A DNA stretch of 64,000 nucleotides, from assembly GCF_000731675.1 (NCBI RefSeq), contig NZ_JMIT01000001.1, positions 743,526 through 807,525 on the forward strand, read 5' to 3'. Source of the DNA: Pseudomonas capeferrum (GTDB taxonomy: Bacteria; Pseudomonadota; Gammaproteobacteria; Pseudomonadales; Pseudomonadaceae). Made by a program: the position numbers and the translations under genes. Below are positions 1 through 64,000 of this stretch, piece after piece; the first letter of the stretch is position 1, and each line of letters starts with the position of its first letter. The notes under the pieces are model-generated. The model was given only the letters and a program-made list of their open reading frames with translations. It ran no database searches and was not told the origin of the DNA.

Positions 1-264
1 TATGCCGATCTCCGACAAGCGCTTCCACAAGGCTTCGTGGGCCAGGGCCGAGAGCACCGAGCAGTCATCGGGGGCGATGATAGCGTCAGGGTAGACAGTG
101 AGCCACACCGAGGCGATCTCGGTTGCGCGGCGGGGCTGGGCCTCGGCATAGGGGTTTTGCCACAGGCGCGATTGCCCCGAATACAAAAGGGCCCGCTGCT
201 GGGAGGCCTTGAGCATGGAACGGTCTTCGAGCCACTGGATGTATGACGGGTCGGGTTGAGTCAT
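1..264 (-). CDS. Partial CDS, GH13 glycosidase/trehalose synthase-like N-terminus
   Basis: This is the first 88 codons of a gene that runs off the left edge. It starts at ATG 264 behind a GAGAGGAC ribosome-binding site and has no in-frame stop. The visible protein begins MTQPDPSYIQWLEDRS and continues with an ALLYSGQSRLWQNPY stretch and an IASVWLTVYP stretch. From memory this resembles the N-terminus of Pseudomonas GH13 alpha-glucosyl enzymes annotated as trehalose synthase-like, but none of the GH13 catalytic motifs lie in the visible part. The gene itself is well supported by frame, start and ribosome-binding site. The family is tentative. Confidence 0.6.
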   Translation of the reverse strand, partial: MTQPDPSYIQWLEDRSMLKASQQRALLYSGQSRLWQNPYAEAQPRRATEIASVWLTVYPDAIIAPDDCSVLSALAHEALWKRLSEIGI

Positions 265-364
265 CTCGCGTCCTCTCTGCGTGTCGGCACCGGCCACAGT
301 TATGACGGCTTCGCACGCGGAACGTTCGCAATGCCTGCGCGGCGTGTTCCCAGGGGGAAAAGGG

Positions 365-1318
365 TCAGCGCCGCGCCGACAGCTGCTGCGGTGCCAGAAA
401 CGCACTGTGGAAGTAGTTGCGCAACGCCTGCATGGCCGGGCTGAACGCCCGCTCGCGGTGCCAGGCCAGGCCCACGCTCATCGGCGTCACCGGGTCACTG
501 ATGGTCACCGTCTCGATCCGCTTGCCTTCCAGCGACCAGGGCCTGTGCACCAGGTCGGAGAGGATCGCCACGCCGCTGCCATTGGCCACCATGCTGCGCA
601 CGGCCTCCACCGAGCTGGTCCGCACGCGCACGCTGGGCCGCTGCCCGGCCTGCTCCCAGTAGCGCATGGCGCTTTGTTCGGCCTCGTCCACCGTCAGCAG
701 AATGAACGGTTCGCCGGCCACATCCGCCAGGCTCACCGCAGAGCGCTCGCACAGCGGGTGGTGGCCGGGCAGCCACAGTCGGCGTTCGGAGTTGAAGAGG
801 GTTTCCGAGACGATGTCCGGGTGGGTGAGGTTGGCGGTGAGCACCACAGCCATGTCGAAACGGCCCTCAAGCAGGCCCTGTTCGATGGCGCTGCGCTCCT
901 GTTCATGCACGTGCAGGGTCACGTCCGGGTGCCAGTGTTCCAGCCGTTGCAGGTGGTGCGGCAGGAAGTAGCCCATCACGGTATAGCTGGCGGCCAGGCG
1001 CAGCAGGCCGCTGGCGCGCACGTCAGGCAGCGGGCTGTTCAGCGCGTCGTCCACGCTGCGCAGAATCACATAGGCCCGGTTGAGAAAATGCCGGCCAGCC
1101 TCGGTCAGGCTCATACCTTGGGCCGAGCGCTGGAACAGCAGCACACCGAGCATCGCCTCCAGTTCCTTGATCGCCGTGGTCACGGCCGATTGAGAGATGT
1201 TCAGGTGGATCGCCGCCTGGGAAATCTGGCCGATCTCGGCAGTGGCCACGAAGTAGCGGACCTGGCGCAGGGTCAGTGACAAAGTAGGCTCCCGGTGTAT
1301 CTGATTTTCAGAAGACAC
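365..1318 (-). CDS. LysR-family transcriptional regulator
   Basis: A 317-aa LysR-type regulator. The N-terminal winged helix-turn-helix spans about residues 15-75, with the typical LRQVRYFVATAE start and SQSAVTTAIKELEAMLG recognition helix. The rest fits a periplasmic-binding-like effector domain (about residues 100-305). It is divergently transcribed from the pxpA-pxpB-pxpC operon with only 84 bp between the two starts, so it is probably the local regulator of that operon, possibly responding to 5-oxoproline or a related compound. The ligand cannot be read from the sequence. The long opposite-strand ORF over the same bases is a GC-rich shadow. Confidence 0.93.
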   Translation of the reverse strand: MSSENQIHREPTLSLTLRQVRYFVATAEIGQISQAAIHLNISQSAVTTAIKELEAMLGVLLFQRSAQGMSLTEAGRHFLNRAYVILRSVDDALNSPLPDVRASGLLRLAASYTVMGYFLPHHLQRLEHWHPDVTLHVHEQERSAIEQGLLEGRFDMAVVLTANLTHPDIVSETLFNSERRLWLPGHHPLCERSAVSLADVAGEPFILLTVDEAEQSAMRYWEQAGQRPSVRVRTSSVEAVRSMVANGSGVAILSDLVHRPWSLEGKRIETVTISDPVTPMSVGLAWHRERAFSPAMQALRNYFHSAFLAPQQLSARR

Positions 1319-1321
1319 CCT

Positions 1322-1335
1322 ATCTGTTTATAGAT
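1322..1335. promoter_or_regulatory. Small palindrome in LysR/pxpA divergent promoter region
   Basis: An ATCT-N6-AGAT palindrome sits in the 84-bp gap between the divergent LysR and pxpA starts. Short AT-rich dyads in such gaps are often LysR-type operators. It does not match the canonical T-N11-A spacing exactly, so this is a weak call based mainly on position. Confidence 0.3.
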
Positions 1336-1402
1336 CTTCCCAAGGGGGAGAGGAGAATCTAACGTGGCTTTCACGCAGTCACAAGCACCAGGAGATACAT
1401 TC

Positions 1403-2161
1403 ATGCAGGTGGTGGATTTCAATTCGGACATGGGAGAGGGATTCGGCCCGTGGACCATTGGTGACGGCGTCGACGAGGCGTTGATGGCTTTCATCAGCTC
1501 GGCCAACATTGCGACTGGCTTCCATGCCGGCGACCCGGGCACCATGCGCCGTACTGTCGAGCGGGCCAAGGCGCTAGGGGTGGCGGTCGGGGCACACCCG
1601 GGCTTTCGTGACCTGGTCGGTTTCGGCCGGCGACACATCAATGCCCCGGCCCAGGAGCTGGTCGACGACATGCTTTACCAACTGGGCGCGCTGCGTGAAA
1701 TCGCCCGTGCCCAGGGGGTGACGCTGCAACACATCAAGCCCCACGGCGCGTTGTACATGCACTTGGCGCGCGATGAAGAGGCTGCACGGCTGCTGGTGCA
1801 GAACCTGCGTGTGATCGAACCGCAGTTGCTGCTGTACTGCATGCCGGGCTCGGTGATCTGCCGTGTCGCCCAGGCACTCGGGCAGCCGGTGATCCGCGAG
1901 TTCTATGCCGACCGCGAGTACGACATGAGCGGCTCTATCGTGTTCACCCGCAACGTGCGCAGCCATGACCCCAAGGCCGTCGCTGAGCGCGTGCTGCGGG
2001 CTTGCCAGCAAGGCCTGGTGCGCACGGTAGAGGGGCAGGACCTGGCCATCGAGTTCGATTCCATTTGCCTGCACAGTGATACCCCAGGGGCGCTCGACCT
2101 GGTCGAGGCTACGCGCCAGGCGCTCGATCAGGCGGGTATCGCGGTGCGTGCGCCACGCTGA
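1403..2161 (+). CDS. pxpA: 5-oxoprolinase subunit A (LamB/YcsF family)
   Basis: A 252-aa LamB/YcsF-family protein. PxpA acts with PxpB and PxpC in ATP-dependent hydrolysis of 5-oxoproline (pyroglutamate) to glutamate, a housekeeping clearance reaction in the cytoplasm. Visible family motifs are [12 protein letters not shown] at the N-terminus, ATGFHAGDP with the following [14 protein letters not shown] segment, and HIKPHGALY in the middle. ATG 1403 is chosen because AGGAG lies 8-9 bp upstream and the protein then starts at the conserved motif. An upstream in-frame ATG at 1364 would add residues the family lacks. The length is close to the roughly 244 aa of E. coli PxpA. First gene of a pxpABC operon. 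Confidence 0.93.
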
Positions 2162-2254
2162 GTAGCAGCGGCGCCCGGCGCTTGGAGGCCGGGGCCCTTG
2201 CATTGATTTGATTTCGCCTGCCTTTCTATAAAGATTCCAAAAAAAGGAACAGTC

Positions 2255-3142
2255 ATGGCCGAGCCGGTTGCTTCAACCCCGATCCGCTACAGCTTCGGTG
2301 CCGACGAGCACCTGTTTGCCGAAGTCAGTGACAGCATGTCGTTGGAGGCCTTCTTCAAGGGCATGGCCGTCACCCGCGCGGTGGAGCGACTTGGCCTGGA
2401 GGGCGTACTCGACGTATGCCTCGCCAATGCCTCGTTCCAGATCCGCTTCGACCCTGACCGCATTGCCCCCCAGGCCCTGCTCGAAGCCGTACGCGGCGCC
2501 GAGGCAGAGGCGGTGGCCGAGCGCTCGCTGCAGACCCGCATTATCGAAATCCCGGTGCTGTACAACGACCCGTGGACCCACGAAACCCTGATGCGTTTTC
2601 GTGACCGTCACCAGGACCCGAGCAGCACTGACCTTGAGTATGCGGCGCGGGTCAACGGCCTGGCCGATGTCGAGGCGTTCATTGCCGCGCACAGTGGCGC
2701 GCCCTGGTTCGTGTCGATGGTCGGCTTCGTTGCCGGCCTACCGTTCATGTTCCAGATGGTCGAGCGCGAGCGGCAGTTGCAGGTGCCCAAGTACCTGCGT
2801 CCGCGTACCGACACACCCAAGTTGACCCTCGGCCATGGCGGTTGCTTCGGGTGCATCTACTCGGTGCGCGGAGCAGGCGGCTACCAGATGTTCGGCGTTA
2901 CCCCGGCGCCGATCTACGACCCGCAGCAGACCTTGGCCTACCTCAAGGCGCACATGGTGTTCTTCCGCCCTGGGGACATCGTGCAGTTCAAGCCTATCGA
3001 CCGCCGAACCTATGACCAGGCCGTTGCGGATGTGGAGGAGGGCCACTTCAACCTGCGCATTCGCCCGGTGACGTTTTCCCTGGATGCCTTCCTCGCCGAC
3101 CCGGTCGGCTACCCCAAGACGCTGCAGGAGGTGCTGGCATGA
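2255..3142 (+). CDS. pxpB: 5-oxoprolinase subunit B (KipI/allophanate hydrolase subunit 1 family)
   Basis: A 295-aa carboxyltransferase-domain protein of the KipI/PxpB family, partner of PxpC. The C-terminal half carries the family core: FVSMVGFVAGLPFMF, then VPKYLRPRTDTPKLTLGHGG and a VFFRPGDIVQFKPI strand. It is clearly longer than the roughly 218-aa E. coli PxpB. The extra length is mainly at the N-terminus, and a MRFRDRHQDPSSTDLEYAARVNGL insertion is also visible. The start at 2255 follows AAAAAAGGAAC. Its stop overlaps the pxpC start by 4 bp (ATGA), which indicates translational coupling. Urea-amidolyase-type carboxyltransferase proteins are related, but the trio with a YcsF gene favours 5-oxoprolinase. 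Confidence 0.88.
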   Translation: MAEPVASTPIRYSFGADEHLFAEVSDSMSLEAFFKGMAVTRAVERLGLEGVLDVCLANASFQIRFDPDRIAPQALLEAVRGAEAEAVAERSLQTRIIEIPVLYNDPWTHETLMRFRDRHQDPSSTDLEYAARVNGLADVEAFIAAHSGAPWFVSMVGFVAGLPFMFQMVERERQLQVPKYLRPRTDTPKLTLGHGGCFGCIYSVRGAGGYQMFGVTPAPIYDPQQTLAYLKAHMVFFRPGDIVQFKPIDRRTYDQAVADVEEGHFNLRIRPVTFSLDAFLADPVGYPKTLQEVLA

Positions 3143-4110
3143 TCAAGGTACTCAAACCCGGCCTGGCCACATCGGTACAGGACCTTGGTCGCGAAGGCTA
3201 TTACCACTTGGGCATTCCGCCGTCCGGGGCGCTCGACCAATATGCCCTGAGCGCCGCCAACCATCTGGTCGGCAACCCGGCAGGTGCAGCAGGGCTGGAA
3301 TGCGCGCTGGTGGGACCAGAGCTTGAGTTCCAGCACGATGCGCTGGTGGCGGTATGCGGAGCGCAGATGCCCGCCTTGCTCGACGGCCGTGAGCAGCGCC
3401 CCGACACCGCGTTTGCGGTCAGGGCAGGGCAGGTGTTGCGTTTCGGCTTCCCCACCGCAGGTGCCCGGGCGTACCTGGCCGTGGCCGGCGGTATCGATGT
3501 ACCCGAAGTGCTCGGCAGCCGTTCGACCTACGCCCTGGGTGCGTTGGGCGGGCTGCACGGGCGCAAGTTGATGGGGGGTGATGTATTGCCGGTCGGTGTG
3601 CCCAGCGGCAAGACCCGGGCTGGCGCGAGCCTGCCGATGGCCCTGCGCCAGGCGCTGGGTGGCGAGGTGGTAGTGCGGGTGGTGCCGGGGTTGTATTTCC
3701 ATCGCCTGACCGACGCGGCGGCGCAGAGCTTCTTCACTCAGGCGTGGACCGTCGGCTCCGAGGCGGACCGTATCGGCTACCGCTACAAGGGCGCTAGCGC
3801 ATTGAGCTTCCAGCCACGTGAGCAGCCGTTTGGCGCAGGCTCGGACCCCTCGAACATCGTCGACAGCTGCTATCCGATCGGTTCGATCCAGGTGCCAGCG
3901 GGGCTGGAGCCGATCATTCTGCACCGCGATGCGGTGTCGGGCGGCGGGTATGCCATGATCGGCACGGTGATCAGCGCCGACCTGGACCTGATCGGGCAGA
4001 TGCAGCCCAATCAGCAGGCGCGGTTCTTGGCGGTGAGCCTGGAGCAGGCGTTGGAGGCACGGCGGTCGTACAAGAAGAAGCTGGGGTGCCTGGCCCGGTT
4101 GTTTGCTTGA
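3139..4110 (+). CDS. pxpC: 5-oxoprolinase subunit C (KipA/biotin-dependent carboxyltransferase-like)
   Basis: A 323-aa protein of the KipA/allophanate hydrolase subunit 2 family, third subunit of the 5-oxoprolinase complex. Recognisable elements are the opening IKVLKPGLATSVQDLGREGY, PPSGALDQYALSAANHLVGNP, the YLAVAGGIDVPEVLGSRSTY segment, and VVPGLYFHRLTD in the middle of the protein. The ATG overlaps the end of pxpB by 4 bp. The gene ends the operon. About 175 bp follow before the decayed esterase on the other strand, and no convincing terminator hairpin was identified there. Confidence 0.92.
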   Translation: MIKVLKPGLATSVQDLGREGYYHLGIPPSGALDQYALSAANHLVGNPAGAAGLECALVGPELEFQHDALVAVCGAQMPALLDGREQRPDTAFAVRAGQVLRFGFPTAGARAYLAVAGGIDVPEVLGSRSTYALGALGGLHGRKLMGGDVLPVGVPSGKTRAGASLPMALRQALGGEVVVRVVPGLYFHRLTDAAAQSFFTQAWTVGSEADRIGYRYKGASALSFQPREQPFGAGSDPSNIVDSCYPIGSIQVPAGLEPIILHRDAVSGGGYAMIGTVISADLDLIGQMQPNQQARFLAVSLEQALEARRSYKKKLGCLARLFA

Positions 4111-4285
4111 TTGCTGGGTGGGTTGAGTGACAGGCCATCGCTATTGCCGAGGGTCTAGTCGCTCGCCTGTATCAGGAAGCATCCTGCTCATACCCTCGCT
4201 CAGGTACCTCATTGGTATGACATAGTTCCACCAACCGCTCTTGTGTGCGTTACACCTGGCTAGATGCAGGCTGTCCACACATCGC

Positions 4286-5585
4286 TCAAAAGCTGCCACT
4301 GAAACTCGCAAACAAGCTGGCGTCCTGGGCCTCGCTCTGCAGGGTGGTCGTTGTAACTCCGATACTGGCGCTCACATCGCCTAACACTACCCGCACCCCC
4401 AGCAGCGCAGTCACGTAGTAACGGTCGAACTCCAGCCCCGGCACCCGATACGGGCCAGCTCCAGGTACGGTTTGCAGCCATGCGTTGGCCTGCTTGCTGC
4501 CTTCAAACGCCTGATCGTAGGTGATCTGTGCATAAGGCTCAAAACGACTTGCTCGTAGACGGGCCTGCCAACCAATTCGACCCACGGTCGAGTCAACCTT
4601 TTGATCGTAATAGCCCATGGCGGTGAAGCTTCTATTGCTCTCGACATAGTCATCTAACTCCACCCGCTGCCAGATGATTGCGGCCAGCGGCCCATGTCGC
4701 AAATCGCCCACATTGTCGAACTCATAACCTGTGTTAAGGGCCATCGTGAGGTTGTGCCCTTCTGGAGTACCGTTGTGGGTGTGGGTAGCAGGTCCGATCT
4801 GAACCTTACGGGTGACGTCATAATCCAGCCAGCTATAGCTGAGCTGGCCATTCACCCACATTCGCTCACCGTACCAGCCACTAAACAGGCCGAGGGTTGA
4901 GTCGGACTGCGTGTACCCCCCTTGATGCGCACCGAAGTTAGCCTCCACGCGACCAACACCGGCGAAGCCTCCCATTACAACGCCGTTGCGGGACCAATCG
5001 ACGCCAAACAAGCCAGCAGGGGCCGAGCCGTCGTACAGGCGTCCATGATCATAACGCTGAGTGTCGTTACGAAGGCTACCCCACCACGATGCCAATCTGG
5101 TCAGTCACTGTCGCACTGACCACGACTGGCACTTGGCTAGGGTCGACAATAGACGCCATGTCATTGATGCCGCCCCAGACCGTGTACAGCGCCCGGGGAT
5201 CAGCGACACCACCAGTGGTCGAAAGGTACTGAGCCAGCTGGTCTGTCAACGAGGGGATCGGCCCAAGCTCACCGGCCGCCGGCATGCTCACTCGCGCACC
5301 ACCCGCAGCGTAATTGTCGCCCGTCTGGCCATTGCCGTTGGCGCTTGCATCCACACCATAGTGGTCAGCCAAATGCTCTGACCAGACCTTGCCCGGATTG
5401 GTGGTCAACTTACCTAGCCCAGCTTGAACCCCAGGAGGTAGCAACGGCCGGTAATAGCCACTGTCGGTGTAACTGTCGCCCAGAAAAAGGGTGCGCGAGA
5501 AGGGCGCTTCTGTGGCAATTGAAGGCGTTGCGACGAAGAACAGCGCCGTAGCTGCACCAGCAAGTATGCACGTTCTGATCGACAT
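4286..5585 (-). pseudogene. Decayed autotransporter esterase (GDSL/SGNH passenger plus beta-barrel)
   Basis: Two overlapping fragments in different frames look like one broken EstA/EstP-type autotransporter esterase. The upstream fragment (5076-5585, 169 aa) has a signal peptide ending near SIATEA, the block I nucleophile motif FLGDSYTDSGYY, block II GGARV and block III GGINDM, and stops just after a TVTDQIG segment. The downstream fragment (4286-5095) encodes about 269 aa of outer-membrane beta-barrel ending in a terminal Phe (SGSF). The end of the SGNH domain, including the Asp/His catalytic block, and the linker to the barrel are missing. Intact family members are about 630-650 aa, so some 200 codons were lost at a junction near 5080-5105, with a frame change. 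The downstream piece would need a TTG start and has no signal peptide. It is almost certainly non-functional. Confidence 0.85.
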
Positions 5586-5800
5586 GGAATCTTCCTGATG
5601 ATGTCCAGACGGGGCCTTGATAGGGGCTCACGAGACAGTCCTTATCGAGCCGAACCATGGCGAATTTTGCGGCGATCATAGGCGTGCCTTACTAAGTGCT
5701 GCTACTGACAAAACTAACAGTTCCACGCTGCGTTCAGACGTGCCTGCAAAGACCCCATGTTCGGTCATGCCGTTGAAAATGGGGGCGGTAAGCACGTGCG

Positions 5801-6640
5801 TTACTCACCTCTACAAATCCGTTTGCCGCGCTGCGAGGCCACTTCCAGCGCCTGCCCATCCCGCTGTTTGCCCTGCCGTGCCAGGCCTTCAAGCTGAGGT
5901 ATCAGCATGCCTTCCGGCAAATGCCGCCAGAACCGCCCGGGCATGTGCAGGCGCAGCGCGTCCGGGTTGAGGCGGGCAGGGTTGAAGGTGTGGCGATAAT
6001 AGGTGCGCCACAGTTCGGCGCCGGGGTCGTCGGCATGGCGCGCCCACTGCCGCCAGTCATCGGGGCAGTGGCGGCGGTAATCGAAGGCCTGGCCGTCGAA
6101 GCGGATGCCATCGGTGGGTGTGGCGATCAACCAGCGTTGTCGGCCCAGGCGGTCGGCGAAGTGCGCACTGGCATCGTGCAGGATGTCGTGGGCGGGCTCG
6201 TGATAGGCGACCAGGTCCAGCTGCAGTCGCTCGGCCAACGCCTCGGGCAGGGGGACAAAGCGCACGAAGGCATGCAGGTGGTGCGCCTCACGGCTGACCT
6301 GTTTGATCCGCCGGTGCAGCTCACTGCCCAGCCGGTCGCCCGCGAGCATGGCGGTGCGATCGCCATGGGCGACACGCCAGAGCACTTCGTACAGCAGGTT
6401 CCAGCGTTGCGCGCCGCGATAGCAGGCGGCCTGTGCCAACTGGCTCAGTAACGCCGCCGGCACTTTGCCGCGAAACGGGCCGGGGCCTTCAGGCAGCGGT
6501 GCCGGCACGGCCAGCAGATCATCGATAGGGCCTTGTGACCAGGTCACCTCGGCCGGGTCGATGCCATGGCCGAGCAGCGTTCGGGCTTGGTCACGCCAGG
6601 TGGCGAAGTGGTTATCACAGTCGAGCGCGATCACCCCCAC
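5801..6640 (-). CDS. DUF4130 family DNA metabolism protein, partner of radical SAM protein
   Basis: A 279-aa protein of the DUF4130 family (TIGR03915-like). It is typically encoded next to a radical SAM protein of suspected DNA modification or repair function. Visible features are SREAHHLHAFVRFVPLP, HDILHDASAHFADRLGRQRWLIATP and LWRTYYRHTFNPARLNPDALRLHMPGRFWRHLPE near the C-terminus. The exact reaction is unknown. The likely start is GTG at 6640, which overlaps the stop of the upstream radical SAM gene by 10 bp, so the two are translationally coupled. It therefore shares the LexA-box promoter upstream of that gene. Confidence 0.88.
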   Translation of the reverse strand: MGVIALDCDNHFATWRDQARTLLGHGIDPAEVTWSQGPIDDLLAVPAPLPEGPGPFRGKVPAALLSQLAQAACYRGAQRWNLLYEVLWRVAHGDRTAMLAGDRLGSELHRRIKQVSREAHHLHAFVRFVPLPEALAERLQLDLVAYHEPAHDILHDASAHFADRLGRQRWLIATPTDGIRFDGQAFDYRRHCPDDWRQWARHADDPGAELWRTYYRHTFNPARLNPDALRLHMPGRFWRHLPEGMLIPQLEGLARQGKQRDGQALEVASQRGKRICRGE

Positions 6641-7851
6641 AACCCCATCTGCACAGGCGCTTGTGGCTCGCGCAGGCGTTCGCGCAGCAGGCCGCTGCGC
6701 AGCTCGGCCTGGGCCGGGCGGTAGTCGCTGGTGACAATGAACGGCCGGGCCTTGTCCAGTACGCAGCGCAGTTGGATCAGGTCGTCATAGCGGATGCGCC
6801 GTTCACGGCGCAGCGCCACCAGGCGCTGCACGCTGCGCAGGCCGATGCCCGGGATACGTGCCAGCAAGGCCGGTTCGGCGCGGTTAACATCCAGCGGGAA
6901 AACTTCGCGATTGGCCAGCGCCCAGGCCAGCTTGGGGTCGATGTCCAGTGCCAGGTTGCCGCTATGGCCCAGCAGTTCGCCGGCCTTGTAGCCATAGCCA
7001 CGCAGCAGGAAGTCGGCCTGGTACAGGCGGTGTTCACGCAACAGCGGCGGCGCCGCCAGGGGCACGCTGCCTGGGCTGTCGGGGATCGGGCTGAAGGCCG
7101 AGTAGTACACACGCTTGAGGCCGTAACCCTGGTACAGCGACTCGGCATTGCGCAGCAGCGTGCTGTCATCGGTGGCGTCGGCGCCGACGATGACCTGGGT
7201 ACTTTGCCCGGCGGGCGTGAAGCGCGGCGCCTTCGGCTCATTGGCCACGGCTTGCTGGCCTTGGTGGATGACTGCCATGGCCTGGCGGATGGTGTGCGCG
7301 TGTTTCTCCGGTGCCAGGCGTTTGAGGCTGGCATCGGTCGGCAGCTCGATGTTGACGCTCAGGCGGTCGGCCAGGCGTCCGGCTTCCTCGATCAGCAGCG
7401 GGTCGGCGTCGGGTATGGTCTTGAGGTGGATGTAGCCGCGGAAGTTGTGCTCGTCGCGCAGCAACCGTGCCACGCGGATCAGTTGCTCCATGGTGTAGTC
7501 GGCCGAGCGGATGATGCCCGAGCTGAGGAACAGGCCGCTGATGCAGTTGCGCCGGTAGAAGTCCAGGGTCAGGCGCACCACTTCTTCCGGGGTGAAGCGC
7601 GCCCGCGGTACGTTGCTGGAGCGGCGGTTGACGCAGTACTGGCAGTCGTACAGGCAGAAGTTGGTCAGCAGCACCTTGAGTAGCGACACGCAGCGGCCGT
7701 CCGGCGTATAGCTGTGGCAGATGCCTATGCCATTGGTGGCGCCCAGGCCGTCGCCGCCGCGCGAGCTGCGCTTGGGCGCACCGCTGCTGGCACAGGAAGC
7801 ATCGTACTTGGCGGCGTCGGCGAGAATGCCGAGTTTGGCGATGAGCTGCAT
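6631..7851 (-). CDS. Putative DNA modification/repair radical SAM protein
   Basis: A 406-aa radical SAM protein of the TIGR03916-like family. The CxxxCxxC [4Fe-4S] motif is seen as NFCLYDCQYC near residue 65. A helix-hairpin-helix-like segment lies near the C-terminus (LLARIPGIGLRSVQRLVALRR), suggesting nucleic-acid binding. Start: an ATG at 7881 exists but lies inside a LexA operator at 7870-7885. ATG 7851 gives the MQLIAKLGILADAAKYDASC start typical of the family and leaves the operator just upstream. The downstream DUF4130 gene overlaps its end. The pair is thought to act on DNA, but the substrate is not established. The LexA box adds independent support for a damage-response role. Confidence 0.92.
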   Translation of the reverse strand: MQLIAKLGILADAAKYDASCASSGAPKRSSRGGDGLGATNGIGICHSYTPDGRCVSLLKVLLTNFCLYDCQYCVNRRSSNVPRARFTPEEVVRLTLDFYRRNCISGLFLSSGIIRSADYTMEQLIRVARLLRDEHNFRGYIHLKTIPDADPLLIEEAGRLADRLSVNIELPTDASLKRLAPEKHAHTIRQAMAVIHQGQQAVANEPKAPRFTPAGQSTQVIVGADATDDSTLLRNAESLYQGYGLKRVYYSAFSPIPDSPGSVPLAAPPLLREHRLYQADFLLRGYGYKAGELLGHSGNLALDIDPKLAWALANREVFPLDVNRAEPALLARIPGIGLRSVQRLVALRRERRIRYDDLIQLRCVLDKARPFIVTSDYRPAQAELRSGLLRERLREPQAPVQMGLWG

Positions 7852-7869
7852 AGTGGCTGACTCGAAACA

Positions 7870-7885
7870 CTGAATATTCATACAG
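7870..7885 (-). promoter_or_regulatory. LexA (SOS) box upstream of the radical SAM/DUF4130 pair
   Basis: The site reads CTG-AATATTCATA-CAG, an exact CTG-N10-CAG with an AT-rich centre. This is the gamma-proteobacterial LexA operator pattern. It ends about 19 bp upstream of the preferred ATG (7851) of the radical SAM gene and covers the alternative ATG at 7881. LexA bound here would block transcription of the two-gene operon. Confidence 0.75.
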
Positions 7886-7997
7886 TATTTTGAGCGCGGC
7901 CTGATTGCAAGCCCCAGTGATCGAGGTGCCCCAGTAAAACCCTCAGCTAAGCTTGTGCTGGACTTTACGGACAGCTACGAGGCGTGCGGGAGAGGAC

Positions 7998-9587
7998 ATG
8001 AAAATCACGATCGATGCGAAGTGGGCGCTGGCCGGCCTGGCGCTGGCGATGGGCATGCTCAATGCCCAGGCGGCTGAAACCAAGAAGGTCGATGTGCTGC
8101 TGGTGGGCGGCGGTATCATGAGTTCGACCCTGGCTGTCTGGCTCAATGAGCTGGAGCCAGGCTGGTCGATGGAGATGGTCGAGCGCCTGGACAAGGTGGC
8201 CGAAGAAAGCTCCAACGGCTGGAACAACGCCGGTACCGGCCACTCGGCCCTGGCGGAGCTGAACTACACGCCAGAGAAGGATGGCAAGATCGACATCAGC
8301 AAGGCGGTGGAGATCAACGAGTCGTTCCAGGTGACCCGACAGTTTCTTGCCTGGCAGGTCAAGCAGGGCGTGTTGAAGAACCCCCACTCATTCATCAATA
8401 CCACCCCGCACATGAGCTTTGTCTGGGGTGACGACAATATCCGCTTCCTGAAAAAGCGCTACGAGGCGTTGCAAGCCAGCCCGCTGTTCAAGCCGATGCA
8501 GTATTCCGAAGACCACGAACAGATCCGCAAATGGGTGCCTCTGATGATGGAGGGGCGCGACCCCAACCAGAAACTGGCCGTGACCTGGACGCCGATCGGC
8601 ACCGACGTCAACTTTGGTGAGATCACCCGGCAGTACGTGGGCTACCTGCAGACCCGGCCAAACTTCGACCTCAAGCTGTCGACCGAGGTCCAGGACATTA
8701 CCCGTAACGAAGATGGCTCCTGGCATGTGGAGTACAAGAACCTGAAGGACGGCAGCCAGGCCGCCACCGATGCGAAGTTCCTGTTCATCGGTGCAGGGGG
8801 CGCGGCGCTGCCGCTGTTGCAGAAGTCCGGTATCGATGAAGCCAAGGACTATGCCGGCTTCCCGGTGGGGGGGTCGTTTCTGGTAACCGACAACCCGGCC
8901 ATTGCCCAGCGCCATATGGCCAAGGCCTACGGCATTGCGGCGAGCGGCGCCCCGCCCATGTCGGTGCCGCACCTGGATACCCGTGTGCTCGATGGCAAAC
9001 GCATGATCCTGTTCGGCCCGTTCGCTACCTTCTCGACCAAGTTCCTCAAGCAGGGTTCGTTGCTTGACCTGTTCGCCAGCGCCAGTGTTCACAACGCCTG
9101 GCCGATGGTCAGAGTAGGGGTGCGCGAGTTCGACCTGGTGCAGTACCTGGTCGGTCAGGTCTTGCAGTCCGACGATGACCGTTTCGAAGCGCTGCGCACC
9201 TACTTCCCCGAAGCCAGGAAGGAAGACTGGCGCCTGTGGCAAGCCGGCCAGCGTGTACAGATCATCAAGAAAGACGAGGCCCAGGGTGGTGTGCTCAAGC
9301 TGGGTACCGAAGTGGTCACGTCCAAGGACGGCAGCATCGCCGGCCTGCTGGGGGCATCGCCTGGCGCCTCGACTGCGCCACCGATCATGCTGGATGTGTT
9401 GAACAAGGTGTTCAAGGACAAGGTGGCTTCAGCAGCCTGGCAGGCGAAGATCAAACAGATCGTGCCGTCCTATGGCATCCGGCTGAACGAGCATCCGGAC
9501 AAGGTGCAGGAGGAGTGGACGTATACCAATGAGGTGCTGCAGCTGAATCCGCCGTCGGGTGGTGAAAGCCCAGGTGTCGCGCCATAA
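7998..9587 (+). CDS. mqo: Malate:quinone oxidoreductase with N-terminal signal-like segment
   Basis: A 529-aa FAD-dependent malate dehydrogenase that oxidises L-malate to oxaloacetate and passes electrons to the quinone pool. The FAD-binding motif is [19 protein letters not shown] (about residues 31-49), followed by the conserved [21 protein letters not shown] region. The C-terminal [18 protein letters not shown] segment is characteristic. ATG 7998 is chosen over upstream in-frame starts because GGAGAGGAC precedes it. Unusually, the conserved core is preceded by about 28 residues resembling a Sec signal or anchor ([20 protein letters not shown]). Classical Mqo is a peripheral membrane protein on the cytoplasmic face, so the topology of this paralogue deserves a check. 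Pseudomonads commonly carry several mqo copies. Confidence 0.94.
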
Positions 9588-9713
9588 CGCTGTCAGAGAT
9601 GTTATGGCTGCAGGGGCCTCTTAGGTTCTGTACGAAAAGGAGGGTTATCCATCGTTATTTGATAGGTGCCTGTCTTAGGTTTGGAGGTGGGGCGGAGATC
9701 GAGCGCCGCCCGC

Positions 9714-9738
9714 GTGGGGCCGGTAAGCCGGCCCCCAC
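9714..9738. repeat. REP-like palindrome between mqo and methyltransferase
   Basis: A perfect 8-bp GC stem (GGGGCCGG / CCGGCCCC) with loop TAAG sits in the 290-bp gap between mqo and the next gene. It resembles the short extragenic palindromes of P. putida genomes and could also act as a terminator for mqo. The rest of the gap (9588-9877) shows no gene. Confidence 0.6.
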
Positions 9739-9877
9739 AAGTACCCGCAAAATTCTACACTTACATACAGCACGTCACGGCGAATGTCGCGGTGCGCGAC
9801 ACCATTCCCCGGACCACCGCCCCTCGGACCCGGACTTCCCCTGTCGACGGTGGCCTTCTTGCAGAGGAGGGCAGGTC

Positions 9878-10924
9878 ATGGACGAGGCACGGCTTCACGA
9901 ATTCATGGGCAAGCTGGTGGGTGACATGGGCGCTGCGGCGACCCTGGCAAATGTGATCCTGGGTGACGAACTCGGGTTGTACCGGGCGATGGCCGACAGC
10001 CAGCCGACCACGCCCGAAGCACTCGCGGCAAAGACCGGCTGCCACCCGCGGCTGGTCCGTGAATGGCTCAATGCCCAAGCGGCGTCGGGCTACATGGTTC
10101 ACGACAAGGGCAGTTTCGTACTGCCCGAAGAACAGGCGATGGCCTTGGCGCTCGAAGACTCCCCGGCGTACATGGCCGGTGGCGCGGCGGTGGTGGCCGC
10201 CTTGTTCCACGACAAGGACAAGCTGGTCGCGGCCATGCGTGGCGACGGTGCGCTGGCCTGGGGCGACCATCACCCGTGCATGTTCAGCGGCACCGAACGG
10301 TTCTTCCGGCCGGGCTACCGAACGTTCCTGGTGGCCGAGTGGCTACCGGCGCTGGAGGGGGTGGTGGCCAAGCTGCAGGCGGGCGCCAAGGTGGCCGATG
10401 TGGGCTGTGGCCATGGCGCCTCGACGTTGGTCATGGCCCAGGCGTTTCCGGCATCGACCTTCGTCGGTTACGACTATCACGCGCCCTCCATCACCACCGC
10501 CAACCACCGGGCTGACGAGGCAGGTTTGGGCGCACGGGTGAGTTTTCAGCAGGCCACGGCGAAAAACTATCCAGGCCACGACCATGACCTGGTGTGTTTC
10601 TTCGATTGCCTGCACGACATGGGTGACCCGGTGGGCGCTGCGCGACACGCCTACGATGCCTTGAAGGCGGACGGCACGGTGATGCTGGTGGAACCCTATG
10701 CCGAGGACTCGCTGGAGGGCAACCTGACACCGGTCGGGCGCTTGTTCTATGCGGCGTCGACGTTTATCTGCACGCCCAACTCGCTGTCTCAGGAAGTGGG
10801 GCTGGGGCTGGGTGCCCAGGCTGGGGAGGCGCGGTTACGCGCGGTGTTCGAGGAGGCGGGTTTCACACGGTTCCGGCGCGCCACACAAACACCGTTCAAC
10901 CTGATACTGGAGGCGCGCAAATAG
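9878..10924 (+). CDS. Class I SAM-dependent methyltransferase with N-terminal winged-helix
   Basis: A 348-aa protein. The N-terminal third (about residues 20-85) looks like the winged-helix dimerisation domain of small-molecule methyltransferases (ANVILGDELGLYRAM and CHPRLVREWLNAQAASGY). The C-terminal part has the SAM-binding motif VADVGCGHGAST (about residues 170-181), followed by FVGYDYHAPSI and LVCFFDCLHDMGDP. ATG 9878 is chosen over an upstream ORF extension because GAGGAGGGCAGGTC lies just before it and the domain begins there. Substrate unknown. It stands alone on the plus strand and is likely monocistronic. Confidence 0.88.
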   Translation: MDEARLHEFMGKLVGDMGAAATLANVILGDELGLYRAMADSQPTTPEALAAKTGCHPRLVREWLNAQAASGYMVHDKGSFVLPEEQAMALALEDSPAYMAGGAAVVAALFHDKDKLVAAMRGDGALAWGDHHPCMFSGTERFFRPGYRTFLVAEWLPALEGVVAKLQAGAKVADVGCGHGASTLVMAQAFPASTFVGYDYHAPSITTANHRADEAGLGARVSFQQATAKNYPGHDHDLVCFFDCLHDMGDPVGAARHAYDALKADGTVMLVEPYAEDSLEGNLTPVGRLFYAASTFICTPNSLSQEVGLGLGAQAGEARLRAVFEEAGFTRFRRATQTPFNLILEARK

Positions 10925-11025
10925 CCGCCGCCCTTGCCGTCACCTGCGCCATTCGGCTTTTGCGCATTGTAATGCCGCGCCGTGGTCGTCAGAATCGCGC
11001 CCGGTTTTCGAGCAAGGGGCTTACG

Positions 11026-11721
11026 TTGAACGAACAGACACTCTCCATGCGCCTGGAGCGCGTGGCGGCGCATGTGCCGCAAGGCGCGCGCCTGGCCGAT
11101 ATCGGCTCGGACCATGGTTATCTGCCGGTAGCGTTGATGCTGCGTGGCGCCATCGAAGCAGGCGTGGCCGGTGAAGTGGCGCACACGCCCTTTGCCTCGG
11201 CCCAGCGCAACGTGCGCCGCAACGGCCTGGAGGCGCATATCACCATTCGCCTGGCCGATGGGCTGGAGGCGATCGAAATGGCCGACCGGATCTCGGCCGT
11301 CAGCCTCTGCGGCATGGGTGGCAAAACCATGTGCGAGATTCTAGAGCGCGGTAAGCATCGCTTAAATGGCAGCGAGCGCCTGATCCTGCAACCCAACGGC
11401 GATGAGTGCGAACTGCGCGGGTGGCTGATGCAAAACAGCTATCGGATCGTCAGTGAAGAGTTGTTGCGCGAAAACCGCTTCGACTACGAAATTATCGTCG
11501 CCGAACCTTGTGTGGCAGTGGCTTACACCGCCGAAGAGCTGTACTTCGGCCCGCTGCTGATGCGTGAAAAAGCTCCGGCGTTCGTGACCAAATGGCAGCG
11601 CATGCTGCGCCAGAAGCAGCAGACGTTGGCCAACTTCGAACGCGCTCGGGATGCGATACCCGAGGAAAAGCGCCGCGATTTCGCCCGGCAGATCAGCTGG
11701 ATCAGCCAGGTACTGGCCTAA
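11026..11721 (+). CDS. TrmK-like tRNA (adenine-N1) methyltransferase family protein
   Basis: A 231-aa SAM-dependent methyltransferase of the COG2384/TrmK family. Motif I is LADIGSDHGYLPVALM near residues 22-37, with VSLCGMGGKTMCEIL and RLILQPNGDECELRGWL characteristic of the family. The likely start is TTG 11026, behind AAGGGG, giving LNEQTLSMRLERVAAHVP. An upstream ATG at 10960 would add an Arg-rich leader with no family support. In Bacillus TrmK methylates tRNA adenosine 22. Whether the pseudomonad member has the same target is not shown. A C-terminal coiled-coil-like stretch (WQRMLRQKQQTLANFERARD) is visible. Confidence 0.85.
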   Translation: MNEQTLSMRLERVAAHVPQGARLADIGSDHGYLPVALMLRGAIEAGVAGEVAHTPFASAQRNVRRNGLEAHITIRLADGLEAIEMADRISAVSLCGMGGKTMCEILERGKHRLNGSERLILQPNGDECELRGWLMQNSYRIVSEELLRENRFDYEIIVAEPCVAVAYTAEELYFGPLLMREKAPAFVTKWQRMLRQKQQTLANFERARDAIPEEKRRDFARQISWISQVLA

Positions 11722-11722
11722 C

Positions 11723-11989
11723 TCACTGCTGCGAGCAGTTGCCCATTTCCCGGTAGTTGACCTCGCGGGTACGGCCCTGGTGGTCGACATACACCATATG
11801 CGCAGTGCCGACCTGGCAGTCGGCAGCGTTGCTGGCCGGGGTGATGGAGATGACTTTGGCGACATCCAGCGGCATGCCGTATTCGTAGTTGCCCGTGCTG
11901 GCGGCCGGCTGCTGTGTGCCGGCGTCGGCAAAGGCGCCGAACGAGGCGAGGGAAGCGGCAAAGGCAAGGACGGCGATCAAACGTTTCAT
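11723..11989 (-). CDS. Small exported DUF2790 protein
   Basis: An 88-aa protein with a clear Sec signal peptide (MKRLIAVLAFAASLASFGAFADA, cleavage after about residue 21) and a short mature domain containing GMPLDVAKVISI, two cysteines (ADCQVGTAHMVYVDHQG and MGNCSQQ) and the DUF2790 pattern common in Pseudomonas. ATG 11989 has AAGGAG upstream. A longer in-frame extension to 12109 is rejected. The family is often metal- or copper-responsive, but function is not established. It converges tail-to-tail with the TrmK-like gene, with 1 bp between the stops, and is divergent from the LysR gene at 12115. Confidence 0.85.
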   Translation of the reverse strand: MKRLIAVLAFAASLASFGAFADAGTQQPAASTGNYEYGMPLDVAKVISITPASNAADCQVGTAHMVYVDHQGRTREVNYREMGNCSQQ

Positions 11990-12114
11990 GGCAGGCTCCT
12001 TCTTCAATGTTTTACCAATGATGTATTCATTGGTGATCCACAATAAATGGGCTAAGCCGTGATAGATTCCTGCCTGGAACGTAAGAATAAGACCGATCAA
12101 GGAGCCCACCCCCC

Positions 12115-13047
12115 ATGGACATGCTGCATGCCATGCGTACTTTCACCCGTGTGGTCGAATGCGGCAGCTTCGCCGCAGCCGCCAATGCCCTGGACATTTC
12201 TGCGGCGCAGGTGTCGCGCATCGTTGCCGAGCTAGAGAACCAGCTACAGACCCGCCTGCTGCACCGCACCACGCGCCGTTTGCGCATGAGCGAGGCGGGC
12301 GAACGGTTTCTGGAGCGCGCGCGGCAAATCATGCTGCTGACCGAAGAAGCCGTCGGCGAGGCGCGAGGCGCGCACCTTACCCCCCGTGGGCGTTTGCGCC
12401 TACACTGCCCGCATGGCCTGGGCCTGCTGCTGATGCCGCTGGTGGCGGGCTACAACGCGCTGTGCCCGGAGGTGGTGGTCGAGTTGACCTTGTCTCAGCG
12501 CAACCCGGACCCCTTGGCCGAAGGGCATGACGTGGTGATCACCGTGGACGAGGCCTTGCCGGACTCGCAGCTGATCGCCGTGCCGCTGGGCAACATTTTC
12601 AGCATCCCCTGCGCGGCACCCAGTTACCTGGAGACCTTTGGCGTGCCCGAGCGGCCGGAAGACCTGCATGGGCATCGCTGCCTGCGCATGGCGTACCCGA
12701 TGTACGAAGGCGACTGGGTGTTCCCCCAAGGTGTCGATCACTGTGTGATCGCACCGCGCGACAGCTTCCTCACCAACGTGGCCGATGCGATGCTGTTGGC
12801 CAGCGAGCTGGGCATGGGCATCGGGCTGCTGCCGTTCTACACCGCCAGCCAGGCGATCGAGCAGGGGCGATTGCGCCGATTGTTGGCGCCGTATCGCCTG
12901 CGTGAGAGTGCGCTGTATGCGATCTATCCGTCGCGCCACTACCTGGATGCCAAGGTGCGTACCTGGATCGACTACCTCAAGGAGCAACTGCCCGCGCTGT
13001 TCGAAGGGCATGCGCGCATAGTGGATGACGCGCGCTACTGGCGCTGA
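12115..13047 (+). CDS. LysR-family transcriptional regulator
   Basis: A 310-aa LysR-type regulator. The N-terminal helix-turn-helix (MDMLHAMRTFTRVVECGSF, then AAQVSRIVAELENQL) is typical of the CrgA/AaeR-like subgroup that begins with an M-x-x-L-x-x-M-R-T-F pattern. The effector-binding domain follows from about residue 90. It is divergent from the DUF2790 gene (126 bp between starts) and could regulate it. No other obvious target is adjacent. It ends before the convergent acyl-CoA dehydrogenase gene. Confidence 0.92.
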   Translation: MDMLHAMRTFTRVVECGSFAAAANALDISAAQVSRIVAELENQLQTRLLHRTTRRLRMSEAGERFLERARQIMLLTEEAVGEARGAHLTPRGRLRLHCPHGLGLLLMPLVAGYNALCPEVVVELTLSQRNPDPLAEGHDVVITVDEALPDSQLIAVPLGNIFSIPCAAPSYLETFGVPERPEDLHGHRCLRMAYPMYEGDWVFPQGVDHCVIAPRDSFLTNVADAMLLASELGMGIGLLPFYTASQAIEQGRLRRLLAPYRLRESALYAIYPSRHYLDAKVRTWIDYLKEQLPALFEGHARIVDDARYWR

Positions 13048-13092
13048 GCCAGGTTGCGCGACTGCCCCAACAGCGGCCGCGCTAGCCGGCTG

Positions 13093-14244
13093 TTACAGTG
13101 AATAATGCTTGAGCTCCCGCGCAATCAGCATCCGCTGGATCTCGCTCGAACCCTCGTAGATCTGCGTGATACGCGCATCCCGATAATGGCGCTCTACCGG
13201 GTAGTCCTCCAGGTAACCATAACCGCCATGCACCTGGATGGCCATGGAGCACACCCGCTCGGCCATTTCCGAGGCGAACAGCTTGGCCTGCGAAGCCTCC
13301 GACAGGCACGGCTTGCCGGCACTGCGCAAGCGGGCCGCATGCAAGATCAGCAGGCGCGCGGCATTGACCTGCACCTGCATGTCGGCCAGCAGGTTGGCGA
13401 TGCTCTGGTGCTCATTGATCGGCTTGCCAAACTGCACCCGGTCACGCGAGTAGGCCAGCGCCGCTTCGAACGCGGCGCGGGCGATGCCCAACGCTTGCGC
13501 GGCAATGCCGATACGCCCGCCTTCGAGGTTGGACAGGGCGATGGCCAGCCCCTTGCCACGCTCGCCGAGGATATTGGCGGCAGGGATGCGGCAGTTGTCC
13601 AGGGTCACCGCGCAGGTGTCGGAGGCGCGGATGCCCATCTTGTGCTCGCTGCGCTCGACCTTGAAACCAGGGTTGTCCGTGGGCACCAGAAAGGCCGAGA
13701 GGCCCTTCTTGCCCAGCGCCGGGTCGGTCACGGCGAAGACAATCGCCAAGCCCGCGCGACGGGCATTGCTGACAAACTGCTTGGCGCCGTTGATCACCCA
13801 TTCGCCATTCACCAGCTCGGCACGCGTGCGCAGGTTGTGGGCCTCGGACCCAGCCTGGGGCTCGGTCAGGCAGAAGCAGCCAATCACCTCGCCAGTGGCC
13901 AGGCGCGGTAACCAGGCCTGCTGTTGCTCGGCAGTGCCATAGGCCAGCAGCGGGCCGCAGCCGACCGAGTTGTGAATGCTCATCATCGCCCCGGTGGCGC
14001 CACAACCGGCGGCGATCTCTTCCACGGCCAGGGCGTAGGCGACGTAGTCGGTGTAGCTGCCGCCAAAGGTGTCCGGGACGACCATGCCGAGCAGCCCCAG
14101 CTCGCCCATCTTGCGCACCACGCCATCATCGATCCAGCCGGCCTTTTCCCAGGCCTGGGCATGGGGCGCGATTTCGCCACGGGAAAAATCCCGGGCCATG
14201 TCGCGGATCATGATCTGTTCTTCGCTCAGTTCCAGGTCTTGCAT
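13093..14244 (-). CDS. Acyl-CoA dehydrogenase (isobutyryl-CoA dehydrogenase-like)
   Basis: A 383-aa short-chain acyl-CoA dehydrogenase using FAD and passing electrons to ETF. It shows [16 protein letters not shown] (substrate/FAD loop), the IGCFCLTEP signature, [23 protein letters not shown] and the C-terminal [16 protein letters not shown], whose Glu is the expected catalytic base. The start is ATG 14244, and the length is normal. The gene directly upstream encodes a 3-hydroxyisobutyryl-CoA hydrolase-like protein, so the pair probably acts in valine breakdown, with isobutyryl-CoA as the likely substrate. A broader short-chain specificity cannot be excluded. Confidence 0.93.
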
Positions 14245-14260
14245 CTGTGTACTCCCGGGC

Positions 14261-15331
14261 TCACAGGCCTTCGAAGAATTGGTCGACCCGCCGGCGCTCG
14301 AGCCCGGCCAGGGTCGGCGGGTTCCAGCGCGGCTGTTTGTCCTTGTCGATGATCAGGGCGCGCACTCCCTCGACGATGTCGCCGTACTGGAACCACTGGC
14401 GGTCCAGGTGCAGTTCCATGGCAAAGCACGCTTCAAGCGCCAGGTGGCGGCCGCGGCGCAGCATCTCCAGGGTAACCGCCATGGCCAGTGGCGAGCGGCT
14501 TTCCAGCTGGTCGGCGGTGGCCAGGGCCCACTGGTGGCTGTCGCCGATGCTCACGGCGCGCAGCTGCTCGATGATCGCCGGCAGGTCGGGGAGGGCGAAG
14601 AAGTGGTCGATGATCGGGCGCAGCTTCTGCAGTGGTGCGTCGTCCAGTACCTGGGTGCCGAGTTTGGCCAGCAGGCTTTGCAGGTCCTTGAGCGGGTGGT
14701 CACCGAAGGCCAGCTTGTCCAGGCCCTGGTCGAGGGCGCTGAGGGCGTCACTGCTCACGTACCAGTCGGCCAGCCCGCAATAGAGGGCATCGGCTGCCTG
14801 GATCTGGCTGCCGGTAACACCGAGGTAAATGCCCAGTTCACCCGGGATGCGCGGGAGGAAATAGCTGCCGCCAACGTCCGGGAAATAGCCGATGCCGACC
14901 TCTGGCATGCCCAGCCGGCTGCGTTCGGTGACCACACGCAGGTCACACCCCTGAGCCAGGCCCATGCCGCCCCCGAGGGTGAAGCCGTCCATCAGTACCA
15001 GCACCGGTTTGCGGTAGTGATGGATGCACAGGTCGAGCGCGTATTCCTCGACGAAAAAGTCTTCGTGCAGGTTGTCGCCGTTTTTGTAGCTGTCGTGCAG
15101 CGAGCGGATATCGCCACCGGCGCAGAACCCTTTAGGCCCTTCGCCGCGCAGCACCACGGCGCGCACCTGCGGGTCTTCTGCCCACTGGTCCAAGTGCTGG
15201 CGCAGGCTGCGGACCATGTCCAGGGTGAGGGCATTGAGGCCGGCGGGGCGGTTCAGGGTCAGATGGCCAATCTGGTTACGGACCTCGGCCAAGACATGAT
15301 CCGTTGCCGAAGTGTGAGCATGCGCGGTCAT
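14261..15331 (-). CDS. 3-hydroxyisobutyryl-CoA hydrolase-like crotonase
   Basis: A 356-aa crotonase-superfamily enzyme. The first half contains the oxyanion-hole segments [13 protein letters not shown] and [21 protein letters not shown], and the catalytic-Glu region [21 protein letters not shown] is that of the hydrolase subgroup. Together with its length, longer than the roughly 260 aa of simple enoyl-CoA hydratases, this points to 3-hydroxyisobutyryl-CoA hydrolase in the valine pathway. It lies 16 bp upstream of the acyl-CoA dehydrogenase in the same direction, forming a two-gene operon. A promoter should lie in the 275-bp gap to mdcA, which is divergent. Confidence 0.9.
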
Positions 15332-15606
15332 CGCGTTCTCCCTGCTTTGTTATTGATTTTCCAAGTGAAGTCTGGAGTTCGCTGGAGGATAGCTGGATCC
15401 TGTCATGCGAATTTGCCGTGCACAATCGGTAAATCTGCAGGGGTGTCCTGCATTTTTGTCACTCTAGCAGTCTGTTAAGGGCCTGGTGGGCGTGGATGAG
15501 CCCCCAATTATTAACTTTAGCGTAACGATCGCGCACCCAGCTTGATTGATGCCCATGCCCGCACCGCCCTAAGGTGACCCCACGACAGCGAACCCGTGGA
15601 GTCACC

Positions 15607-17268
15607 ATGACAACAACGAAGAATCCACCGCCGCAATGGTCGCGGAGGCGCGCCGAGAAGCAGCGCCGCCTCGACCGGGCCCGCCACCTCGCCGACGGCG
15701 TGGTGCTGCCCACCGACCGTATCGTCGAGGCCCTGGAGCTGTTGCTCGCCCCCGGAGACCGGGTGGTACTGGAAGGCAACAACCAGAAGCAGGCCGATTT
15801 CCTCTCGCGCTCACTGGCCAAGGTGGACCCAGCGCGCCTGCACGACCTGCACATGATCATGCCCAGCGTCAGCCGTGCCGAGCACCTGGACCTGTTCGAG
15901 CGTGGCATCGCCCGCAAGCTCGACTTCTCGTTCGCCGGGCCACAAAGCCTGCGCATCGGGCAGTTGCTGGAAGACGGCCTGCTCGAAGTCGGCGCCATCC
16001 ACACCTACATCGAGCTTTACTCGCGGCTGCTGGTGGACCTTATCCCCAACGTGACACTGGTCGCAGGCTTCATGGCCGACCGTGATGGCAACCTCTATAC
16101 CGGCCCCAGCACCGAAGACACCCCGGCTCTGGTGGAGCCTTGCGCGTTCAGCGATGGCATCGTCATCGCCCAGGTCAACCAGCTGGTGGATCGGGTCGAC
16201 GACCTGCCGCGCGTCGATATCCCTGCGTCCTGGGTCGACTTCGTGGTGGTCGCCGACCAGCCGTTCTACATCGAGCCGCTGTTTACCCGCGACCCGCGCC
16301 ACATCAAGCCGGTGCATGTGCTGATGGCGATGATGGCGATCCGTGGCATCTATGAAAAACACCAGGTGCAGTCGCTGAACCACGGGATCGGCTTCAACAC
16401 CGCGGCCATCGAACTGATCTTGCCGACCTACGGCCAATCCCTGGGCCTGAAAGGCAAGATCTGCCGCAACTGGACGCTCAACCCTCACCCCACCCTGATA
16501 CCCGCCATCGAGACCGGCTGGGTCGAAAGCGTGCATTGCTTCGGCACCGAGCTGGGCATGGAGGACTACATCGCCCAGCGCCCGGATGTGTTCTTCACCG
16601 GCCGCGATGGCTCGCTGCGCTCCAACCGCATGATGTGCCAGCTGGCCGGGCAATACGCCGTCGACCTGTTCATCGGAGCCACCTTGCAGGTGGATGGCGA
16701 TGGCCATTCCTCGACCGTGACCCGCGGCCGCCTGGCCGGCTTTGGCGGTGCGCCGAACATGGGCCATGACCCCCGCGGCCGCCGCCACGCAACCCCGGCC
16801 TGGCTCGACATGACCGTGCCCGAGACAATGCTCGAACGCGGCCGCAAGCTGGTGGTGCAGATGGTCGAAACCTATCAGGAGGGCGGCAAGCCCACCTTCG
16901 TCGAAACCCTCGATGCAGTCGAAGTGGCGAAAAAAGCCGGCATGCCCCTGGCCCCTGTGATGATCTACGGCGATGACGTCACCCACCTGCTTACCGAAGA
17001 AGGCATCGCCTACCTGTACAAGGCGCGCTCCCTCGAAGAGCGCCGGCAGATGATCGCTGCCGTAGCCGGCGTCACCGCCATTGGCCTGCGGCACGACCCC
17101 AAAGACACCCAACGCCTGCGCCAGCAAGGCCTGGTGGCATTGCCCGAAGACCTCGGCATCCGCCGCACCGACGCCAGCCGCGAGCTGCTGGCCGCGCGCA
17201 GTATTGCCGACCTGGTCGACTGGTCTGGCGGCCTGTACAACCCGCCCGCACGGTTCAGGAGCTGGTGA
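15607..17268 (+). CDS. mdcA: Malonate decarboxylase alpha subunit (ACP transferase)
   Basis: A 553-aa MdcA. This subunit exchanges acetyl for malonyl on the acyl carrier protein MdcC, forming malonyl-S-ACP and releasing acetate. It begins [20 protein letters not shown] and contains long conserved stretches such as [19 protein letters not shown] and [23 protein letters not shown] 15607 is taken because GTGGAGTCACC precedes it. Translation could otherwise begin 11 codons earlier. First gene of the operon mdcABCDEGHLM, whose genes overlap or nearly touch. The 275-bp upstream gap separates it from the divergent valine-pathway genes. No mdcR-type regulator gene is adjacent. Confidence 0.96.
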
Positions 17269-18110
17269 TGAAAGCACTCAACCTGCACACCTTGCCCCTG
17301 GCCGACCGCCTGGCCGACCTGGCAGTCGATGCGCTGATCGACGAAGCCGACCTGTCGCCCAAACCGGGCCTGGTAGACGGTCGCAGCAACGGTGCCCACA
17401 CGGACATGACGCTGGCGTTGATGCATGCCTCGGCGTTGGCCCTGTGGCCCTGCCTGCGGCAGATGGCCGAAGCGGCCGAGGCCATTGGCGAGATCGGCGT
17501 GCCCTTGCGCGCAGCCCTGGGCCGGATTGGCCGTGAGGGCGAAGCGGCGATGCTGGCGACCACGGGCGGGGTGAACACCCACCGCGGCGCGATCTGGGCC
17601 TTGGGCCTGCTGGTGGCCGCCAGTGCGCTGGGTGCCCAGCTCGGCCCCGTTGCATTGGCCGCCCGCGCCGGGCGCATTGCACTGATCGACGACCCAGGCG
17701 CAACCCCTGAAGACAGCCATGGTGTGCAGATACAGCGCCGCTATGGCAGCGGCGGTGCCCGTGAGCAGGCGCAGTTGGGGTTCCCTGCTGTGATCACTCA
17801 CGGCCTGCCGCAACTGCACCGCAGCCGTGCTGCCGGCGCCCGTGAAAACCAAGCACGGCTCGATGCCTTGCTCGCGATCATGGCGGCCCTGGCCGACACC
17901 TGTGTGCTTTGGCGTGCCGGGCCGCAAGGGCTGGCCACGGTCCAGCAGGGCGCCCGTGCCGTGCTGGAGGCGGGTGGCAGTGCCACCCTGGCCGGGCGCC
18001 GGCAGCTGCGCCGGCTGGACCAGCAGTTGCTGCACCTGAATGCCTCACCGGGCGGCGCCGCCGATCTGCTGGCCGCCTGCCTGTTCCTCGACAACGCCGG
18101 GAGCCTGTGA
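17268..18110 (+). CDS. mdcB: Triphosphoribosyl-dephospho-CoA synthase
   Basis: A 280-aa CitG/MdcB-family enzyme that makes 2'-(5''-triphosphoribosyl)-3'-dephospho-CoA from dephospho-CoA and ATP, the precursor of the MdcC prosthetic group. Visible motifs are [23 protein letters not shown], where the KPGLVD-N-GAH core is characteristic, [17 protein letters not shown], and [32 protein letters not shown] 17268 overlaps the mdcA stop by 1 bp, with AGGAG upstream. A GTG one codon earlier is possible. Confidence 0.94.
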
Positions 18111-18111
18111 C

Positions 18112-18408
18112 ATGGAAACCCTGACCTTTCAATTCGCCGCCGCCGAACCTGGCCGTGGCCGCACCGTGGTGGGCTGCGTCAGCTCCGGCGACCTGGAGGT
18201 GCTGATCGAGCCCGGCACCGCCGGCAGCCTGCAGATTCAGGTCGTAACCTCGGTCAACGGCAGCGGCGCCCGCTGGGCGCAACTGTTCCAGCGCCTGTTC
18301 GAAGGCCGCCAGTGGCCCGCTGTGAACATCGACATCCATGACTTCGGCGCCACCCCTGGCGTGGTGCGCCTGCGGCTGGAGCAAGGCTTCGAGGAGATCG
18401 CCCCATGA
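18112..18408 (+). CDS. mdcC: Malonate decarboxylase acyl carrier protein (delta subunit)
   Basis: A 98-aa acyl carrier subunit. It carries the phosphoribosyl-dephospho-CoA prosthetic group on a serine. The expected attachment site is Ser25 in GCVSSGDLEVLIEPG, matching the position known from Klebsiella MdcC. It shuttles the acyl group between MdcA and the MdcD/MdcE decarboxylase. It starts 1 bp after the mdcB stop and overlaps mdcD by 4 bp (ATGA). Confidence 0.94.
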   Translation: METLTFQFAAAEPGRGRTVVGCVSSGDLEVLIEPGTAGSLQIQVVTSVNGSGARWAQLFQRLFEGRQWPAVNIDIHDFGATPGVVRLRLEQGFEEIAP

Positions 18409-19253
18409 CGGACATCCAACGCTTGCTGCAAAGCCGCAGCTTTGTCGAACTGGGCGCGCGCCAGCGGGCCCGCGCCGTACTCGACCCGGGTAGCTTCCGC
18501 GAACTGCTCGGCCCGTTCGACCGGCTCATGTCGCCCTGGCTGCCACGCCAGGGCATCGTGCCCCAGGCCGATGATGGCGTGGTCATCGCCAAGGGCCGCC
18601 TGAACGGCCGCCATACCGTGCTCGCCGCTATCGAAGGGGGCTTCCAGGGTGGCAGCATGGGCGAGGTGGGCGGGGCCAAGATCGCCGGTGCCTTGGAGCT
18701 GGCCATCGAAGACAACCGCAACGGCACGCCGACCAGCGCCGTGTTGCTGCTGGAAACCGGTGGCGTGCGCTTGCAGGAGGCCAACCTTGGGCTGGCGGCG
18801 ATTGCCGAGATCCAGGCCGCGATCGTGGCGTTGCGCAGCTACCAGCCGGTCATCGGCCTTATCGCAGGTGCGGTCGGCTGCTTCGGCGGCATGTCCATCG
18901 CTGCCGGGCTGTGCAGCCACTTGCTGGTCACCCGCGAGGCGCGCCTGGGCCTCAATGGCCCGCAGGTGATCGAGCAGGAAGCGGGCATCGGCGAATACGA
19001 CGCCAAGGACCGGCCCTTCATCTGGAGCCTCACCGGTGGCGAGCAGCGCCATGCCAGCGGGCTGGTGGATGGCTACGTCGCCGACGATGTGGATGCCATC
19101 CGCCAGCAGCTTCTGCAACTGCTCGACACCCCAGCCACAGACCGGGCCAGCCGCCATGCCTGGTTCCTTGAGCGGCTGTCGCGCCTGGGCGATGACTGCC
19201 CGCAACTGGATGCCGCCGCCGTGCGCACCCTCTATCAAGGAGAAACCCAATGA
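18405..19253 (+). CDS. mdcD: Malonate decarboxylase beta subunit
   Basis: A 282-aa carboxyltransferase-fold subunit that, with MdcE, decarboxylates malonyl-S-ACP to acetyl-S-ACP. The crotonase-like core includes IEGGFQGGSMGEVGGAKIAGAL, VLLLETGGVRLQEANLGL and GAVGCFGGMSIAAGLCSHLL, the expected oxyanion-hole glycines. A biotin site is absent, as expected for the biotin-independent type. It overlaps mdcC and mdcE by 4 bp each, so expression is tightly coupled. Confidence 0.95.
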   Translation: MTDIQRLLQSRSFVELGARQRARAVLDPGSFRELLGPFDRLMSPWLPRQGIVPQADDGVVIAKGRLNGRHTVLAAIEGGFQGGSMGEVGGAKIAGALELAIEDNRNGTPTSAVLLLETGGVRLQEANLGLAAIAEIQAAIVALRSYQPVIGLIAGAVGCFGGMSIAAGLCSHLLVTREARLGLNGPQVIEQEAGIGEYDAKDRPFIWSLTGGEQRHASGLVDGYVADDVDAIRQQLLQLLDTPATDRASRHAWFLERLSRLGDDCPQLDAAAVRTLYQGETQ

Positions 19254-20041
19254 ACCGTGCCTCGAACTGGCTGCCGGGCCTGGCCGGCGGCCAAGCGTTG
19301 CCGGGCTACCCTGCGTCGCTGCAGGTGATCGACGGCGAACTGGACAACCGCCTGGCCCGCTTCATTGCTGTGGTGCCAGATGCGCACAACCCGTTCCCCC
19401 GGGCCCGCGCGGGTGAAGTAGGCCTGCTGGAAGGCTGGGGGTTGGCCAAGGCGGTGAGCGAGGCGGTCGAGGCCGACCGCCACGGCGAGAAGCGCGCGAT
19501 TGTCGCGGTCATCGATGTGCCGAGCCAGGCCTATGGACGCCGCGAAGAAGCGTTGGGCATTCACCAGGCCCTGGCCGGTGCGGTGCAGGCGTATGCCCGG
19601 GCGCGCCTGGCCGGGCACCCGGTGATTGGCTTGCTGGTCGGCAAGGCGATGTCGGGTGCTTTTCTGGCGCATGGCTATCAAGCCCAGCGCCTGATCGCGT
19701 TGGATGACGCCGGGGTGATGGTGCATGCCATGGGCAAGGCCGCCGCCGCGCGCATTACCCTGCGCAGCGTCGAAGCGCTGGAAGCCCTGGCCGCAGAGGT
19801 GCCGCCGATGGCTTACGACCTCGACAGCTACGCCTCGCTGGGTTTGCTGTGGCGACGCCTTGGCGTGGACAACGCCGAGACGCCAAGCGCCGACGACCTG
19901 GCCCGGGTGCGTACGTGCCTGGCCGACGCTGTGCGCGATATCGGCAGCTCGACCGACCTGTCATCGCGGCTGACGGGCGAGAATCGGCGGGCGTCGCGCG
20001 AGGTGCGCGAGCACCTGCGTCGTCAGTGGCAGGGGGCCTGA
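19250..20041 (+). CDS. mdcE: Malonate decarboxylase gamma subunit
   Basis: A 263-aa partner of MdcD. Conserved stretches include VIDVPSQAYGRREEALGIHQAL, the GHPVIGLLVGKAMSGAFLAHG core and HAMGKAAAARIT. Together MdcD and MdcE form the biotin-independent malonyl-ACP decarboxylase. Overlaps the mdcD stop by 4 bp. mdcG starts 1 bp after its stop. Confidence 0.95.
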   Translation: MNRASNWLPGLAGGQALPGYPASLQVIDGELDNRLARFIAVVPDAHNPFPRARAGEVGLLEGWGLAKAVSEAVEADRHGEKRAIVAVIDVPSQAYGRREEALGIHQALAGAVQAYARARLAGHPVIGLLVGKAMSGAFLAHGYQAQRLIALDDAGVMVHAMGKAAAARITLRSVEALEALAAEVPPMAYDLDSYASLGLLWRRLGVDNAETPSADDLARVRTCLADAVRDIGSSTDLSSRLTGENRRASREVREHLRRQWQGA

Positions 20042-20042
20042 G

Positions 20043-20657
20043 ATGAGCACGCCACGCCCACACGACCTGCTCTGGGGCTTGCCCCTGTCTGCGCTGCCTG
20101 ACGATACCCCGCAGTGGGCGCTGCAGGTGGTGGCATGCGGCCAACCTGTGGTGGTGCGCCGTGCAGCCTGCGCTGACGGCTGGGTGGCGGTGGGCGTACG
20201 CGGGCAAAGCCGGGATCAGCGGCTGGGCACGCAGATGCGCCTGGGCGATATCCAGCGTCTGCAAAGCCCTGAGGCATTGCGCGGGTGCGCGCCGAGCCCT
20301 TGGCCTGCACTACAGGCCTTGGCCTCGGCGGCCCCGGTGCTCGACACCTGCGGGCTGGCCTGGGGCCCGACGGGTGGGGTGGGCTATCAGTTGGCCACGG
20401 GTATCAACGTGCTGCACCTGGCCAGCGATCTGGACCTGGTGCTGCGTGCACCGCACCCTTTGACGCGCGCAAAGGCCCTGGAACTGCTGGACATCCTCGA
20501 CTGCGCACCGTGCCGCATTGATGTGCAGCTGGAAACACCGGCAGGCGCCGTCGCCCTGCGCGAGTGGGCAGGTTGTGCCCGGCGCGTACTGCTCAAATCG
20601 CCGCTCGGCGCGCGCCTGGTCAGCGACCCCTGGGCTGCCCTGGAGTGCGCGGCATGA
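20043..20657 (+). CDS. mdcG: Phosphoribosyl-dephospho-CoA transferase
   Basis: A 204-aa MdcG-family nucleotidyltransferase that attaches the prosthetic group made by MdcB to the carrier protein MdcC. It opens with RPHDLLWGLPLSALPDDTPQW and has the family pattern VRGQSRDQRLGTQMRLGDIQ and SDLDLVLRAPHPLTRAKALELL, where the D-L-D-L is expected to bind metal. A ribosome-binding AGGGGG precedes the ATG. It overlaps mdcH by 4 bp. Confidence 0.93.
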   Translation: MSTPRPHDLLWGLPLSALPDDTPQWALQVVACGQPVVVRRAACADGWVAVGVRGQSRDQRLGTQMRLGDIQRLQSPEALRGCAPSPWPALQALASAAPVLDTCGLAWGPTGGVGYQLATGINVLHLASDLDLVLRAPHPLTRAKALELLDILDCAPCRIDVQLETPAGAVALREWAGCARRVLLKSPLGARLVSDPWAALECAA

Positions 20658-21574
20658 GCAGCCTGTTCGCGTTCCCCGGCCAAGGTGCTCAGCAGGTGGG
20701 CATGTTGCATCGTCTGCCTGACGGCGCCGGTCAATTACTGGAAGAGGCCAGTGATACCTTGGGCCAGAGCGCCCTGGGCCTGGACAGCCAGGAGGCCCTG
20801 CAGGGCACCCGTGCGGTGCAGCTTTGCCTGCTGCTGAGCGGGGTTGCCTGGGCCCGTTGGCTGATGCAGCGCAGCCCTGCGCCGGACTACGTGGCCGGCT
20901 TGTCGATTGGCGCCTATCCCGCTGCGGTTGCGGCGGGTGCCCTGGGGTTCGCCGATGCTGTGCGGCTGGTGGCCCTGCGTGGCGAACTGATGCAGTGCGC
21001 CTATCCGCACGGTTACGGTATGACCGCACTCAGCGGCCTCGACCTGGCTAGCGTCGAGCGTTTGCTGAGGGCGGTGGGCGGTGAGGTCTACGTCGCCAAC
21101 CTCAACAGTGAGAACCAGATCGTCATTGCCGGCAGCGAGGCGGCCATGGCCGCGGTGGCACGCCGCGCGCGCAGCCTGGGCCAAGGCGTCGCACGGCGCC
21201 TGGCGGTGAGCGTGCCATCCCATTGCCCGCTGCTCGCCGGCCCGGCTGCAGAGCTTGCCAAGGCCTTTGCCACGGTCGAGCTGCGCCGGCCTGCGATCAC
21301 CTACCTGAGTGGCAGCAGTGCACGGCCAATCTTCGATACACAGCGCTTGCGCGACGACCTGGCCGGCAACATGGCACAGGTGGTGGATTGGCGTGCCACG
21401 TTGCGCAACGCCTATGAACGCGGTGTACGCCTGCACCTGGAAATACCGCCGGGCAGTGTGCTCAGCGGCCTGGCCCGGCCGGTGTTTGAACAGGGCAGGG
21501 TGGTGAGCGTGGAAGGCACCCGACCGGATACCCTCGACGCGCTGCTGCGCCAGGAGGTGGCCCAGAACCGATGA
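20654..21574 (+). CDS. mdcH: Malonyl-CoA:ACP transacylase of the malonate decarboxylase
   Basis: A 306-aa FabD-like acyltransferase that loads malonyl on the carrier protein in the activation step. It shows the FPGQGAQQVGM start, the active-site serine in VAGLSIGAYPAAVAAGAL (GLSIG), and the SVPSHCPLL segment with the catalytic His. The ATG overlaps the mdcG stop (ATGA). An upstream in-frame extension to 20564 is not used. The next gene, mdcL, begins 163 bp later after a REP-like palindrome. Confidence 0.95.
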   Translation: MSSLFAFPGQGAQQVGMLHRLPDGAGQLLEEASDTLGQSALGLDSQEALQGTRAVQLCLLLSGVAWARWLMQRSPAPDYVAGLSIGAYPAAVAAGALGFADAVRLVALRGELMQCAYPHGYGMTALSGLDLASVERLLRAVGGEVYVANLNSENQIVIAGSEAAMAAVARRARSLGQGVARRLAVSVPSHCPLLAGPAAELAKAFATVELRRPAITYLSGSSARPIFDTQRLRDDLAGNMAQVVDWRATLRNAYERGVRLHLEIPPGSVLSGLARPVFEQGRVVSVEGTRPDTLDALLRQEVAQNR

Positions 21575-21591
21575 TGGCAGGCTGGAGCGAT

Positions 21592-21640
21592 GCCTGTAGG
21601 AGCGGCCTTGTGTCGCGAAAGGCCGCAAAGCGGCCCCGAC
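21592..21640. repeat. REP-like palindrome inside the mdc operon
   Basis: A GC-rich repeat with stem GCGGCCTT / AAGGCCGC (21602-21626) followed by another GCGGCCCC half. It is of the family seen at many intergenic sites in P. putida-type genomes. It lies between mdcH and mdcL and could attenuate or stabilise operon mRNA. Confidence 0.75.
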
Positions 21641-21737
21641 AATCTGGCAACTCCCACATTGACCGCGTGAGCCGCGCAAGTGTGTGTTTACGAAGAACAA
21701 CAACAAGCAACTTCGACACTACCTGAGGACAACAACA

Positions 21738-22160
21738 ATGATTATCTATGGTGTGGCTCTGCTGGCGGTATGCACGCTTGCCGGCGTCATCGTCGGCGAC
21801 TTCCTGGGCGTGCTGCTGGGTGTCAAATCCAACGTGGGCGGGGTCGGCATCGCCATGATCCTGCTGATTTGTGCGCGGCTGTACAGGCAGCGCCATGGCG
21901 GCATGAGCAAGGAGTGCGAGTTCGGCGTCGGCTTCTGGGGCGCCATGTACATCCCGGTGGTGGTGGCCATGGCCGCCCAACAGAATGTGGTAACCGCCCT
22001 GCATGGCGGGCCGGTGGCGTTGCTGGCGGCGATCGGCGCGGTACTGGTGTGCGGTGCGACCATCGCGCTGATCAGCCGCAGCCACCGCGGCGAACCCTTG
22101 CCCGCGCTTGAGCCTGCCCCCGAAACCCAGGTGCAGGTTGCCCCTGCAGGAGGTCGTTGA
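21738..22160 (+). CDS. mdcL: Malonate transporter subunit MdcL/MadL
   Basis: A 140-aa inner-membrane protein of the MadL family with about four hydrophobic segments (for example IIYGVALLAVCTLAGVIVGD and VALLAAIGAVLVCGATIALI). With MdcM it forms the malonate uptake system. ATG 21738 follows TGAGGACAACAACA. The ORF could extend upstream to 21684, but that adds a polar leader. Its stop is 3 bp before the mdcM ATG. Confidence 0.92.
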   Translation: MIIYGVALLAVCTLAGVIVGDFLGVLLGVKSNVGGVGIAMILLICARLYRQRHGGMSKECEFGVGFWGAMYIPVVVAMAAQQNVVTALHGGPVALLAAIGAVLVCGATIALISRSHRGEPLPALEPAPETQVQVAPAGGR

Positions 22161-22162
22161 TC

Positions 22163-22927
22163 ATGTGGCCAATCATGGACAATGCCCTGGAACACAACGG
22201 CCTGATCACGGCCTTCGCGGTGGTCGGTGCGATCATGTGGTTGTCGGTACTGATGTCGAAATACCTGACCTTCGGCCGGGTGCACGGCTCGGCGATTGCC
22301 ATCGTCATCGGCCTGGTGCTGGCCTGGGTGGGCGGCACTGTTACCGGCGGGCAAAAAGGCCTGGCGGACATGGCGCTGTTCTCAGGCATCGGCCTGATGG
22401 GCGGGGCGATGCTGCGAGACTTCGCCATCGTCGCCACGGCCTTCGAAGTGCAGGCCACCGAAGCCCGCAAGGCCGGGATGATTGGCGCCGTGGCGTTGCT
22501 GCTGGGCACGGTACTGCCGTTTATTGTCGGTGCGGCGGTCGCCTATGCGTTCGGTTACCGCGATGCCGTGAGCATGACCACCATCGGTGCGGGCGCCGTC
22601 ACCTATATCGTCGGGCCAGTGACGGGCGCGGCCCTGGGTGCCAGCTCCGATGTGATGGCGTTGTCGATTGCCACGGGGTTGATCAAGGCGATTCTGGTCA
22701 TGGTGTTCACGCCGGTATCGGCGCGCCTGCTGGCCCTGGACAACCCGCGTTCGGCCATGGTGTTCGGCGGTTTGGCCGGGACGGTGTCGGGGGTGACGGC
22801 AGGGTTGGCGGCAACGGACCGGCGGCTGGTGCCCTACGGCGCGTTGACAGCGACATTCCATACCGGGCTGGGCTGCCTGATGGGGCCTTCGATCTTGTAT
22901 TTCTGTGTGCGTGGGTTGATGGGTTAA
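22163..22927 (+). CDS. mdcM: Malonate transporter subunit MdcM/MadM
   Basis: A 254-aa polytopic inner-membrane protein of the MadM family, partner of MdcL in malonate import. Many glycine-rich membrane segments are visible (IVIGLVLAWVGGTVTGGQKG, GAVALLLGTVLPFIVGAAVA, GAGAVTYIVGPVTGAALGAS). ATG 22163 is preceded by AGGAGG. A TTG two codons upstream is the alternative. Last gene of the mdc operon. A hairpin follows it. Confidence 0.93.
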   Translation: MWPIMDNALEHNGLITAFAVVGAIMWLSVLMSKYLTFGRVHGSAIAIVIGLVLAWVGGTVTGGQKGLADMALFSGIGLMGGAMLRDFAIVATAFEVQATEARKAGMIGAVALLLGTVLPFIVGAAVAYAFGYRDAVSMTTIGAGAVTYIVGPVTGAALGASSDVMALSIATGLIKAILVMVFTPVSARLLALDNPRSAMVFGGLAGTVSGVTAGLAATDRRLVPYGALTATFHTGLGCLMGPSILYFCVRGLMG

Positions 22928-22930
22928 GGC

Positions 22931-22954
22931 GATGGGCTGCGCAGCAGCCCCATC
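22931..22954 (+). terminator. Hairpin after mdcM
   Basis: Near-perfect inverted repeat GATGGGCTGC / GCAGCCCCATC with a 3-nt loop, 4 bp after the mdcM stop. There is no T-run, so termination strength is uncertain. Position and symmetry suggest the end of the mdc transcript. Confidence 0.55.
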
Positions 22955-22992
22955 CCCCGAATCGGGGAAAGCCGTTGGGGAATCCTCCCCAA
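22953..22992. promoter_or_regulatory. Candidate activator-binding palindromes upstream of mcoA
   Basis: Two inverted repeats lie 50-90 bp upstream of the sigma-54 promoter: TCCCCCGAATCGGGGA at 22953-22968 and TTGGGGAATCCTCCCCAA at 22975-22992. The first closely matches palindromes upstream of the second sigma-54 promoter at 34696, so a common enhancer-binding protein is inferred. They could alternatively be terminator hairpins of the mdc operon, but neither is followed by a T-run. Confidence 0.45.
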
Positions 22993-23042
22993 TCTGTTTC
23001 GGTTGATCGCATAACACATTGAAATTAATAGTAATTCACATG

Positions 23043-23058
23043 TGGCATATACCTTGCT
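23043..23058 (+). promoter_or_regulatory. Sigma-54 promoter of the mcoA operon
   Basis: TGGCAT-N5-TTGCT, with the invariant GG (23044-23045) and GC (23056-23057) separated by exactly 10 bp. It lies 40 bp upstream of the mcoA ATG, leaving a short leader containing the GGAGG ribosome-binding site. Mn oxidation in P. putida GB-1 is known to need the sigma-54-type activator MnxR, which fits. Confidence 0.8.
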
Positions 23059-23097
23059 GAACCTCCTCGCAGAGTTCCTGTGTTCCGGAGGTGCAGC

Positions 23098-26000
23098 ATG
23101 TCGACCCCGCTCAAAGGCCCCGTCCTGTCATCATTCTTCCTGGCCCTGCTTGGCTGGGAAGCGACCAGCGAGGCAGCTGTACAGTGCCAGCGCACCTTGG
23201 TTGCCAATGTGGTGGCACTGGACCAGCCGCTGATGTTCAACCGCCTCGGCGCGCAAAACGCCAATGGCATGATGTTCGCCTTGCGCGAGGATGTGGTGGA
23301 CGAGCACCAGGTCCCGCTCGGCAAAGGTGGCGCCGCCGTGCCTGGTAAAGTCACTTTGCGCCCGGACAAGCGTCCACGGCCAATCGTGTTGCGCGTGGCG
23401 GCAGGCGATTGCCTCACCGTCAACCTGACCAACCTGCTGGCTTACCAGGCCAACCCCAACAAGCACGGCATCGACCACGAAGAGAACGAGGCCGAAGGTG
23501 AGGAGGAGGAAGGGCCGGAAACCGAATTCGAAAACGAAGGCGGTGAGCACTTCGTTGCCGATGAGCAAGTCAGCGACCGCCACGTAGGCTTTCAGGTCAA
23601 TGGCATGCAAGCGGTCAACAGCATTGGCGATATTGCTGCCAACACCGGCCGCAACGGCAACTTCCTGGTGTCACCGGGCAATACCCGCAGCTACACCCTG
23701 TATGCCGAACGCGAAGGGGCGTTCGCCGCCACCAGCCAAGGCGCGACCTTCGGCGGCCAGGGCGGTGCCGGTAATGTTGCCAATGGCTTGTTCGGCCAGG
23801 TGGTGGTGGTGCCCAAAGGCGGGCGCACCTTCCGCAACACCCTCACAGAAGAAGAGATGCGCCTGGCCAGCACCGGCCGCACCGCCACTGGCCAACCGGT
23901 TATCGATTACCAGGCACGCTACCCGCAGGCCGAGCCTTGGATCACCGAAGGCAAGGCCGGTAAACCGATCATCGCCATGGTCGATGGCAACGAGATCCTC
24001 AACAGCGAGACCGATGCCATTGTCATGGGCCCCAACCCCGATGGCAGCTTCCCGCGTTCGACCTATCCGCTGGAAAGCGTCAACAAACGTAACCCGGCGC
24101 TGCCCAACCGGCTGGACGCGTTCCGTGATTTCGCCTCGCAGTTCGCCGACGAAGTGGCCGCAACCCAGGCCTTCCCCGGTTACTGGGCCGACCCGATCAT
24201 GGGCCATGTACTGGAGCCGACCCGTGATTCGTTCATGATCAACTACGGCTCTGGGGGCATGGGTGCCGAAGTGGTGGCCAACCGCCTGGGCGTGGGCCCG
24301 ATGCACGACTGCTTGTCCTGCGCCTACGAGGAGTTCTTCCTCAGCGCCCACACCGTGGGCGATATCGGCACACTGGTGGATGTGCCGGCCAACGTTGGCC
24401 TGGAGAACATCCGCCCAGGCGAGACGCCGCCGGCCAGTGCCATCGGCGTCAAGGCCAGCATGGCCCTGTACCCGTCAGAACCGGCCAACGTCCACCACAG
24501 CTACATTGGTGACTTCACCAAGTTCCGCAACACGCACAACGGTCACGAACAGCACATCTTCCATTTGCACGGGCACCAGTGGCTGTTCAACCCCAACGAC
24601 GATAACTCCGACTACGTCGACGCCCAGGGTATCGGCCCGGGCATCGGCTACACCTACGAGATCGCCAACGGTGGCTCTGGCAACCGTAACCGGGTGGCCG
24701 GCGATGCCATCTATCACTGCCACTTCTACCCGCACTTCGCCCAGGGCATGTGGGCCATGTGGCGGGTGCACGATGTGTTCGAGGAAGGCACCCGGCTGGA
24801 GGTCAGTGGCCAGGCCGCGAACGGCTACCACAGCACCCCGTTTGCCCTGCGCAGCGGCAAACCGGCGGTTGGCGCGCGGGCCTTGCCCGACGGTGAAATC
24901 ATTGCGGGCACACCCATCCCCGCCATCGTCCCACTGCCTGGCAAAGCCATGGCGCCCATGCCGGGCAAGGTGGTCGTGGTACCCAAGCTTGCCGAGCAAC
25001 GGGTGGCAGCCAATGACGAGGAGGATGACGACGGCGAGGAGGGCGACGATGACCATGGCCATGGGGTAGCTGAACCCAAGGCCGTCGGCTCGCTGGCACT
25101 GGTCGACCGCAGCGAGAGCAACCGTAACGCCGACGGCACCTTGAAAAACCCCGGTTATCCGTTCTGGATCGGTGGCATGGAAAGCAGCGTCGGCCAACGG
25201 CCTCCCACCCCGCCGCTGGACATGCTCGACCCTGCACTGGCCCAGCAACTCAAGAACAGCGGCAACGCCCTGTGGGCCAACCTGGACGCCAACCAGGTCG
25301 ATGGTTGGGATGGTGGCCTCGGCCGGCATGCACTGGATGGTGTTTCGGCAGGGGGTGAAGCACAGACCACCACCACCAAGCTGGATTTCTCCAAGGTGGT
25401 GCACAAAGCCAAGCCGATCTACCTGCCCGAAGAGGGCACGGAAGTCGAGCAGGCAGCCATGAAGTTCCACGCCAAGGCCGAGCACCCCAGCTATGCGCTG
25501 ATACCCGGCAGCCAACCGGTGGCGCGTAACTTCCGCACCAACGGCGCCCTGCCGACCGCCGGTGCGCCGTTCTTCGAACCCTGCATGGACGACCGTGGCA
25601 AGCGCCTCACCCAGTCGTCGGGTGTGGGCGAGTACGCCAGCGGCGAGAGCCTGACCGGCATGAACTTCCGCGGCGCTTCTACCTTCACCGCCGACCGCCC
25701 GCGCATCTACAAGGGCGCCAATATCCAGTTCGATGCGGTCTACAACAAGGTCGGCTACCACTTCCCGCAGGCACGCATCATCGCCCTCTGGGAAGATGCC
25801 TGGCCGGTGATCACCAAGCAGCGCCCGCCAGAGCCGTTGGTGATGCGCATGAACACTTTCGACTGCACCATGTACCAGCACACCAACCTGATCCCCTCCA
25901 TTTATGAGATGGACGACTACCAGGTACGCACCCCGACCGACGTGATCGGCCAGCATATTCACCTGCCCAAGTGGGACCTCACCGCAGCCGACGGTTCGGC

Positions 26001-28959
26001 CAACGGCTGGAACTACGAGGACGGCATCCTCTCGCCCGGCAGCGTGGTCGAGCGCGTGCATGCCATTCGTGCCTACAACGGTTGCACCGAAGGCGACAGC
26101 CGGGACGGTACCGCCGCCTGCCCGAAAGCCAAGCAACACCCTTACTTCGGGCGTTTCGGCCGGGCCGACTGGCTGGGCGCGCGCACGGCGATGCAACGTT
26201 GGTTCGCCGACCCGGTGGTCAACGTGCATAACGTCGACCGTGGCCTGGGCACCATCTTCACCCACGACCACCTTGGCCCATCGACCCACCAGCAGTTGGG
26301 CCTTTACGCCACGGTACTGGCCGAGCCTGCCGGCTCTACCTGGTACCACGCCGAAACCGGCGAGCAGCTGTACAACCCGTCTCGCCAGGACGGCGGGCCG
26401 ACCTCGTGGCAGGCGGTGATCAAGACCGGTGACCATGACGGCGATGGCCGTAACGACAGCTACCGCGAGTTCTTCCTCGAGTACAGCGACTTCCAGCATG
26501 CCTATGAAGCGGGCGTGTACGTTGGCGCGGGGCCCGACGGTATTCCCAATGGCCAGTCGTACCCGGCCACTGCCGACAGCTTCCGCTACGCCATCAACCC
26601 ACCGGTACGGCAGAAGGCCTCGTCGCTGCTCGAATCGGTGGTCGAGTCGCGTGGCGGGCTGAGCCCAGGATGCCCGACGCGGCCGTGCCCACAGGCCATT
26701 TCGGTGGATGACCCTGGCATGTTCGTCGTCAACTACCGTAACGAGCCGTTGGCCCTGCGGGTGTTCGACCCCAACAAGGTGGCCCCGGACGGCAAGCGTG
26801 GCATGCAGGCCGACGGCCTGGGCGGCGACCTCAGCTATGCCTTGCAAAGCCGCATTGACCGCGCGATCCCGGCGATGAACATGGCGCCTTCGGCGATCAC
26901 CTCGGCGGTGGGCCCCACCGGTGGCACCACGGTATTCCCGCCGCACATCAACACCGCCGGCAGCGAACCCGGCGACCCGTTCACGCCAATGTTGCGCACC
27001 TACTCGGGCGACAACGTGCGGCTGCGTATGCATGCCGGTGGCCATGAAGAGGAGCACAACGTCACCTTGCACGGGGTCAAGTGGCTGCAGAACGGCTCGG
27101 GCTTTGGCAGCAGCTCCAACTCGGGGTGGAAAGCGTCGCAGATGATCGGCATCTCCGAGCAACTGGGCTTCATGGCGCCGGTGTCGATGATCTCCAGCTC
27201 CGCCGCCACCAACGGCGACTACCTGTACTCGCTGGACGCGGCATTGGAAGGCTACTGGAATGGCATCTGGGGCATCATGCGCAACTACACCACCTTGCGC
27301 CCGGACCTGTTCCCGCTGTCGAACAACCCGCAGCCGGTGGCCATGCGCAACACCGTGAACTTTGACGGCATCTGCCCGAAAACCACGGCCAACGTCAATG
27401 GCATCGGCACCCGGGCGACGGTCAAGCGCAACTACGAGATCGTCGCCGCACTGGCCAACGATATCCTCGAGAACCGCCACGGCGTCAGCATCGCCGACCC
27501 GGCGGGGGTTGGCCAGCATGTCGGTGGCCCGCTCAAGGCCGCCGGCGGCACCCTGGTGTTCAACAGCCGCACCACCAGCATCCCGCAGGTCACGGTGGTC
27601 GACGAGGAGGACGGCACTACCTTCACCGTCGGCGGCCACAGCGCGCCGCTGCACGACCCGACCGCTGTGCTGTATGTGCGCAAGGCAGACCTGGATGCCA
27701 GCACCGGCAAGCTCAAGCCCGGCGTGCCGGTAGAGCCGCTGGTGCTGCGCGCCAGCGCCGGTGACTGCATCAGCATCACCCTGGAAAACCGCCTGCCGCT
27801 GGTGATGCCCGACCTGCCGAGCACCGCAGTGATGCAGAACGTGGTCAAACGTGACCGCAACGGCAGCGAAGGCTCCACCGCCTTCAACAACAACCTGATG
27901 CGGCCTTCCAGCCATGTGGGCCTGCATGCCCAGTTGCTGGCCTACGACATCACCAAGTCCGACGGTGCCAACGTTGGCCTCAACCCGGTGCAGACCGTGC
28001 CGCCGCGTGCCGGCAACAGCGGCGCCTACCCGTCCAAGGTGTACCAGTACTACGCCGGCCACCTGGAGCGCGAAGGCAAACCGGTGCTGCAACTGGGCCG
28101 TACGGTAGACAACATCAACACCACGGCGATCGAGTTCGGCGGCCTCAACCTGACCCCGTCGGACTTCATCAAGCAACCGCAAAAAGGCCTGGTGGGTGCC
28201 ATGAGCATCCTGCCGCAGGCTGCCACTTTCACCGAGGACACCGCCAGCCGTGCCCAGGCGACAGTGAAAGTCAGCGGCCAGCCCGACTACCGCGACTTTG
28301 TAACGGTGTGGCAGCGCTCGATGAACATGCGCTGGGCTGATGGCCGGCCTGTGGAAGGTATCGCTACTGAGGGCAATGGCGTGCCGGGCGACCCTAAAGA
28401 CAACGGCAACATGGCCATGAACTACAAGACCGAACCGTTGTGGCTGCGCTTCGGCATGGCGCCGGACGCACCCTTCGGCCACGCCGACGGCAATGGCTTT
28501 GCCGATGTGCCAAATGCCCACATGGCCTACAGCAACGCCCTGGTCGGTGGCGACCCGCAAACGCCGGTGCTGTGGGCCAAGCCTGGCCAGCCGGCGCGCA
28601 GCCATGTGCTGATGCCAAGCGGTGGCAGCCGCGGCATCACCTACCAGCTGGACGGGCACCTGTGGCCGCTGCACGCCTACCAGGCCGAGAAGAATGACGT
28701 CAATGGCTACCCGATGAGCCTGCCCGGCATCGGCTCGGTGCGCTTCGGTTACAACCCGATGTCCATCTACATCGGTGCCCAGGAAAGCGTACTGCCGGCA
28801 GCGCACTTCAGCTTCATGCTGCCCAGCGCAGGCGGGGCCAACGCGGTGCCGGGGGACTACCTGTTCCGCGACTACGCCGCCTACGGCAACCTCTCGGGGT
28901 TGTGGGGGATCTTGCGGGTAACCAACGAAGCGCCGCCGGCAACGGCTGCAGCACAATAA
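23098..28959 (+). CDS. mcoA: Giant multicopper oxidase, McoA/MofA-type putative Mn(II) oxidase
   Basis: A 1953-aa exported multicopper oxidase. It has a signal peptide (about residues 1-27, cleaved near TSEAAVQC). Copper-site histidines are visible as HIFHLHGHQW (about 485-495) and YHCHFYPHFAQGM (about 538-551, with the type 1 Cys). Further His clusters appear near residues 1058 (HDHLGPSTH), 1312 (HAGGHEEEHNVTLHG), 1605 (SHVGLHAQ) and 1852 (DGHLWPLHAY), implying several cupredoxin domains. Two very acidic inserts occur near residues 128-155 and 640-658, the second containing DDDHGHG. ATG 23098 has GGAGG upstream. Size and neighbours (SCO proteins, c-type cytochrome, SurA-like protein) match the MofA/McoA group implicated in Mn(II) oxidation in Leptothrix and P. 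putida GB-1. The substrate is inferred. Confidence 0.88.
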   Translation: MSTPLKGPVLSSFFLALLGWEATSEAAVQCQRTLVANVVALDQPLMFNRLGAQNANGMMFALREDVVDEHQVPLGKGGAAVPGKVTLRPDKRPRPIVLRVAAGDCLTVNLTNLLAYQANPNKHGIDHEENEAEGEEEEGPETEFENEGGEHFVADEQVSDRHVGFQVNGMQAVNSIGDIAANTGRNGNFLVSPGNTRSYTLYAEREGAFAATSQGATFGGQGGAGNVANGLFGQVVVVPKGGRTFRNTLTEEEMRLASTGRTATGQPVIDYQARYPQAEPWITEGKAGKPIIAMVDGNEILNSETDAIVMGPNPDGSFPRSTYPLESVNKRNPALPNRLDAFRDFASQFADEVAATQAFPGYWADPIMGHVLEPTRDSFMINYGSGGMGAEVVANRLGVGPMHDCLSCAYEEFFLSAHTVGDIGTLVDVPANVGLENIRPGETPPASAIGVKASMALYPSEPANVHHSYIGDFTKFRNTHNGHEQHIFHLHGHQWLFNPNDDNSDYVDAQGIGPGIGYTYEIANGGSGNRNRVAGDAIYHCHFYPHFAQGMWAMWRVHDVFEEGTRLEVSGQAANGYHSTPFALRSGKPAVGARALPDGEIIAGTPIPAIVPLPGKAMAPMPGKVVVVPKLAEQRVAANDEEDDDGEEGDDDHGHGVAEPKAVGSLALVDRSESNRNADGTLKNPGYPFWIGGMESSVGQRPPTPPLDMLDPALAQQLKNSGNALWANLDANQVDGWDGGLGRHALDGVSAGGEAQTTTTKLDFSKVVHKAKPIYLPEEGTEVEQAAMKFHAKAEHPSYALIPGSQPVARNFRTNGALPTAGAPFFEPCMDDRGKRLTQSSGVGEYASGESLTGMNFRGASTFTADRPRIYKGANIQFDAVYNKVGYHFPQARIIALWEDAWPVITKQRPPEPLVMRMNTFDCTMYQHTNLIPSIYEMDDYQVRTPTDVIGQHIHLPKWDLTAADGSANGWNYEDGILSPGSVVERVHAIRAYNGCTEGDSRDGTAACPKAKQHPYFGRFGRADWLGARTAMQRWFADPVVNVHNVDRGLGTIFTHDHLGPSTHQQLGLYATVLAEPAGSTWYHAETGEQLYNPSRQDGGPTSWQAVIKTGDHDGDGRNDSYREFFLEYSDFQHAYEAGVYVGAGPDGIPNGQSYPATADSFRYAINPPVRQKASSLLESVVESRGGLSPGCPTRPCPQAISVDDPGMFVVNYRNEPLALRVFDPNKVAPDGKRGMQADGLGGDLSYALQSRIDRAIPAMNMAPSAITSAVGPTGGTTVFPPHINTAGSEPGDPFTPMLRTYSGDNVRLRMHAGGHEEEHNVTLHGVKWLQNGSGFGSSSNSGWKASQMIGISEQLGFMAPVSMISSSAATNGDYLYSLDAALEGYWNGIWGIMRNYTTLRPDLFPLSNNPQPVAMRNTVNFDGICPKTTANVNGIGTRATVKRNYEIVAALANDILENRHGVSIADPAGVGQHVGGPLKAAGGTLVFNSRTTSIPQVTVVDEEDGTTFTVGGHSAPLHDPTAVLYVRKADLDASTGKLKPGVPVEPLVLRASAGDCISITLENRLPLVMPDLPSTAVMQNVVKRDRNGSEGSTAFNNNLMRPSSHVGLHAQLLAYDITKSDGANVGLNPVQTVPPRAGNSGAYPSKVYQYYAGHLEREGKPVLQLGRTVDNINTTAIEFGGLNLTPSDFIKQPQKGLVGAMSILPQAATFTEDTASRAQATVKVSGQPDYRDFVTVWQRSMNMRWADGRPVEGIATEGNGVPGDPKDNGNMAMNYKTEPLWLRFGMAPDAPFGHADGNGFADVPNAHMAYSNALVGGDPQTPVLWAKPGQPARSHVLMPSGGSRGITYQLDGHLWPLHAYQAEKNDVNGYPMSLPGIGSVRFGYNPMSIYIGAQESVLPAAHFSFMLPSAGGANAVPGDYLFRDYAAYGNLSGLWGILRVTNEAPPATAAAQ

Positions 28960-28977
28960 CGACATGGGAGCGCGAGC

Positions 28978-30969
28978 ATGAACAAGAAGACTCGCCCTGC
29001 TTACTTGGGGGTACTGCTGGGGGTAGCGCTGATCGGCCTGGGCGTTGCCTATGAAAAACTCTGGTGCGACCCGCGCGAGCTGTTGCAGGAGCCTGCCGAC
29101 CCGCAGGCACTGCATCGGCTCAGCCGGGACGGCGTGACCGTGGAGTTCGAGGCCCGCCCGCTGGCCGGGGGCGAGCTGCGCGAAGGCGCCTTTGCCAGCA
29201 TCCGCTTCAAGGTCAGCGACCAGACCAGCGGCCAGCCGCTGTCAGGCATGGCGCCGGGGGCCTGGATCGACCCGGCCCAGTCGGCACCGGTCGGCGATCG
29301 TGACCAAAGCTGCAAGGCCCGTGTCGCACTGTTTTTGAAAAGCAGCATTGGCGCCCGGCCGTTGCTCGACCTCAACAGCTACTTCCTGTTGATGCTGAAC
29401 AAGGACGCCAGCCTGACGGTGATCGACCCGACGGTGTCGGTGGGCGGTGTCACCAGCACCATGGCCCGCATCGAACTGCCAGGCAGCCCCATGGACTGGG
29501 CGGCCACCGGCGACGACAAACAGGTGTTCGTGTCGATCCCCGAGCGCGGCAAGGTGTCGGTGATCGACACCGAAACCTTCACCCGCGTGGCGGACCTGGA
29601 CGCCGGCGAGCAACCGACGCGGGTGGTGCTGCAACCTGACCAGCACCGGCTTTGGGTGGGCAATAACAGCAGTGACCCGGCCAAGGGTGGCGTAACGGTG
29701 ATCGATGTGCCCGGGCGCAGTACGCTCAAGTCCTTCGCCACCGGCTCCGGGCACCACGAGATCGCCTTCAGCAGCGACTCGCGCTACGCCTACGTCAGCA
29801 ACCGCGACAGCGGCACCCTGAGCATCATCGACATCCCCGAAATGCGCCTGACCAAGACCCTGGAGGTGGGCCCGCACCCGCTGTCGGTGAGCTACTCGGC
29901 GTTGTCCCAGGCGGTCTACGTGGTCGACGGCAGGGAAGGCACGGTGCGGGTATTCGATGGCCGTAGCCATCAATTGCGCCACACCCTCACGGCCGAACAG
30001 GGCCTGGGCCCGATGCGCTTCAGCAGTGACGGGCGCTACGGCATCGTGCTCAACACCCTGGAAAACCAGGCCCTGGTGATCGACGCCAGTACCGACACGC
30101 TGATCCACCGCATCCCGGTGGCGGCCGAACCGTATCAGCTGACCTTCACCAAGGGCTATGCCTACGTGCGCGGCCTGGCCTCGCCGAGGGTCAGCATGAT
30201 CAACCTGGGCAGCCTTGGGCAGGGGCGTTCGCCGATCGTCCAAGGCTTCGACGCAGGCCCCGCCGCGCCGCGCCAGGCCGGCGACCTGCCGCTGGCCCAG
30301 GGGCTGTCGGTATCGCGTGACGACAACTCGGTGTTCGTGGTCAACCCAGTGGACAACACCACTTACTTCTACGCCGAGGGCATGAACGCGCCGATGTCTG
30401 GCTACAACAACCGCGGCCATCAGGCCCGCGCCGCCATCGTCGTCGACCGCAGCCTGCGCGAGGTGGCCCCAGGGGTGTACGGCTCGACGGTGAAAATGCC
30501 GGCAGCCGGCAAGTTCGACGTGGCCTTCCTGCTCAACCAGCCGCAGATCATCCACTGCTTCAGCACCGATGTCGCCGCAGCGCCGAATGCCCGCAAGCAC
30601 AAGGGCGCGCATGCCGAGTTTCTCGGCCTTGAACAGCCGCTGCCGCAGCACAGCGCCTTCACCGCGCGGGTGCGCATCGTTGGCGATGACGGCGAGCCGC
30701 GGCTGGGCCTGAGCGACCTGAGCCTGCGCTATTTCCTGGCGCCGTCGTCGATGCCGCGCAACCTGCGCCTCGAAGAAGTGGGCGAGGGCATCTACCAGGC
30801 TGCATTGACCCTGCCTGAAGCCGGCGCCTGGTACCTGCATGTGCAGTCGCCGTCGCTTGGCCGCAAGTTTGCCGAAGAAAACTACACCAGCCTGCGCGTC
30901 CTGCCGGTTTCGGTCTCCACGGCTGCCCAAGGGGACGCTACCCAGATGCAAATAAGGAGTGTGCGATGA
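28978..30969 (+). CDS. Membrane-anchored YncE-like beta-propeller protein
   Basis: A 663-aa protein with one N-terminal membrane segment or uncleaved signal (AYLGVLLGVALIGLGVAYEKL). A small beta-domain resembling FixH/YtkA-type periplasmic modules follows (about 45-140). Next is a beta-propeller with repeated YVTN-type blades (about 150-430): VFVSIPERGKVSVIDTET, YAYVSNRDSGTLSIIDIPE and VYVVDGREGTVRVFDG. A second beta-sandwich-like domain lies near the C-terminus (about 570-645). GGGAGCG precedes the ATG. It sits between mcoA and the SCO genes and overlaps the next gene by 4 bp. Its role is unknown. A scaffold or redox partner for the oxidase on the periplasmic side is a reasonable inference. 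Confidence 0.85.
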   Translation: MNKKTRPAYLGVLLGVALIGLGVAYEKLWCDPRELLQEPADPQALHRLSRDGVTVEFEARPLAGGELREGAFASIRFKVSDQTSGQPLSGMAPGAWIDPAQSAPVGDRDQSCKARVALFLKSSIGARPLLDLNSYFLLMLNKDASLTVIDPTVSVGGVTSTMARIELPGSPMDWAATGDDKQVFVSIPERGKVSVIDTETFTRVADLDAGEQPTRVVLQPDQHRLWVGNNSSDPAKGGVTVIDVPGRSTLKSFATGSGHHEIAFSSDSRYAYVSNRDSGTLSIIDIPEMRLTKTLEVGPHPLSVSYSALSQAVYVVDGREGTVRVFDGRSHQLRHTLTAEQGLGPMRFSSDGRYGIVLNTLENQALVIDASTDTLIHRIPVAAEPYQLTFTKGYAYVRGLASPRVSMINLGSLGQGRSPIVQGFDAGPAAPRQAGDLPLAQGLSVSRDDNSVFVVNPVDNTTYFYAEGMNAPMSGYNNRGHQARAAIVVDRSLREVAPGVYGSTVKMPAAGKFDVAFLLNQPQIIHCFSTDVAAAPNARKHKGAHAEFLGLEQPLPQHSAFTARVRIVGDDGEPRLGLSDLSLRYFLAPSSMPRNLRLEEVGEGIYQAALTLPEAGAWYLHVQSPSLGRKFAEENYTSLRVLPVSVSTAAQGDATQMQIRSVR

Positions 30970-31658
30970 ACGCCAAGCATGCTTTTACACGGCTGGGCCT
31001 GAGCCTGGCGCTGCCACTGATGTTGTCCAGCAACCTGGCCCTGGCCCACGCCGGGCATGACCACGGCGGCCCTGCCGAGCAACCGCCCGCCGCGCGACAG
31101 GAGAAGGCCAGCTTGCGCTTCGCCGATGTCTCGCTGCTCGACCAGGACGGCATGCCGGTGCGCCTGGAGAAGGACCTGGTCGGGGATCACCTGGTGGTGA
31201 TGGGGTTCATCTACACCAGCTGCACCACGGTGTGCCCAGTGGTGTCGTCGATCATGGGCAAGGTCCAGCAGCAGTTGGGCGGCCGTGTCGGCGATGAGAT
31301 CCACCTGGTGTCGATCAGCGTCGACCCGCAGCGCGATGACGCCAAGCGCCTGCAGCACTACGCCAAGGCCTTTCAGAAAGGCCCAGGCTGGAGCTGGCTG
31401 ACCGGTACGCCGTACGCCATCACCGAAACCCTCAAAGGCCTGGGCAGCTTCAGCGCCGACCTGAGCCAGCACCCGCCGCTGATCCTGGTGGGTGATGGCC
31501 GCAGCGGGCACTGGACCCGCTACTACGGCTTCACCGACCCGACGGTATTGGTCGCGGAGATCAACCGCCTGAGCGCCCGCCGGGTGCATGCCAAAAGCAC
31601 GGCCATTGCCGAGCACAGCGCCGAACCCATCGCCGACCATAACGAGGTGCAACCATGA
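30966..31658 (+). CDS. SCO1/SenC-family copper protein
   Basis: A 230-aa thioredoxin-fold SCO protein. A signal peptide (LGLSLALPLMLSSNLALAHA) is followed by a His-rich start of the mature protein (HAGHDHGG). The copper-binding CxxxC is in YTSCTTVCPVV (about residues 84-88), and a downstream His (SQHPPLILVGDG, about residue 170) completes the typical Cys-Cys-His site. SCO proteins load or redox-prime copper sites in the periplasm. The operon position behind a multicopper oxidase suggests McoA as the client. Overlaps both neighbours by 4 bp. Confidence 0.92.
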   Translation: MNAKHAFTRLGLSLALPLMLSSNLALAHAGHDHGGPAEQPPAARQEKASLRFADVSLLDQDGMPVRLEKDLVGDHLVVMGFIYTSCTTVCPVVSSIMGKVQQQLGGRVGDEIHLVSISVDPQRDDAKRLQHYAKAFQKGPGWSWLTGTPYAITETLKGLGSFSADLSQHPPLILVGDGRSGHWTRYYGFTDPTVLVAEINRLSARRVHAKSTAIAEHSAEPIADHNEVQP

Positions 31659-32320
31659 GCCATTCGACCTCTCGCCGCGTCGGTATGCGCAGTTTCGACT
31701 GGCTGGTATTGGGCGGCTGCCTGTGGATTCTCGCCTCGGTGGCCTTCGCCCATGACGGCCATGCGCCCCAGGCCCCCGAACCACAGCCCGCGCCCCAGGC
31801 GATGAGCAGTGGCGGCGGTACCCGCGATGCGCAGACCTGGTTCACCGATACCGTGCTCAAGGACCAGAACGGCCGCGAGCTGCGCTTTTACAGTGATGTG
31901 CTGAAGGACAAGGTGGTGATGCTCAACGTGATCTTCACCCACTGCACCGACGCCTGCCCGCTGATCACCCGCAAACTGCGGGAGGTGCGTGAGGCCATGG
32001 GGCCGGTTTTGGCAGGGCAGGTGACCTTCGTCTCGATCAGCAGCGACCCGCTCAACGACACCCCGGCGGCGCTCAAGGCCTTTGCCCAGAAGCAGGGTGT
32101 GGATGGCCCCAACTGGTTGTTCCTGACGGGCGACAAGGCCAGTGTCGACCTGGTACTGGGCCGTATCGGCCAGTTCCTGCCCAGCCCCGAGCAGCATTCC
32201 ACGCAACTGATTGCCGGTGACGTGGCAGGCAAGCGCTGGAGCAAGATCCGCCCGGATGCACCACCTGTGGCGATCGCCCAGCGCATGCAGCTGCTGACCC
32301 AACCCCTGGCGGGTCGGTGA
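31655..32320 (+). CDS. SCO1/SenC-family copper protein (second copy)
   Basis: A 221-aa SCO-family protein with an N-terminal membrane or signal segment (FDWLVLGGCLWILASVAFAHD). CxxxC is in FTHCTDACPLI (about residues 97-101), with a candidate third ligand His in EQHSTQLIAGDVAG near residue 181. It is divergent from the first SCO protein beyond the motifs, so it is not a recent duplication. Two different SCO proteins may serve different copper sites or separate delivery and thiol reduction. Overlaps its neighbours by 4 bp. Confidence 0.92.
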   Translation: MSHSTSRRVGMRSFDWLVLGGCLWILASVAFAHDGHAPQAPEPQPAPQAMSSGGGTRDAQTWFTDTVLKDQNGRELRFYSDVLKDKVVMLNVIFTHCTDACPLITRKLREVREAMGPVLAGQVTFVSISSDPLNDTPAALKAFAQKQGVDGPNWLFLTGDKASVDLVLGRIGQFLPSPEQHSTQLIAGDVAGKRWSKIRPDAPPVAIAQRMQLLTQPLAGR

Positions 32321-33870
32321 ACATCATGAGTGCAGGCGGGTTTGGCCGCGCATACAACGCCCTGCTGTTGACGCTAGGTTTAAGCGTTGCCAGCTCAGCC
32401 TTCGCCCTTGACCTCACCGAGCACGAACAGGCTGGCAAACGCCTGTACCGCGAAGGCCTGTCAAGCAGTGACGCGCAATTGCTGGCGCGGGTGGGCGCCA
32501 GCGACATGAGCGTGCCGGCCAGCGTGCTGCCCTGCGCCAGTTGCCACGGCAGCGACGGGCGCGGCCGCGCCGAGGGCGGTGTTCGCCCACCTAGCCTCGA
32601 CTGGCAGCGCCTGGCACTGGGGCAGGGCGAGCGCCAGGCCAACGGGCGCAGTTACCCGGGTTACACTGACGCCAGCCTTGCCAGGGCGATCCAGCGGGGC
32701 GTGGACCCTGCCGGCAACCACCTCGACACCGCCATGCCGCGTTTCGAACTGACCCTGGCCGACCAGCGCAACCTCACGGCCTATCTCAAACGCCTGGCCG
32801 AGGACCGCGACCCGGGCGTGGAGGAGGGCGTACTGCGGCTGGGGACGTTGCTCCCCGCTTCTGGGCCGCTGGCCGAAGCGGGGCATGTGGTGCGCGCGGT
32901 GCTTGAAGACGGCTTGGCGCAACTCAATCAGCAAGGCGGTGTGCATGGGCGGCGCCTGGAGCTGGTGGTGCTCGACCCCGGCAGCGACCCAAACAGCGCC
33001 GAACAGGCCCTGCGCCAGCTGTTGGAACACGAGCAGGTGTTCAGCCTGATCACTCCCCTGGCACCGATGCTTGACCAGCGTCTGGCGCCCGTGCTGGCGC
33101 AACAGAATGTGCCGCTGATCGGCAGCACCCCGCGCAGTGGCGGCAGTGCGCAGATCTTCGACCCTCTGCCGGGCTTGCCCGTGCAACTGCTGAGCCTGGC
33201 CGGCCATGCCCGCGAAGCCTTGGGCCTCGGCCCGGATGGCCTGCGCGTGGTCTACGCCGGTAACGAGCAAGCGCCGCTGGCCGAGCAGGTGCGCGAGCAG
33301 CTTGTGCAGCAAGGCTGGGCACCTGGCGCCATCCAGGCCTTCGATGGCCAGGCCGTGGCCGGCCAGGGCATCGTCTTTCTCGGCCGCGCCCAGGCCTTTG
33401 CCGACCTGGCCACAGCGCTGCAGGCGGCAGGTCGCAAACCGTACTTGTTCGCGGCCTCCAGCCAGGTGGTCGGGGGGCTGGCAAGCCTGTCTGAGCAGTG
33501 GTCGCAACGGGTCTTCCTGGCTTATCCGTTCGTACCCGAAGACTGGACCGAACAGGGCCTGGCAACCCTGGCCGGCCTGCAGCAACGCCAGGGCCTCGAC
33601 CCACGCCAGGCGTCCTTGCAGGTCAATACCCTGTGCGCCCTGCGCCTGCTTACCGAAGCCCTCAAGCAGATTGGCCGGGATGCCAGCCGCGAGCAGTTGA
33701 TCACGGCCCTGGAAGGCCTGCACGATGTCACGACCGGCCTGACCCCGGCCCTGGGCTTTGGCCCCGGCCGTCGGCAGGGCATGGCCGGTGCCCATGTGGT
33801 GGCAGTGGCCTTGCCCGGGCCGCGATTCACCTCGGTTACCCCATACCGGCCTGTGCCGGACGCCCTTTGA
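32317..33870 (+). CDS. Cytochrome c / periplasmic ligand-binding (type I SBP) fusion protein
   Basis: A 517-aa exported protein with two parts. After a signal peptide (ALLLTLGLSVASSAFAL), a c-type cytochrome domain (about residues 28-155) shows one heme site PCASCHGSDGRGR, and a downstream Met such as in LDTAMPRFELT may be the axial ligand. From about residue 165 to the end it resembles ABC-type branched-chain amino-acid/leucine-binding periplasmic proteins (LRLGTLLPASGPLAEAGHVVRAVLEDG, LELVVLDPGSDPNSAEQALRQLL). The start is GTG 32317, overlapping the previous stop, or ATG 32326. A possible electron acceptor for the oxidase is inferred from position. MofC of Leptothrix is also reported to be heme-binding. 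Confidence 0.85.
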   Translation: MNIMSAGGFGRAYNALLLTLGLSVASSAFALDLTEHEQAGKRLYREGLSSSDAQLLARVGASDMSVPASVLPCASCHGSDGRGRAEGGVRPPSLDWQRLALGQGERQANGRSYPGYTDASLARAIQRGVDPAGNHLDTAMPRFELTLADQRNLTAYLKRLAEDRDPGVEEGVLRLGTLLPASGPLAEAGHVVRAVLEDGLAQLNQQGGVHGRRLELVVLDPGSDPNSAEQALRQLLEHEQVFSLITPLAPMLDQRLAPVLAQQNVPLIGSTPRSGGSAQIFDPLPGLPVQLLSLAGHAREALGLGPDGLRVVYAGNEQAPLAEQVREQLVQQGWAPGAIQAFDGQAVAGQGIVFLGRAQAFADLATALQAAGRKPYLFAASSQVVGGLASLSEQWSQRVFLAYPFVPEDWTEQGLATLAGLQQRQGLDPRQASLQVNTLCALRLLTEALKQIGRDASREQLITALEGLHDVTTGLTPALGFGPGRRQGMAGAHVVAVALPGPRFTSVTPYRPVPDAL

Positions 33871-33882
33871 GCGGAGGTTGCC

Positions 33883-34524
33883 ATGCGTACCCTGTTGTTG
33901 TGCCTGTTGTTGCTGACCACCACGGCGAGCTGGGCCGATGTGCCGGCAGCGCGGGTGAACGGTGTGCAGATCGATGCCATGCGCCTGGAGCGTTACTTCA
34001 CGGAATACCTCGAAGCCCAGGGGCGGGCGGTAGCCAGCATCCGCAACCCGACGCTGTACAAACGCCTGCGTGACCAGGCCTTGGATGAGCTGATCGACAA
34101 GGAGCTGTTGTGGCAGGAAGCCCAGCGCCAGGGCATCGCCATCAGTGACGCACAGGTAGCTGCCCATGTCGGCGAAGTGGAGGCTGCATTCGGCAGCCCG
34201 ACAGTGTTCGAGCGGCGGCTGGCGGAGGCGGGTTTCAATAGGGCAGAGTACGCTCAGTACACCCGTCACGAGATGGCAGCCCAGCAGCTGTATGCCCAAC
34301 TGAGTGCGGTCGACGCGCCCAGCGAGGCACAAGTAGAGGCCTTCTACGAGGCCAATCGGCAAACCCTGCAAGGAGCGCAGAACCAAAGTGATAATCCTTC
34401 TGTCATACGAGAACAGGGCCTGCGCTTGGCCAGGGCCACGCTCATCGGGCAATTGCAGGCGCAGGCTCGGCAAACCGTGCGCCAACGTTTGCGCGAATCC
34501 GCTAAAGTGGAAATCGCCGACTGA
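33883..34524 (+). CDS. SurA N-terminal-like periplasmic chaperone (no parvulin domain)
   Basis: A 213-aa exported protein. A signal peptide (TLLLCLLLLTTTASWAD) is followed by VPAARVNGVQIDAMRLERYF and a helical SurA_N-like region with QALDELIDKELLWQEAQRQGI and FYEANRQT. The parvulin peptidyl-prolyl isomerase core is not visible, so it is probably a holdase/chaperone rather than an active isomerase. Leptothrix mofB, next to mofA, has been described as isomerase-like, which fits a role in folding the giant oxidase. Last gene of the mcoA operon. Confidence 0.85.
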   Translation: MRTLLLCLLLLTTTASWADVPAARVNGVQIDAMRLERYFTEYLEAQGRAVASIRNPTLYKRLRDQALDELIDKELLWQEAQRQGIAISDAQVAAHVGEVEAAFGSPTVFERRLAEAGFNRAEYAQYTRHEMAAQQLYAQLSAVDAPSEAQVEAFYEANRQTLQGAQNQSDNPSVIREQGLRLARATLIGQLQAQARQTVRQRLRESAKVEIAD

Positions 34525-34538
34525 GGCCCGCAATGGTG

Positions 34539-34600
34539 TTCCCCCAAAGCTGGGGGATAACGACTTGGCAAAGTGCTATCAGGTCCCCCGGATGTGGGGA
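34539..34600. promoter_or_regulatory. Candidate activator-binding palindromes upstream of response regulator
   Basis: Two inverted repeats: TTCCCCCAAAGCTGGGGGA at 34539-34556 and TCCCCCGGATGTGGGGA at 34584-34600. They resemble TCCCCCGAATCGGGGA upstream of the mcoA sigma-54 promoter. They lie about 100-155 bp upstream of the -24 element at 34697, the usual distance for sigma-54 enhancer sites. Not followed by T-runs. Confidence 0.5.
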
Positions 34601-34695
34601 ACTGGGCGAGCCTGGCTGCGCGCAGCAGGCTGGGCGCCCTCGGGCAGCCTTGCCAGATCAACGACTTACAGTGGTGCAGCATGACTATTCACGCC

Positions 34696-34711
34696 TGGCA
34701 CGAAGCCTGCT
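34696..34711 (+). promoter_or_regulatory. Sigma-54 promoter of response regulator/secretion cluster
   Basis: TGGCACG-AAGC-CTGCT with GG (34697-34698) and GC (34709-34710) separated by 10 bp. The -24 part is a perfect consensus. It lies about 62 bp upstream of the response-regulator start and can drive the whole downstream secretion operon. Confidence 0.75.
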
Positions 34712-34772
34712 CAAGCCTTATCGAGGCCGCACTTCGCAGACCGGGTAACCGGGCAGTATTGGGGAGTCGACC

Positions 34773-35306
34773 TTGGTGAACAGAGTATTGGTAGTCGATG
34801 ACGAACAGACCCTCGCGCAGAACCTGCAAGCGTATTTGCAGGCGCAAGGCCTGGATGTTCATGTTGCCCACGACGGTGCCAGTGGTATCGAGCAGGCTGA
34901 AAGCCTGGCACCGCAAGTGATCGTGCTGGATTACCGCTTGCCCGACATGGAGGGGTTTCAGGTTCTGGAGACCGTGCGCAAGAACAGGCAGTGCCATTTC
35001 GTGCTGATCACCGCCCACCCGACCGCCGAGGTCCGTGAGCGCGCCGCCGAACTTGGTGTGACCCATGTCCTGTTCAAGCCGTTCCCGTTGGCGGAACTGG
35101 CCCGCGCGATCTTCGACCTGATGGGCATCGAGCGCCGGCGCAGGGCCACGGACAACCCGGCAGAAGGGTTCGTCGAACGACGCCAGACCAGGAACGAATC
35201 GTTCCCCCTGCAGTTGTACGATGGTAGCTGGGTACTGGCCGACCGCCGCCGCAATGGCGCAAAGCCCCCAGGTGCTGACGACGAACAACTGCTCACAGGG
35301 GAATAG
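34773..35306 (+). CDS. Single-domain response regulator
   Basis: A 177-aa receiver-only response regulator. It has the acidic pocket DDE (residues 9-11), the phospho-acceptor Asp53 in VIVLDYRLPDMEG, Thr in VLITAHPT and Lys in VLFKPFP, so all phosphorylation residues are present. After the receiver (about residue 122) comes a short basic and acidic tail with no DNA-binding or enzymatic domain. The start is TTG 34773 or GTG 34776, behind TTGGGGAG. No histidine kinase is adjacent. It probably acts through protein contacts, perhaps on a phosphorelay controlling Mn oxidation or on the secretion machine downstream. Confidence 0.9.
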   Translation: MVNRVLVVDDEQTLAQNLQAYLQAQGLDVHVAHDGASGIEQAESLAPQVIVLDYRLPDMEGFQVLETVRKNRQCHFVLITAHPTAEVRERAAELGVTHVLFKPFPLAELARAIFDLMGIERRRRATDNPAEGFVERRQTRNESFPLQLYDGSWVLADRRRNGAKPPGADDEQLLTGE

Positions 35307-35367
35307 CGGCGCCCGCTACCCTGGCTGAGCCAGCCTGCGACGCGCCCCCTGAGCGGAGTCGCAGGCC

Positions 35368-37071
35368 ATGTCCGAAGCAGTCGATACAGCCGCCACACCC
35401 CTGCAGCCAGCACAGCCACTGTGTGCCTACCCGCGTGAACTGCTGGCCCAGGCCCGTCTGCAAGCCGGTGACGAACGCCTGCTCAACTGCCTGGAACGCC
35501 TGGTCAACGACACCCCAGGCACCTTCACCCACCGCCTGGGCATCACCCTGCATTACCCGGTGCTGCACAGCCAAGCCCTGCTGGCCAGCAGCCCACGCTT
35601 CGACAAGGTCAGCCTGGCCCAGTGCCTGAAACGCGAATTCGTGCTGATCGAGCGCGAAGGCGAACTGCTGGGCGTGTTCGCCGACCCCTTCGACTCTTCG
35701 CGCCTGGCCTGGATCGACGATGTGCTGCAAGGCGCGCCACTGTACCTGGCCCACGCCGCCGAGCTGGCGACGTTTCTGGCCCGCCACGAAGAAAGCTTCC
35801 ATGCCGTCGATGCCCTTGACCACGACAGCGAAGCCAGCAGCGAAAGCGACCCGCTGCAACGCCTGTCGCTGACCAGCATCAGCGAAGACCAGAGCCGGGT
35901 GGTGAAACTGGTCAACTCGACCCTCTACGACGCCCTCAAGCTGCACGCCAGCGACATCCACCTGGGCATGACCGGCCAGGGCCTGACCATCAAGTATCGC
36001 ATCGACGGTGTGCTCAACGGTGCCGGCAAGGCCAGCGGCAGCGCTTTCGCCGACCAGGTGATCTCGCGCATCAAGGTCATGGCCGAGCTCGACATCGGTG
36101 AGAAGCGCGTGCCCCAGGACGGCCGGTTCAAGGTTGCCGTGGGCGAACGGCAGATCGACTTCCGCGTCTCGATCATGCCCAGCATTTTTGGTGAAGACGC
36201 CGTGCTGCGGGTGCTCGACAAACAGGACCTGTCCGACAAGGTCAGCGGTGTGCAGCTGCAGGCCCTGGGGTTTGCCGACGACACCCTGCGCGCCCTGCGC
36301 CGGCTGGCCGCCGAGCCCTACGGCATGATCCTGGTCACCGGCCCCACCGGTAGCGGCAAGACCACCACCCTGTACGCCATGATCAGCGAGATCAACCATG
36401 GCGTGGACAAGATCATCACCATCGAAGACCCGGTCGAATATCAACTGCCCGGTGTGTTGCAGATACCGGTCAACGAGAAGAAGGGCCTGACCTTTGCCCG
36501 CGGCCTGCGTTCGATCCTGCGCCACGACCCGGACAAGATCCTGGTTGGCGAGATCCGCGACCCCGACACCGCACAGATCGCCGTGCAGTCGGCCCTGACC
36601 GGGCACCTGGTGTTCACCACCATTCACGCCAACAACGTCTTCGATGTGATCGGCCGCTTCAGCCAGATGCAGGTCGACCCCTACAGCTTCGTCTCGGCGC
36701 TCAACGCCATCCTGGCCCAGCGCCTGATTCGCCTGGCCTGCCCGCACTGCGCCACAGCCTGCGAGGCGGATGATGAAACCCTGCAGGCCTCAGGCCTGAC
36801 CCGCGCCGCCGTGGCCGGCTGGACGTTTGTCCGCGTCCAGGGTTGCGGGCAGTGCCGCGGCAGTGGCTTTCGCGGCCGCAGTGCCATTGCCGAGCTGCTG
36901 CACCTGGACGACGACCTGCGGCAGATGATCGTCGAACGCCGCCCCCTGTCGCAGATCAAGACACTCGCCTGCCAGCGCGGCCTGCGCTTGCTGCGCGCCT
37001 CGGCCCTGGACCTGGTCCGTGAAGGCCGCACCACCCTTGAGGAGATCAACCGTGTCACATTTATCGCGTGA
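35368..37071 (+). CDS. gspE: GspE/PilB-type secretion ATPase
   Basis: A 567-aa traffic ATPase that powers pseudopilus assembly at the inner membrane. It has an N-terminal domain (about 1-150), Walker A GPTGSGKTTTLY (about 328-339), the Asp-box region IEDPVEYQLPGV, Walker B-like ILVGEIRDPDTAQI, a His-box region TGHLVFTTIHANN, and a tetracysteine zinc site (CPHC and CGQC). ATG 35368 follows a GGAG. It is the first gene of a Gsp-related operon. From memory, P. putida GB-1 has such a pathway (xcm genes) needed to secrete the Mn-oxidising factor. Overlaps the next gene by 20 bp. Confidence 0.93.
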   Translation: MSEAVDTAATPLQPAQPLCAYPRELLAQARLQAGDERLLNCLERLVNDTPGTFTHRLGITLHYPVLHSQALLASSPRFDKVSLAQCLKREFVLIEREGELLGVFADPFDSSRLAWIDDVLQGAPLYLAHAAELATFLARHEESFHAVDALDHDSEASSESDPLQRLSLTSISEDQSRVVKLVNSTLYDALKLHASDIHLGMTGQGLTIKYRIDGVLNGAGKASGSAFADQVISRIKVMAELDIGEKRVPQDGRFKVAVGERQIDFRVSIMPSIFGEDAVLRVLDKQDLSDKVSGVQLQALGFADDTLRALRRLAAEPYGMILVTGPTGSGKTTTLYAMISEINHGVDKIITIEDPVEYQLPGVLQIPVNEKKGLTFARGLRSILRHDPDKILVGEIRDPDTAQIAVQSALTGHLVFTTIHANNVFDVIGRFSQMQVDPYSFVSALNAILAQRLIRLACPHCATACEADDETLQASGLTRAAVAGWTFVRVQGCGQCRGSGFRGRSAIAELLHLDDDLRQMIVERRPLSQIKTLACQRGLRLLRASALDLVREGRTTLEEINRVTFIA

Positions 37072-37846
37072 TCGTGGTGCTCATAGATACTGTGCCGTGC
37101 TCGGCGCCGAGGGTGTAGGCCTGGGCCGCTGGCACGCCAACCAACAGCAGTGGCTAGGCAGCCGCGAGTTCAGCTGCGAGGCGGCCCAACCGGCCTGGGA
37201 GGCCGCCGTCGAGGCGCTGGCCGCGCTGCTTGCCGAGCACGCCGTGCGCGGTGCCCAGTTGCGGGTATTGCTGTCGGCCCGTTACAGCCGCTTCTGCCTG
37301 GTGCCCTGGAGCGATGCCATCGGCCACCCGCGCGAACTCGATGCCTATGCGCGGGCCTGCTTTGAAAACCTCTACGGGCAGTCGCTGGGCGACTGGCGCA
37401 TCGTCCTCTCGCCAGAGCCAGCAGGCGCCGCACGCATTGCCACGGCGCTGCCGGAGGCCTTGCTGCAACGGCTGCAGGCACTGGGGCGGGAAAGCCGGCT
37501 GCAGCTGCGTTCGGTGCAGCCGTACCTGATGGCCGCCTACAACCGTTGCTCGGCGCAGCTGGGGCAGGGCGACTTCCTGTTCGTCCTCGCCGAGCCACGC
37601 CGCAGCGTGCTGCTGCTGGCCGCCGGGGGGGCCTGGCAGCAGGTGCTGGCGCAAGGCTGTGCCGACAACGACCAGGCCCTGCAGGCGCTGATCGAACGCA
37701 CCTGCGAGTTGTACGGGGAGCATCTGCCACGGGTGTACCTGCATGCGCCCGGCCGGGGCGACGTGCCGCAATTGGCGGCGGTGCAGCTGTGCCAACCGGC
37801 CAGCGAAGCCGACCCGTTGTGCGCCATGTGGCGGGCGGTGGCCTGA
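37052..37846 (+). CDS. PilM/GspL cytoplasmic-domain-like secretion protein
   Basis: A 264-aa cytoplasmic protein without membrane segments. The start is GTG 37052, directly after GAGGAGATCAACC, overlapping the gspE end by 20 bp. Similarity is weak, but features such as a possible actin-like fold (FCLVPWSD, AAYNRCSAQLGQGDFLFVLAEP) and its position between GspE and PilN/O-like proteins fit a PilM/GspL-type assembly factor. Expected to couple the ATPase to the inner-membrane complex. Assignment rests mainly on synteny. Confidence 0.75.
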   Translation: MSHLSRDRGAHRYCAVLGAEGVGLGRWHANQQQWLGSREFSCEAAQPAWEAAVEALAALLAEHAVRGAQLRVLLSARYSRFCLVPWSDAIGHPRELDAYARACFENLYGQSLGDWRIVLSPEPAGAARIATALPEALLQRLQALGRESRLQLRSVQPYLMAAYNRCSAQLGQGDFLFVLAEPRRSVLLLAAGGAWQQVLAQGCADNDQALQALIERTCELYGEHLPRVYLHAPGRGDVPQLAAVQLCQPASEADPLCAMWRAVA

Positions 37847-37847
37847 C

Positions 37848-38390
37848 ATGCGCCGCCTCGACCTGGAATTCCAGCCCCGGCGCAGCGGCGCCTTGGCCTG
37901 GTCGCTACTGGCCCTGGGTTGCGCCGTGGTGGCCGCCCTGGTGGTGCTGCAACAACGCTTGCAGGTCGAGCAGGTCGACCTGGAAAGCCGCCTGCACAGC
38001 CTGGAACTGCAACTGGGCCGGCGCCCGGCCACTGCGGCCCCGCAAAGCAGTGCTGCCAGCCGCGAACAGGCCGAGCGCCTGGCGCAGATGCGCAGTGTCT
38101 CGCAGCAGCTGCAACGGCCTTGGCAGCAGCTGTTCGCCATGCTCGAAGCGCAGCCGCAGGACGACGTCGCGCTGCTTGGCCTGACCCCGGATGCACGCAA
38201 GGGCCAGGTACGCATCGCCGCCGAGGCGCGCAACCTGGAGGCGATGCTGCAGTACCACCAGCGCCTGGAGGCCAGCGCCGAGCTCAGCGATGTTTCCTTG
38301 CTCAACCACGAGGTGATGGTGGGCCAGCCGGAGCACCCGGTGCGTTTCACCCTTACCGCTACCTGGGAGACCGGCCATGCGCGTCCCTGA
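37848..38390 (+). CDS. PilN-like inner-membrane secretion protein
   Basis: A 180-aa bitopic protein: short cytoplasmic N-terminus (MRRLDLEFQPRRSG), one membrane helix (ALAWSLLALGCAVVAALVVL), then a coiled-coil-like and periplasmic ferredoxin-like region ending with RFTLTATWE. This is the PilN/GspL C-terminal layout. ATG 37848 begins 1 bp after the previous stop. An earlier ORF start is rejected. It overlaps the PilO-like gene by 14 bp. Confidence 0.82.
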   Translation: MRRLDLEFQPRRSGALAWSLLALGCAVVAALVVLQQRLQVEQVDLESRLHSLELQLGRRPATAAPQSSAASREQAERLAQMRSVSQQLQRPWQQLFAMLEAQPQDDVALLGLTPDARKGQVRIAAEARNLEAMLQYHQRLEASAELSDVSLLNHEVMVGQPEHPVRFTLTATWETGHARP

Positions 38391-38940
38391 CCCGCTGAGC
38401 AGCCTGATCATGCAGGAACGCCTGCGCCGCATCGGCCCGGTGGGCCTTGCCGCTGTCGCCGTTGGCCTGCTGGCCGTCGGCGTGGCATTGGCCGCTGTGT
38501 TGCCGCACTGGCAAACCGTGCGCGAACTGCGCGCCAGCGAGGCGGACGCCAGCGTGCAAGTGGGGCGGGTGCAGCGGGGCGAGCTGAAGATCGCGGTCAA
38601 ACCCGAGCAGCAGGCCCTCGACACGCTGCGCCAGCAACTGCCTGGGCAGCCGCAGGCCAGCGAGCTGATCGAGCGCCTGTATCACCTGGCCAGTGCCGAG
38701 CACATCAGCCTGGCACGCGGCGAATATGCCTTGGGCATCGACCCGAAAACCCAGTTGGCGCGCTACCAGATCGTGCTGCCGGTGCGCGGCAGCTATCCGC
38801 AGATCCGCGGCTTCCTCAAGGGCCTGCTGGGCCAGCTGCCAACCTTGGTGCTGGAAGACCTCGAGCTGCAACGCAAACGCATCGGCGACAGCGAGCTCAA
38901 CGCCCGCCTGCGCATGACCCTCTACTTGTCGAGGTCGTGA
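38377..38940 (+). CDS. PilO/GspM-like inner-membrane secretion protein
   Basis: A 187-aa bitopic protein with a single membrane helix (VGLAAVAVGLLAVGVALAAVLP, about residues 22-43), a coiled-coil-like segment, then a compact periplasmic domain (RYQIVLPVRGSYPQIRGFLKGLLGQLPTLVLEDLELQ) of the PilO/GspM type. Together with the PilN-like protein it should form the inner-membrane platform of the export machine. Its TGA overlaps the following ATG by 1 bp. Confidence 0.82.
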   Translation: MRVPDPLSSLIMQERLRRIGPVGLAAVAVGLLAVGVALAAVLPHWQTVRELRASEADASVQVGRVQRGELKIAVKPEQQALDTLRQQLPGQPQASELIERLYHLASAEHISLARGEYALGIDPKTQLARYQIVLPVRGSYPQIRGFLKGLLGQLPTLVLEDLELQRKRIGDSELNARLRMTLYLSRS

Positions 38941-39464
38941 TGAAGACTCAACGTGCGGTGATCTGGGCCGGGTTTCTAGGGCTTTCTGCCGCGTTGGCGT
39001 GGGCGCCGGAGCATTGGTTCGGCCAAGAGGACAGTGTGGGGCTGTTCGCGGGCAAGCCCGCTGCTACAGGTTCTGTGAGTACCCCTGACCGTGTGGAAGC
39101 GGACACATCGGGGCGCGGAGCTGCCGCGAAGGGGCCGGAACGGGTTTCTACCGATCTGTTCCCGAGCCAGCGCTGGAGCAAACCGCAGACCCTGGCCACC
39201 GTCACCGAACAACCGGTCATTGCCACCCCTGTGGTGGTTGCCGCACCCACCGCCCCGGCGCTGCCTTTCCAGTTCGTCGGCCGCCTGGGCGATCGCGACG
39301 ACCTGCAGGTGTTTCTGCAGAGCGGCGAAAAACTGTACGTCGTGCGCCAGGGCGACGTCATCGAAGACACCTACCGCCTCGATCGGGTCTCGGCCAACGA
39401 GCTGGACCTGGTCTACCTGCCTTTGCACCAGTCGCAGACCTTGTCTGTCGGGAGCGCACCATGA
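38940..39464 (+). CDS. PilP/GspC-like periplasmic linker protein with REP-derived insert
   Basis: A 174-aa protein with an N-terminal membrane segment (AVIWAGFLGLSAALAWAPEHWF), a low-complexity linker, and a C-terminal homology-region-like domain (PFQFVGRLGDRDDLQVFLQSGEKLYVVRQGDVI, about residues 113-145) typical of PilP/GspC proteins that contact the secretin. The linker (about residues 33-65) contains the amino acids encoded by a REP-like palindrome at 39045-39070, in frame. ATG 38940 is used, with a GTG one codon upstream as the alternative. Overlaps the secretin gene by 4 bp. Confidence 0.85.
   Translation: MKTQRAVIWAGFLGLSAALAWAPEHWFGQEDSVGLFAGKPAATGSVSTPDRVEADTSGRGAAAKGPERVSTDLFPSQRWSKPQTLATVTEQPVIATPVVVAAPTAPALPFQFVGRLGDRDDLQVFLQSGEKLYVVRQGDVIEDTYRLDRVSANELDLVYLPLHQSQTLSVGSAP
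39045..39070. repeat. REP-like palindrome inside a coding region
   Basis: TTCGCGGGCAAGCCCGCTGC followed by TACAGG is the core of the common P. putida REP element, here within the linker of the PilP/GspC-like gene and in frame. REP elements are normally extragenic. Confidence 0.75.
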
Positions 39465-41326
39465 AGTCGTCAAAGCTGTGCAAGCCTGCTCCGTTCCTGC
39501 TTCTGGCGCTGTGCGTGGCCATCGCAGGCTGTGGCTCCAGTGCGGTACGTGAAGACAGCGCAGAACTGATGAAGGAGGGGCAGTACGAAGCCGGGATCGC
39601 GCGTCTGGAAGAGGCCCTGCGTGAAGACCCGCGCGACACCGAGCTGAACATCGCCCTGGCCCATGGCCGCCAGGCGGCGGTCGAGGCGCTGCTGAGCCAG
39701 GCCGACAGCGACCGCATCCGCCACGATTTCGCCGGTGCGCGCATGGGCTATGGCCGGGTGCTGAGCATCGAACCGAACAACCGCCGCGCCCAGGAAGGCA
39801 TCCGCCAGCTGGAGCTGATCCGCACCCTCGACGAACGTGTCGCCCTTGGCCAGGCGGCCCTGCGCCAGGGCGACCTGTTCGGCGCCGAGCGCTACATGCG
39901 CGAAGTGCTGCGCCTGGACCCGCAGAACCAGAAGGGCATGACCCTGCGCAGTGACATCGAGAACGTCCAGGCGCGCACCGCGCAGCCGTTCCCGCAGCTG
40001 CGCAGCAAGCTGGAACGCCCGGTGACCCTGGAGTTTCGCGACGCCAACCTGAAGACCATCTTCGAAGTGCTGTCCCAGGTCGCCGGCATCAACTTCATCT
40101 TCGACAAGGACCTGCGCCCGGACATGAAGGCCACCATCTTCGTTCGCGACGTGCGCATCGAGGACGCCGTGGCTCTGCTGCTGGAGCAGAACCAGCTACG
40201 CCAGAAGATCGTCAACGACAACACCCTGATGATCTACCCCGACTCGCCGCAAAAGACCAAGGACTATCAGGAACTGGTCATGCGCACGTTCTACCTGACC
40301 AGCATCGACGCCAACACGGCGCTGAACATGGTCAAGACCATGCTCAAGACCCGTGACGTGTTCGTCGACGAGCGCCTCAACACCCTGACCATGCGCGACA
40401 GCCCCGATGCCGTGCGCATGGCCGAAAAGCTGCTGCAGTCCCAGGACCAGTCCAACCCCGAGGTGGTGCTGGAAGTGGAGGTGATGGAGGTGGCCACTTC
40501 GCGCATCCTCGACCTCGGCCTGCAATGGCCCAACACCTTCGGCGTGCTGACCTCCGACGGCAAGTCGGTCAGCGTGCTCGACCAACTGCGCGGCATCGAC
40601 TCCAGCCGCATCAGCATCTCGCCGGCGCCGCAGGCCAAGATCAATGCCCAGGACAAAGACATCAACACCCTGGCAAGCCCGGTGATTCGCGTCAGCAACC
40701 GCGAGCAGGCGCGTATCCACATTGGCCAGCGGGTGCCGATCATCAGCGCCACCTCGGTGCCTTCGACCCAGGGCCCGGTGATTACCGAGAGTGTCACCTA
40801 CCTGGATGTGGGCTTGAAGCTCGAAGTGCAGCCGACCGTGCACTTGAACAACGAAGTGGCGATCAAGATCGCACTCGAAGTGAGCAACGCCACCCCGCTG
40901 GAAGCCACGCGCCAGGGCACCATCCCGGTCCAGGTCGATACCCGCAACGCCCAGACCAGCCTGCGCCTGCACGACGGCGAAACCCAGGTGCTGGCCGGGC
41001 TGGTGCGCAACGACCACAACGCCAGCGGCAACAAGATCCCGGGCCTTGGCGACATTCCCGGCCTGGGCCGGTTGTTCGGCAGCAACAAGGACGACATGAG
41101 CAAGTCTGAACTGGTGCTGGCGATCACCCCGCGCATCGTCCGCAACCTGCCGTACCAGAGCCCGTCTGACATGGAGTTCGCCACCGGCACCGAGTCGAGC
41201 CTGCAAGTGCGGCAAATGGCGCCACTGCCACCGATGGAGGTGCCGGGCACTGCGCCGTCCAGTGACAAGCCGGTGGTCGAAAGCCAGATGGCCGTAGTGC
41301 CCGCCAACGGGAGCCCACGGCCATGA
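39461..41326 (+). CDS. gspD: Secretin (GspD-family) lipoprotein with TPR-like N-terminus
   Basis: A 621-aa outer-membrane secretin. The N-terminus is a lipoprotein signal (ALCVAIAGCGSS, lipobox Cys near residue 24). A TPR-like helical region follows (about 30-175: SAELMKEGQYEAGIARLEEAL). Then come N-domains (VTLEFRDANLKTIFEVLSQVAG) and the secretin core with VPIISATSVPSTQGPVITESVTYLDVGLKLEVQPTV and the C-terminal GNKIPGLGDIPGLGRLFG signature. The TPR plus secretin layout is that of T4P/Tad/MSHA-related secretins rather than classical Xcp GspD. It forms the export pore for the pathway. Overlaps the neighbouring genes by 4 bp. Confidence 0.92.
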   Translation: MKSSKLCKPAPFLLLALCVAIAGCGSSAVREDSAELMKEGQYEAGIARLEEALREDPRDTELNIALAHGRQAAVEALLSQADSDRIRHDFAGARMGYGRVLSIEPNNRRAQEGIRQLELIRTLDERVALGQAALRQGDLFGAERYMREVLRLDPQNQKGMTLRSDIENVQARTAQPFPQLRSKLERPVTLEFRDANLKTIFEVLSQVAGINFIFDKDLRPDMKATIFVRDVRIEDAVALLLEQNQLRQKIVNDNTLMIYPDSPQKTKDYQELVMRTFYLTSIDANTALNMVKTMLKTRDVFVDERLNTLTMRDSPDAVRMAEKLLQSQDQSNPEVVLEVEVMEVATSRILDLGLQWPNTFGVLTSDGKSVSVLDQLRGIDSSRISISPAPQAKINAQDKDINTLASPVIRVSNREQARIHIGQRVPIISATSVPSTQGPVITESVTYLDVGLKLEVQPTVHLNNEVAIKIALEVSNATPLEATRQGTIPVQVDTRNAQTSLRLHDGETQVLAGLVRNDHNASGNKIPGLGDIPGLGRLFGSNKDDMSKSELVLAITPRIVRNLPYQSPSDMEFATGTESSLQVRQMAPLPPMEVPGTAPSSDKPVVESQMAVVPANGSPRP

Positions 41327-41796
41327 AACGCCGCGTGCAAGGCTTCAGCCTGATCGAGGTGGTGCTGACCCTGGCACTGCTCGGGCTGCTTGCCAGCATG
41401 GCCGCGCCGCTGACCGAAACCGTGGTGCGCCGTGGCAAGGAGCAACAGCTGCGCGAGGCGCTGTACCAGATCCGCGATGCCATCGACGCCTACAAGCGTG
41501 CCTTCGACGCCGGTTACATCGAAAAGCGCCTGGATGCCAGCGGTTACCCGCCAAACCTGCAGGTGCTGGTCGAAGGCGTGCGCGATGTGCGCAGTGCCAA
41601 AGGGGCCAAGTTCTACTTCCTGCGGCGCATCCCCCACGACCCGCTGCTGGCGGCCAAGGATGACGACGAGGGGGCCTGGGGCCTGCGTGCCTACGACAGC
41701 AGCCCCGACAGCCCGCGTGAAGGCGAAGACGTCTTCGACGTGTACTCCAAGGCCCGTGGCAAAGGCCTCAACAACATCCCCTACGGGCAATGGTGA
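41323..41796 (+). CDS. Type II/IV pseudopilin (GspG-like) 1
   Basis: A 157-aa pseudopilin. Prepilin leader MKRRVQG with the cleavage site before FSLIEVVLTLALLGLLASMAAP (Glu at mature position 5), followed by a GspG-like body (EALYQIRDAIDAYKRAFDAGYI, RRIPHDPLL). It needs a prepilin peptidase, which is not encoded in the window and would be supplied elsewhere. ATG overlaps the secretin stop by 4 bp. Confidence 0.9.
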   Translation: MKRRVQGFSLIEVVLTLALLGLLASMAAPLTETVVRRGKEQQLREALYQIRDAIDAYKRAFDAGYIEKRLDASGYPPNLQVLVEGVRDVRSAKGAKFYFLRRIPHDPLLAAKDDDEGAWGLRAYDSSPDSPREGEDVFDVYSKARGKGLNNIPYGQW

Positions 41797-41801
41797 CGGC
41801 C

Positions 41802-42176
41802 ATGAAACGCAGCCAAGGCTTCACCCTGATCGAACTGCTGGTGGTGATGGCGATCATCGCCACGCTGATGACCATCGCCATGCCGCGTTACTTCAACAGC
41901 CTGGAGAGCTCCCGCGAGGCCACGCTGCGCCAGAGCCTGGCGGTGCTGCGCGAGTCGCTGGACCACTTCTACGGCGACACCGGGCACTACCCCGATTCGC
42001 TGGAGCAACTGGTGGAGCTGCGCTACCTGCGCAACACCCCGGTCGACCCGATCACCGAACGCAGCGATGCCTGGCAACTGCTGCCGCCGCCAGAAGGCGT
42101 GGCCGGCGGTGTGGCCGATATCAAGAGCGGTGCTACAGGGAGGGCGCGTGATGGCAGCCTCTATGCCGAATGGTAA
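41802..42176 (+). CDS. Type II/IV pseudopilin (GspG-like) 2
   Basis: A 124-aa pseudopilin with leader MKRSQG and cleavage before FTLIELLVVMAIIATLMTIAMP (Glu5 present). The body shows GDTGHYPDSLEQLVELRYL and VDPITERSDAWQLL, the expected GspG-type core. An in-frame ATG at 41790 would give a longer leader, but 41802 matches the family. Overlaps the third pseudopilin gene by 26 bp. Confidence 0.9.
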   Translation: MKRSQGFTLIELLVVMAIIATLMTIAMPRYFNSLESSREATLRQSLAVLRESLDHFYGDTGHYPDSLEQLVELRYLRNTPVDPITERSDAWQLLPPPEGVAGGVADIKSGATGRARDGSLYAEW

Positions 42177-42678
42177 GGCCTGTGCCGGCTTCACCTACCT
42201 GGGTGTGCTGCTGTTGATTGCGGTCAGCAGCGTGGCCTTGGCCGCCACCGGGACAGTCTGGTCGAGCGTTGCCCGGCGCGATCACGAGCGCCAGTTGCTG
42301 TGGGTGGGCAGCCAGTATGCCCAGGCCCTGCGCAGCTACTACCGCGCCTCGCCGGGTTTGGCCCAGTACCCGCAGGAGCTGGCCGACCTGCTGCAGGACA
42401 ACCGTTTTCCCGAGGCCAAGCGGCATATCCGCAGGCTCTACCCGGACCCGATCACCAACAGCGACGACTGGGGCCTGCTGCGCTCGATCGATGGCCGCAT
42501 CACCGGCGTGCACAGCCGCTCGGATGCCACGCCGTTCAAGCACAGTGGTTTTGCCGCCGAGTGGTCGGGCTTCGAAGGGCTGGAACACTACAGCGACTGG
42601 CAGTTTGTCGCCGAGCAGGCGTTCGCCGACAGCCCCAACGGTGCCCAGCCCCAGGCCGGCGCGGGAGACACGCCATGA
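42151..42678 (+). CDS. Type II/IV pseudopilin-like protein 3 (atypical cleavage region)
   Basis: A 175-aa protein with a pseudopilin-like start: leader MAASMPNGKACAG, then FTYLGVLLLIAVSSVALAATGTVW. The usual Glu5 is absent (Phe-Thr-Tyr-Leu-Gly), as in some minor pseudopilins of GspK type. The body (QYAQALRSYYRASPGLAQYPQELADLL, RRLYPDPITNSDDWGLLRSID) shares the PDPIT/DDWGLL pattern with GspG-like proteins. ATG 42151 has GGGAGG upstream. Overlaps csgE by 4 bp. Confidence 0.85.
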   Translation: MAASMPNGKACAGFTYLGVLLLIAVSSVALAATGTVWSSVARRDHERQLLWVGSQYAQALRSYYRASPGLAQYPQELADLLQDNRFPEAKRHIRRLYPDPITNSDDWGLLRSIDGRITGVHSRSDATPFKHSGFAAEWSGFEGLEHYSDWQFVAEQAFADSPNGAQPQAGAGDTP

Positions 42679-43076
42679 AACGCCTGGCTGCGCTGTGCCT
42701 GAGCCTGCTGCTGGCGGCATCGCCCTGCAGCCTGCTGAAGGCGGCGGAGGAGGACGAGATGATGGGCTTCATCGTCGACAACACCATCTCGCACATCGGC
42801 CACGACTTTTACTACTACTTCGCCGACCGCCTGCGTGCCACCAGCCGCCTGGATTTCAACCTGGTGGTGCGCGAACGCCCGGATGCCCGCTGGGGCAGCC
42901 TGGTTACCGTGGAGTTCGAGCGCGAAGTGCTGTACCGGCGCTTCCTGCCACCCAACACCACGGAACTCAAAGACGAGGCTGTCGCGGCCGCCGACCTGGT
43001 CAAGCAGCAGATCATTCAACGCAAGCTGCAACGCTTGCTGCAGGACACCACCGATCTGGAGAGGGACGAGCTATGA
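42675..43076 (+). CDS. csgE: CsgE-like curli secretion accessory protein
   Basis: A 133-aa exported protein of the CsgE family. It has a signal peptide (LAALCLSLLLAASPCSLLKAAE), then EMMGFIVDNTISHIGHDFYYYFADRLRA and the characteristic LVVRERPDARWGSLVTVEFEREVLYRRFLPP with VKQQIIQRKLQRLLQDT at the end. In curli systems CsgE is the periplasmic gate-keeper of the CsgG pore. Here it is co-transcribed with pseudopilin genes and overlaps them and csgF by 4 bp. No amyloid subunit gene (csgA/csgB) is visible. Confidence 0.92.
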   Translation: MKRLAALCLSLLLAASPCSLLKAAEEDEMMGFIVDNTISHIGHDFYYYFADRLRATSRLDFNLVVRERPDARWGSLVTVEFEREVLYRRFLPPNTTELKDEAVAAADLVKQQIIQRKLQRLLQDTTDLERDEL

Positions 43077-43486
43077 AAACCCGCATTCCCCATTGCATCG
43101 CCGCCTGCCTGTTGGCCAGCGCCTGTGCCGCCCAGGCCACGGAGCTGGTGTACACCCCGGTCAACCCGGCCTTCGGTGGCAACCCGCTCAACGGCACCTG
43201 GCTGCTGAACAACGCCCAGGCACAGAACGACTACGACGACCCCGACCTCAAGGACCGTGCTTCCGCCTTTTCGGGCACCACGGCCCTGGAGCGCTTCAGC
43301 AACCAGTTGGAGTCGCGAATGCTCTCGCAGTTGCTGGACAACATCAGTAATGGCAGCACGGGCAGCATGGCTACCGATGCCTTCCTGATCGATGTGATCG
43401 ACGACTCGGGTGCCTTGAGCATCAAAGTCACCGACCGCGTCACCGGAGAAATCTCGATCATTGAGGTCAGCGGCCTGAACCCCTGA
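43073..43486 (+). CDS. csgF: CsgF-like curli assembly protein
   Basis: A 137-aa exported protein of the CsgF family. After the signal peptide (CIAACLLASACAAQATE) comes the hallmark N-terminus LVYTPVNPAFGGNPLNGTWLLNNAQAQN, which inserts into the CsgG pore, and a C-terminal region FLIDVIDDSGALSIKVTDRVTGEISIIEV. In curli systems CsgF links the pore to nucleation on the surface. Overlaps csgE by 4 bp. Confidence 0.93.
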   Translation: MKTRIPHCIAACLLASACAAQATELVYTPVNPAFGGNPLNGTWLLNNAQAQNDYDDPDLKDRASAFSGTTALERFSNQLESRMLSQLLDNISNGSTGSMATDAFLIDVIDDSGALSIKVTDRVTGEISIIEVSGLNP

Positions 43487-43519
43487 GAGGGAAGGGCTTT
43501 GAGTTGGGGAGAGAACACC

Positions 43520-44371
43520 ATGAAACGTCTGTTGAGCACATTGCTGATCCTCGCCGCCCTGCACGGCCTGCAAGGCTGCAGCCTGCGCGACCCTATGTCG
43601 GCCGAACAGGACTCGGAAACCCCGACCCTGACCCCTCGGGCCTCGACCTACTACGACCTGATCAACATGCCACGCCCCAAAGGCCGGCTGATGGCGGTGG
43701 TGTATGGCTTCCGTGACCAGACTGGGCAGTACAAGCCGACCCCGGCCAGTTCGTTCTCGACCAGCGTCACCCAGGGCGCGGCCAGCATGTTGATGGATGC
43801 CCTGAGTGCCAGTGGCTGGTTCGTGGTGCTGGAGCGTGAAGGCCTGCAGAACCTGCTGACCGAGCGCAAGATCATCCGCGCCTCGCAGAAGAAGCCGGAT
43901 GTGGCGGAGAACATCATGGGTGAGCTGCCACCGCTGCAGGCGGCCAACCTGATGCTTGAAGGCGGCATCATCGCCTACGACACCAACGTGCGCAGTGGCG
44001 GGGAAGGGGCGCGTTACCTGGGCATCGACATCTCCCGCGAATATCGGGTCGACCAGGTGACCGTGAACCTGCGCGCGGTGGACGTACGCACCGGGCAGGT
44101 GCTGGCCAACGTGATGACCAGCAAGACCATCTATTCGGTGGGGCGCAGTGCGGGGGTGTTCAAGTTCATCGAGTTCAAGAAGTTGCTGGAGGCGGAGGTG
44201 GGGTACACCACCAATGAACCTGCGCAGCTTTGTGTGTTGTCGGCGATCGAGGCGGCGGTGGGGCATTTGCTGGCGCAGGGGATCGAGCGGCGGTTGTGGC
44301 AGGTGCAGGGGGATGCCGACAAGGGGGCGGTGGAGAAGTACCTGAGTCAGTCTCAGTCTCAGTTGCAGTGA
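43520..44371 (+). CDS. csgG: CsgG-like outer-membrane secretion lipoprotein
   Basis: A 283-aa CsgG-family lipoprotein. The lipobox is HGLQGC (Cys near residue 19). Conserved features are AVVYGFRDQTGQYKP, the GWFVVLEREGLQNLLTERKIIR helix region and LMLEGGIIAYDTN, and DIVTGQV-like DVRTGQVLANV near residues 195-205. Nine-fold CsgG pores export unfolded curli subunits. Here the gene ends the gsp-csgEF operon, so the pore may work together with, or instead of, the upstream secretin. ATG 43520 follows GAGAGAACACC. The ORF could extend upstream but lacks a signal there. Confidence 0.93.
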   Translation: MKRLLSTLLILAALHGLQGCSLRDPMSAEQDSETPTLTPRASTYYDLINMPRPKGRLMAVVYGFRDQTGQYKPTPASSFSTSVTQGAASMLMDALSASGWFVVLEREGLQNLLTERKIIRASQKKPDVAENIMGELPPLQAANLMLEGGIIAYDTNVRSGGEGARYLGIDISREYRVDQVTVNLRAVDVRTGQVLANVMTSKTIYSVGRSAGVFKFIEFKKLLEAEVGYTTNEPAQLCVLSAIEAAVGHLLAQGIERRLWQVQGDADKGAVEKYLSQSQSQLQ

Positions 44372-44431
44372 TCGGGGCCGTGATTCTGATTTTTGCTTCG
44401 TCGGTGGATTTTCAGCGCTTTGGATATCGAA

Positions 44432-44469
44432 CGCTGAAGCTCCCCTGCAATGCCCCTGAAGGCCCAAAC
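44432..44469 (+). repeat. Direct repeat, left copy, flanking truncated MipA-like gene
   Basis: A roughly 38-bp sequence beginning CGCTGAAGCTCCCCTGCAAT and ending ...GAAGGCCCAAAC. It is nearly matched by 45397-45434, about 965 bp away, with the truncated outer-membrane gene between. It could be an insertion or recombination scar. Confidence 0.6.
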
Positions 44470-44512
44470 GCAAGGCGGGCCTCATCAGGAAAAACAGCAA
44501 GCAGGTGCTCGC

Positions 44513-45103
44513 TCAGAAGGTGTATTCCAGCGAGCCAAGGATCGCACTCTGCAGGCGTCGCTCGACAATCGGGCTGTCAGCCGCCTCCTTGGACAAATAC
44601 TGCACGTCCAGCAGCGTCGAGAATGTGGTGTGCTCGCTGATTGGCATGGTCCACGCCAGGTACAGCCCGGTACTGACCAATCCGCCCTTGGCGTCATAGG
44701 CCTGGAAGCGGCTCTGCAATGCTTGGCCGGCGGTGACGCCATACCAGATCTGCATATAGTTCTTGTCGCCAAACAGACTGGTCAGGCCAAGGTCGAGCGA
44801 ACCATATGGGCCTTCATACACGTTGGTACCTACGCTCAGTTCCAGGGAGGTGAACGCCTTGCCAGCGTCGTTGTGATCGTCTTCCTCCAATGCGTGTTCC
44901 AGCGTCGCGCCGAGGACAACGGGGCCTACGTCATAGCTGCCGCTGATGCCGAACTGAGCCCGGGACTTGATATCGCCCATGCCTTTAAGCCTGTTCGAAC
45001 CCGCATGACTGCTGCTTTTCTTGTCTTTTACAGGGATGTCCGTAGGGGTGACGTTAATGTCGTCGGGGCTGTGAAGTGCTCGAATAAAAGTTCGAGGCGC
45101 CAT
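44513..45103 (-). pseudogene. 5'-truncated MipA/OmpV-family outer-membrane protein
   Basis: A 196-aa reading frame with outer-membrane beta-strand patterns and a terminal Phe (LGSLEYTF). Matching segments are FGISGSYDVGPVVLGATLEHAL, YEGPYGSLDLGLTSLFGDKNYMQIWYGVT and TGLYLAWTMPISEHTTFSTLLDVQYLSKEAADSPIV, typical of MipA/OmpV. Family members are about 250-270 aa with a signal peptide. Here the N-terminus (SPDDINVTPTDIPVKDKKSSS) is not one, and no start with a signal is seen upstream. It is therefore likely a decayed gene. Bracketed by direct repeats at 44432 and 45397. Confidence 0.75.
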
Positions 45104-45340
45104 TTTTAATGCAGTTTTGCATTATTTTGATGGGCTATCTTGATAAGCATCATTCAATAATATTGGGTGTTCATGAGTGCTCTTGTTCGCCACGCGCGGT
45201 AGGGGCTGAAGCAGCGTCAGTTTCGGGCCAGTTATTCCTGAGGTATCGGCGCGCGCCCACCTGGCGCCCGCCTCAATATCGCGTCGTACAAACAAGGCAG
45301 TCGCGCGCAAATGCCACAGACCTCATTGGCCCGAAACAGA

Positions 45341-45366
45341 TGTGGGAGCGGGCTTGCCCCGCGAAG
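45341..45366. repeat. REP-like palindrome
   Basis: TGTGGGAGCGGGCTTGCCCC followed by GCGAA matches the common P. putida REP core in reverse orientation to that at 39045. Intergenic. Confidence 0.8.
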
Positions 45367-45396
45367 CGCCGCGCGGGCGGCGCTCGATCTCGAGAG

Positions 45397-45434
45397 CGCT
45401 GAAGATCTCCCGCAATACCCCTGAAGGCCCCAAC
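45397..45434 (+). repeat. Direct repeat, right copy
   Basis: Begins CGCTGAAGATCTCCCGCAAT and ends ...GAAGGCCCCAAC. About 80-85 percent identical by eye to 44432-44469, same orientation. The pair brackets the truncated MipA-like gene. Confidence 0.6.
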
Positions 45435-45544
45435 CCCAACCTCCCGACAGCAGCCTGATGACGCCAGCCCATTTCTCCCGCACACTGCGGAAAAATTCCC
45501 AAGCCCGTTCCCCTCTACCGTGCGGGGCGCAGCCGGAGTAGAAA

Positions 45545-47455
<1,911 letters not shown>

Positions 47456-47456
47456 C

Positions 47457-49190
47457 ATGGGCGGCCTGTTCGCAAGGCTGGTAGAGACCAGCGACCCTGT
47501 ACTCATGCGCCAGGCTCTGGCCTGGCTGTATGGTTTCGTGCGCCCCCATCGGCGCGCCATCGGCGTGTTGTTGGGCCTGTCCCTGGGCGCCTCGCTGCTG
47601 GCCCTGGCGCAACCCTGGCTGGTCAAGACCCTGATCGACGAAGGCCTGCTGGCCAAGGACTACCAGACGCTCTGGCACATGGCGGCGATCATGATCGGGG
47701 CGGGCCTGCTCGGCACCGTGCTGGCCGGGGTCAACCGCTACCTGCATACACGCTTGTCCGGGCGCATTCTGTTTGCCCTGCGCGACGACCTGTACCGCCA
47801 CCTGCAGCAGTTGTCGCCGACCTTCTATGGGCGGCGGCGCCTCGGCGACATCCTCTCGCGGCTGGACGGCGACGTTGCCGAAATCCAGCGCTTTGCCGTC
47901 GACTCGCTGTTTTCGGCGGTGTCGGCCGTGATCGGCCTGGTCGGCGCAGTGGCCCTGATGCTGATGCTGTCCTGGCAGTTGTCGCTGCTGCTGGCACTGC
48001 TGATCCCGATCGAAGTGCTGTGGCTGCGCTGGATGCGGCGCAAGGTCGAGCGCGAGGTACGCAGCCTGCGCGAGCGCTCGGCGGACGTGTCGTCGTTCCT
48101 GGTCGAGACGCTGCCCGCCATGAAGTTCATCCAGGCGGCCGGCCAGCAGGGGCGGGAAGCCGGGCGCCTCGACCAGTTGGGCCAGGGCTACATGAGCCAG
48201 TTGCTCAAGGTCCAGGTGACCGAGTTCTTTACCCAGGCGATACCCGGCACGCTGACCTCGTGGTGCCGCGCCTGCGCCTTTCTGGTGGGCGGCTGGTGGG
48301 TGATCCAGGGCACCTGGCAGCTGGGCGCGCTGATCGCGTTTTCCACCTACATGGGCATGGCGGTGGGGCCGGTGCAAAGCCTGTTGGGCTTGTATGTGGC
48401 GGTGCAGCGCATGGCCGTTAGTCTGGGGCGGGTGATGGAACTCAAGCAGGAAGCCTTGGCCGTGCGCCAGGCGGATACGCCACGGCCGATACCCGACGGG
48501 CCAGGCGAGTTGCGCCTGGAAGCCTTGCACTTTGCCCATGACGGGCGCCAGGGCGCGGTGCTGAACAACCTGAATGTGTGCGTGCCGGGTGGCCTGAAGG
48601 TTGCCATCAGCGGCGCTTCGGGGGTTGGCAAGTCGACCCTGATCGACCTGCTGCAACGCTTCTACGACCCCGATGCCGGGCGCATCCTGCTGGACGGTAC
48701 CGACCTGCGCGAGCTGGACTTGGCGGCGCTGCGTCGGCGCATCGCCGTGGTCAGCCAGGACATCGTGCTGTTCCGTGGCACCTTGGCGCAGAACCTCGCC
48801 TACGGGGTGCCCCAGGCCAGCCGCGCGGAGCTTGAACGGGTAGTGCGCCTGGCACGCCTGGACAGCCTTGTCGAAAGCCTGCCGTTGGGGCTGGACGGCT
48901 TGCTGGGCGAGCGCGGCCAGCAGTTGTCCGGCGGCCAGAAACAACGTATCGCCATTGCCCGCGCGGTGTTGCAGGCCCCGGCGATACTGGTGCTGGACGA
49001 GGCCACCTCGGCGGTGGACGAAGCGACTGAGCGGGAAGTGATCGCGGCCATCGACCAGTTGTTCGCTGGGAGCACCCGCATCCTGATCAGCCACCGTGCC
49101 TCGACCCTGGCCGATGCCGACCTGCACTTGCAGTTGCGTGACGGGCAGTTGCAGGTCTTGCCCCAGGAGGCCATCAGGCATGGGCACTGA
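47457..49190 (+). CDS. qhpF: ABC exporter for QHNDH biogenesis
   Basis: A 577-aa fused membrane plus ATP-binding ABC exporter. It has an N-terminal six-helix domain (about 1-310: RRAIGVLLGLSLGASLLALA, IGLVGAVALMLMLSWQLSLLLALLIP), Walker A SGASGVGKSTL (about 384-394), the signature LSGGQKQRIAIARAV, Walker B ILVLDEATSAVDEAT and an H-loop. In the QHNDH system QhpF is thought to move the crosslinked gamma subunit to the periplasm. The ATG is 1 bp after the regulator stop. Overlaps qhpE by 11 bp. Confidence 0.9.
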   Translation: MGGLFARLVETSDPVLMRQALAWLYGFVRPHRRAIGVLLGLSLGASLLALAQPWLVKTLIDEGLLAKDYQTLWHMAAIMIGAGLLGTVLAGVNRYLHTRLSGRILFALRDDLYRHLQQLSPTFYGRRRLGDILSRLDGDVAEIQRFAVDSLFSAVSAVIGLVGAVALMLMLSWQLSLLLALLIPIEVLWLRWMRRKVEREVRSLRERSADVSSFLVETLPAMKFIQAAGQQGREAGRLDQLGQGYMSQLLKVQVTEFFTQAIPGTLTSWCRACAFLVGGWWVIQGTWQLGALIAFSTYMGMAVGPVQSLLGLYVAVQRMAVSLGRVMELKQEALAVRQADTPRPIPDGPGELRLEALHFAHDGRQGAVLNNLNVCVPGGLKVAISGASGVGKSTLIDLLQRFYDPDAGRILLDGTDLRELDLAALRRRIAVVSQDIVLFRGTLAQNLAYGVPQASRAELERVVRLARLDSLVESLPLGLDGLLGERGQQLSGGQKQRIAIARAVLQAPAILVLDEATSAVDEATEREVIAAIDQLFAGSTRILISHRASTLADADLHLQLRDGQLQVLPQEAIRHGH

Positions 49191-49857
49191 GCTGCGGGTC
49201 GGGGTTATCGACAGTGGCTGCTCGTCGGCCCAGGCCGTGCAAGTGGTGGGCGCGCGGCGGTTCTGGCTGGAGCAAGGCCAACTGCGCGAAGGTGAAACGC
49301 TGCCTGACCAGCTGGGGCACGGCAGCGCTGTCGTCGCGGGCTTGCTGCGTGAATCAGGCCCCGTTCCGCTGCTGGTGGCTCAGGTGTTCAACGCGCAGGC
49401 GAGCACCAGTGCGTTGCAGGTGGCGGCTGCGGTGTTATGGCTGGTGGAAGAGGGCGCGACACTGATCAACCTCAGCCTTGGCCTGCATCAGGACCGGCCG
49501 GTGCTGCATCAGGCCTGTGCCGAGGCCCAGGCCGCCGGCGTGCTGCTGTGCGCCTCCAGCCCGGCACAGGGCGGCGCGGTCTACCCGGCGAGCTACCCAG
49601 GCGTGATCCGCATGACCGGCGATGCCCGCTGTGCAGCGGGGCAGTGGTCGTGGCTCGGCAGCACCCAGGCCGACTTCGGTGGCGCTGTGGGCGCAGGCGG
49701 CCTGGCCGGTGCAAGCCTGGGCTGTGCGGCCTTGACCGGTCGGGTGGCGGCGTTGCTGCGGGAACGGCCGGGCCTGCAACGCCAGCAGGTGTTCGACTGG
49801 TTGCGCGCCCATGCCGCGTTCAATGGCCCTGAGCGGCGAGTTGCCGAAGATGTCTGA
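49180..49857 (+). CDS. qhpE: Subtilisin-like protease for QHNDH gamma-subunit leader removal
   Basis: A 225-aa cytoplasmic subtilase, shorter than typical subtilisins. It shows the Asp motif VGVIDSGCSS near residue 9, the His motif GHGSAVVAGLL (about 46) and a Ser region GGLAGASLGCAALTGRVAALL (about 175-190). QhpE is known to remove the leader peptide of the gamma subunit and is essential for QHNDH maturation. ATG 49180 overlaps the qhpF end by 11 bp and qhpG by 8 bp. Confidence 0.9.
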   Translation: MGTELRVGVIDSGCSSAQAVQVVGARRFWLEQGQLREGETLPDQLGHGSAVVAGLLRESGPVPLLVAQVFNAQASTSALQVAAAVLWLVEEGATLINLSLGLHQDRPVLHQACAEAQAAGVLLCASSPAQGGAVYPASYPGVIRMTGDARCAAGQWSWLGSTQADFGGAVGAGGLAGASLGCAALTGRVAALLRERPGLQRQQVFDWLRAHAAFNGPERRVAEDV

Positions 49858-51142
49858 GCCACGCATCCTGGTGCTGGGCGCCGGCCCTGCAGGGGCGGCC
49901 ACGGCCATCGGTTTGCGGCGCCTGGGCTACCCGGTCACGGTGGTCTCTGAATGGCGCCGCTTTGCTGCGGTCGAAGGCGTTTCACAACGGGTACTGGAAG
50001 GTTTGCGCCACGCAGGCCTTGGCGGCGCGCTGAGGCAGGCAGCGATGCCGGCAAGCCGGCAGGTGCGCTGGAACGGCCAGCACCTGCAGATGAACCAGGA
50101 GTTTCTGCTCGACAGGCAACGCTTTGACCGGGCACTGCGTGACGATTTGCTCAGTGCCGGCGTGACCGTGGTCGAGGGCCGGGTGCGTGAGGTGTCGCAA
50201 CAAGACGGGCACCGTGTGCGCCTTGACGATGGCCAGGTACTGGCGGCGCAGTTTCTGGTCGAAGCCCGCGGCCGCCAGGCACCGCTAGCCGCCGACCGCC
50301 TGCGAGGGCCGGAGACGGTCAGCCTCCTCAACACCTGGCAAGGTCGCCCAGGCGTGCCGGCATCGGCGGTGGAAAGCCTGGAGGACGGCTGGGCGTGGAT
50401 GGCCCGCCTGGAAGATGGCCGCTGCTACTGGCAGGTCACCCTGGACGCCGCAGGGCTGCCGGGCAAGGCGGCTTTGGCTGACTCTTGCGCCAACCGCCGA
50501 CGGCACAGCGCGCTGGTGGCCGAGCTGTTCGATGAGCAGGCGCTGGCACCGGCGCAGGTACATGCGCGCAGCAGCACGGCGATCCTGGCGGGCGACTGTG
50601 CCGCAGAGAGCTGGCTGCGGGTGGGTGATGCGGCGATGGCGGTAGACCCCTTGTCGGGCAACGGCATTTTCCAGTCGCTGTCCTCGGCGCTGCAGGCGCC
50701 TGTGGTCATCAACACCCTGTTGCGCCGGCCCGAGCGGGCGGCGTTGGCGCTGCAGTTTCATCGGCAGCGGGTCGAGCAACTGTTCCTGCGCTTTGCCCGC
50801 ATCGGTCGGGATTTCTATGCCCAGGAGCAAGGCCGGGCCGGGCAACCGTTCTGGGACGGTCGCCAGGGGTGGCCGGATGCACAACCGCTGCACACGGCCG
50901 CGGACTGGCAGGCGGTACGGGTGGCGCGGCGACCGGTACTGCGTGACGGGCTGGTGGACGAAGCCGAGGTGGTGGTGACGGCGGACCAGCCGCTTGGGGT
51001 CTGGCATTTGCAGGGCGTGGAACTGGCGCCGCTGGTACGCAGGTTGCAGGCTGGCCAGGCGCTAAATGCTGTGCTTGCGGGGCAGCCGCAGGAGCAGCAG
51101 ATGTGGGTGCGGCGTTGGCTCGTTGAACAGGGCTATGGTTGA
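49850..51142 (+). CDS. qhpG: Flavoprotein monooxygenase for CTQ cofactor formation
   Basis: A 430-aa FAD-dependent monooxygenase. It has an N-terminal dinucleotide-binding motif ILVLGAGPAGAATAIGL and a second FAD region VGDAAMAVDPLSGNGIFQSLSSAL (GD-x-x-x-x-x-D-P type, about residues 258-281). In QHNDH biogenesis QhpG is reported to hydroxylate the Trp that becomes cysteine tryptophylquinone. A C-terminal extension follows the FAD domain (about 320-430). ATG 49850 is preferred over an earlier in-frame ATG at 49811. Overlaps qhpE by 8 bp. A rho-independent terminator follows. Confidence 0.9.
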   Translation: MSEPRILVLGAGPAGAATAIGLRRLGYPVTVVSEWRRFAAVEGVSQRVLEGLRHAGLGGALRQAAMPASRQVRWNGQHLQMNQEFLLDRQRFDRALRDDLLSAGVTVVEGRVREVSQQDGHRVRLDDGQVLAAQFLVEARGRQAPLAADRLRGPETVSLLNTWQGRPGVPASAVESLEDGWAWMARLEDGRCYWQVTLDAAGLPGKAALADSCANRRRHSALVAELFDEQALAPAQVHARSSTAILAGDCAAESWLRVGDAAMAVDPLSGNGIFQSLSSALQAPVVINTLLRRPERAALALQFHRQRVEQLFLRFARIGRDFYAQEQGRAGQPFWDGRQGWPDAQPLHTAADWQAVRVARRPVLRDGLVDEAEVVVTADQPLGVWHLQGVELAPLVRRLQAGQALNAVLAGQPQEQQMWVRRWLVEQGYG

Positions 51143-51148
51143 GAACCC

Positions 51149-51178
51149 GGGGGCGTTTCACGCCCCCACAATTGTTGT
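51149..51178 (+). terminator. Rho-independent terminator after qhpG
   Basis: Stem GGGGGCG / CGCCCCC (51149-51167), followed by a T-rich tract (TTGTTGTTTTT, to about 51182). It ends the qhpF-qhpE-qhpG transcript. Confidence 0.8.
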
Positions 51179-51186
51179 TTTTGCGC

Positions 51187-51230
51187 GGCCTGTGCCGGCC
51201 GCTTCGCGGGTGAACCCGCTGCCACAGGTA
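51187..51230. repeat. REP element between qhpG and aldehyde dehydrogenase
   Basis: CCTGTGCCGGCCGCTTCGCG followed by GGTGAACCCGCTGCCACAGG is a full-length P. putida-type REP. Confidence 0.85.
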
Positions 51231-51287
51231 CCCCACAGCTTTCGCGTTCAGTGGTGTACCTGTGCAAGGGCCGGTAGCGGCTGAAGG

Positions 51288-52781
51288 TCAGAGCTTGATC
51301 AACACCGACTTGAGTTCGGTGTAGTGCTCGATGGCCGCCGCACCCATTTCGCGGCCGACGCCGGACATCTTGTAGCCACCGAACGGCAGGGCAGGGTCGA
51401 GCGCGCTGTGGCAGTTGACCCACACCGACCCGGACTTGATCCGCGGAATCATCCGATGCACCGCCCCCAGGTCGTTCGACCAGATGCTCGCCCCCAGCCC
51501 ATAGGGGTTGTCGTTGGCCATGCCGATCACCTCGTCGATGTCATCGAACGGCATCGCCACCAGCACCGGCCCGAAGATTTCTTCCTGCACCAGGCGGTGG
51601 CGCTGATCGACATCGACGATGACGGTCGGCTTGACGAAGTACCCCGGCCCGAAGCTTTCGCCACCGCAGGCAATGGTTGCGCCCAGCTCGCGGCCGAGCT
51701 CGATGTAGCCGGTGACGCGGTCCTGCTGCTTGGCCGAGATCAGCGGGCCCATTTGCACCGCTGGGTCCAACCCGCTGCCGAGCTTCATGCCGTTGGCAAT
51801 GCCGGCGATGTCGGCCACCACGTTGTCGAAGTGCTTGCGGTGCACGTACAGCCGCGAGCCTGCGCAGCACACCTGGCCCTGGTTGAAGAAGATTGCCGTG
51901 GCGGCGCCGGCGGCGGCTTCTTGCAGGTTGGCGTCGGGCATGACGATGGTCGGCGACTTGCCGCCGAGTTCCAGGGTGACGCGGGTCATGTTGTCCATGG
52001 CCGCCTTGCCGATCAGCTTGCCGACTTCGGTCGAGCCGGTGAAGGTCAGCTTGTCGACGCCCGGGTGACGGCTGAGCGCCGCACCGGCATTCAGGCCGGT
52101 GCCGGTAATCACGTTGAGCACGCCGGCCGGGTAGCCGGCTTCGTCCACCAGTTCGGCCAGTTTGAGCGCGGTCAGTGGGGTTTCGTCGGCGGGCTTGAGC
52201 ACCACCGTGCAGCCGGTGGCCAAGGCCGGGCCCAGCTTCCAGCAGGCCAGCAGCAGCGGGAAGTTCCAGGCGACGATGGCGCCCACCACGCCAACCGCCT
52301 CGCGGCGGACAAAGCCGTGGAACTGGTCGTTGGGCATCAACGGCATCGAAGCTTCGACGGTGCTACCCTCGATCTTGGTGGCCCAGCCGGCCATGTAGCG
52401 CAAGAAATCGATGGCCAACTGCACGTCCATGACCTTGGCCACGGCGGCGCTCTTACCGTTGTTCAGGCACTCAAGCTCAGCCAGTTGTTGCGCATCGCGC
52501 TCCATGAGGTCGGCCAGACGCCACAGCATGTTCTGGCGCTCTCGCGGGCGCAGGCGGCTCCACGGCGAATCGTCGAAGGCCTGGCGCGCGGCACGTACGG
52601 CGCGGTCGACATCTTCGGCGTCGGCGGCGGGCACTTCACCGAGCACCTCGCCAGTGGCCGGGTTGCGAAACGACAGGGTGCGCCCGCTGGCGGCGTCCTG
52701 CCAGTCGGCGCCGATGCGCATCTTCAGCTTGCGTTCGAGGAAGGCGCGGGTGGCGGGCAGGATGGGCAGTTCGGAAAGCAT
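51288..52781 (-). CDS. NAD-dependent aldehyde dehydrogenase (phenylacetaldehyde/aldehyde type)
   Basis: A 497-aa aldehyde dehydrogenase. It has Rossmann-type NAD binding (ITGTGLNAGAALSRHPGVDKLTFTGSTEVGKLI), the catalytic Glu region LELGGKSPTIV and the catalytic Cys in FFNQGQVCCAGSRLYV, with EEIFGPVLVAM near the C-terminus. ATG 52781 has AGAGG about 10 bp upstream. A longer in-frame ORF to 53021 is rejected because the family starts here. It is divergent from qhpA and has a near-consensus sigma-54 promoter at 52822-52838. It presumably oxidises the aldehyde released by amine dehydrogenase. Confidence 0.95.
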   Translation of the reverse strand: MLSELPILPATRAFLERKLKMRIGADWQDAASGRTLSFRNPATGEVLGEVPAADAEDVDRAVRAARQAFDDSPWSRLRPRERQNMLWRLADLMERDAQQLAELECLNNGKSAAVAKVMDVQLAIDFLRYMAGWATKIEGSTVEASMPLMPNDQFHGFVRREAVGVVGAIVAWNFPLLLACWKLGPALATGCTVVLKPADETPLTALKLAELVDEAGYPAGVLNVITGTGLNAGAALSRHPGVDKLTFTGSTEVGKLIGKAAMDNMTRVTLELGGKSPTIVMPDANLQEAAAGAATAIFFNQGQVCCAGSRLYVHRKHFDNVVADIAGIANGMKLGSGLDPAVQMGPLISAKQQDRVTGYIELGRELGATIACGGESFGPGYFVKPTVIVDVDQRHRLVQEEIFGPVLVAMPFDDIDEVIGMANDNPYGLGASIWSNDLGAVHRMIPRIKSGSVWVNCHSALDPALPFGGYKMSGVGREMGAAAIEHYTELKSVLIKL

Positions 52782-52821
52782 GGGGCAGTGCCTCTTGTCA
52801 TTGGAATGTGAGAGGCGGTTG

Positions 52822-52838
52822 CGCAATGGCCGTGCCAA
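52822..52838 (-). promoter_or_regulatory. Sigma-54 promoter of the aldehyde dehydrogenase gene
   Basis: On the minus strand it reads TTGGCACG-GCCA-TTGCG, with GG and GC separated by exactly 10 bp, a near-perfect -24/-12 element. The -12 is about 41 bp upstream of ATG 52781. Confidence 0.8.
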
Positions 52839-52913
52839 GGTCGCCGATCGGGTCCAAGGGCTTGAGGCGCTTGGGGTTTGCCGCCGTGCAAGGTTGCGAT
52901 TGCAGGGTTGCGC

Positions 52914-53002
52914 TGTTGCACATTGAGACGCTGTGAGACGGTGGTGAAACACTGCCTGCACTGGCCTCTTCGCGGGGCAGGGCCCTGTCTCAACATGAAA
53001 CA
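52914..53002. promoter_or_regulatory. Candidate enhancer-binding sites for a sigma-54 activator
   Basis: Two imperfect palindromes of the same form: TGTTGCA-CAT-TGAGACG at 52914-52930 and TGTCTCA-ACA-TGAAACA at 52986-53002. Further TGAGAC and TGAAACA half-sites lie between them. They sit 80-120 bp upstream of the two divergent sigma-54-like promoters, the normal spacing for enhancers. The likely ligand is the AcoR-like regulator encoded at 45545. Confidence 0.5.
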
Positions 53003-53100
53003 CACTGTCGCGAAATGGCACGCTCCGACAAGGCTCAGGTTCGCCTTCACGACCGTTGTAAACCTACTAAGAGGCTGAAATTCAACACATTTGAAGCAGG

Positions 53101-53116
53101 TGGCACAGTTCCTGTA
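53101..53116 (+). promoter_or_regulatory. Weak sigma-54-like promoter of qhpA
   Basis: TGGCAC-AGTTC-CTGTA: the -24 half is consensus, but the -12 has GT instead of GC. Spacing of 10 bp is correct. It is 77 bp upstream of the qhpA start. Confidence 0.4.
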
Positions 53117-53192
53117 TCGCCATAGTCACATGCACATCTGCTGTACCAAAGCGTGCAAAAACGATAAGAACAACAACCGTGGAGGTCTGACC

Positions 53193-54758
53193 TTGAAGAC
53201 GACTCGACTCCGGCGGCATGCGGGCAAACTGGCGCTGGTCGCCGCCGCGCTGCTGAGCACCCAGGCCATGGCGGCCGAGCAGGGCCCGAGCCTGTTGCAA
53301 ACCAAGTGCATGGGTTGCCATATCCCCGAGGGCAACGACAACTACAGCCGCATCAGCCATCAGCGCAAGACGCCCGAAGGCTGGCTGATGAGCATCGCCC
53401 GCATGCAGGTCATGCACGGCCTGCAGATCAGCGACGATGATCGGCGCACCCTGGTCAAGTACCTGGCCGACAAGCAGGGCCTGGCGCCCAGTGAAACCGA
53501 CGGCGTGCGTTACGCCATGGAGCGCCGGCTGAACACGGTCGAGCACTTCGACCAACAGCTCAGTGAAACCTGTGGCCGTTGCCACTCCGGTGCCCGGGTC
53601 GCCTTGCAACGCCGCCCGGCCCAGGAATGGGAACACCTGGTCAACTTCCACCTCGGCCAATGGCCGTCCCTCGAATACCAGGCCCAGGCCCGCGATCGCG
53701 ACTGGCTGGAAATCGCCCTCAAGCAAGTGGTGCCGGACCTGGCCAAGCGCTTCCCGCTCGACAGCCCGGCCTGGGCCCAATGGCAGCAGGCCCGGCCCAA
53801 GGCCGATGCGTTGCCAGGGCAGTGGGCGTTCAGCGGCCACATGTTGGCCAAAGGCGATGTACGCGGGGTGATGACTGTCAGCGCGGGGGAGGGCGACACC
53901 TTCAAGGTCGAGGTCAACGGCAGCTACGCCGACGGTACGCCGTTCACGGGCAGCGGCTCGGCGATTCTCTACAACGGCTATGAATGGCGCGGCAACGTGA
54001 AAGTCGGCGACAGCAACCTGCGCCAGGTATTCGCGGCGCTGGATGGCGAGATGAAAGGCCGCATGTTCGAGGCCGATCACGATGAGCGCGGCCTGGATTT
54101 CAGCGCCGTGAAAGCGGGCAAGGCACGCCTGCTGGCAGTGCAGCCGGCGTACATCAAGGTGGGTGCCGAGAGCGAGATCACCCTGGTCGGCAGCGGCCTG
54201 TCGGGCAAGCCGGAACTGGGCGCAGGTGTTGAAGTGACCGAAGTACTTGAGGCCACGCCGACCCTGATGCGGGTCAAGGCGCGCGCGGCGGCAGACGCCA
54301 AGCCAGGCCAGCGAGAAGTGGTGGTGGGCGCGCTCAAGGGCGTCAACCTGGCGGTGTACGACAAGGTCGACGAGGTCAAGGTGGTGCCGGCGTTCTCCAT
54401 CGCCCGCATCGGCGAGAACGGCGCTTCGGTACCGAAGGTGCAAGGGCGTTTCGAAGCCGAAGCCTGGGGCAAGGACGCCAGCGGCCAGCCGCTGCGCATC
54501 GGTTACCTGCCGGCCAAGTGGAACGTCGAGCCGTTCAACGAGCGTGCAGTCGAGGACGAGGACGTCAAGTTCGCCGGCCAGATGCAGGCCGACGGGGTCT
54601 TCGTGCCCGGCGGCGCAGGGCCTAACCCGGCACGCAAGATGATGACCAACAACGCGGGCAACCTGAAGGTCATTGCCACCCTGGCTGACGGCGGCCAGAC
54701 CGGCGAGGGCCACATGATCGTCACCGTCCAACGCTGGAACAACCCGCCCTTGCCATAA
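53193..54758 (+). CDS. qhpA: Quinohemoprotein amine dehydrogenase alpha subunit (diheme)
   Basis: A 521-aa exported diheme subunit. After a signal peptide (GKLALVAAALLSTQAMAAE), two c-type heme sites are seen: CMGCH (near residue 34) and CGRCH (near 129). The rest consists of beta-rich domains with Ig-like patterns (TLVGSGLSGKPELG). The enzyme oxidises primary amines in the periplasm, passing electrons from the CTQ cofactor in the gamma subunit through these hemes. TTG 53193 is chosen because GGAGG lies 7 bp upstream and the signal peptide then has the proper length. Upstream ATG starts add a Cys-rich, non-signal leader. Confidence 0.95.
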   Translation: MKTTRLRRHAGKLALVAAALLSTQAMAAEQGPSLLQTKCMGCHIPEGNDNYSRISHQRKTPEGWLMSIARMQVMHGLQISDDDRRTLVKYLADKQGLAPSETDGVRYAMERRLNTVEHFDQQLSETCGRCHSGARVALQRRPAQEWEHLVNFHLGQWPSLEYQAQARDRDWLEIALKQVVPDLAKRFPLDSPAWAQWQQARPKADALPGQWAFSGHMLAKGDVRGVMTVSAGEGDTFKVEVNGSYADGTPFTGSGSAILYNGYEWRGNVKVGDSNLRQVFAALDGEMKGRMFEADHDERGLDFSAVKAGKARLLAVQPAYIKVGAESEITLVGSGLSGKPELGAGVEVTEVLEATPTLMRVKARAAADAKPGQREVVVGALKGVNLAVYDKVDEVKVVPAFSIARIGENGASVPKVQGRFEAEAWGKDASGQPLRIGYLPAKWNVEPFNERAVEDEDVKFAGQMQADGVFVPGGAGPNPARKMMTNNAGNLKVIATLADGGQTGEGHMIVTVQRWNNPPLP

Positions 54759-54805
54759 GGCAGGTGTGAACGCGTTTTCCAACGGATCGATTATCGGAGG
54801 TCGCC

Positions 54806-56236
54806 ATGGGCGCACAATTGAACCTGGTCGAACGCAACCTGCACGAAGTGCAGGTCGATGCCGACCGCATGCTGTTTCATATCCCAAGCAGCTCGCTGTT
54901 TGCCACTGACGCGGTAACCGGCGGCATCATCGACACCCTGCGCCAGCAAGGCTGCTCTGCCGAAGAGCTGATGCAGCGCCTCGGCCAGCAGTTTGCCGGC
55001 GTCGATATCGAAGAGACCCTGCGCGAGCTGATCGCCCTGGAAGTGGTCAGCGACGGCTCGCCACTGACGCCGGAAATCGCCCTCAAGCAGGTCGAGCGTA
55101 CGGCGTTGAACACGGTGGTGCTCAACGTCAACACCGGCTGCAACCTCAGTTGCACCTACTGCTACAAGGAGGACCTGGACAAACCTTCGGCCGGCAAGAA
55201 GATGAGTACCGCCACCGCCGAGGCATCGGTGGAGATGCTGCTCAAGGAATCGCCCGACGAGCAACGCTACAGCGTGGTGTTCTTCGGCGGGGAGCCGTTG
55301 TCCAACCGGCCTTTGATCGAGCACATGGTGGCCTACTGCGAGCGGCGTTTTGCCGAGGCTGGCAAGCAGGTGGAGTTCATCATGACCACCAACGCCACCT
55401 TGCTGACCGAAGAGATCATCGACTGGCTCAACGCCCATCGCTTCGGCTTGTCGATCAGTATCGACGGGCCCAAGACCGTGCATGACCGCAACCGCATCAC
55501 CGTGGGCGGGCAGGGCACCTACGACGTGGTGCGGCGCAAGGCCGAGATGCTGCTGTCGCGCTACAACAGCCGCCCGGTGGGGGCGCGGGTGACCCTGACC
55601 CGCGGCATCACCGATGTCGAGACCATCTGGCATCACCTGTTCAACGAGTTGGGCTTTGCAGAGGTCGGTTTCGCTCCGGTGACCTCCGGCGACCTGTCGG
55701 CGTTCAACCTCACCGGCGACGAGCTGGTGCAGGTGTTCGCCAATATGAAAACCCTGGGCCGACGCTACCTGGAAGCAGCGCTGGAGCACCGCAACATCGG
55801 CTTCTCCAACTTGCACCAGCTGATCACCGACATCCACGAAGGCCACAAGAAAGCCCTGCCATGCGGCGCCGGGTTGAAGATGCTGGCGGTAGACCACGAA
55901 GGCGAGCTGAACCTGTGCCACCGCTTCACCGGCTCCAGCCTGCCGACCTTTGGCAATGTGCACCAAGGCGTCAAACAAGCGCAGCTCAATGACTTCCTGT
56001 CGCAACGCCTGGACCGCAGCAACACGGGGTGCGAAAGCTGCCGTATCCGCAACCTGTGCTCCGGCGGCTGCTACCACGAAAGCTACGCACGCTACGGCGA
56101 CCCGCAGCACCCCACCTACCACTACTGCGAACTGATGCGCGACTGGGTCGACTTCGGCATCGAAGTCTACAGCCGCATCATGGCCGCCAACCCGGCCTTC
56201 ATCGACCGCTATATCACCCCGCGGAAGGCGCATTGA
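54806..56236 (+). CDS. qhpD: Radical SAM/SPASM enzyme for gamma-subunit thioether crosslinks
   Basis: A 476-aa radical SAM enzyme. It has the core motif CNLSCTYCY (about residues 112-120). SPASM-type C-terminal cysteines occur in [15 protein letters not shown] and [14 protein letters not shown]. QhpD is known to form intra-protein Cys-to-Asp/Glu thioether bonds in QhpC. The N-terminal region (about 1-95) resembles a peptide-recognition domain. The ATG follows GGAGGTCGCC. The qhpC ATG is 1 bp after its stop. Confidence 0.95.
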
Positions 56237-56237
56237 C

Positions 56238-56561
56238 ATGAAGCATTTGAAGCCCCTGAACAACAAGGCGCGCATCCTCGAACAGGCCGCTGCCGAAGAC
56301 CGTGTTGAAGAGGTCATGGCGATGAGCGCGGTGGCGGGCTGTACCGCCACCACCGACCCGGGTTGGGAGGTGGACGCCTTCGGTGGCGTGAGCTCGCTGT
56401 GCCAGCCCATGGAGGCCGACCTCTATGGCTGTTCCGACCCCTGCTGGTGGCCGGCCCAGGTGCCGGACATGATGAGCACCTACCAGGACTGGAACGCCCA
56501 GGCGACCAACTCCCAGGACGACTGGCGCAACCTTGGCACCGTGTTCCCGAAAGACAAGTGA
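56238..56561 (+). CDS. qhpC: QHNDH gamma subunit (CTQ precursor peptide)
   Basis: A 107-aa precursor: 28-residue leader ([20 protein letters not shown]...) and a 79-residue mature peptide starting MSAVAGC. Counting from there, all residues known from the P. putida structure are in place: thioether pairs Cys7-Glu16, Cys27-Asp33 and Cys41-Asp49, and the CTQ pair Cys37-Trp43. This match fixes the leader length and the identity of the gene. The leader is the expected QhpE substrate. Confidence 0.97.
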
Positions 56562-56593
56562 CCGGCCCAACAAGAATGACAAGGGGAAACCGC

Positions 56594-57715
56594 ATGAAAC
56601 CTGGACTCTGCGCGCAGCTCGCGCTCACCGTCGCCACCACGGCCAGCGCCTGGGCGGTACAGGCTGACGACACCGGGCCGGCCTTGAAGGCTGGCCATGA
56701 ATACCTGATCGTGACCAACTACCCGAACAACCTGCACGTGGTCGATGTGGCCACGGATGCGGTGTACAAGAGCTGCCGCATGCCTGACGCGTTCGGCCCC
56801 GGCACCGCGATGATGGCGCCCGACAACCGCACCGCCTATGTGCTCAACAACCATTACGGCGACCTCTACGGCATCGACCTGGACACCTGCAAGACCACCT
56901 TCCACGCCAGTTTGTCCAGTGTGCCCGGGGAGGTCGGCAAATCGATGTATTCCTTTGCCATCAGCCCGGACGGTAAAGAGGTGTATGCCACGGTCAACCC
57001 GACCCAGCGGCTGAACGATCACTATGTGGTCAAGCCGCCGCGCCTGGAGGTGTTCCGCACCGCCGATGGCCTCGATGCCAAACCTGCGCGTACCTTCCCG
57101 ATGCCGCGCCAGGTGTACCTGATGCGCGCCGCCGACGATGGCAGCCTGTTCGTGGCCGGCCCGGACATCTACAAGATGGACGTGCAAACCGGCAGGTACG
57201 AGGTGGCATTGCCGTTGCGCAACTGGAACCGGCCCGGCTACAGCGCCCCGGACGTGCTGTATTTCTGGCCGCACCAGAGCGCCCGGCACGAGTTCTCGAT
57301 GCTCTATACCATCGCCAAGTTCAAGGACGACAAGCAGGACCCGGCCACCGCCGAGCTGCTCTATGGTTACCTGAGTGTGGACCTGAAGACCGGCAAGACC
57401 CACACCCAGGAGTTTGCCGACCTGACCGAGCTGTACTTCACCGGGTTGCGTTCGCCGAAGGATCCGAACCAGATCTACGGTGTGCTCAACCGCCTGGCGC
57501 GGTATGACATCAAGGAACGCAAACTGATCAAGGCAGCTAACCTTGAACACACCTATTACTGCGTGGCCTTCGACAAGAAGGGCGACAAGCTGTACCTGGG
57601 CGGCACCTTCAACGACCTGGCGGTGTTCGACCCGCAGACGCTGGAGAAAGTGAAGAACATCAAGCTGCCGGGTGGGGACATGTCGACCACTACGCCGCAA
57701 GTGTTTGTCAGGTAG
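56594..57715 (+). CDS. qhpB: QHNDH beta subunit (beta-propeller)
   Basis: A 373-aa exported beta-propeller subunit: signal peptide ([17 protein letters not shown]), then YVTN-type blades ([68 protein letters not shown]). In QHNDH the beta subunit binds the gamma subunit and helps shape the active site. ATG 56594 follows AAGGGGAAACCGC. It completes the gene order qhpA-qhpD-qhpC-qhpB. Confidence 0.95.
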
Positions 57716-57790
57716 GGCGGATAAACCCGCTCCCACAGGGCGTGCAGTACCTGTGGGGGCGGTGTTGCCTGCGCAAGGGCCGGCCAATCA
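57714..57790. repeat. REP-containing gap after qhpB
   Basis: REP-like sequence (GGATAAACCCGCTCCCACAG) and an inverted arm (CTGTGGGGGCGG) form a possible hairpin that may end the qhpA operon. No gene. Confidence 0.7.
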
Positions 57791-57815
57791 ACACAAGAAC
57801 AACAAGAGCGCACCC

Positions 57816-59504
57816 ATGACCCAGCCAAGCTACTCCCAGGGCGACCAGGGCAAGGCCTTGCTTACCCAATGCATCGGCGACGCCTTCGACACCACCGTGG
57901 CCCGCTTCCCCGACCGCGAAGCCCTGGTCGTTCACCACCAATCATTGCGCTACACCTGGCGGCAACTGGCCGCAGCCGTCGACCAGCACGCCCGCGCGCT
58001 CATGGCCCTGGGCGTGCAACCGGGCGACCGCCTGGGCATCTGGGCCCCCAACTGTGCCCAGTGGTGTATCACCCAGTTCGCCAGCGCCAAGGTCGGGGCA
58101 ATCCTGGTCAACATCAACCCGGCCTACCGCACAAGCGAACTGGACTACGCCCTGGTCCAGTCGGGTTGCCGTTGGGTGATCTGCGCCGACGCCTTCAAGA
58201 CTTCCGATTACCACGCCATGCTGCTCGGCCTGGTCCCGGGCCTTGCCCATGGCACGCCGGGCGCACTGGCCTGCGAGCGCTTCCCCGAACTGCGCGGGGT
58301 GGTGAGCCTGGCTGCGGCACCGCCGCCGGGCTTTATGGCCTGGGACGCCTTGCAGGCTCGCGCCGATGCCGTCAGCGCCGATGCCGTCAGCGCCGAGGCC
58401 CTTGCGGCGCGCCAGGCGCAACTGCACTGTGACGACCCGATCAACATCCAGTACACCTCCGGCACTACCGGCTTCCCCAAGGGCGCCACGCTGAGCCACA
58501 GCAACATCCTCAACAATGGCTACATGGTCGGCGAAAGCCTCGGCCTGACCGAGCATGATCGCTTGGTGGTGCCGGTACCGCTGTACCACTGCTTTGGCAT
58601 GGTCATGGCCAACCTGGGCTGCATGACCCATGGCAGTACGCTGATCTACCCCAACGATGCGTTCGACCCGTTGGCCACGTTACGCGCGGTCGCCGAAGAG
58701 AAGGCCACGGCACTGTACGGCGTACCGACCATGTTCATCGCCGAACTGGATCACCCGCAACGTCACGCGTTCGACCTCTCGAGCCTGCGCACCGGCATCA
58801 TGGCCGGCGCTACCTGCCCGATCGAAGTCATGCGCCGGGTCATCGACGAGATGCACATGGCCGAGGTGCAGATTGCCTATGGCATGACCGAAACCAGCCC
58901 GGTGTCATTGCAGACCGGCGCCAATGATGACCTGGAGCGGCGGGTGAGCAGTGTCGGGCGGACCCAGCCGTGGCTGGAGAACAAGGTCGTCGATGGCGAT
59001 GGCCACAGCGTGCCGCGCGGTGAGATCGGCGAGCTCTGTACCCGTGGTTACAGCGTGATGCTGGGCTACTGGAACAACCCCAAGGCCACGGCCGAAAGCA
59101 TCGATGCCGAAGGCTGGATGCATACCGGTGACCTGGCGGTGATGGACGAGCAGGGCTATGTGCGCATCGTCGGGCGCAGCAAGGACATGATCATTCGGGG
59201 CGGCGAGAACATCTACCCGCGTGAGCTGGAGGAGTTTTTCTTCACTCACCCGGCGGTCGCCGACGTGCAGGTGATTGGCGTGCCGTGCAGCAAGTATGGC
59301 GAGGAGATCGTTGCCTGGGTGCGGTTGCATCCGGGGCATGCGGCCACTGGAGACGAGCTGCGCGAATGGGCAAGGGCGCGGATTGCCCATTTCAAGGTGC
59401 CGCGCTACTTCCGTTTTGTCGATGAGTTCCCGATGACGGTGACCGGCAAGGTGCAGAAGTTCAGAATGCGCGAGATCAGCGTCGGGGAGCTGTCGGCTGG
59501 TTAA
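57816..59504 (+). CDS. AMP-binding fatty acyl-CoA synthetase
   Basis: A 562-aa acyl-CoA ligase of the ANL superfamily. It shows the P-loop-like [16 protein letters not shown] (about residues 213-228), [11 protein letters not shown], the [40 protein letters not shown] hinge, and the catalytic Lys in [11 protein letters not shown] near the C-terminus. ATG 57816. A 15-bp unit is tandemly duplicated at 58362-58391 (residues [13 protein letters not shown]). It lies just after the QHNDH structural genes and could activate the acid made by amine and aldehyde oxidation. The substrate chain length is not evident. Confidence 0.92.
58362..58391 (+). repeat. 15-bp tandem duplication inside acyl-CoA synthetase
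   Basis: GCCGATGCCGTCAGC occurs twice in tandem, in frame, giving [10 protein letters not shown]. It lies in a surface-loop-like region and keeps the frame. Confidence 0.85.
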
Positions 59505-59525
59505 TGCGTGGAGGAAATCGACCCT

Positions 59526-60104
59526 TCAGCCCTGCAGCAGGTCAGGGCTATTGAAATTGCTCAACCTGCGGTCACCCTCGGCACACTCCAGCCCCTGCAC
59601 CGGCTCAAGCAGCAGGGCCTTCTGCAAACTCCGCTCACCGGCCGCCCAGGCCTGTTGCAGCATCGGTAACAGCCTGCGCGGCAATACACTGAACATCGGT
59701 TGCCAGTAACCGCCCTGGCGCACCATCGCCGCACTGTTGCCAGTCACCGCCAACTGCAGCAATTCCTCGATCAACACTGGGTCGATCAGCGGCGCATCGC
59801 AAGCCAGCACCACCACCCATTCGTGCCGCGCCGCGGCAAGGCCGGCGATCACCCCGGCCAACGGCCCGGGGAAGTCCGGGTCGGCGTCCCCGACCAACTG
59901 GTCGGCATAGGCCCGATAGGCCGCCTGGTTGCGGTTGCAGGATATCACCAGGTCATCGCTCAACGGCCGCACCACGCGCTGTACATGCGCCACCAGCGGC
60001 TCGCCCTTCCAGGCCAGCAACCCCTTGTCGCGGCCGCCCATGCGCTGGCCACGGCCGCCGGCGAGGATGAGAACAGAACAGCAGGGCAAGGGGGGGCAGG
60101 TCAT
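59526..60104 (-). CDS. mobA: Molybdenum cofactor guanylyltransferase MobA
   Basis: A 192-aa MobA that adds GMP to molybdopterin to form the bis-MGD cofactor used by DMSO-reductase-type enzymes. The nucleotide-binding N-terminus is CSVLILAGGRGQRMGGRDKGLL, followed by GPLAGVIAGLAAARHEWVVVLACDAPLI with the DAP-type metal site. ATG 60104. A longer in-frame ORF upstream is rejected because the family starts at the LILAGG segment. Confidence 0.95.
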   Translation of the reverse strand: MTCPPLPCCSVLILAGGRGQRMGGRDKGLLAWKGEPLVAHVQRVVRPLSDDLVISCNRNQAAYRAYADQLVGDADPDFPGPLAGVIAGLAAARHEWVVVLACDAPLIDPVLIEELLQLAVTGNSAAMVRQGGYWQPMFSVLPRRLLPMLQQAWAAGERSLQKALLLEPVQGLECAEGDRRLSNFNSPDLLQG

Positions 60105-60285
60105 CGGGCAGTTTCCAAGGTTCAAGGCTTGGCAACCTCCCATGCCTGGAAGTGAAAGTCCAGATTGGCAGAACAACAGGGTGCGCGACCTGACATTTTT
60201 ACCAGTTGTGGGCTTACCCCAATGGGGCCCTAAATACGCCGACGGCGCTGTCTGGGGACAAGCCTGCAAACCAAGGAGCGAGTCT

Positions 60286-60393
60286 ATGAACAAAGGCGAA
60301 CTGACCAAGTCCATCGCGGAAAAGGCAGAAGTCTCAAAGTTGAAGGCTGCACAAGCCCTCGATGCTTTCATTGAAGCTAAAGGCGGCGGTTAA
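60286..60393 (+). pseudogene. Truncated HU-family DNA-binding protein
   Basis: A 35-aa ORF beginning MNKGELTKSIAEKAEVSKL and continuing KAAQALDAFIEAKGGG. It is clearly the first helix region of a histone-like HU/IHF protein, but family members are about 90 aa. The DNA-binding arm and second half are missing, and the sequence stops in a glycine run. The ATG is preceded by AAGGAGCGAGTCT, so it may be translated. A strong terminator follows. Most likely a remnant, though a functional micro-protein cannot be excluded. Confidence 0.6.
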
Positions 60394-60414
60394 CAAAAAG
60401 TAGCGGGTTAACCA

Positions 60415-60452
60415 GAACAGGAGCGTGGAGCGCAACGCCAACGCTCCTGTTC
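60415..60452. terminator. Strong hairpin between HU-like ORF and RND pump gene
   Basis: A perfect 12-bp inverted repeat GAACAGGAGCGT / ACGCTCCTGTTC with a 14-nt loop. It lies at the 3' ends of converging transcripts and can serve both directions. No long T-run is visible on the plus strand. Confidence 0.7.
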
Positions 60453-60471
60453 ATCGGCTTACCCCGACCTG

Positions 60472-63400
60472 TCAGCCTTCAGTGGCGTGGCTGGCTCGCG
60501 CTTCAGGCTTGGCCTTACCCCGCCCGGCCAGGCGCATCACCACCACGAAGAACACTGGCACGAACACCACCGCCAGGGTTGCGCTGAGCATGCCGCCGAT
60601 CACCCCGATACCAATCGCCTGCTGGCTCGCCGAGCTGGCGCCGGTGGCGACGGCCAGGGGGACCACGCCGAGGATGAAGGCCAGCGAGGTCATGACGATC
60701 GGCCGCAGGCGCAGGCGGGCTGCCTGTACCGCAGCGTCCACGGCATCGACGCCTTGGTCTATCAGGCTCTTGGCGAACTCGATGATGAGGATCGCGTTCT
60801 TTGCCGAAAGGCCGATCAGGGTGATCACGCCGACCTTGAAGAACACGTCATTGGGCATGCCGCACAGGGTTACGGCCAGCACCGCACCGAGCACACCGAG
60901 CGGAACTACCAACAGCACGGCGGTCGGGATCGACCAGCTTTCGTACAGCGCTGCCAGGCACAGGAACACCACCAGCAGCGACAGCGCCATCAGCATCGGT
61001 GCTTGGCTGCCGGACAGCCGCTCTTGCAGGGACAGGCCGGTCCATTCCAGGCCCGCACCGGCGGGGAGTTGCGCGACCAGGCGCTCGACTTCGGCCATGG
61101 CTTCGCCCGAGCTGTAGCCCGCGGCCGGTTCACCGGAGATCGAAACCGCCGGGTAACCGTTGTAGCGCGTCAGTTGTACCGGGCCGCTGACCCATTTCGC
61201 CTGAACGAAGGCCCCCAGCGGTACCATCTTGCCGCTGCTGTTGCGCACGTGGATTTTCAGCAGGTCTTCGACCTGGCTGCGCTGGTCGCCCTCGGCCTGC
61301 ACCACCACCCGCTGCATACGGCCCTGGTTGGGGAAGTCGTTGACGTAGCTGGAGCCTACGGCGGTATCCAGCACTGCGCCGATGTCGGCGAACGACACAC
61401 CCAGGGCATTGGCTTGGCGACGGTCGATTTCCAGTTGCACCTGTGGGCTTTCGGCCAGCGAAGCCTCGCGCACGTTGGTCAGCACCTTGCTCTTGCCGGC
61501 ATTGGCCAGCAATGCATCGCGCGCGGCCATCAGTTCAGTGTGGCCCATGCCACCCCGGTCCTGCAGGCGGAACTCGAAACCGGTCGACTCACCCAGGCCA
61601 TCGATAGGGGGCGGCAGTACAGCGTAGGCCACGGCATCCTTGAGCTGGGTGAAGGCCATAGTGGCGCGGTCGGCGATCGACTGGGCGCTGTCGTCGGCAC
61701 CGCGCTCGGACCAGTCCTTGAGCGTGGTGAAGGCCAGCGCCGCGTTCTGCCCGCTGCCGGAGAAGCTGAAGCCGAGGATCAGCGTGGTGTTGCCTACACC
61801 CGGTTCTTCGGCGTTATGCGCCTCGATCTGGGCGGCCACCTGCTCGGTGCGCATGCGGCTGGCACCGGGCGGCAGCTGGATGTCGGTGATGGTGTAGCCC
61901 TGGTCTTCGGTCGGCAGGAACGCTGTGGGCAGCTGGCTGAAGCCATAGCCCAGCACGGCCAGCAGCACGCCATACACCAGCAAGTAACGGCCGCTGCGTT
62001 TGAGCGCGTGCACGACCCAGCGCTGGTAGCCGTTGCTCATGCTATCGAAGCGCCGGTTGAACCAGCCGAAGAAGCCCTTGCGTTCGTGGTGCTCACCTTT
62101 GACCAGCGGCTTGAGCAGGGTGGCGCACAGGGCAGGGGTCAGGCTCAGGGCAAGAAACGCCGAGAACAGAATCGACACCGCCATGGACACCGAGAACTGC
62201 TGGTAGATCACCCCCACCGAACCTTTCATGAAGGCCATTGGCAGGAACACCGCCACTAGCACCAGGGTGATGCCGACGATCGCCCCGCTGATCTGGCCCA
62301 TGGCCTTGCGCGTGGCTTGCTTGGGCGGCAGGCCTTCTTCGGCCATGATCCGCTCGACGTTTTCCACCACCACGATGGCATCGTCGACCAGGATGCCGAT
62401 GGCCAGCACCATGCCGAACAGGGTCAGCACGTTGACCGAGAAGCCCATGGCCATCATCACGGCGAAGGTGCCCATCAGTGCCACCGGCACCACCAGTGTC
62501 GGGATCAGCGTGTAGCGCAGGTTCTGCAGGAACAGGAACATCACCGCGAACACCAGCAACATGGCCTCGAACAGGGTGTTGATCACCTGCTGGATGGACA
62601 CCTTGACGAAGGGCGAGGTGTCGTAAGGGATGTCGTATTTCACCCCCTCCGGGAAGTAGCGCGACAACTCCTGCATTTTCGCCCGCACCAGGTCGGCGGT
62701 TTCCATGGCGTTGGCGCCAGGGGCCAACTGCACGCTGAAGGCGGTGGCCGGCTTGCCATTCAGGCGCGTGCCGTACTGGTATTCCTGGGCGCCGATCTCG
62801 ACCCGGGCGACATCGCCGATGGTCACGCTGGAGCCGTCCGCGTTGGCGCGCAACACGATGGCCGCGAATTCCTCGGGGGTGCTCAGCTGGCCCTTGACCA
62901 GCACGTTGGCGGTGATTTCCTGGGTGCCACGGGCGGGCAGGTCACCAATGCTGCCGGGGGCGACCTGGGCGTTCTGTGCGCTGATGGCGTCGGCTACGTC
63001 GTTAGGCGTGAGGTTGAAGCCGATCAGCTTGCTCGGGTCGATCCAGATCCGCATGGCGCGCTCGGAGCCATACAACTGGGCCTTGCCGACGCCTTTCAGG
63101 CGACGGATTTCGTTCATCACGTTGCGCGCGAGGATATCCGACAGGGCGGTTTCGTCGAGCTTGCCGTCTTCCGAGGTCAGGGTGGCCAGCAGCAGGAAGC
63201 CGGTGGATACCTTTTCCACTTGCAGGCCCTGCTGGGTCACGGGGCGGGGCAGGCGCGACTCGACCACCTTCAGGCGGTTCTGCACATCGACCTGGGCCAG
63301 GTCGGGGTGGGTGCCAGGCTCGAAGGTGGCGGTGATGGTGGCGCTGCCCAGGCTGCTTTGCGACTCGAAATACAACAGGTTGTCGGCACCGTTGAGCTCC

Positions 63401-63600
63401 TGCTCGATCAGGCTGACCACGCTTTCGTCCATGGTCGCCGCCGAGGCGCCAGGGTACACGGCATAGATTTCCACCTGTGGCGGGGCCACGTTGGGGTACT
63501 GGGCCACCGGCAACTGCGGGATGGCCAAGGCGCCGGCCAGCAGGATGAACAACGCGACCACCCAGGCGAACACCGGGCGGTCAATGAAGAAATGCGGCAT
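60472..63600 (-). CDS. RND multidrug efflux inner-membrane transporter (HAE1 type)
   Basis: A 1042-aa proton-driven efflux pump of the AcrB/MexB/MexD family. It begins MPHFFIDRPVFAWVVALFI and has twelve membrane segments. The proton-relay Asp pair is in GILVDDAIVVVENVERIMAEE (TM4 region, about residues 405-425). The C-terminal half repeats the fold (VGVITLIGLSAKNAILIIEFAK). Family length is 1030-1050 aa, so it looks complete. The adaptor gene lies immediately upstream on the same strand (stop 63612). The outer-membrane channel is not in the window. Substrates are not known. Confidence 0.95.
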   Translation of the reverse strand: MPHFFIDRPVFAWVVALFILLAGALAIPQLPVAQYPNVAPPQVEIYAVYPGASAATMDESVVSLIEQELNGADNLLYFESQSSLGSATITATFEPGTHPDLAQVDVQNRLKVVESRLPRPVTQQGLQVEKVSTGFLLLATLTSEDGKLDETALSDILARNVMNEIRRLKGVGKAQLYGSERAMRIWIDPSKLIGFNLTPNDVADAISAQNAQVAPGSIGDLPARGTQEITANVLVKGQLSTPEEFAAIVLRANADGSSVTIGDVARVEIGAQEYQYGTRLNGKPATAFSVQLAPGANAMETADLVRAKMQELSRYFPEGVKYDIPYDTSPFVKVSIQQVINTLFEAMLLVFAVMFLFLQNLRYTLIPTLVVPVALMGTFAVMMAMGFSVNVLTLFGMVLAIGILVDDAIVVVENVERIMAEEGLPPKQATRKAMGQISGAIVGITLVLVAVFLPMAFMKGSVGVIYQQFSVSMAVSILFSAFLALSLTPALCATLLKPLVKGEHHERKGFFGWFNRRFDSMSNGYQRWVVHALKRSGRYLLVYGVLLAVLGYGFSQLPTAFLPTEDQGYTITDIQLPPGASRMRTEQVAAQIEAHNAEEPGVGNTTLILGFSFSGSGQNAALAFTTLKDWSERGADDSAQSIADRATMAFTQLKDAVAYAVLPPPIDGLGESTGFEFRLQDRGGMGHTELMAARDALLANAGKSKVLTNVREASLAESPQVQLEIDRRQANALGVSFADIGAVLDTAVGSSYVNDFPNQGRMQRVVVQAEGDQRSQVEDLLKIHVRNSSGKMVPLGAFVQAKWVSGPVQLTRYNGYPAVSISGEPAAGYSSGEAMAEVERLVAQLPAGAGLEWTGLSLQERLSGSQAPMLMALSLLVVFLCLAALYESWSIPTAVLLVVPLGVLGAVLAVTLCGMPNDVFFKVGVITLIGLSAKNAILIIEFAKSLIDQGVDAVDAAVQAARLRLRPIVMTSLAFILGVVPLAVATGASSASQQAIGIGVIGGMLSATLAVVFVPVFFVVVMRLAGRGKAKPEARASHATEG

Positions 63601-63611
63601 GGGTCAGCCCC

Positions 63612-64000
63612 TCACTGGCTGTTGTGCTGTGCGATGGGCGGCGCGCCGGGCGCTGTGCCCTGGCTCGCTTCGACCTGCACCTGGTCGCCGGCCTTGACGT
63701 GCTGCAGGCCTTCGATAACCACTTGTTCACCGGGCGCCAAGCCTTCGCTGACGACCCAGCGGTCGCCCTGGGCATTGCCCAGCACCACCTGACGGTCGCT
63801 GATGCGGGCCTGCGGGTCGACCACCAGCACTTTCGGCACGCCGGCGCTGTCACGCAGGATGGCGCGCTGCGGCACGCTGAGGCCTTTGGGCTGCACCGCC
63901 TGCTCCAGGCGCACGCGCACGTAGCTACCTGGCAGCAGGTCGAGGTCCGGGTTGGGGAACTCGCTGCGCAGGGTGATCTGGTTGGTGCTCGGGTCGACGC
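63612..64000 (-). CDS. Partial RND periplasmic adaptor (membrane-fusion protein)
   Basis: The C-terminal part of an AcrA/MexA-type adaptor; its start lies beyond the right edge. The visible frame continues past the internal Met at 63920 to the window end, with VDPSTNQITLRSEFPNPDLDLLPGSYVRVRLEQA, the conserved beta-barrel/membrane-proximal pattern of the family, and ends APGAPPIAQHNSQ. It precedes the RND transporter in the same operon by 11 bp. Confidence 0.93.
   Translation of the reverse strand, partial: VDPSTNQITLRSEFPNPDLDLLPGSYVRVRLEQAVQPKGLSVPQRAILRDSAGVPKVLVVDPQARISDRQVVLGNAQGDRWVVSEGLAPGEQVVIEGLQHVKAGDQVQVEASQGTAPGAPPIAQHNSQ

Follow-up and report, generated by a model that had tools for sequence, protein, structure and literature searches.

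A type II-like xcm operon carrying csgEFG shares a palindromic site and its distribution within Pseudomonas with the manganese oxidase gene mnxG and distant curlin genes

The window analyzed here, a stretch of 64,000 nucleotides from Pseudomonas capeferrum, carries two neighboring gene clusters (Table 1). A sequence-only reading of the window had placed a giant multicopper oxidase beside a set of export genes; the oxidase is present and is MnxG (NCBIfam NF041487; score 3873 bits, cut-off 3100), not mcoA. The propeller, SCO, cytochrome/binding-protein and SurA-like genes all accompany it, the beta-propeller gene occupying the same place as in the mnxG operon outlined in passages of PMC8218464 and PMC11409713, and the SCO genes being named from the order given in the latter.

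The second cluster had been described as twelve overlapping or closely spaced genes running from gspE to csgG, and such it is, with spacings of -104 to +33 bases (several starts being uncertain) and ATGA overlaps at xcmX/csgE (42675), as previously noticed, and at csgE/csgF (43073). The start of the operon had been put at gspE and probably lies one gene earlier, at the response-regulator gene at 34773; the palindromes and the sigma-54-type site lie upstream of that gene. The thirteen genes from the response regulator to csgG probably form one operon and would be carried on a single transcript; a simple scan of 34400-44700 found neither a sigma-70-type promoter nor a + strand terminator. Pfam confirmed the proposed identities of GspE, the PilN- and PilO-like proteins, the TPR-secretin and CsgE, CsgF and CsgG. 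Neither Pfam nor NCBIfam gave a match for the PilM- and PilP-like proteins, and family matches among the candidate GspC/GspL-type inner-membrane proteins are confined to the PilN/PilO/GspM-like ones. The ATPase, which contains MshEN, scores under the NCBIfam GspE equivalog cut-off, as does the secretin protein (PF00263) under that of GspD. Two of the three reported pseudopilins carry the N_methyl motif; the third, XcmX, is pseudopilin-like but lacks a Pfam match, and its cleavage site was read from an alignment of 12 sequences. CsgF aligns to a solved CsgF across almost its full length, and CsgG to a solved CsgG with an E value of 2.5e-83.

Table 1. Genes and candidate regulatory sites of the mnxG and xcm-csgEFG clusters in the window
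Feature	Position	Strand	Basis or remark
Palindrome upstream of mnxG, candidate activator site	22954..22967	.	CCCCCGAATCGGGG
Sigma-54-type -24/-12 site of mnxG	23043..23058	+	TGGCATATACCTTGCT, score 21.5 of 23
mnxG, manganese-oxidizing multicopper oxidase, 1959 aa	23080..28959	+	NF041487 equivalog
Beta-propeller protein of mnxG operon	28978..30969	+	Same place in published mnxG operon
SCO-type copper chaperone	30966..31658	+	ORF; named only from published operon order
SCO-type copper chaperone (second)	31655..32320	+	ORF; named only from published operon order
Cytochrome c and periplasmic-binding-protein fusion	32317..33870	+	PF00034, PF13458
SurA-like periplasmic chaperone	33883..34524	+	PF13624
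First palindrome of pair upstream of xcm-csg operon	34541..34556	.	
Second palindrome of pair upstream of xcm-csg operon	34585..34599	.	
Sigma-54-type site of xcm-csg operon	34696..34711	+	TGGCACGAAGCCTGCT, score 21
Receiver-domain response regulator, probable first operon gene	34773..35306	+	PF00072; 61 bases before gspE
gspE/pilB-type assembly ATPase	35368..37071	+	PF00437, 407.8 bits
PilM-like protein, start uncertain	37019..37846	+	Named by place and similarity to relatives
PilN-like protein, start uncertain	37743..38390	+	PF05137, slightly below cut-off
PilO/GspM-like protein	38377..38940	+	PF10741, PF04350
PilP/GspC-like protein	38937..39464	+	Named by place and similarity to relatives
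TPR-secretin protein	39461..41326	+	PF00263, PF03958, PF07660, TPR
Pseudopilin 1	41323..41796	+	PF07963 (N_methyl motif)
Pseudopilin 2	41790..42176	+	PF07963 (N_methyl motif)
xcmX, pseudopilin-like	42148..42678	+	G-F cleavage site, no Glu at +5
csgE	42675..43076	+	PF10627, 133.7 bits
csgF	43073..43486	+	PF10614
csgG, curli outer-membrane pore lipoprotein	43520..44371	+	PF03783, 275 bits

The curlins, the GspF platform and the prepilin peptidase had been reported missing. All are indeed absent from the window, but the genome encodes each of them. Two adjacent PF07012 curlin-repeat proteins, CsgB and CsgA, lie at C1:1191126-1192932, 404 kb from csgG, which is the sole csgG genome-wide. Directly upstream of csgB, in line with csgB and csgA both here and in relatives, are genes for two exported proteins of 442 and 755 aa, the larger having cadherin-like and Ig-like domains. 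The genome has three GspF proteins, of which the Xcm platform (C1:1224047-1225255, PF00482) scores under the NCBIfam GspF equivalog cut-off. Its gene forms a separate adjoining pair (xcmT1-xcmS), 457 kb from mnxG, with that of the major pseudopilin GspG (L017:7626-8054; TIGR01710, 194 bits against a cut-off of 88.85). Near this pair are two histidine kinases and an NtrC-type regulator, which we read as MnxS1/S2/R. Prepilin-peptidase genes (PF01478) occur at C2:1109028 and on C6, and the type II-like (Xcm) parts present in the genome comprise GspE, secretin, GspF, GspG and prepilin peptidase.

By its gene layout, the window locus is an Xcm locus of the P. putida GB-1 type, the layout reported for the Xcm/Csm system equaling that of the window's genome. 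In GB-1, xcmX reportedly lies between a pair of pseudopilin genes and the csg homologues, and a separate two-gene operon is said to consist of xcmT1-xcmS; the xcm/csg linkage was reportedly published in 2003, and a role of Xcm in secretion has also been reported for that strain. The Fap gene set differs from that of curli. Like the curli-type system here, Fap is a functional-amyloid system of Pseudomonas (described in part of PMC3521004), and the same part of that source has csgD not near the csg operons of Pseudomonas, P. stutzeri excepted. The Xcm cluster of GB-1 and KT2440 is described as a type II secretion system (T2SS) in a passage of PMC4509608. CsgE, CsgF, CsgG and curlin-repeat proteins are common to the window's genome and to curli (type VIII, csgBAC/csgDEFG), although csgEFG here lies inside a T2SS-type operon at a distance from csgBA, unlike in typical curli systems. 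PilN/PilO-like proteins and an MshEN-containing ATPase are likewise shared with MSHA/type IVa pilus assembly, unlike which gspG and gspF form a gene pair of their own.

The sequence-only reading had suggested that a CsgG pore cooperates with, or stands in for, a portion of a type II-like machine. GspG and GspF are present both in ten Xcm-type loci from nine other gammaproteobacterial genomes and in the four Pseudomonas sister loci inspected (of eight sister-system genomes), the latter also carrying an LPMO gene; none of these loci has a csgE, csgF or csgG match. A secretin match occurs in 13 of these 14 loci, the L070 stretch ending before its expected place, and all eight sister-system genomes lack curlin and curli-type CsgG matches. 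On this gene content, the core of the Xcm machine does not include CsgG, because the 14 loci have GspF without csgEFG. CbpE, a chitin-binding protein, is an LPMO. Its secretion by Txc, a dedicated T2SS of P. aeruginosa PA7 with genes for the cargo and for a two-component system close by, is described in a section of PMC12369383; by that description, Txc resembles the LPMO-linked sister loci, and these differ from the window's operon in showing no csgEFG match. That CsgG, together with CsgE/F, functions within Xcm by giving the manganese oxidase an alternative exit or an accessory pore would fit the overlapping xcmX-csgE-csgF genes and an almost constant linkage (48/49 genomes, 78/80 loci; see below). 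We nevertheless regard it as very unlikely, given the loci without csgEFG, the operon's own secretin, the GspF, GspG, peptidase and csgBA genes in the genome, and genome G134, where csgEFG and csgBA have decayed and xcm and mnxG are kept.

Among 149 genomes of one genus (Pseudomonas), strong XcmX and MnxG matches occur in an identical 49, bearing out the earlier suggestion that the gsp-csgEFG unit goes with a manganese oxidase. MnxG, strong XcmX, its GspF (XcmS) and curlin repeats occur jointly in these 49 genomes, counts that are not independent because all genomes belong to one genus, and for which the Fisher values ignore relatedness. Strong XcmS extends to one further genome (G021) and curlin repeats to four others; one curlin match among the 49 is a remnant. 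Conservation of the csgEFG-gsp linkage was likewise upheld, a curli-type csgG lying at most 3 kb from xcmX in 48 of the 49 genomes and after xcmX in 78/80 named loci. Where both positions are listed (46 genomes), csgG and the curlin genes are on separate contigs in 11 and share a contig, more than 20 kb apart, in 8; linkage alone is therefore insufficient to explain the co-occurrence. The order xcmT1-xcmS, mnxG operon with xcm-csgEFG, csgBA is clustered within about 32 kb in G005 and about 40 kb in G015. G520 (L174) has xcm and curlins with no mnxG match; G517 and G518 have lost csgEFG at the locus together with mnxG, which is gone or a mere remnant. Damaged copies among the 49 comprise mnxG with an internal stop in G025 and G127, xcmX with an internal stop in G042 and csgG in two pieces in G125.

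A palindrome like TTCCCCAATnnTGGGGAA lies upstream of all four operons of the window's genome, mnxG, xcm-csgEFG, csgBA and gspG/F. It was first spotted by eye, and some of the sequences behind that observation also entered the count; it is found upstream of mnxG in 34/42 regions (the strict form being absent from the other 8), of xcm-csg in 79/79, of csgBA in 17/22 and of xcmT1 in 4/5, where it falls inside or at the start of a divergent transglycosylase gene as annotated. Control regions before gspE (2/79), the secretin gene (0/80), csgE (1/79), csgG (0/79) and pilM (0/79) almost lack it, and the pair before xcm-csg is 41-45 nt apart in 77/79 loci. It is notable only by placement, not number, the three in the window being below the 7.5 expected (Markov-1). 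Sigma-54-type sites scoring at least 21 precede mnxG in 42/42 regions, that of the window included; sites of at least 20 precede xcm-csg in 64/79 loci, against 0/79 before gspE and 0/79 before csgE. The signal is weaker at csgBA (13/23 at 20 or more), shuffles of that set reaching 20 in about 5%. The palindrome and a sigma-54-type site are both found at mnxG, xcm-csg and csgBA; xcmT1 has the palindrome but no clear sigma-54 site, 0/5 reaching 20. New in this analysis are the shared palindrome and the co-inheritance of the Xcm locus with csgBA and mnxG.

It may be proposed that the presence of csgEFG in the operon is purely historical, and that the joint occurrence reflects one inherited island with no functional coupling. 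Several relatives have the pieces near one another, every count comes from a single genus, and G134 retained mnxG and xcm without curli. Against this stand the persistence of csgBA and xcmS in many genomes that lack the linkage, the palindrome at all four operons, two of them hundreds of kb away, and the paired losses in G517 and G518, and we give the proposal little credence.

Taken from sequence, the gene content, linkage, co-occurrence and shared sites make it probable, in our judgment, that one manganese-oxidation regulon comprises two distinct routes through the outer membrane, folded MnxG leaving by a secretin and curlins by CsgG. Two export modules would have been joined under one promoter. 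Xcm, assembled from GspE, the PilMNOP-like proteins, the secretin and the pseudopilins with GspG/GspF from elsewhere and a shared prepilin peptidase, would be a type II-like machine that takes folded MnxG and possibly partner proteins across the outer membrane; CsgEFG would be the ordinary curli exporter for the CsgB/CsgA encoded in the other operon. MnxR is a sigma-54-dependent regulator needed for manganese oxidation, which an rpoN insertion abolishes (passages of PMC11409713), and sigma-54 and IHF sites are predicted at PmnxG in a portion of PMC11930936. A sigma-54 activator, most likely MnxR at the shared palindrome, would jointly switch on mnxG, xcm-csgEFG, csgBA and probably xcmT1-xcmS, with the result that oxidase and amyloid matrix would be made simultaneously. 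Counting against a joint regulon are G134, G520, the damaged copies and xcmT1 with its lack of a clear sigma-54 site. More tentatively, and with somewhat less than even confidence, manganese biomineralization may be a single sigma-54 programme in which one activator, through a TTCCCC-N6-GGGGAA palindrome, drives the oxidase, the type II-like machine and the whole curli system. This control would presumably replace that of curli by CsgD, with the enzyme secreted into, and oxide laid on, an amyloid matrix from the same cells.

If oxidase, secretion machine and matrix are one regulated trait, the reason for bacterial manganese oxidation becomes testable with single mutants, as do the dependence of curli on mnxR and rpoN and the presence of manganese oxide on curli. 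Curli exporters in a type II-like operon would then be explained without a new secretion mechanism, and a short DNA site would be available for finding further members of the programme.

An improbable converse is that Xcm serves curli, its pseudopilus or secretin exporting a curli-associated adhesin such as the 442- or 755-aa protein. Curlins occur in four genomes of the genus without any XcmX match, and other Xcm-type loci have no adjoining csgEFG, both of which speak against it. In its favor, the 442- and 755-aa genes share one upstream palindrome with csgB and csgA and are kept in relatives, and the domains of the 755-aa protein recur elsewhere: the Xcm-type operon L105, from another family, adjoins the gene for a 1,809-aa protein with cadherin-like/Ig-like domains.

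All twelve genes that the sequence-only reading had placed at 35368-44371 were recovered, encoding an ATPase, PilM/N/O/P-like proteins, a TPR-secretin, two pseudopilins, the third pseudopilin-like protein XcmX, CsgE, CsgF and CsgG. Together with a response-regulator gene at 34773 they probably form one operon, xcm-csg. Gaps between the twelve genes range from -104 to +33 bases; a simple scan of 34400-44700 found neither a sigma-70-type promoter nor a plus-strand terminator. XcmX has a G-F cleavage site without a glutamate at +5, a residue absent from all 12 XcmX sequences in the alignment, four of which belong to a Pseudomonas sister system. GspK-type pseudopilins likewise lack this glutamate. 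The predicted XcmX structure (mean pLDDT 63.6) gave no solved-structure match at E <= 0.001.

The components thought to be absent are encoded elsewhere in the same genome: csgA/B are represented by two adjacent curlin-repeat proteins at C1:1191126-1192932, and there are three GspF proteins and two prepilin-peptidase genes. CsgG is present in one copy. Judged by the ORFs around them, one GspF protein belongs to a separate T2SS (L018) and another to a pilA-pilC-pilD cluster (L019). The third, XcmS of stretch L017, comes after a true GspG encoded by xcmT1 (TIGR01710, 194 bits, cut-off 88.85). In the vicinity are a lytic transglycosylase, a pair of histidine kinases and a regulator of the NtrC type that has a sigma-54 activation domain, the kinases and regulator being read as MnxS1/MnxS2/MnxR. 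The giant oxidase of the window, first taken for mcoA, is instead MnxG (3873 bits, cut-off 3100), and its operon agrees with the mnxG operon described for P. putida GB-1 (PMC8218464, PMC11409713).

A search beyond the genus, with an XcmX profile against 369 Gammaproteobacteria genomes, gave matches in 10, the window's own included. Statements on csg, GspG and GspF at other Xcm loci are based on tblastn, as the gene caller hides overlapping genes. All 10 loci of the nine other genomes encode GspG, GspF, the ATPase, the secretin, XcmX and the two pseudopilins. GspG precedes GspF in seven and adjoins XcmX in three (L106, L107, L109), and none of the 10 matched CsgE, CsgF or CsgG at E <= 1e-3. Within Pseudomonas, four sister loci (L055, L056, L066, L070), from four of eight genomes with a weak XcmX match, all carry GspG and GspF, with an LPMO gene (PF03067, LPMO_10) between xcmX and gspG in each; L055 and L070 also have a confirmed transglycosylase. 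None of the four gave a tblastn match to csgE, csgF or csgG, and this sister locus could be a relative of the Txc system. Because the other-genus and sister loci have GspG and GspF without a csgEFG match, these two proteins are native to the Xcm-type operon, and csgEFG appears to have been added in the Pseudomonas version linked to mnxG. The reading of CsgG as a core Xcm component was rejected, given 14 other Xcm-type loci without a csgEFG match and the persistence of xcm and mnxG after csgEFG decay in genome G134. In another gammaproteobacterial family, the Xcm-type operon of L105 (G361:C48:60001-80000) has as neighbours genes for two multicopper-oxidase proteins and for a cadherin-like protein of 1,809 aa; that genome gave no match to MnxG.

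Co-occurrence was followed in a genus sample of 149 Pseudomonas genomes that included the window's own. XcmX matched 57 of these, 49 at 57-99% identity and eight at 34-41%, and MnxG matched exactly the 49 strong-XcmX genomes. XcmS matched 58 (the 49 and G021 at 60-100%, the eight weak-XcmX genomes at 43-44%), and curlin repeats matched 53, namely the 49 plus G020, G068, G113 and G146, the match in G134 (among the 49) being a remnant. CsgG-family matches occurred in 94 genomes, many of them to distant members below 100 bits; curli-type CsgG lay within 3 kb of XcmX in 48 strong-XcmX genomes, all except G134, and the eight weak-XcmX genomes yielded neither a curlin match nor a curli-type CsgG. 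Fisher values for these co-occurrences ignore relatedness and are not to be taken as probabilities. Internal stops were seen in mnxG of G025 and G127 and in xcmX of G042, and csgG of G125 is split in two pieces. The distance from csgG to the curlin genes was taken in the 46 of 49 genomes with both positions listed (G027, G060 and G134 were left out, csgG being absent or the match list incomplete). It is at most 20 kb in 27 and 37-422 kb in eight, and the remaining 11 carry the two on separate contigs. For MnxG and XcmS, the 49 genomes divide into 33 with at most 20 kb between them, nine with a greater distance and seven with the two on separate contigs. Thus, linkage alone does not hold the mnxG/xcm/csg set together.

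Five cases of decay were incidental finds, not a sample. G134 keeps mnxG and xcm along with a csgE fragment and a csgB remnant, with no match to csgF, csgG or csgA, and speaks against Mn oxidation depending strictly on curli. Xcm genes are present in G517 (L138), a metagenome-assembled genome whose completeness is not known, with csgEFG absent from the locus and curlin and mnxG unmatched. They are also present in G518 (L178), where csgEFG is not at this place and the contig ends 1.7 kb beyond xcmX; of mnxG this genome has a remnant of 52 residues, and curlin matches, all weak, lie elsewhere in it. In G021, xcmT1-xcmS and a portion of xcm are present, with XcmX, mnxG, curlin and CsgG all unmatched, and G520 (L174) has xcm, curlins and a csgG in two frames, with no mnxG match. 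Of the genomes from the named scan described next, mnxG was looked for in G517, G518 and G520.

A scan of named genomes was made with the Pseudomonas XcmX set, the cross-genus XcmX alignment being too varied, and 80 of 182 relatives were kept. All 80 loci are Pseudomonas-named except 'Pantoea sp. Ap-967', 'gamma proteobacterium L18' and 'MAG: Paucimonas sp.'; the first (L136, NZ_VWXK01000007.1) has a Pseudomonas-type XcmX at 82% identity, and its name may be wrong. In 78 of the 80, csgG follows xcmX on the same strand within 2.5 kb, and csgA or csgB is present in 24 of the 61 that extend more than 9 kb downstream. The whole set is gathered within about 32 kb in G005, in the order xcmS-xcmT1 (minus strand), mnxG operon, response regulator, xcm and csgEFG, followed by csgA, csgB and two more genes on the opposite strand. 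In G015 these pieces span about 40 kb, and the interval from xcmS to csgBA holds mnxR, mnxS2, the gene of a 927-aa multicopper oxidase, and mnxS1. This oxidase is probably McoA, since mcoA is reported between mnxS1 and mnxS2 in two strains (PMC11409713).

A palindrome of the type CCCC-N5..7-GGGG, a candidate activator site, joins the dispersed operons. It was noticed by eye in upstream sequences and then counted, so that discovery and count partly overlap, and the sequences are related. It precedes mnxG in 34 of 42 loci (42 of 43 sequences were used; L207 did not align), the response-regulator gene in 79/79, the csgBA operon in 17/22 and xcmT1 in 4/5; control regions gave 2/79 for gspE, 0/80 for the secretin, 1/79 for csgE and 0/79 each for csgG and pilM, and shuffles of the same regions gave 2-6%. 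The csgBA count omits six loci that were too short; its five misses (L115, L128, L155, L161, L180) are probably matches to a paralogous domain because these loci stop short of where the first gene starts, and 17/22 was retained. Two copies 41-45 bases apart precede the response regulator in 77/79 loci. The number in the window, three, is below the Markov-1 expectation of 7.5, and it is the placement, rather than the number, that is striking. Among the other stretches scanned in this genome (L016-L019 and L072), L018, L019 and L072 contain no copy. The G005 and G015 stretches contain 11 copies, nine at these operon starts and the other two within csgF and mnxG; no strict palindrome precedes the 927-aa oxidase gene in L063. 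Four curli loci without xcm (L054, L059, L060, L067) have a single copy between them, which lies in L059 at 1.5 kb upstream of its csg genes.

Positions of the palindrome and of associated genes in the stretches examined
Feature	Position	Remark
Window	743526-807525 of contig C1	5.94-Mb genome
Palindromes in window	22954, 34541, 34585	Only these three places
Palindrome	L016:4220	Before csgBA
Palindrome	L016:7296	Inside a gene
Palindrome	L017:7469	157 bases before xcmT1, within transglycosylase gene as annotated
927-aa multicopper oxidase, with an SCO/cytochrome gene	L063:14849-17632 (G015)	Between mnxS2 and mnxS1
Two paralogous exported proteins, 442 and 755 aa	L016:4395-7987	Directly upstream of csgB; same place in relatives

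Sigma-54-type -24/-12 sites were scored with an ad hoc consensus and ad hoc weights, scores of at least 20 being counted. Such sites occur upstream of mnxG in 42/42 loci and before the response-regulator gene preceding gspE in 64/79, and none was counted before gspE (0/79), csgE (0/79) or xcmT1 (0/5). The first gene of the csgBA operon has one in 15/26 (13/23 in a narrower region), and shuffles of that set reach 20 in about 5%. Since the sites precede the response regulator and not gspE or csgE, the xcm-csg promoter is predicted to lie before 34773. MnxR, which would bind the palindrome, is the likely activator: it is described as sigma-54-dependent and needed for Mn oxidation, which an rpoN insertion abolishes (PMC11409713); PmnxG of GB-1 carries predicted sites for sigma-54 and IHF and is Mn(II)-responsive in stationary phase (PMC11930936). 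We propose that csgEFG came under the xcm promoter by capture, and that folded MnxG would leave through the Xcm secretin and unfolded curlins through CsgG. With csgEFG behind that promoter and csgBA carrying the same control sites, the two modules would be transcribed and made together.

The Xcm pathway and its role in secretion of the manganese-oxidising factor of GB-1 are published (de Vrind et al. 2003); that study reportedly names csmE, csmF and csmG beside xcmX, and xcmT1-xcmS as a separate operon. Given that account, and the two clusters (csgEFG and csgAB) of P. putida strains in PMC3056050, the xcm-csg linkage itself is already known and not new. Neither the inheritance of xcm-csg jointly with mnxG and csgBA nor the palindrome that the operons share was found in print within the open-licence literature searched. 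The best-ranked 10-20 of up to 2,006 papers there gave no link between curli and manganese oxidation, PMC3056050 covering both in separate sections, and the word curli is absent from the main texts of PMC4509608, PMC8218464, PMC11409713 and PMC11930936.

Several further features were noted around the curli genes. The 442-aa protein encoded upstream of csgB has no Pfam or NCBIfam match and a predicted structure of no use (pLDDT 40.6), and its 755-aa paralogue has cadherin-like and Ig-like domains. P. pudica 20-MO00628-0 (L118) has csgEFG, with an apparent insertion in csgE at 10453-10923 (157 alignment columns vs 133 residues). L058 (G057:C1:2343000-2362000) has an intact csgG plus extra csgG fragments downstream, and a low-GC3 ORF between the fragments suggests an insertion. 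In L054 (G085:C4:272000-291500), a second mnxG-like gene (73% identity) and a propeller gene are divergent from a second curli operon of csgF, csgA-like, csgG and csgB-like genes, and the stretch shows no xcm genes, which makes another mnxG-curli pairing.
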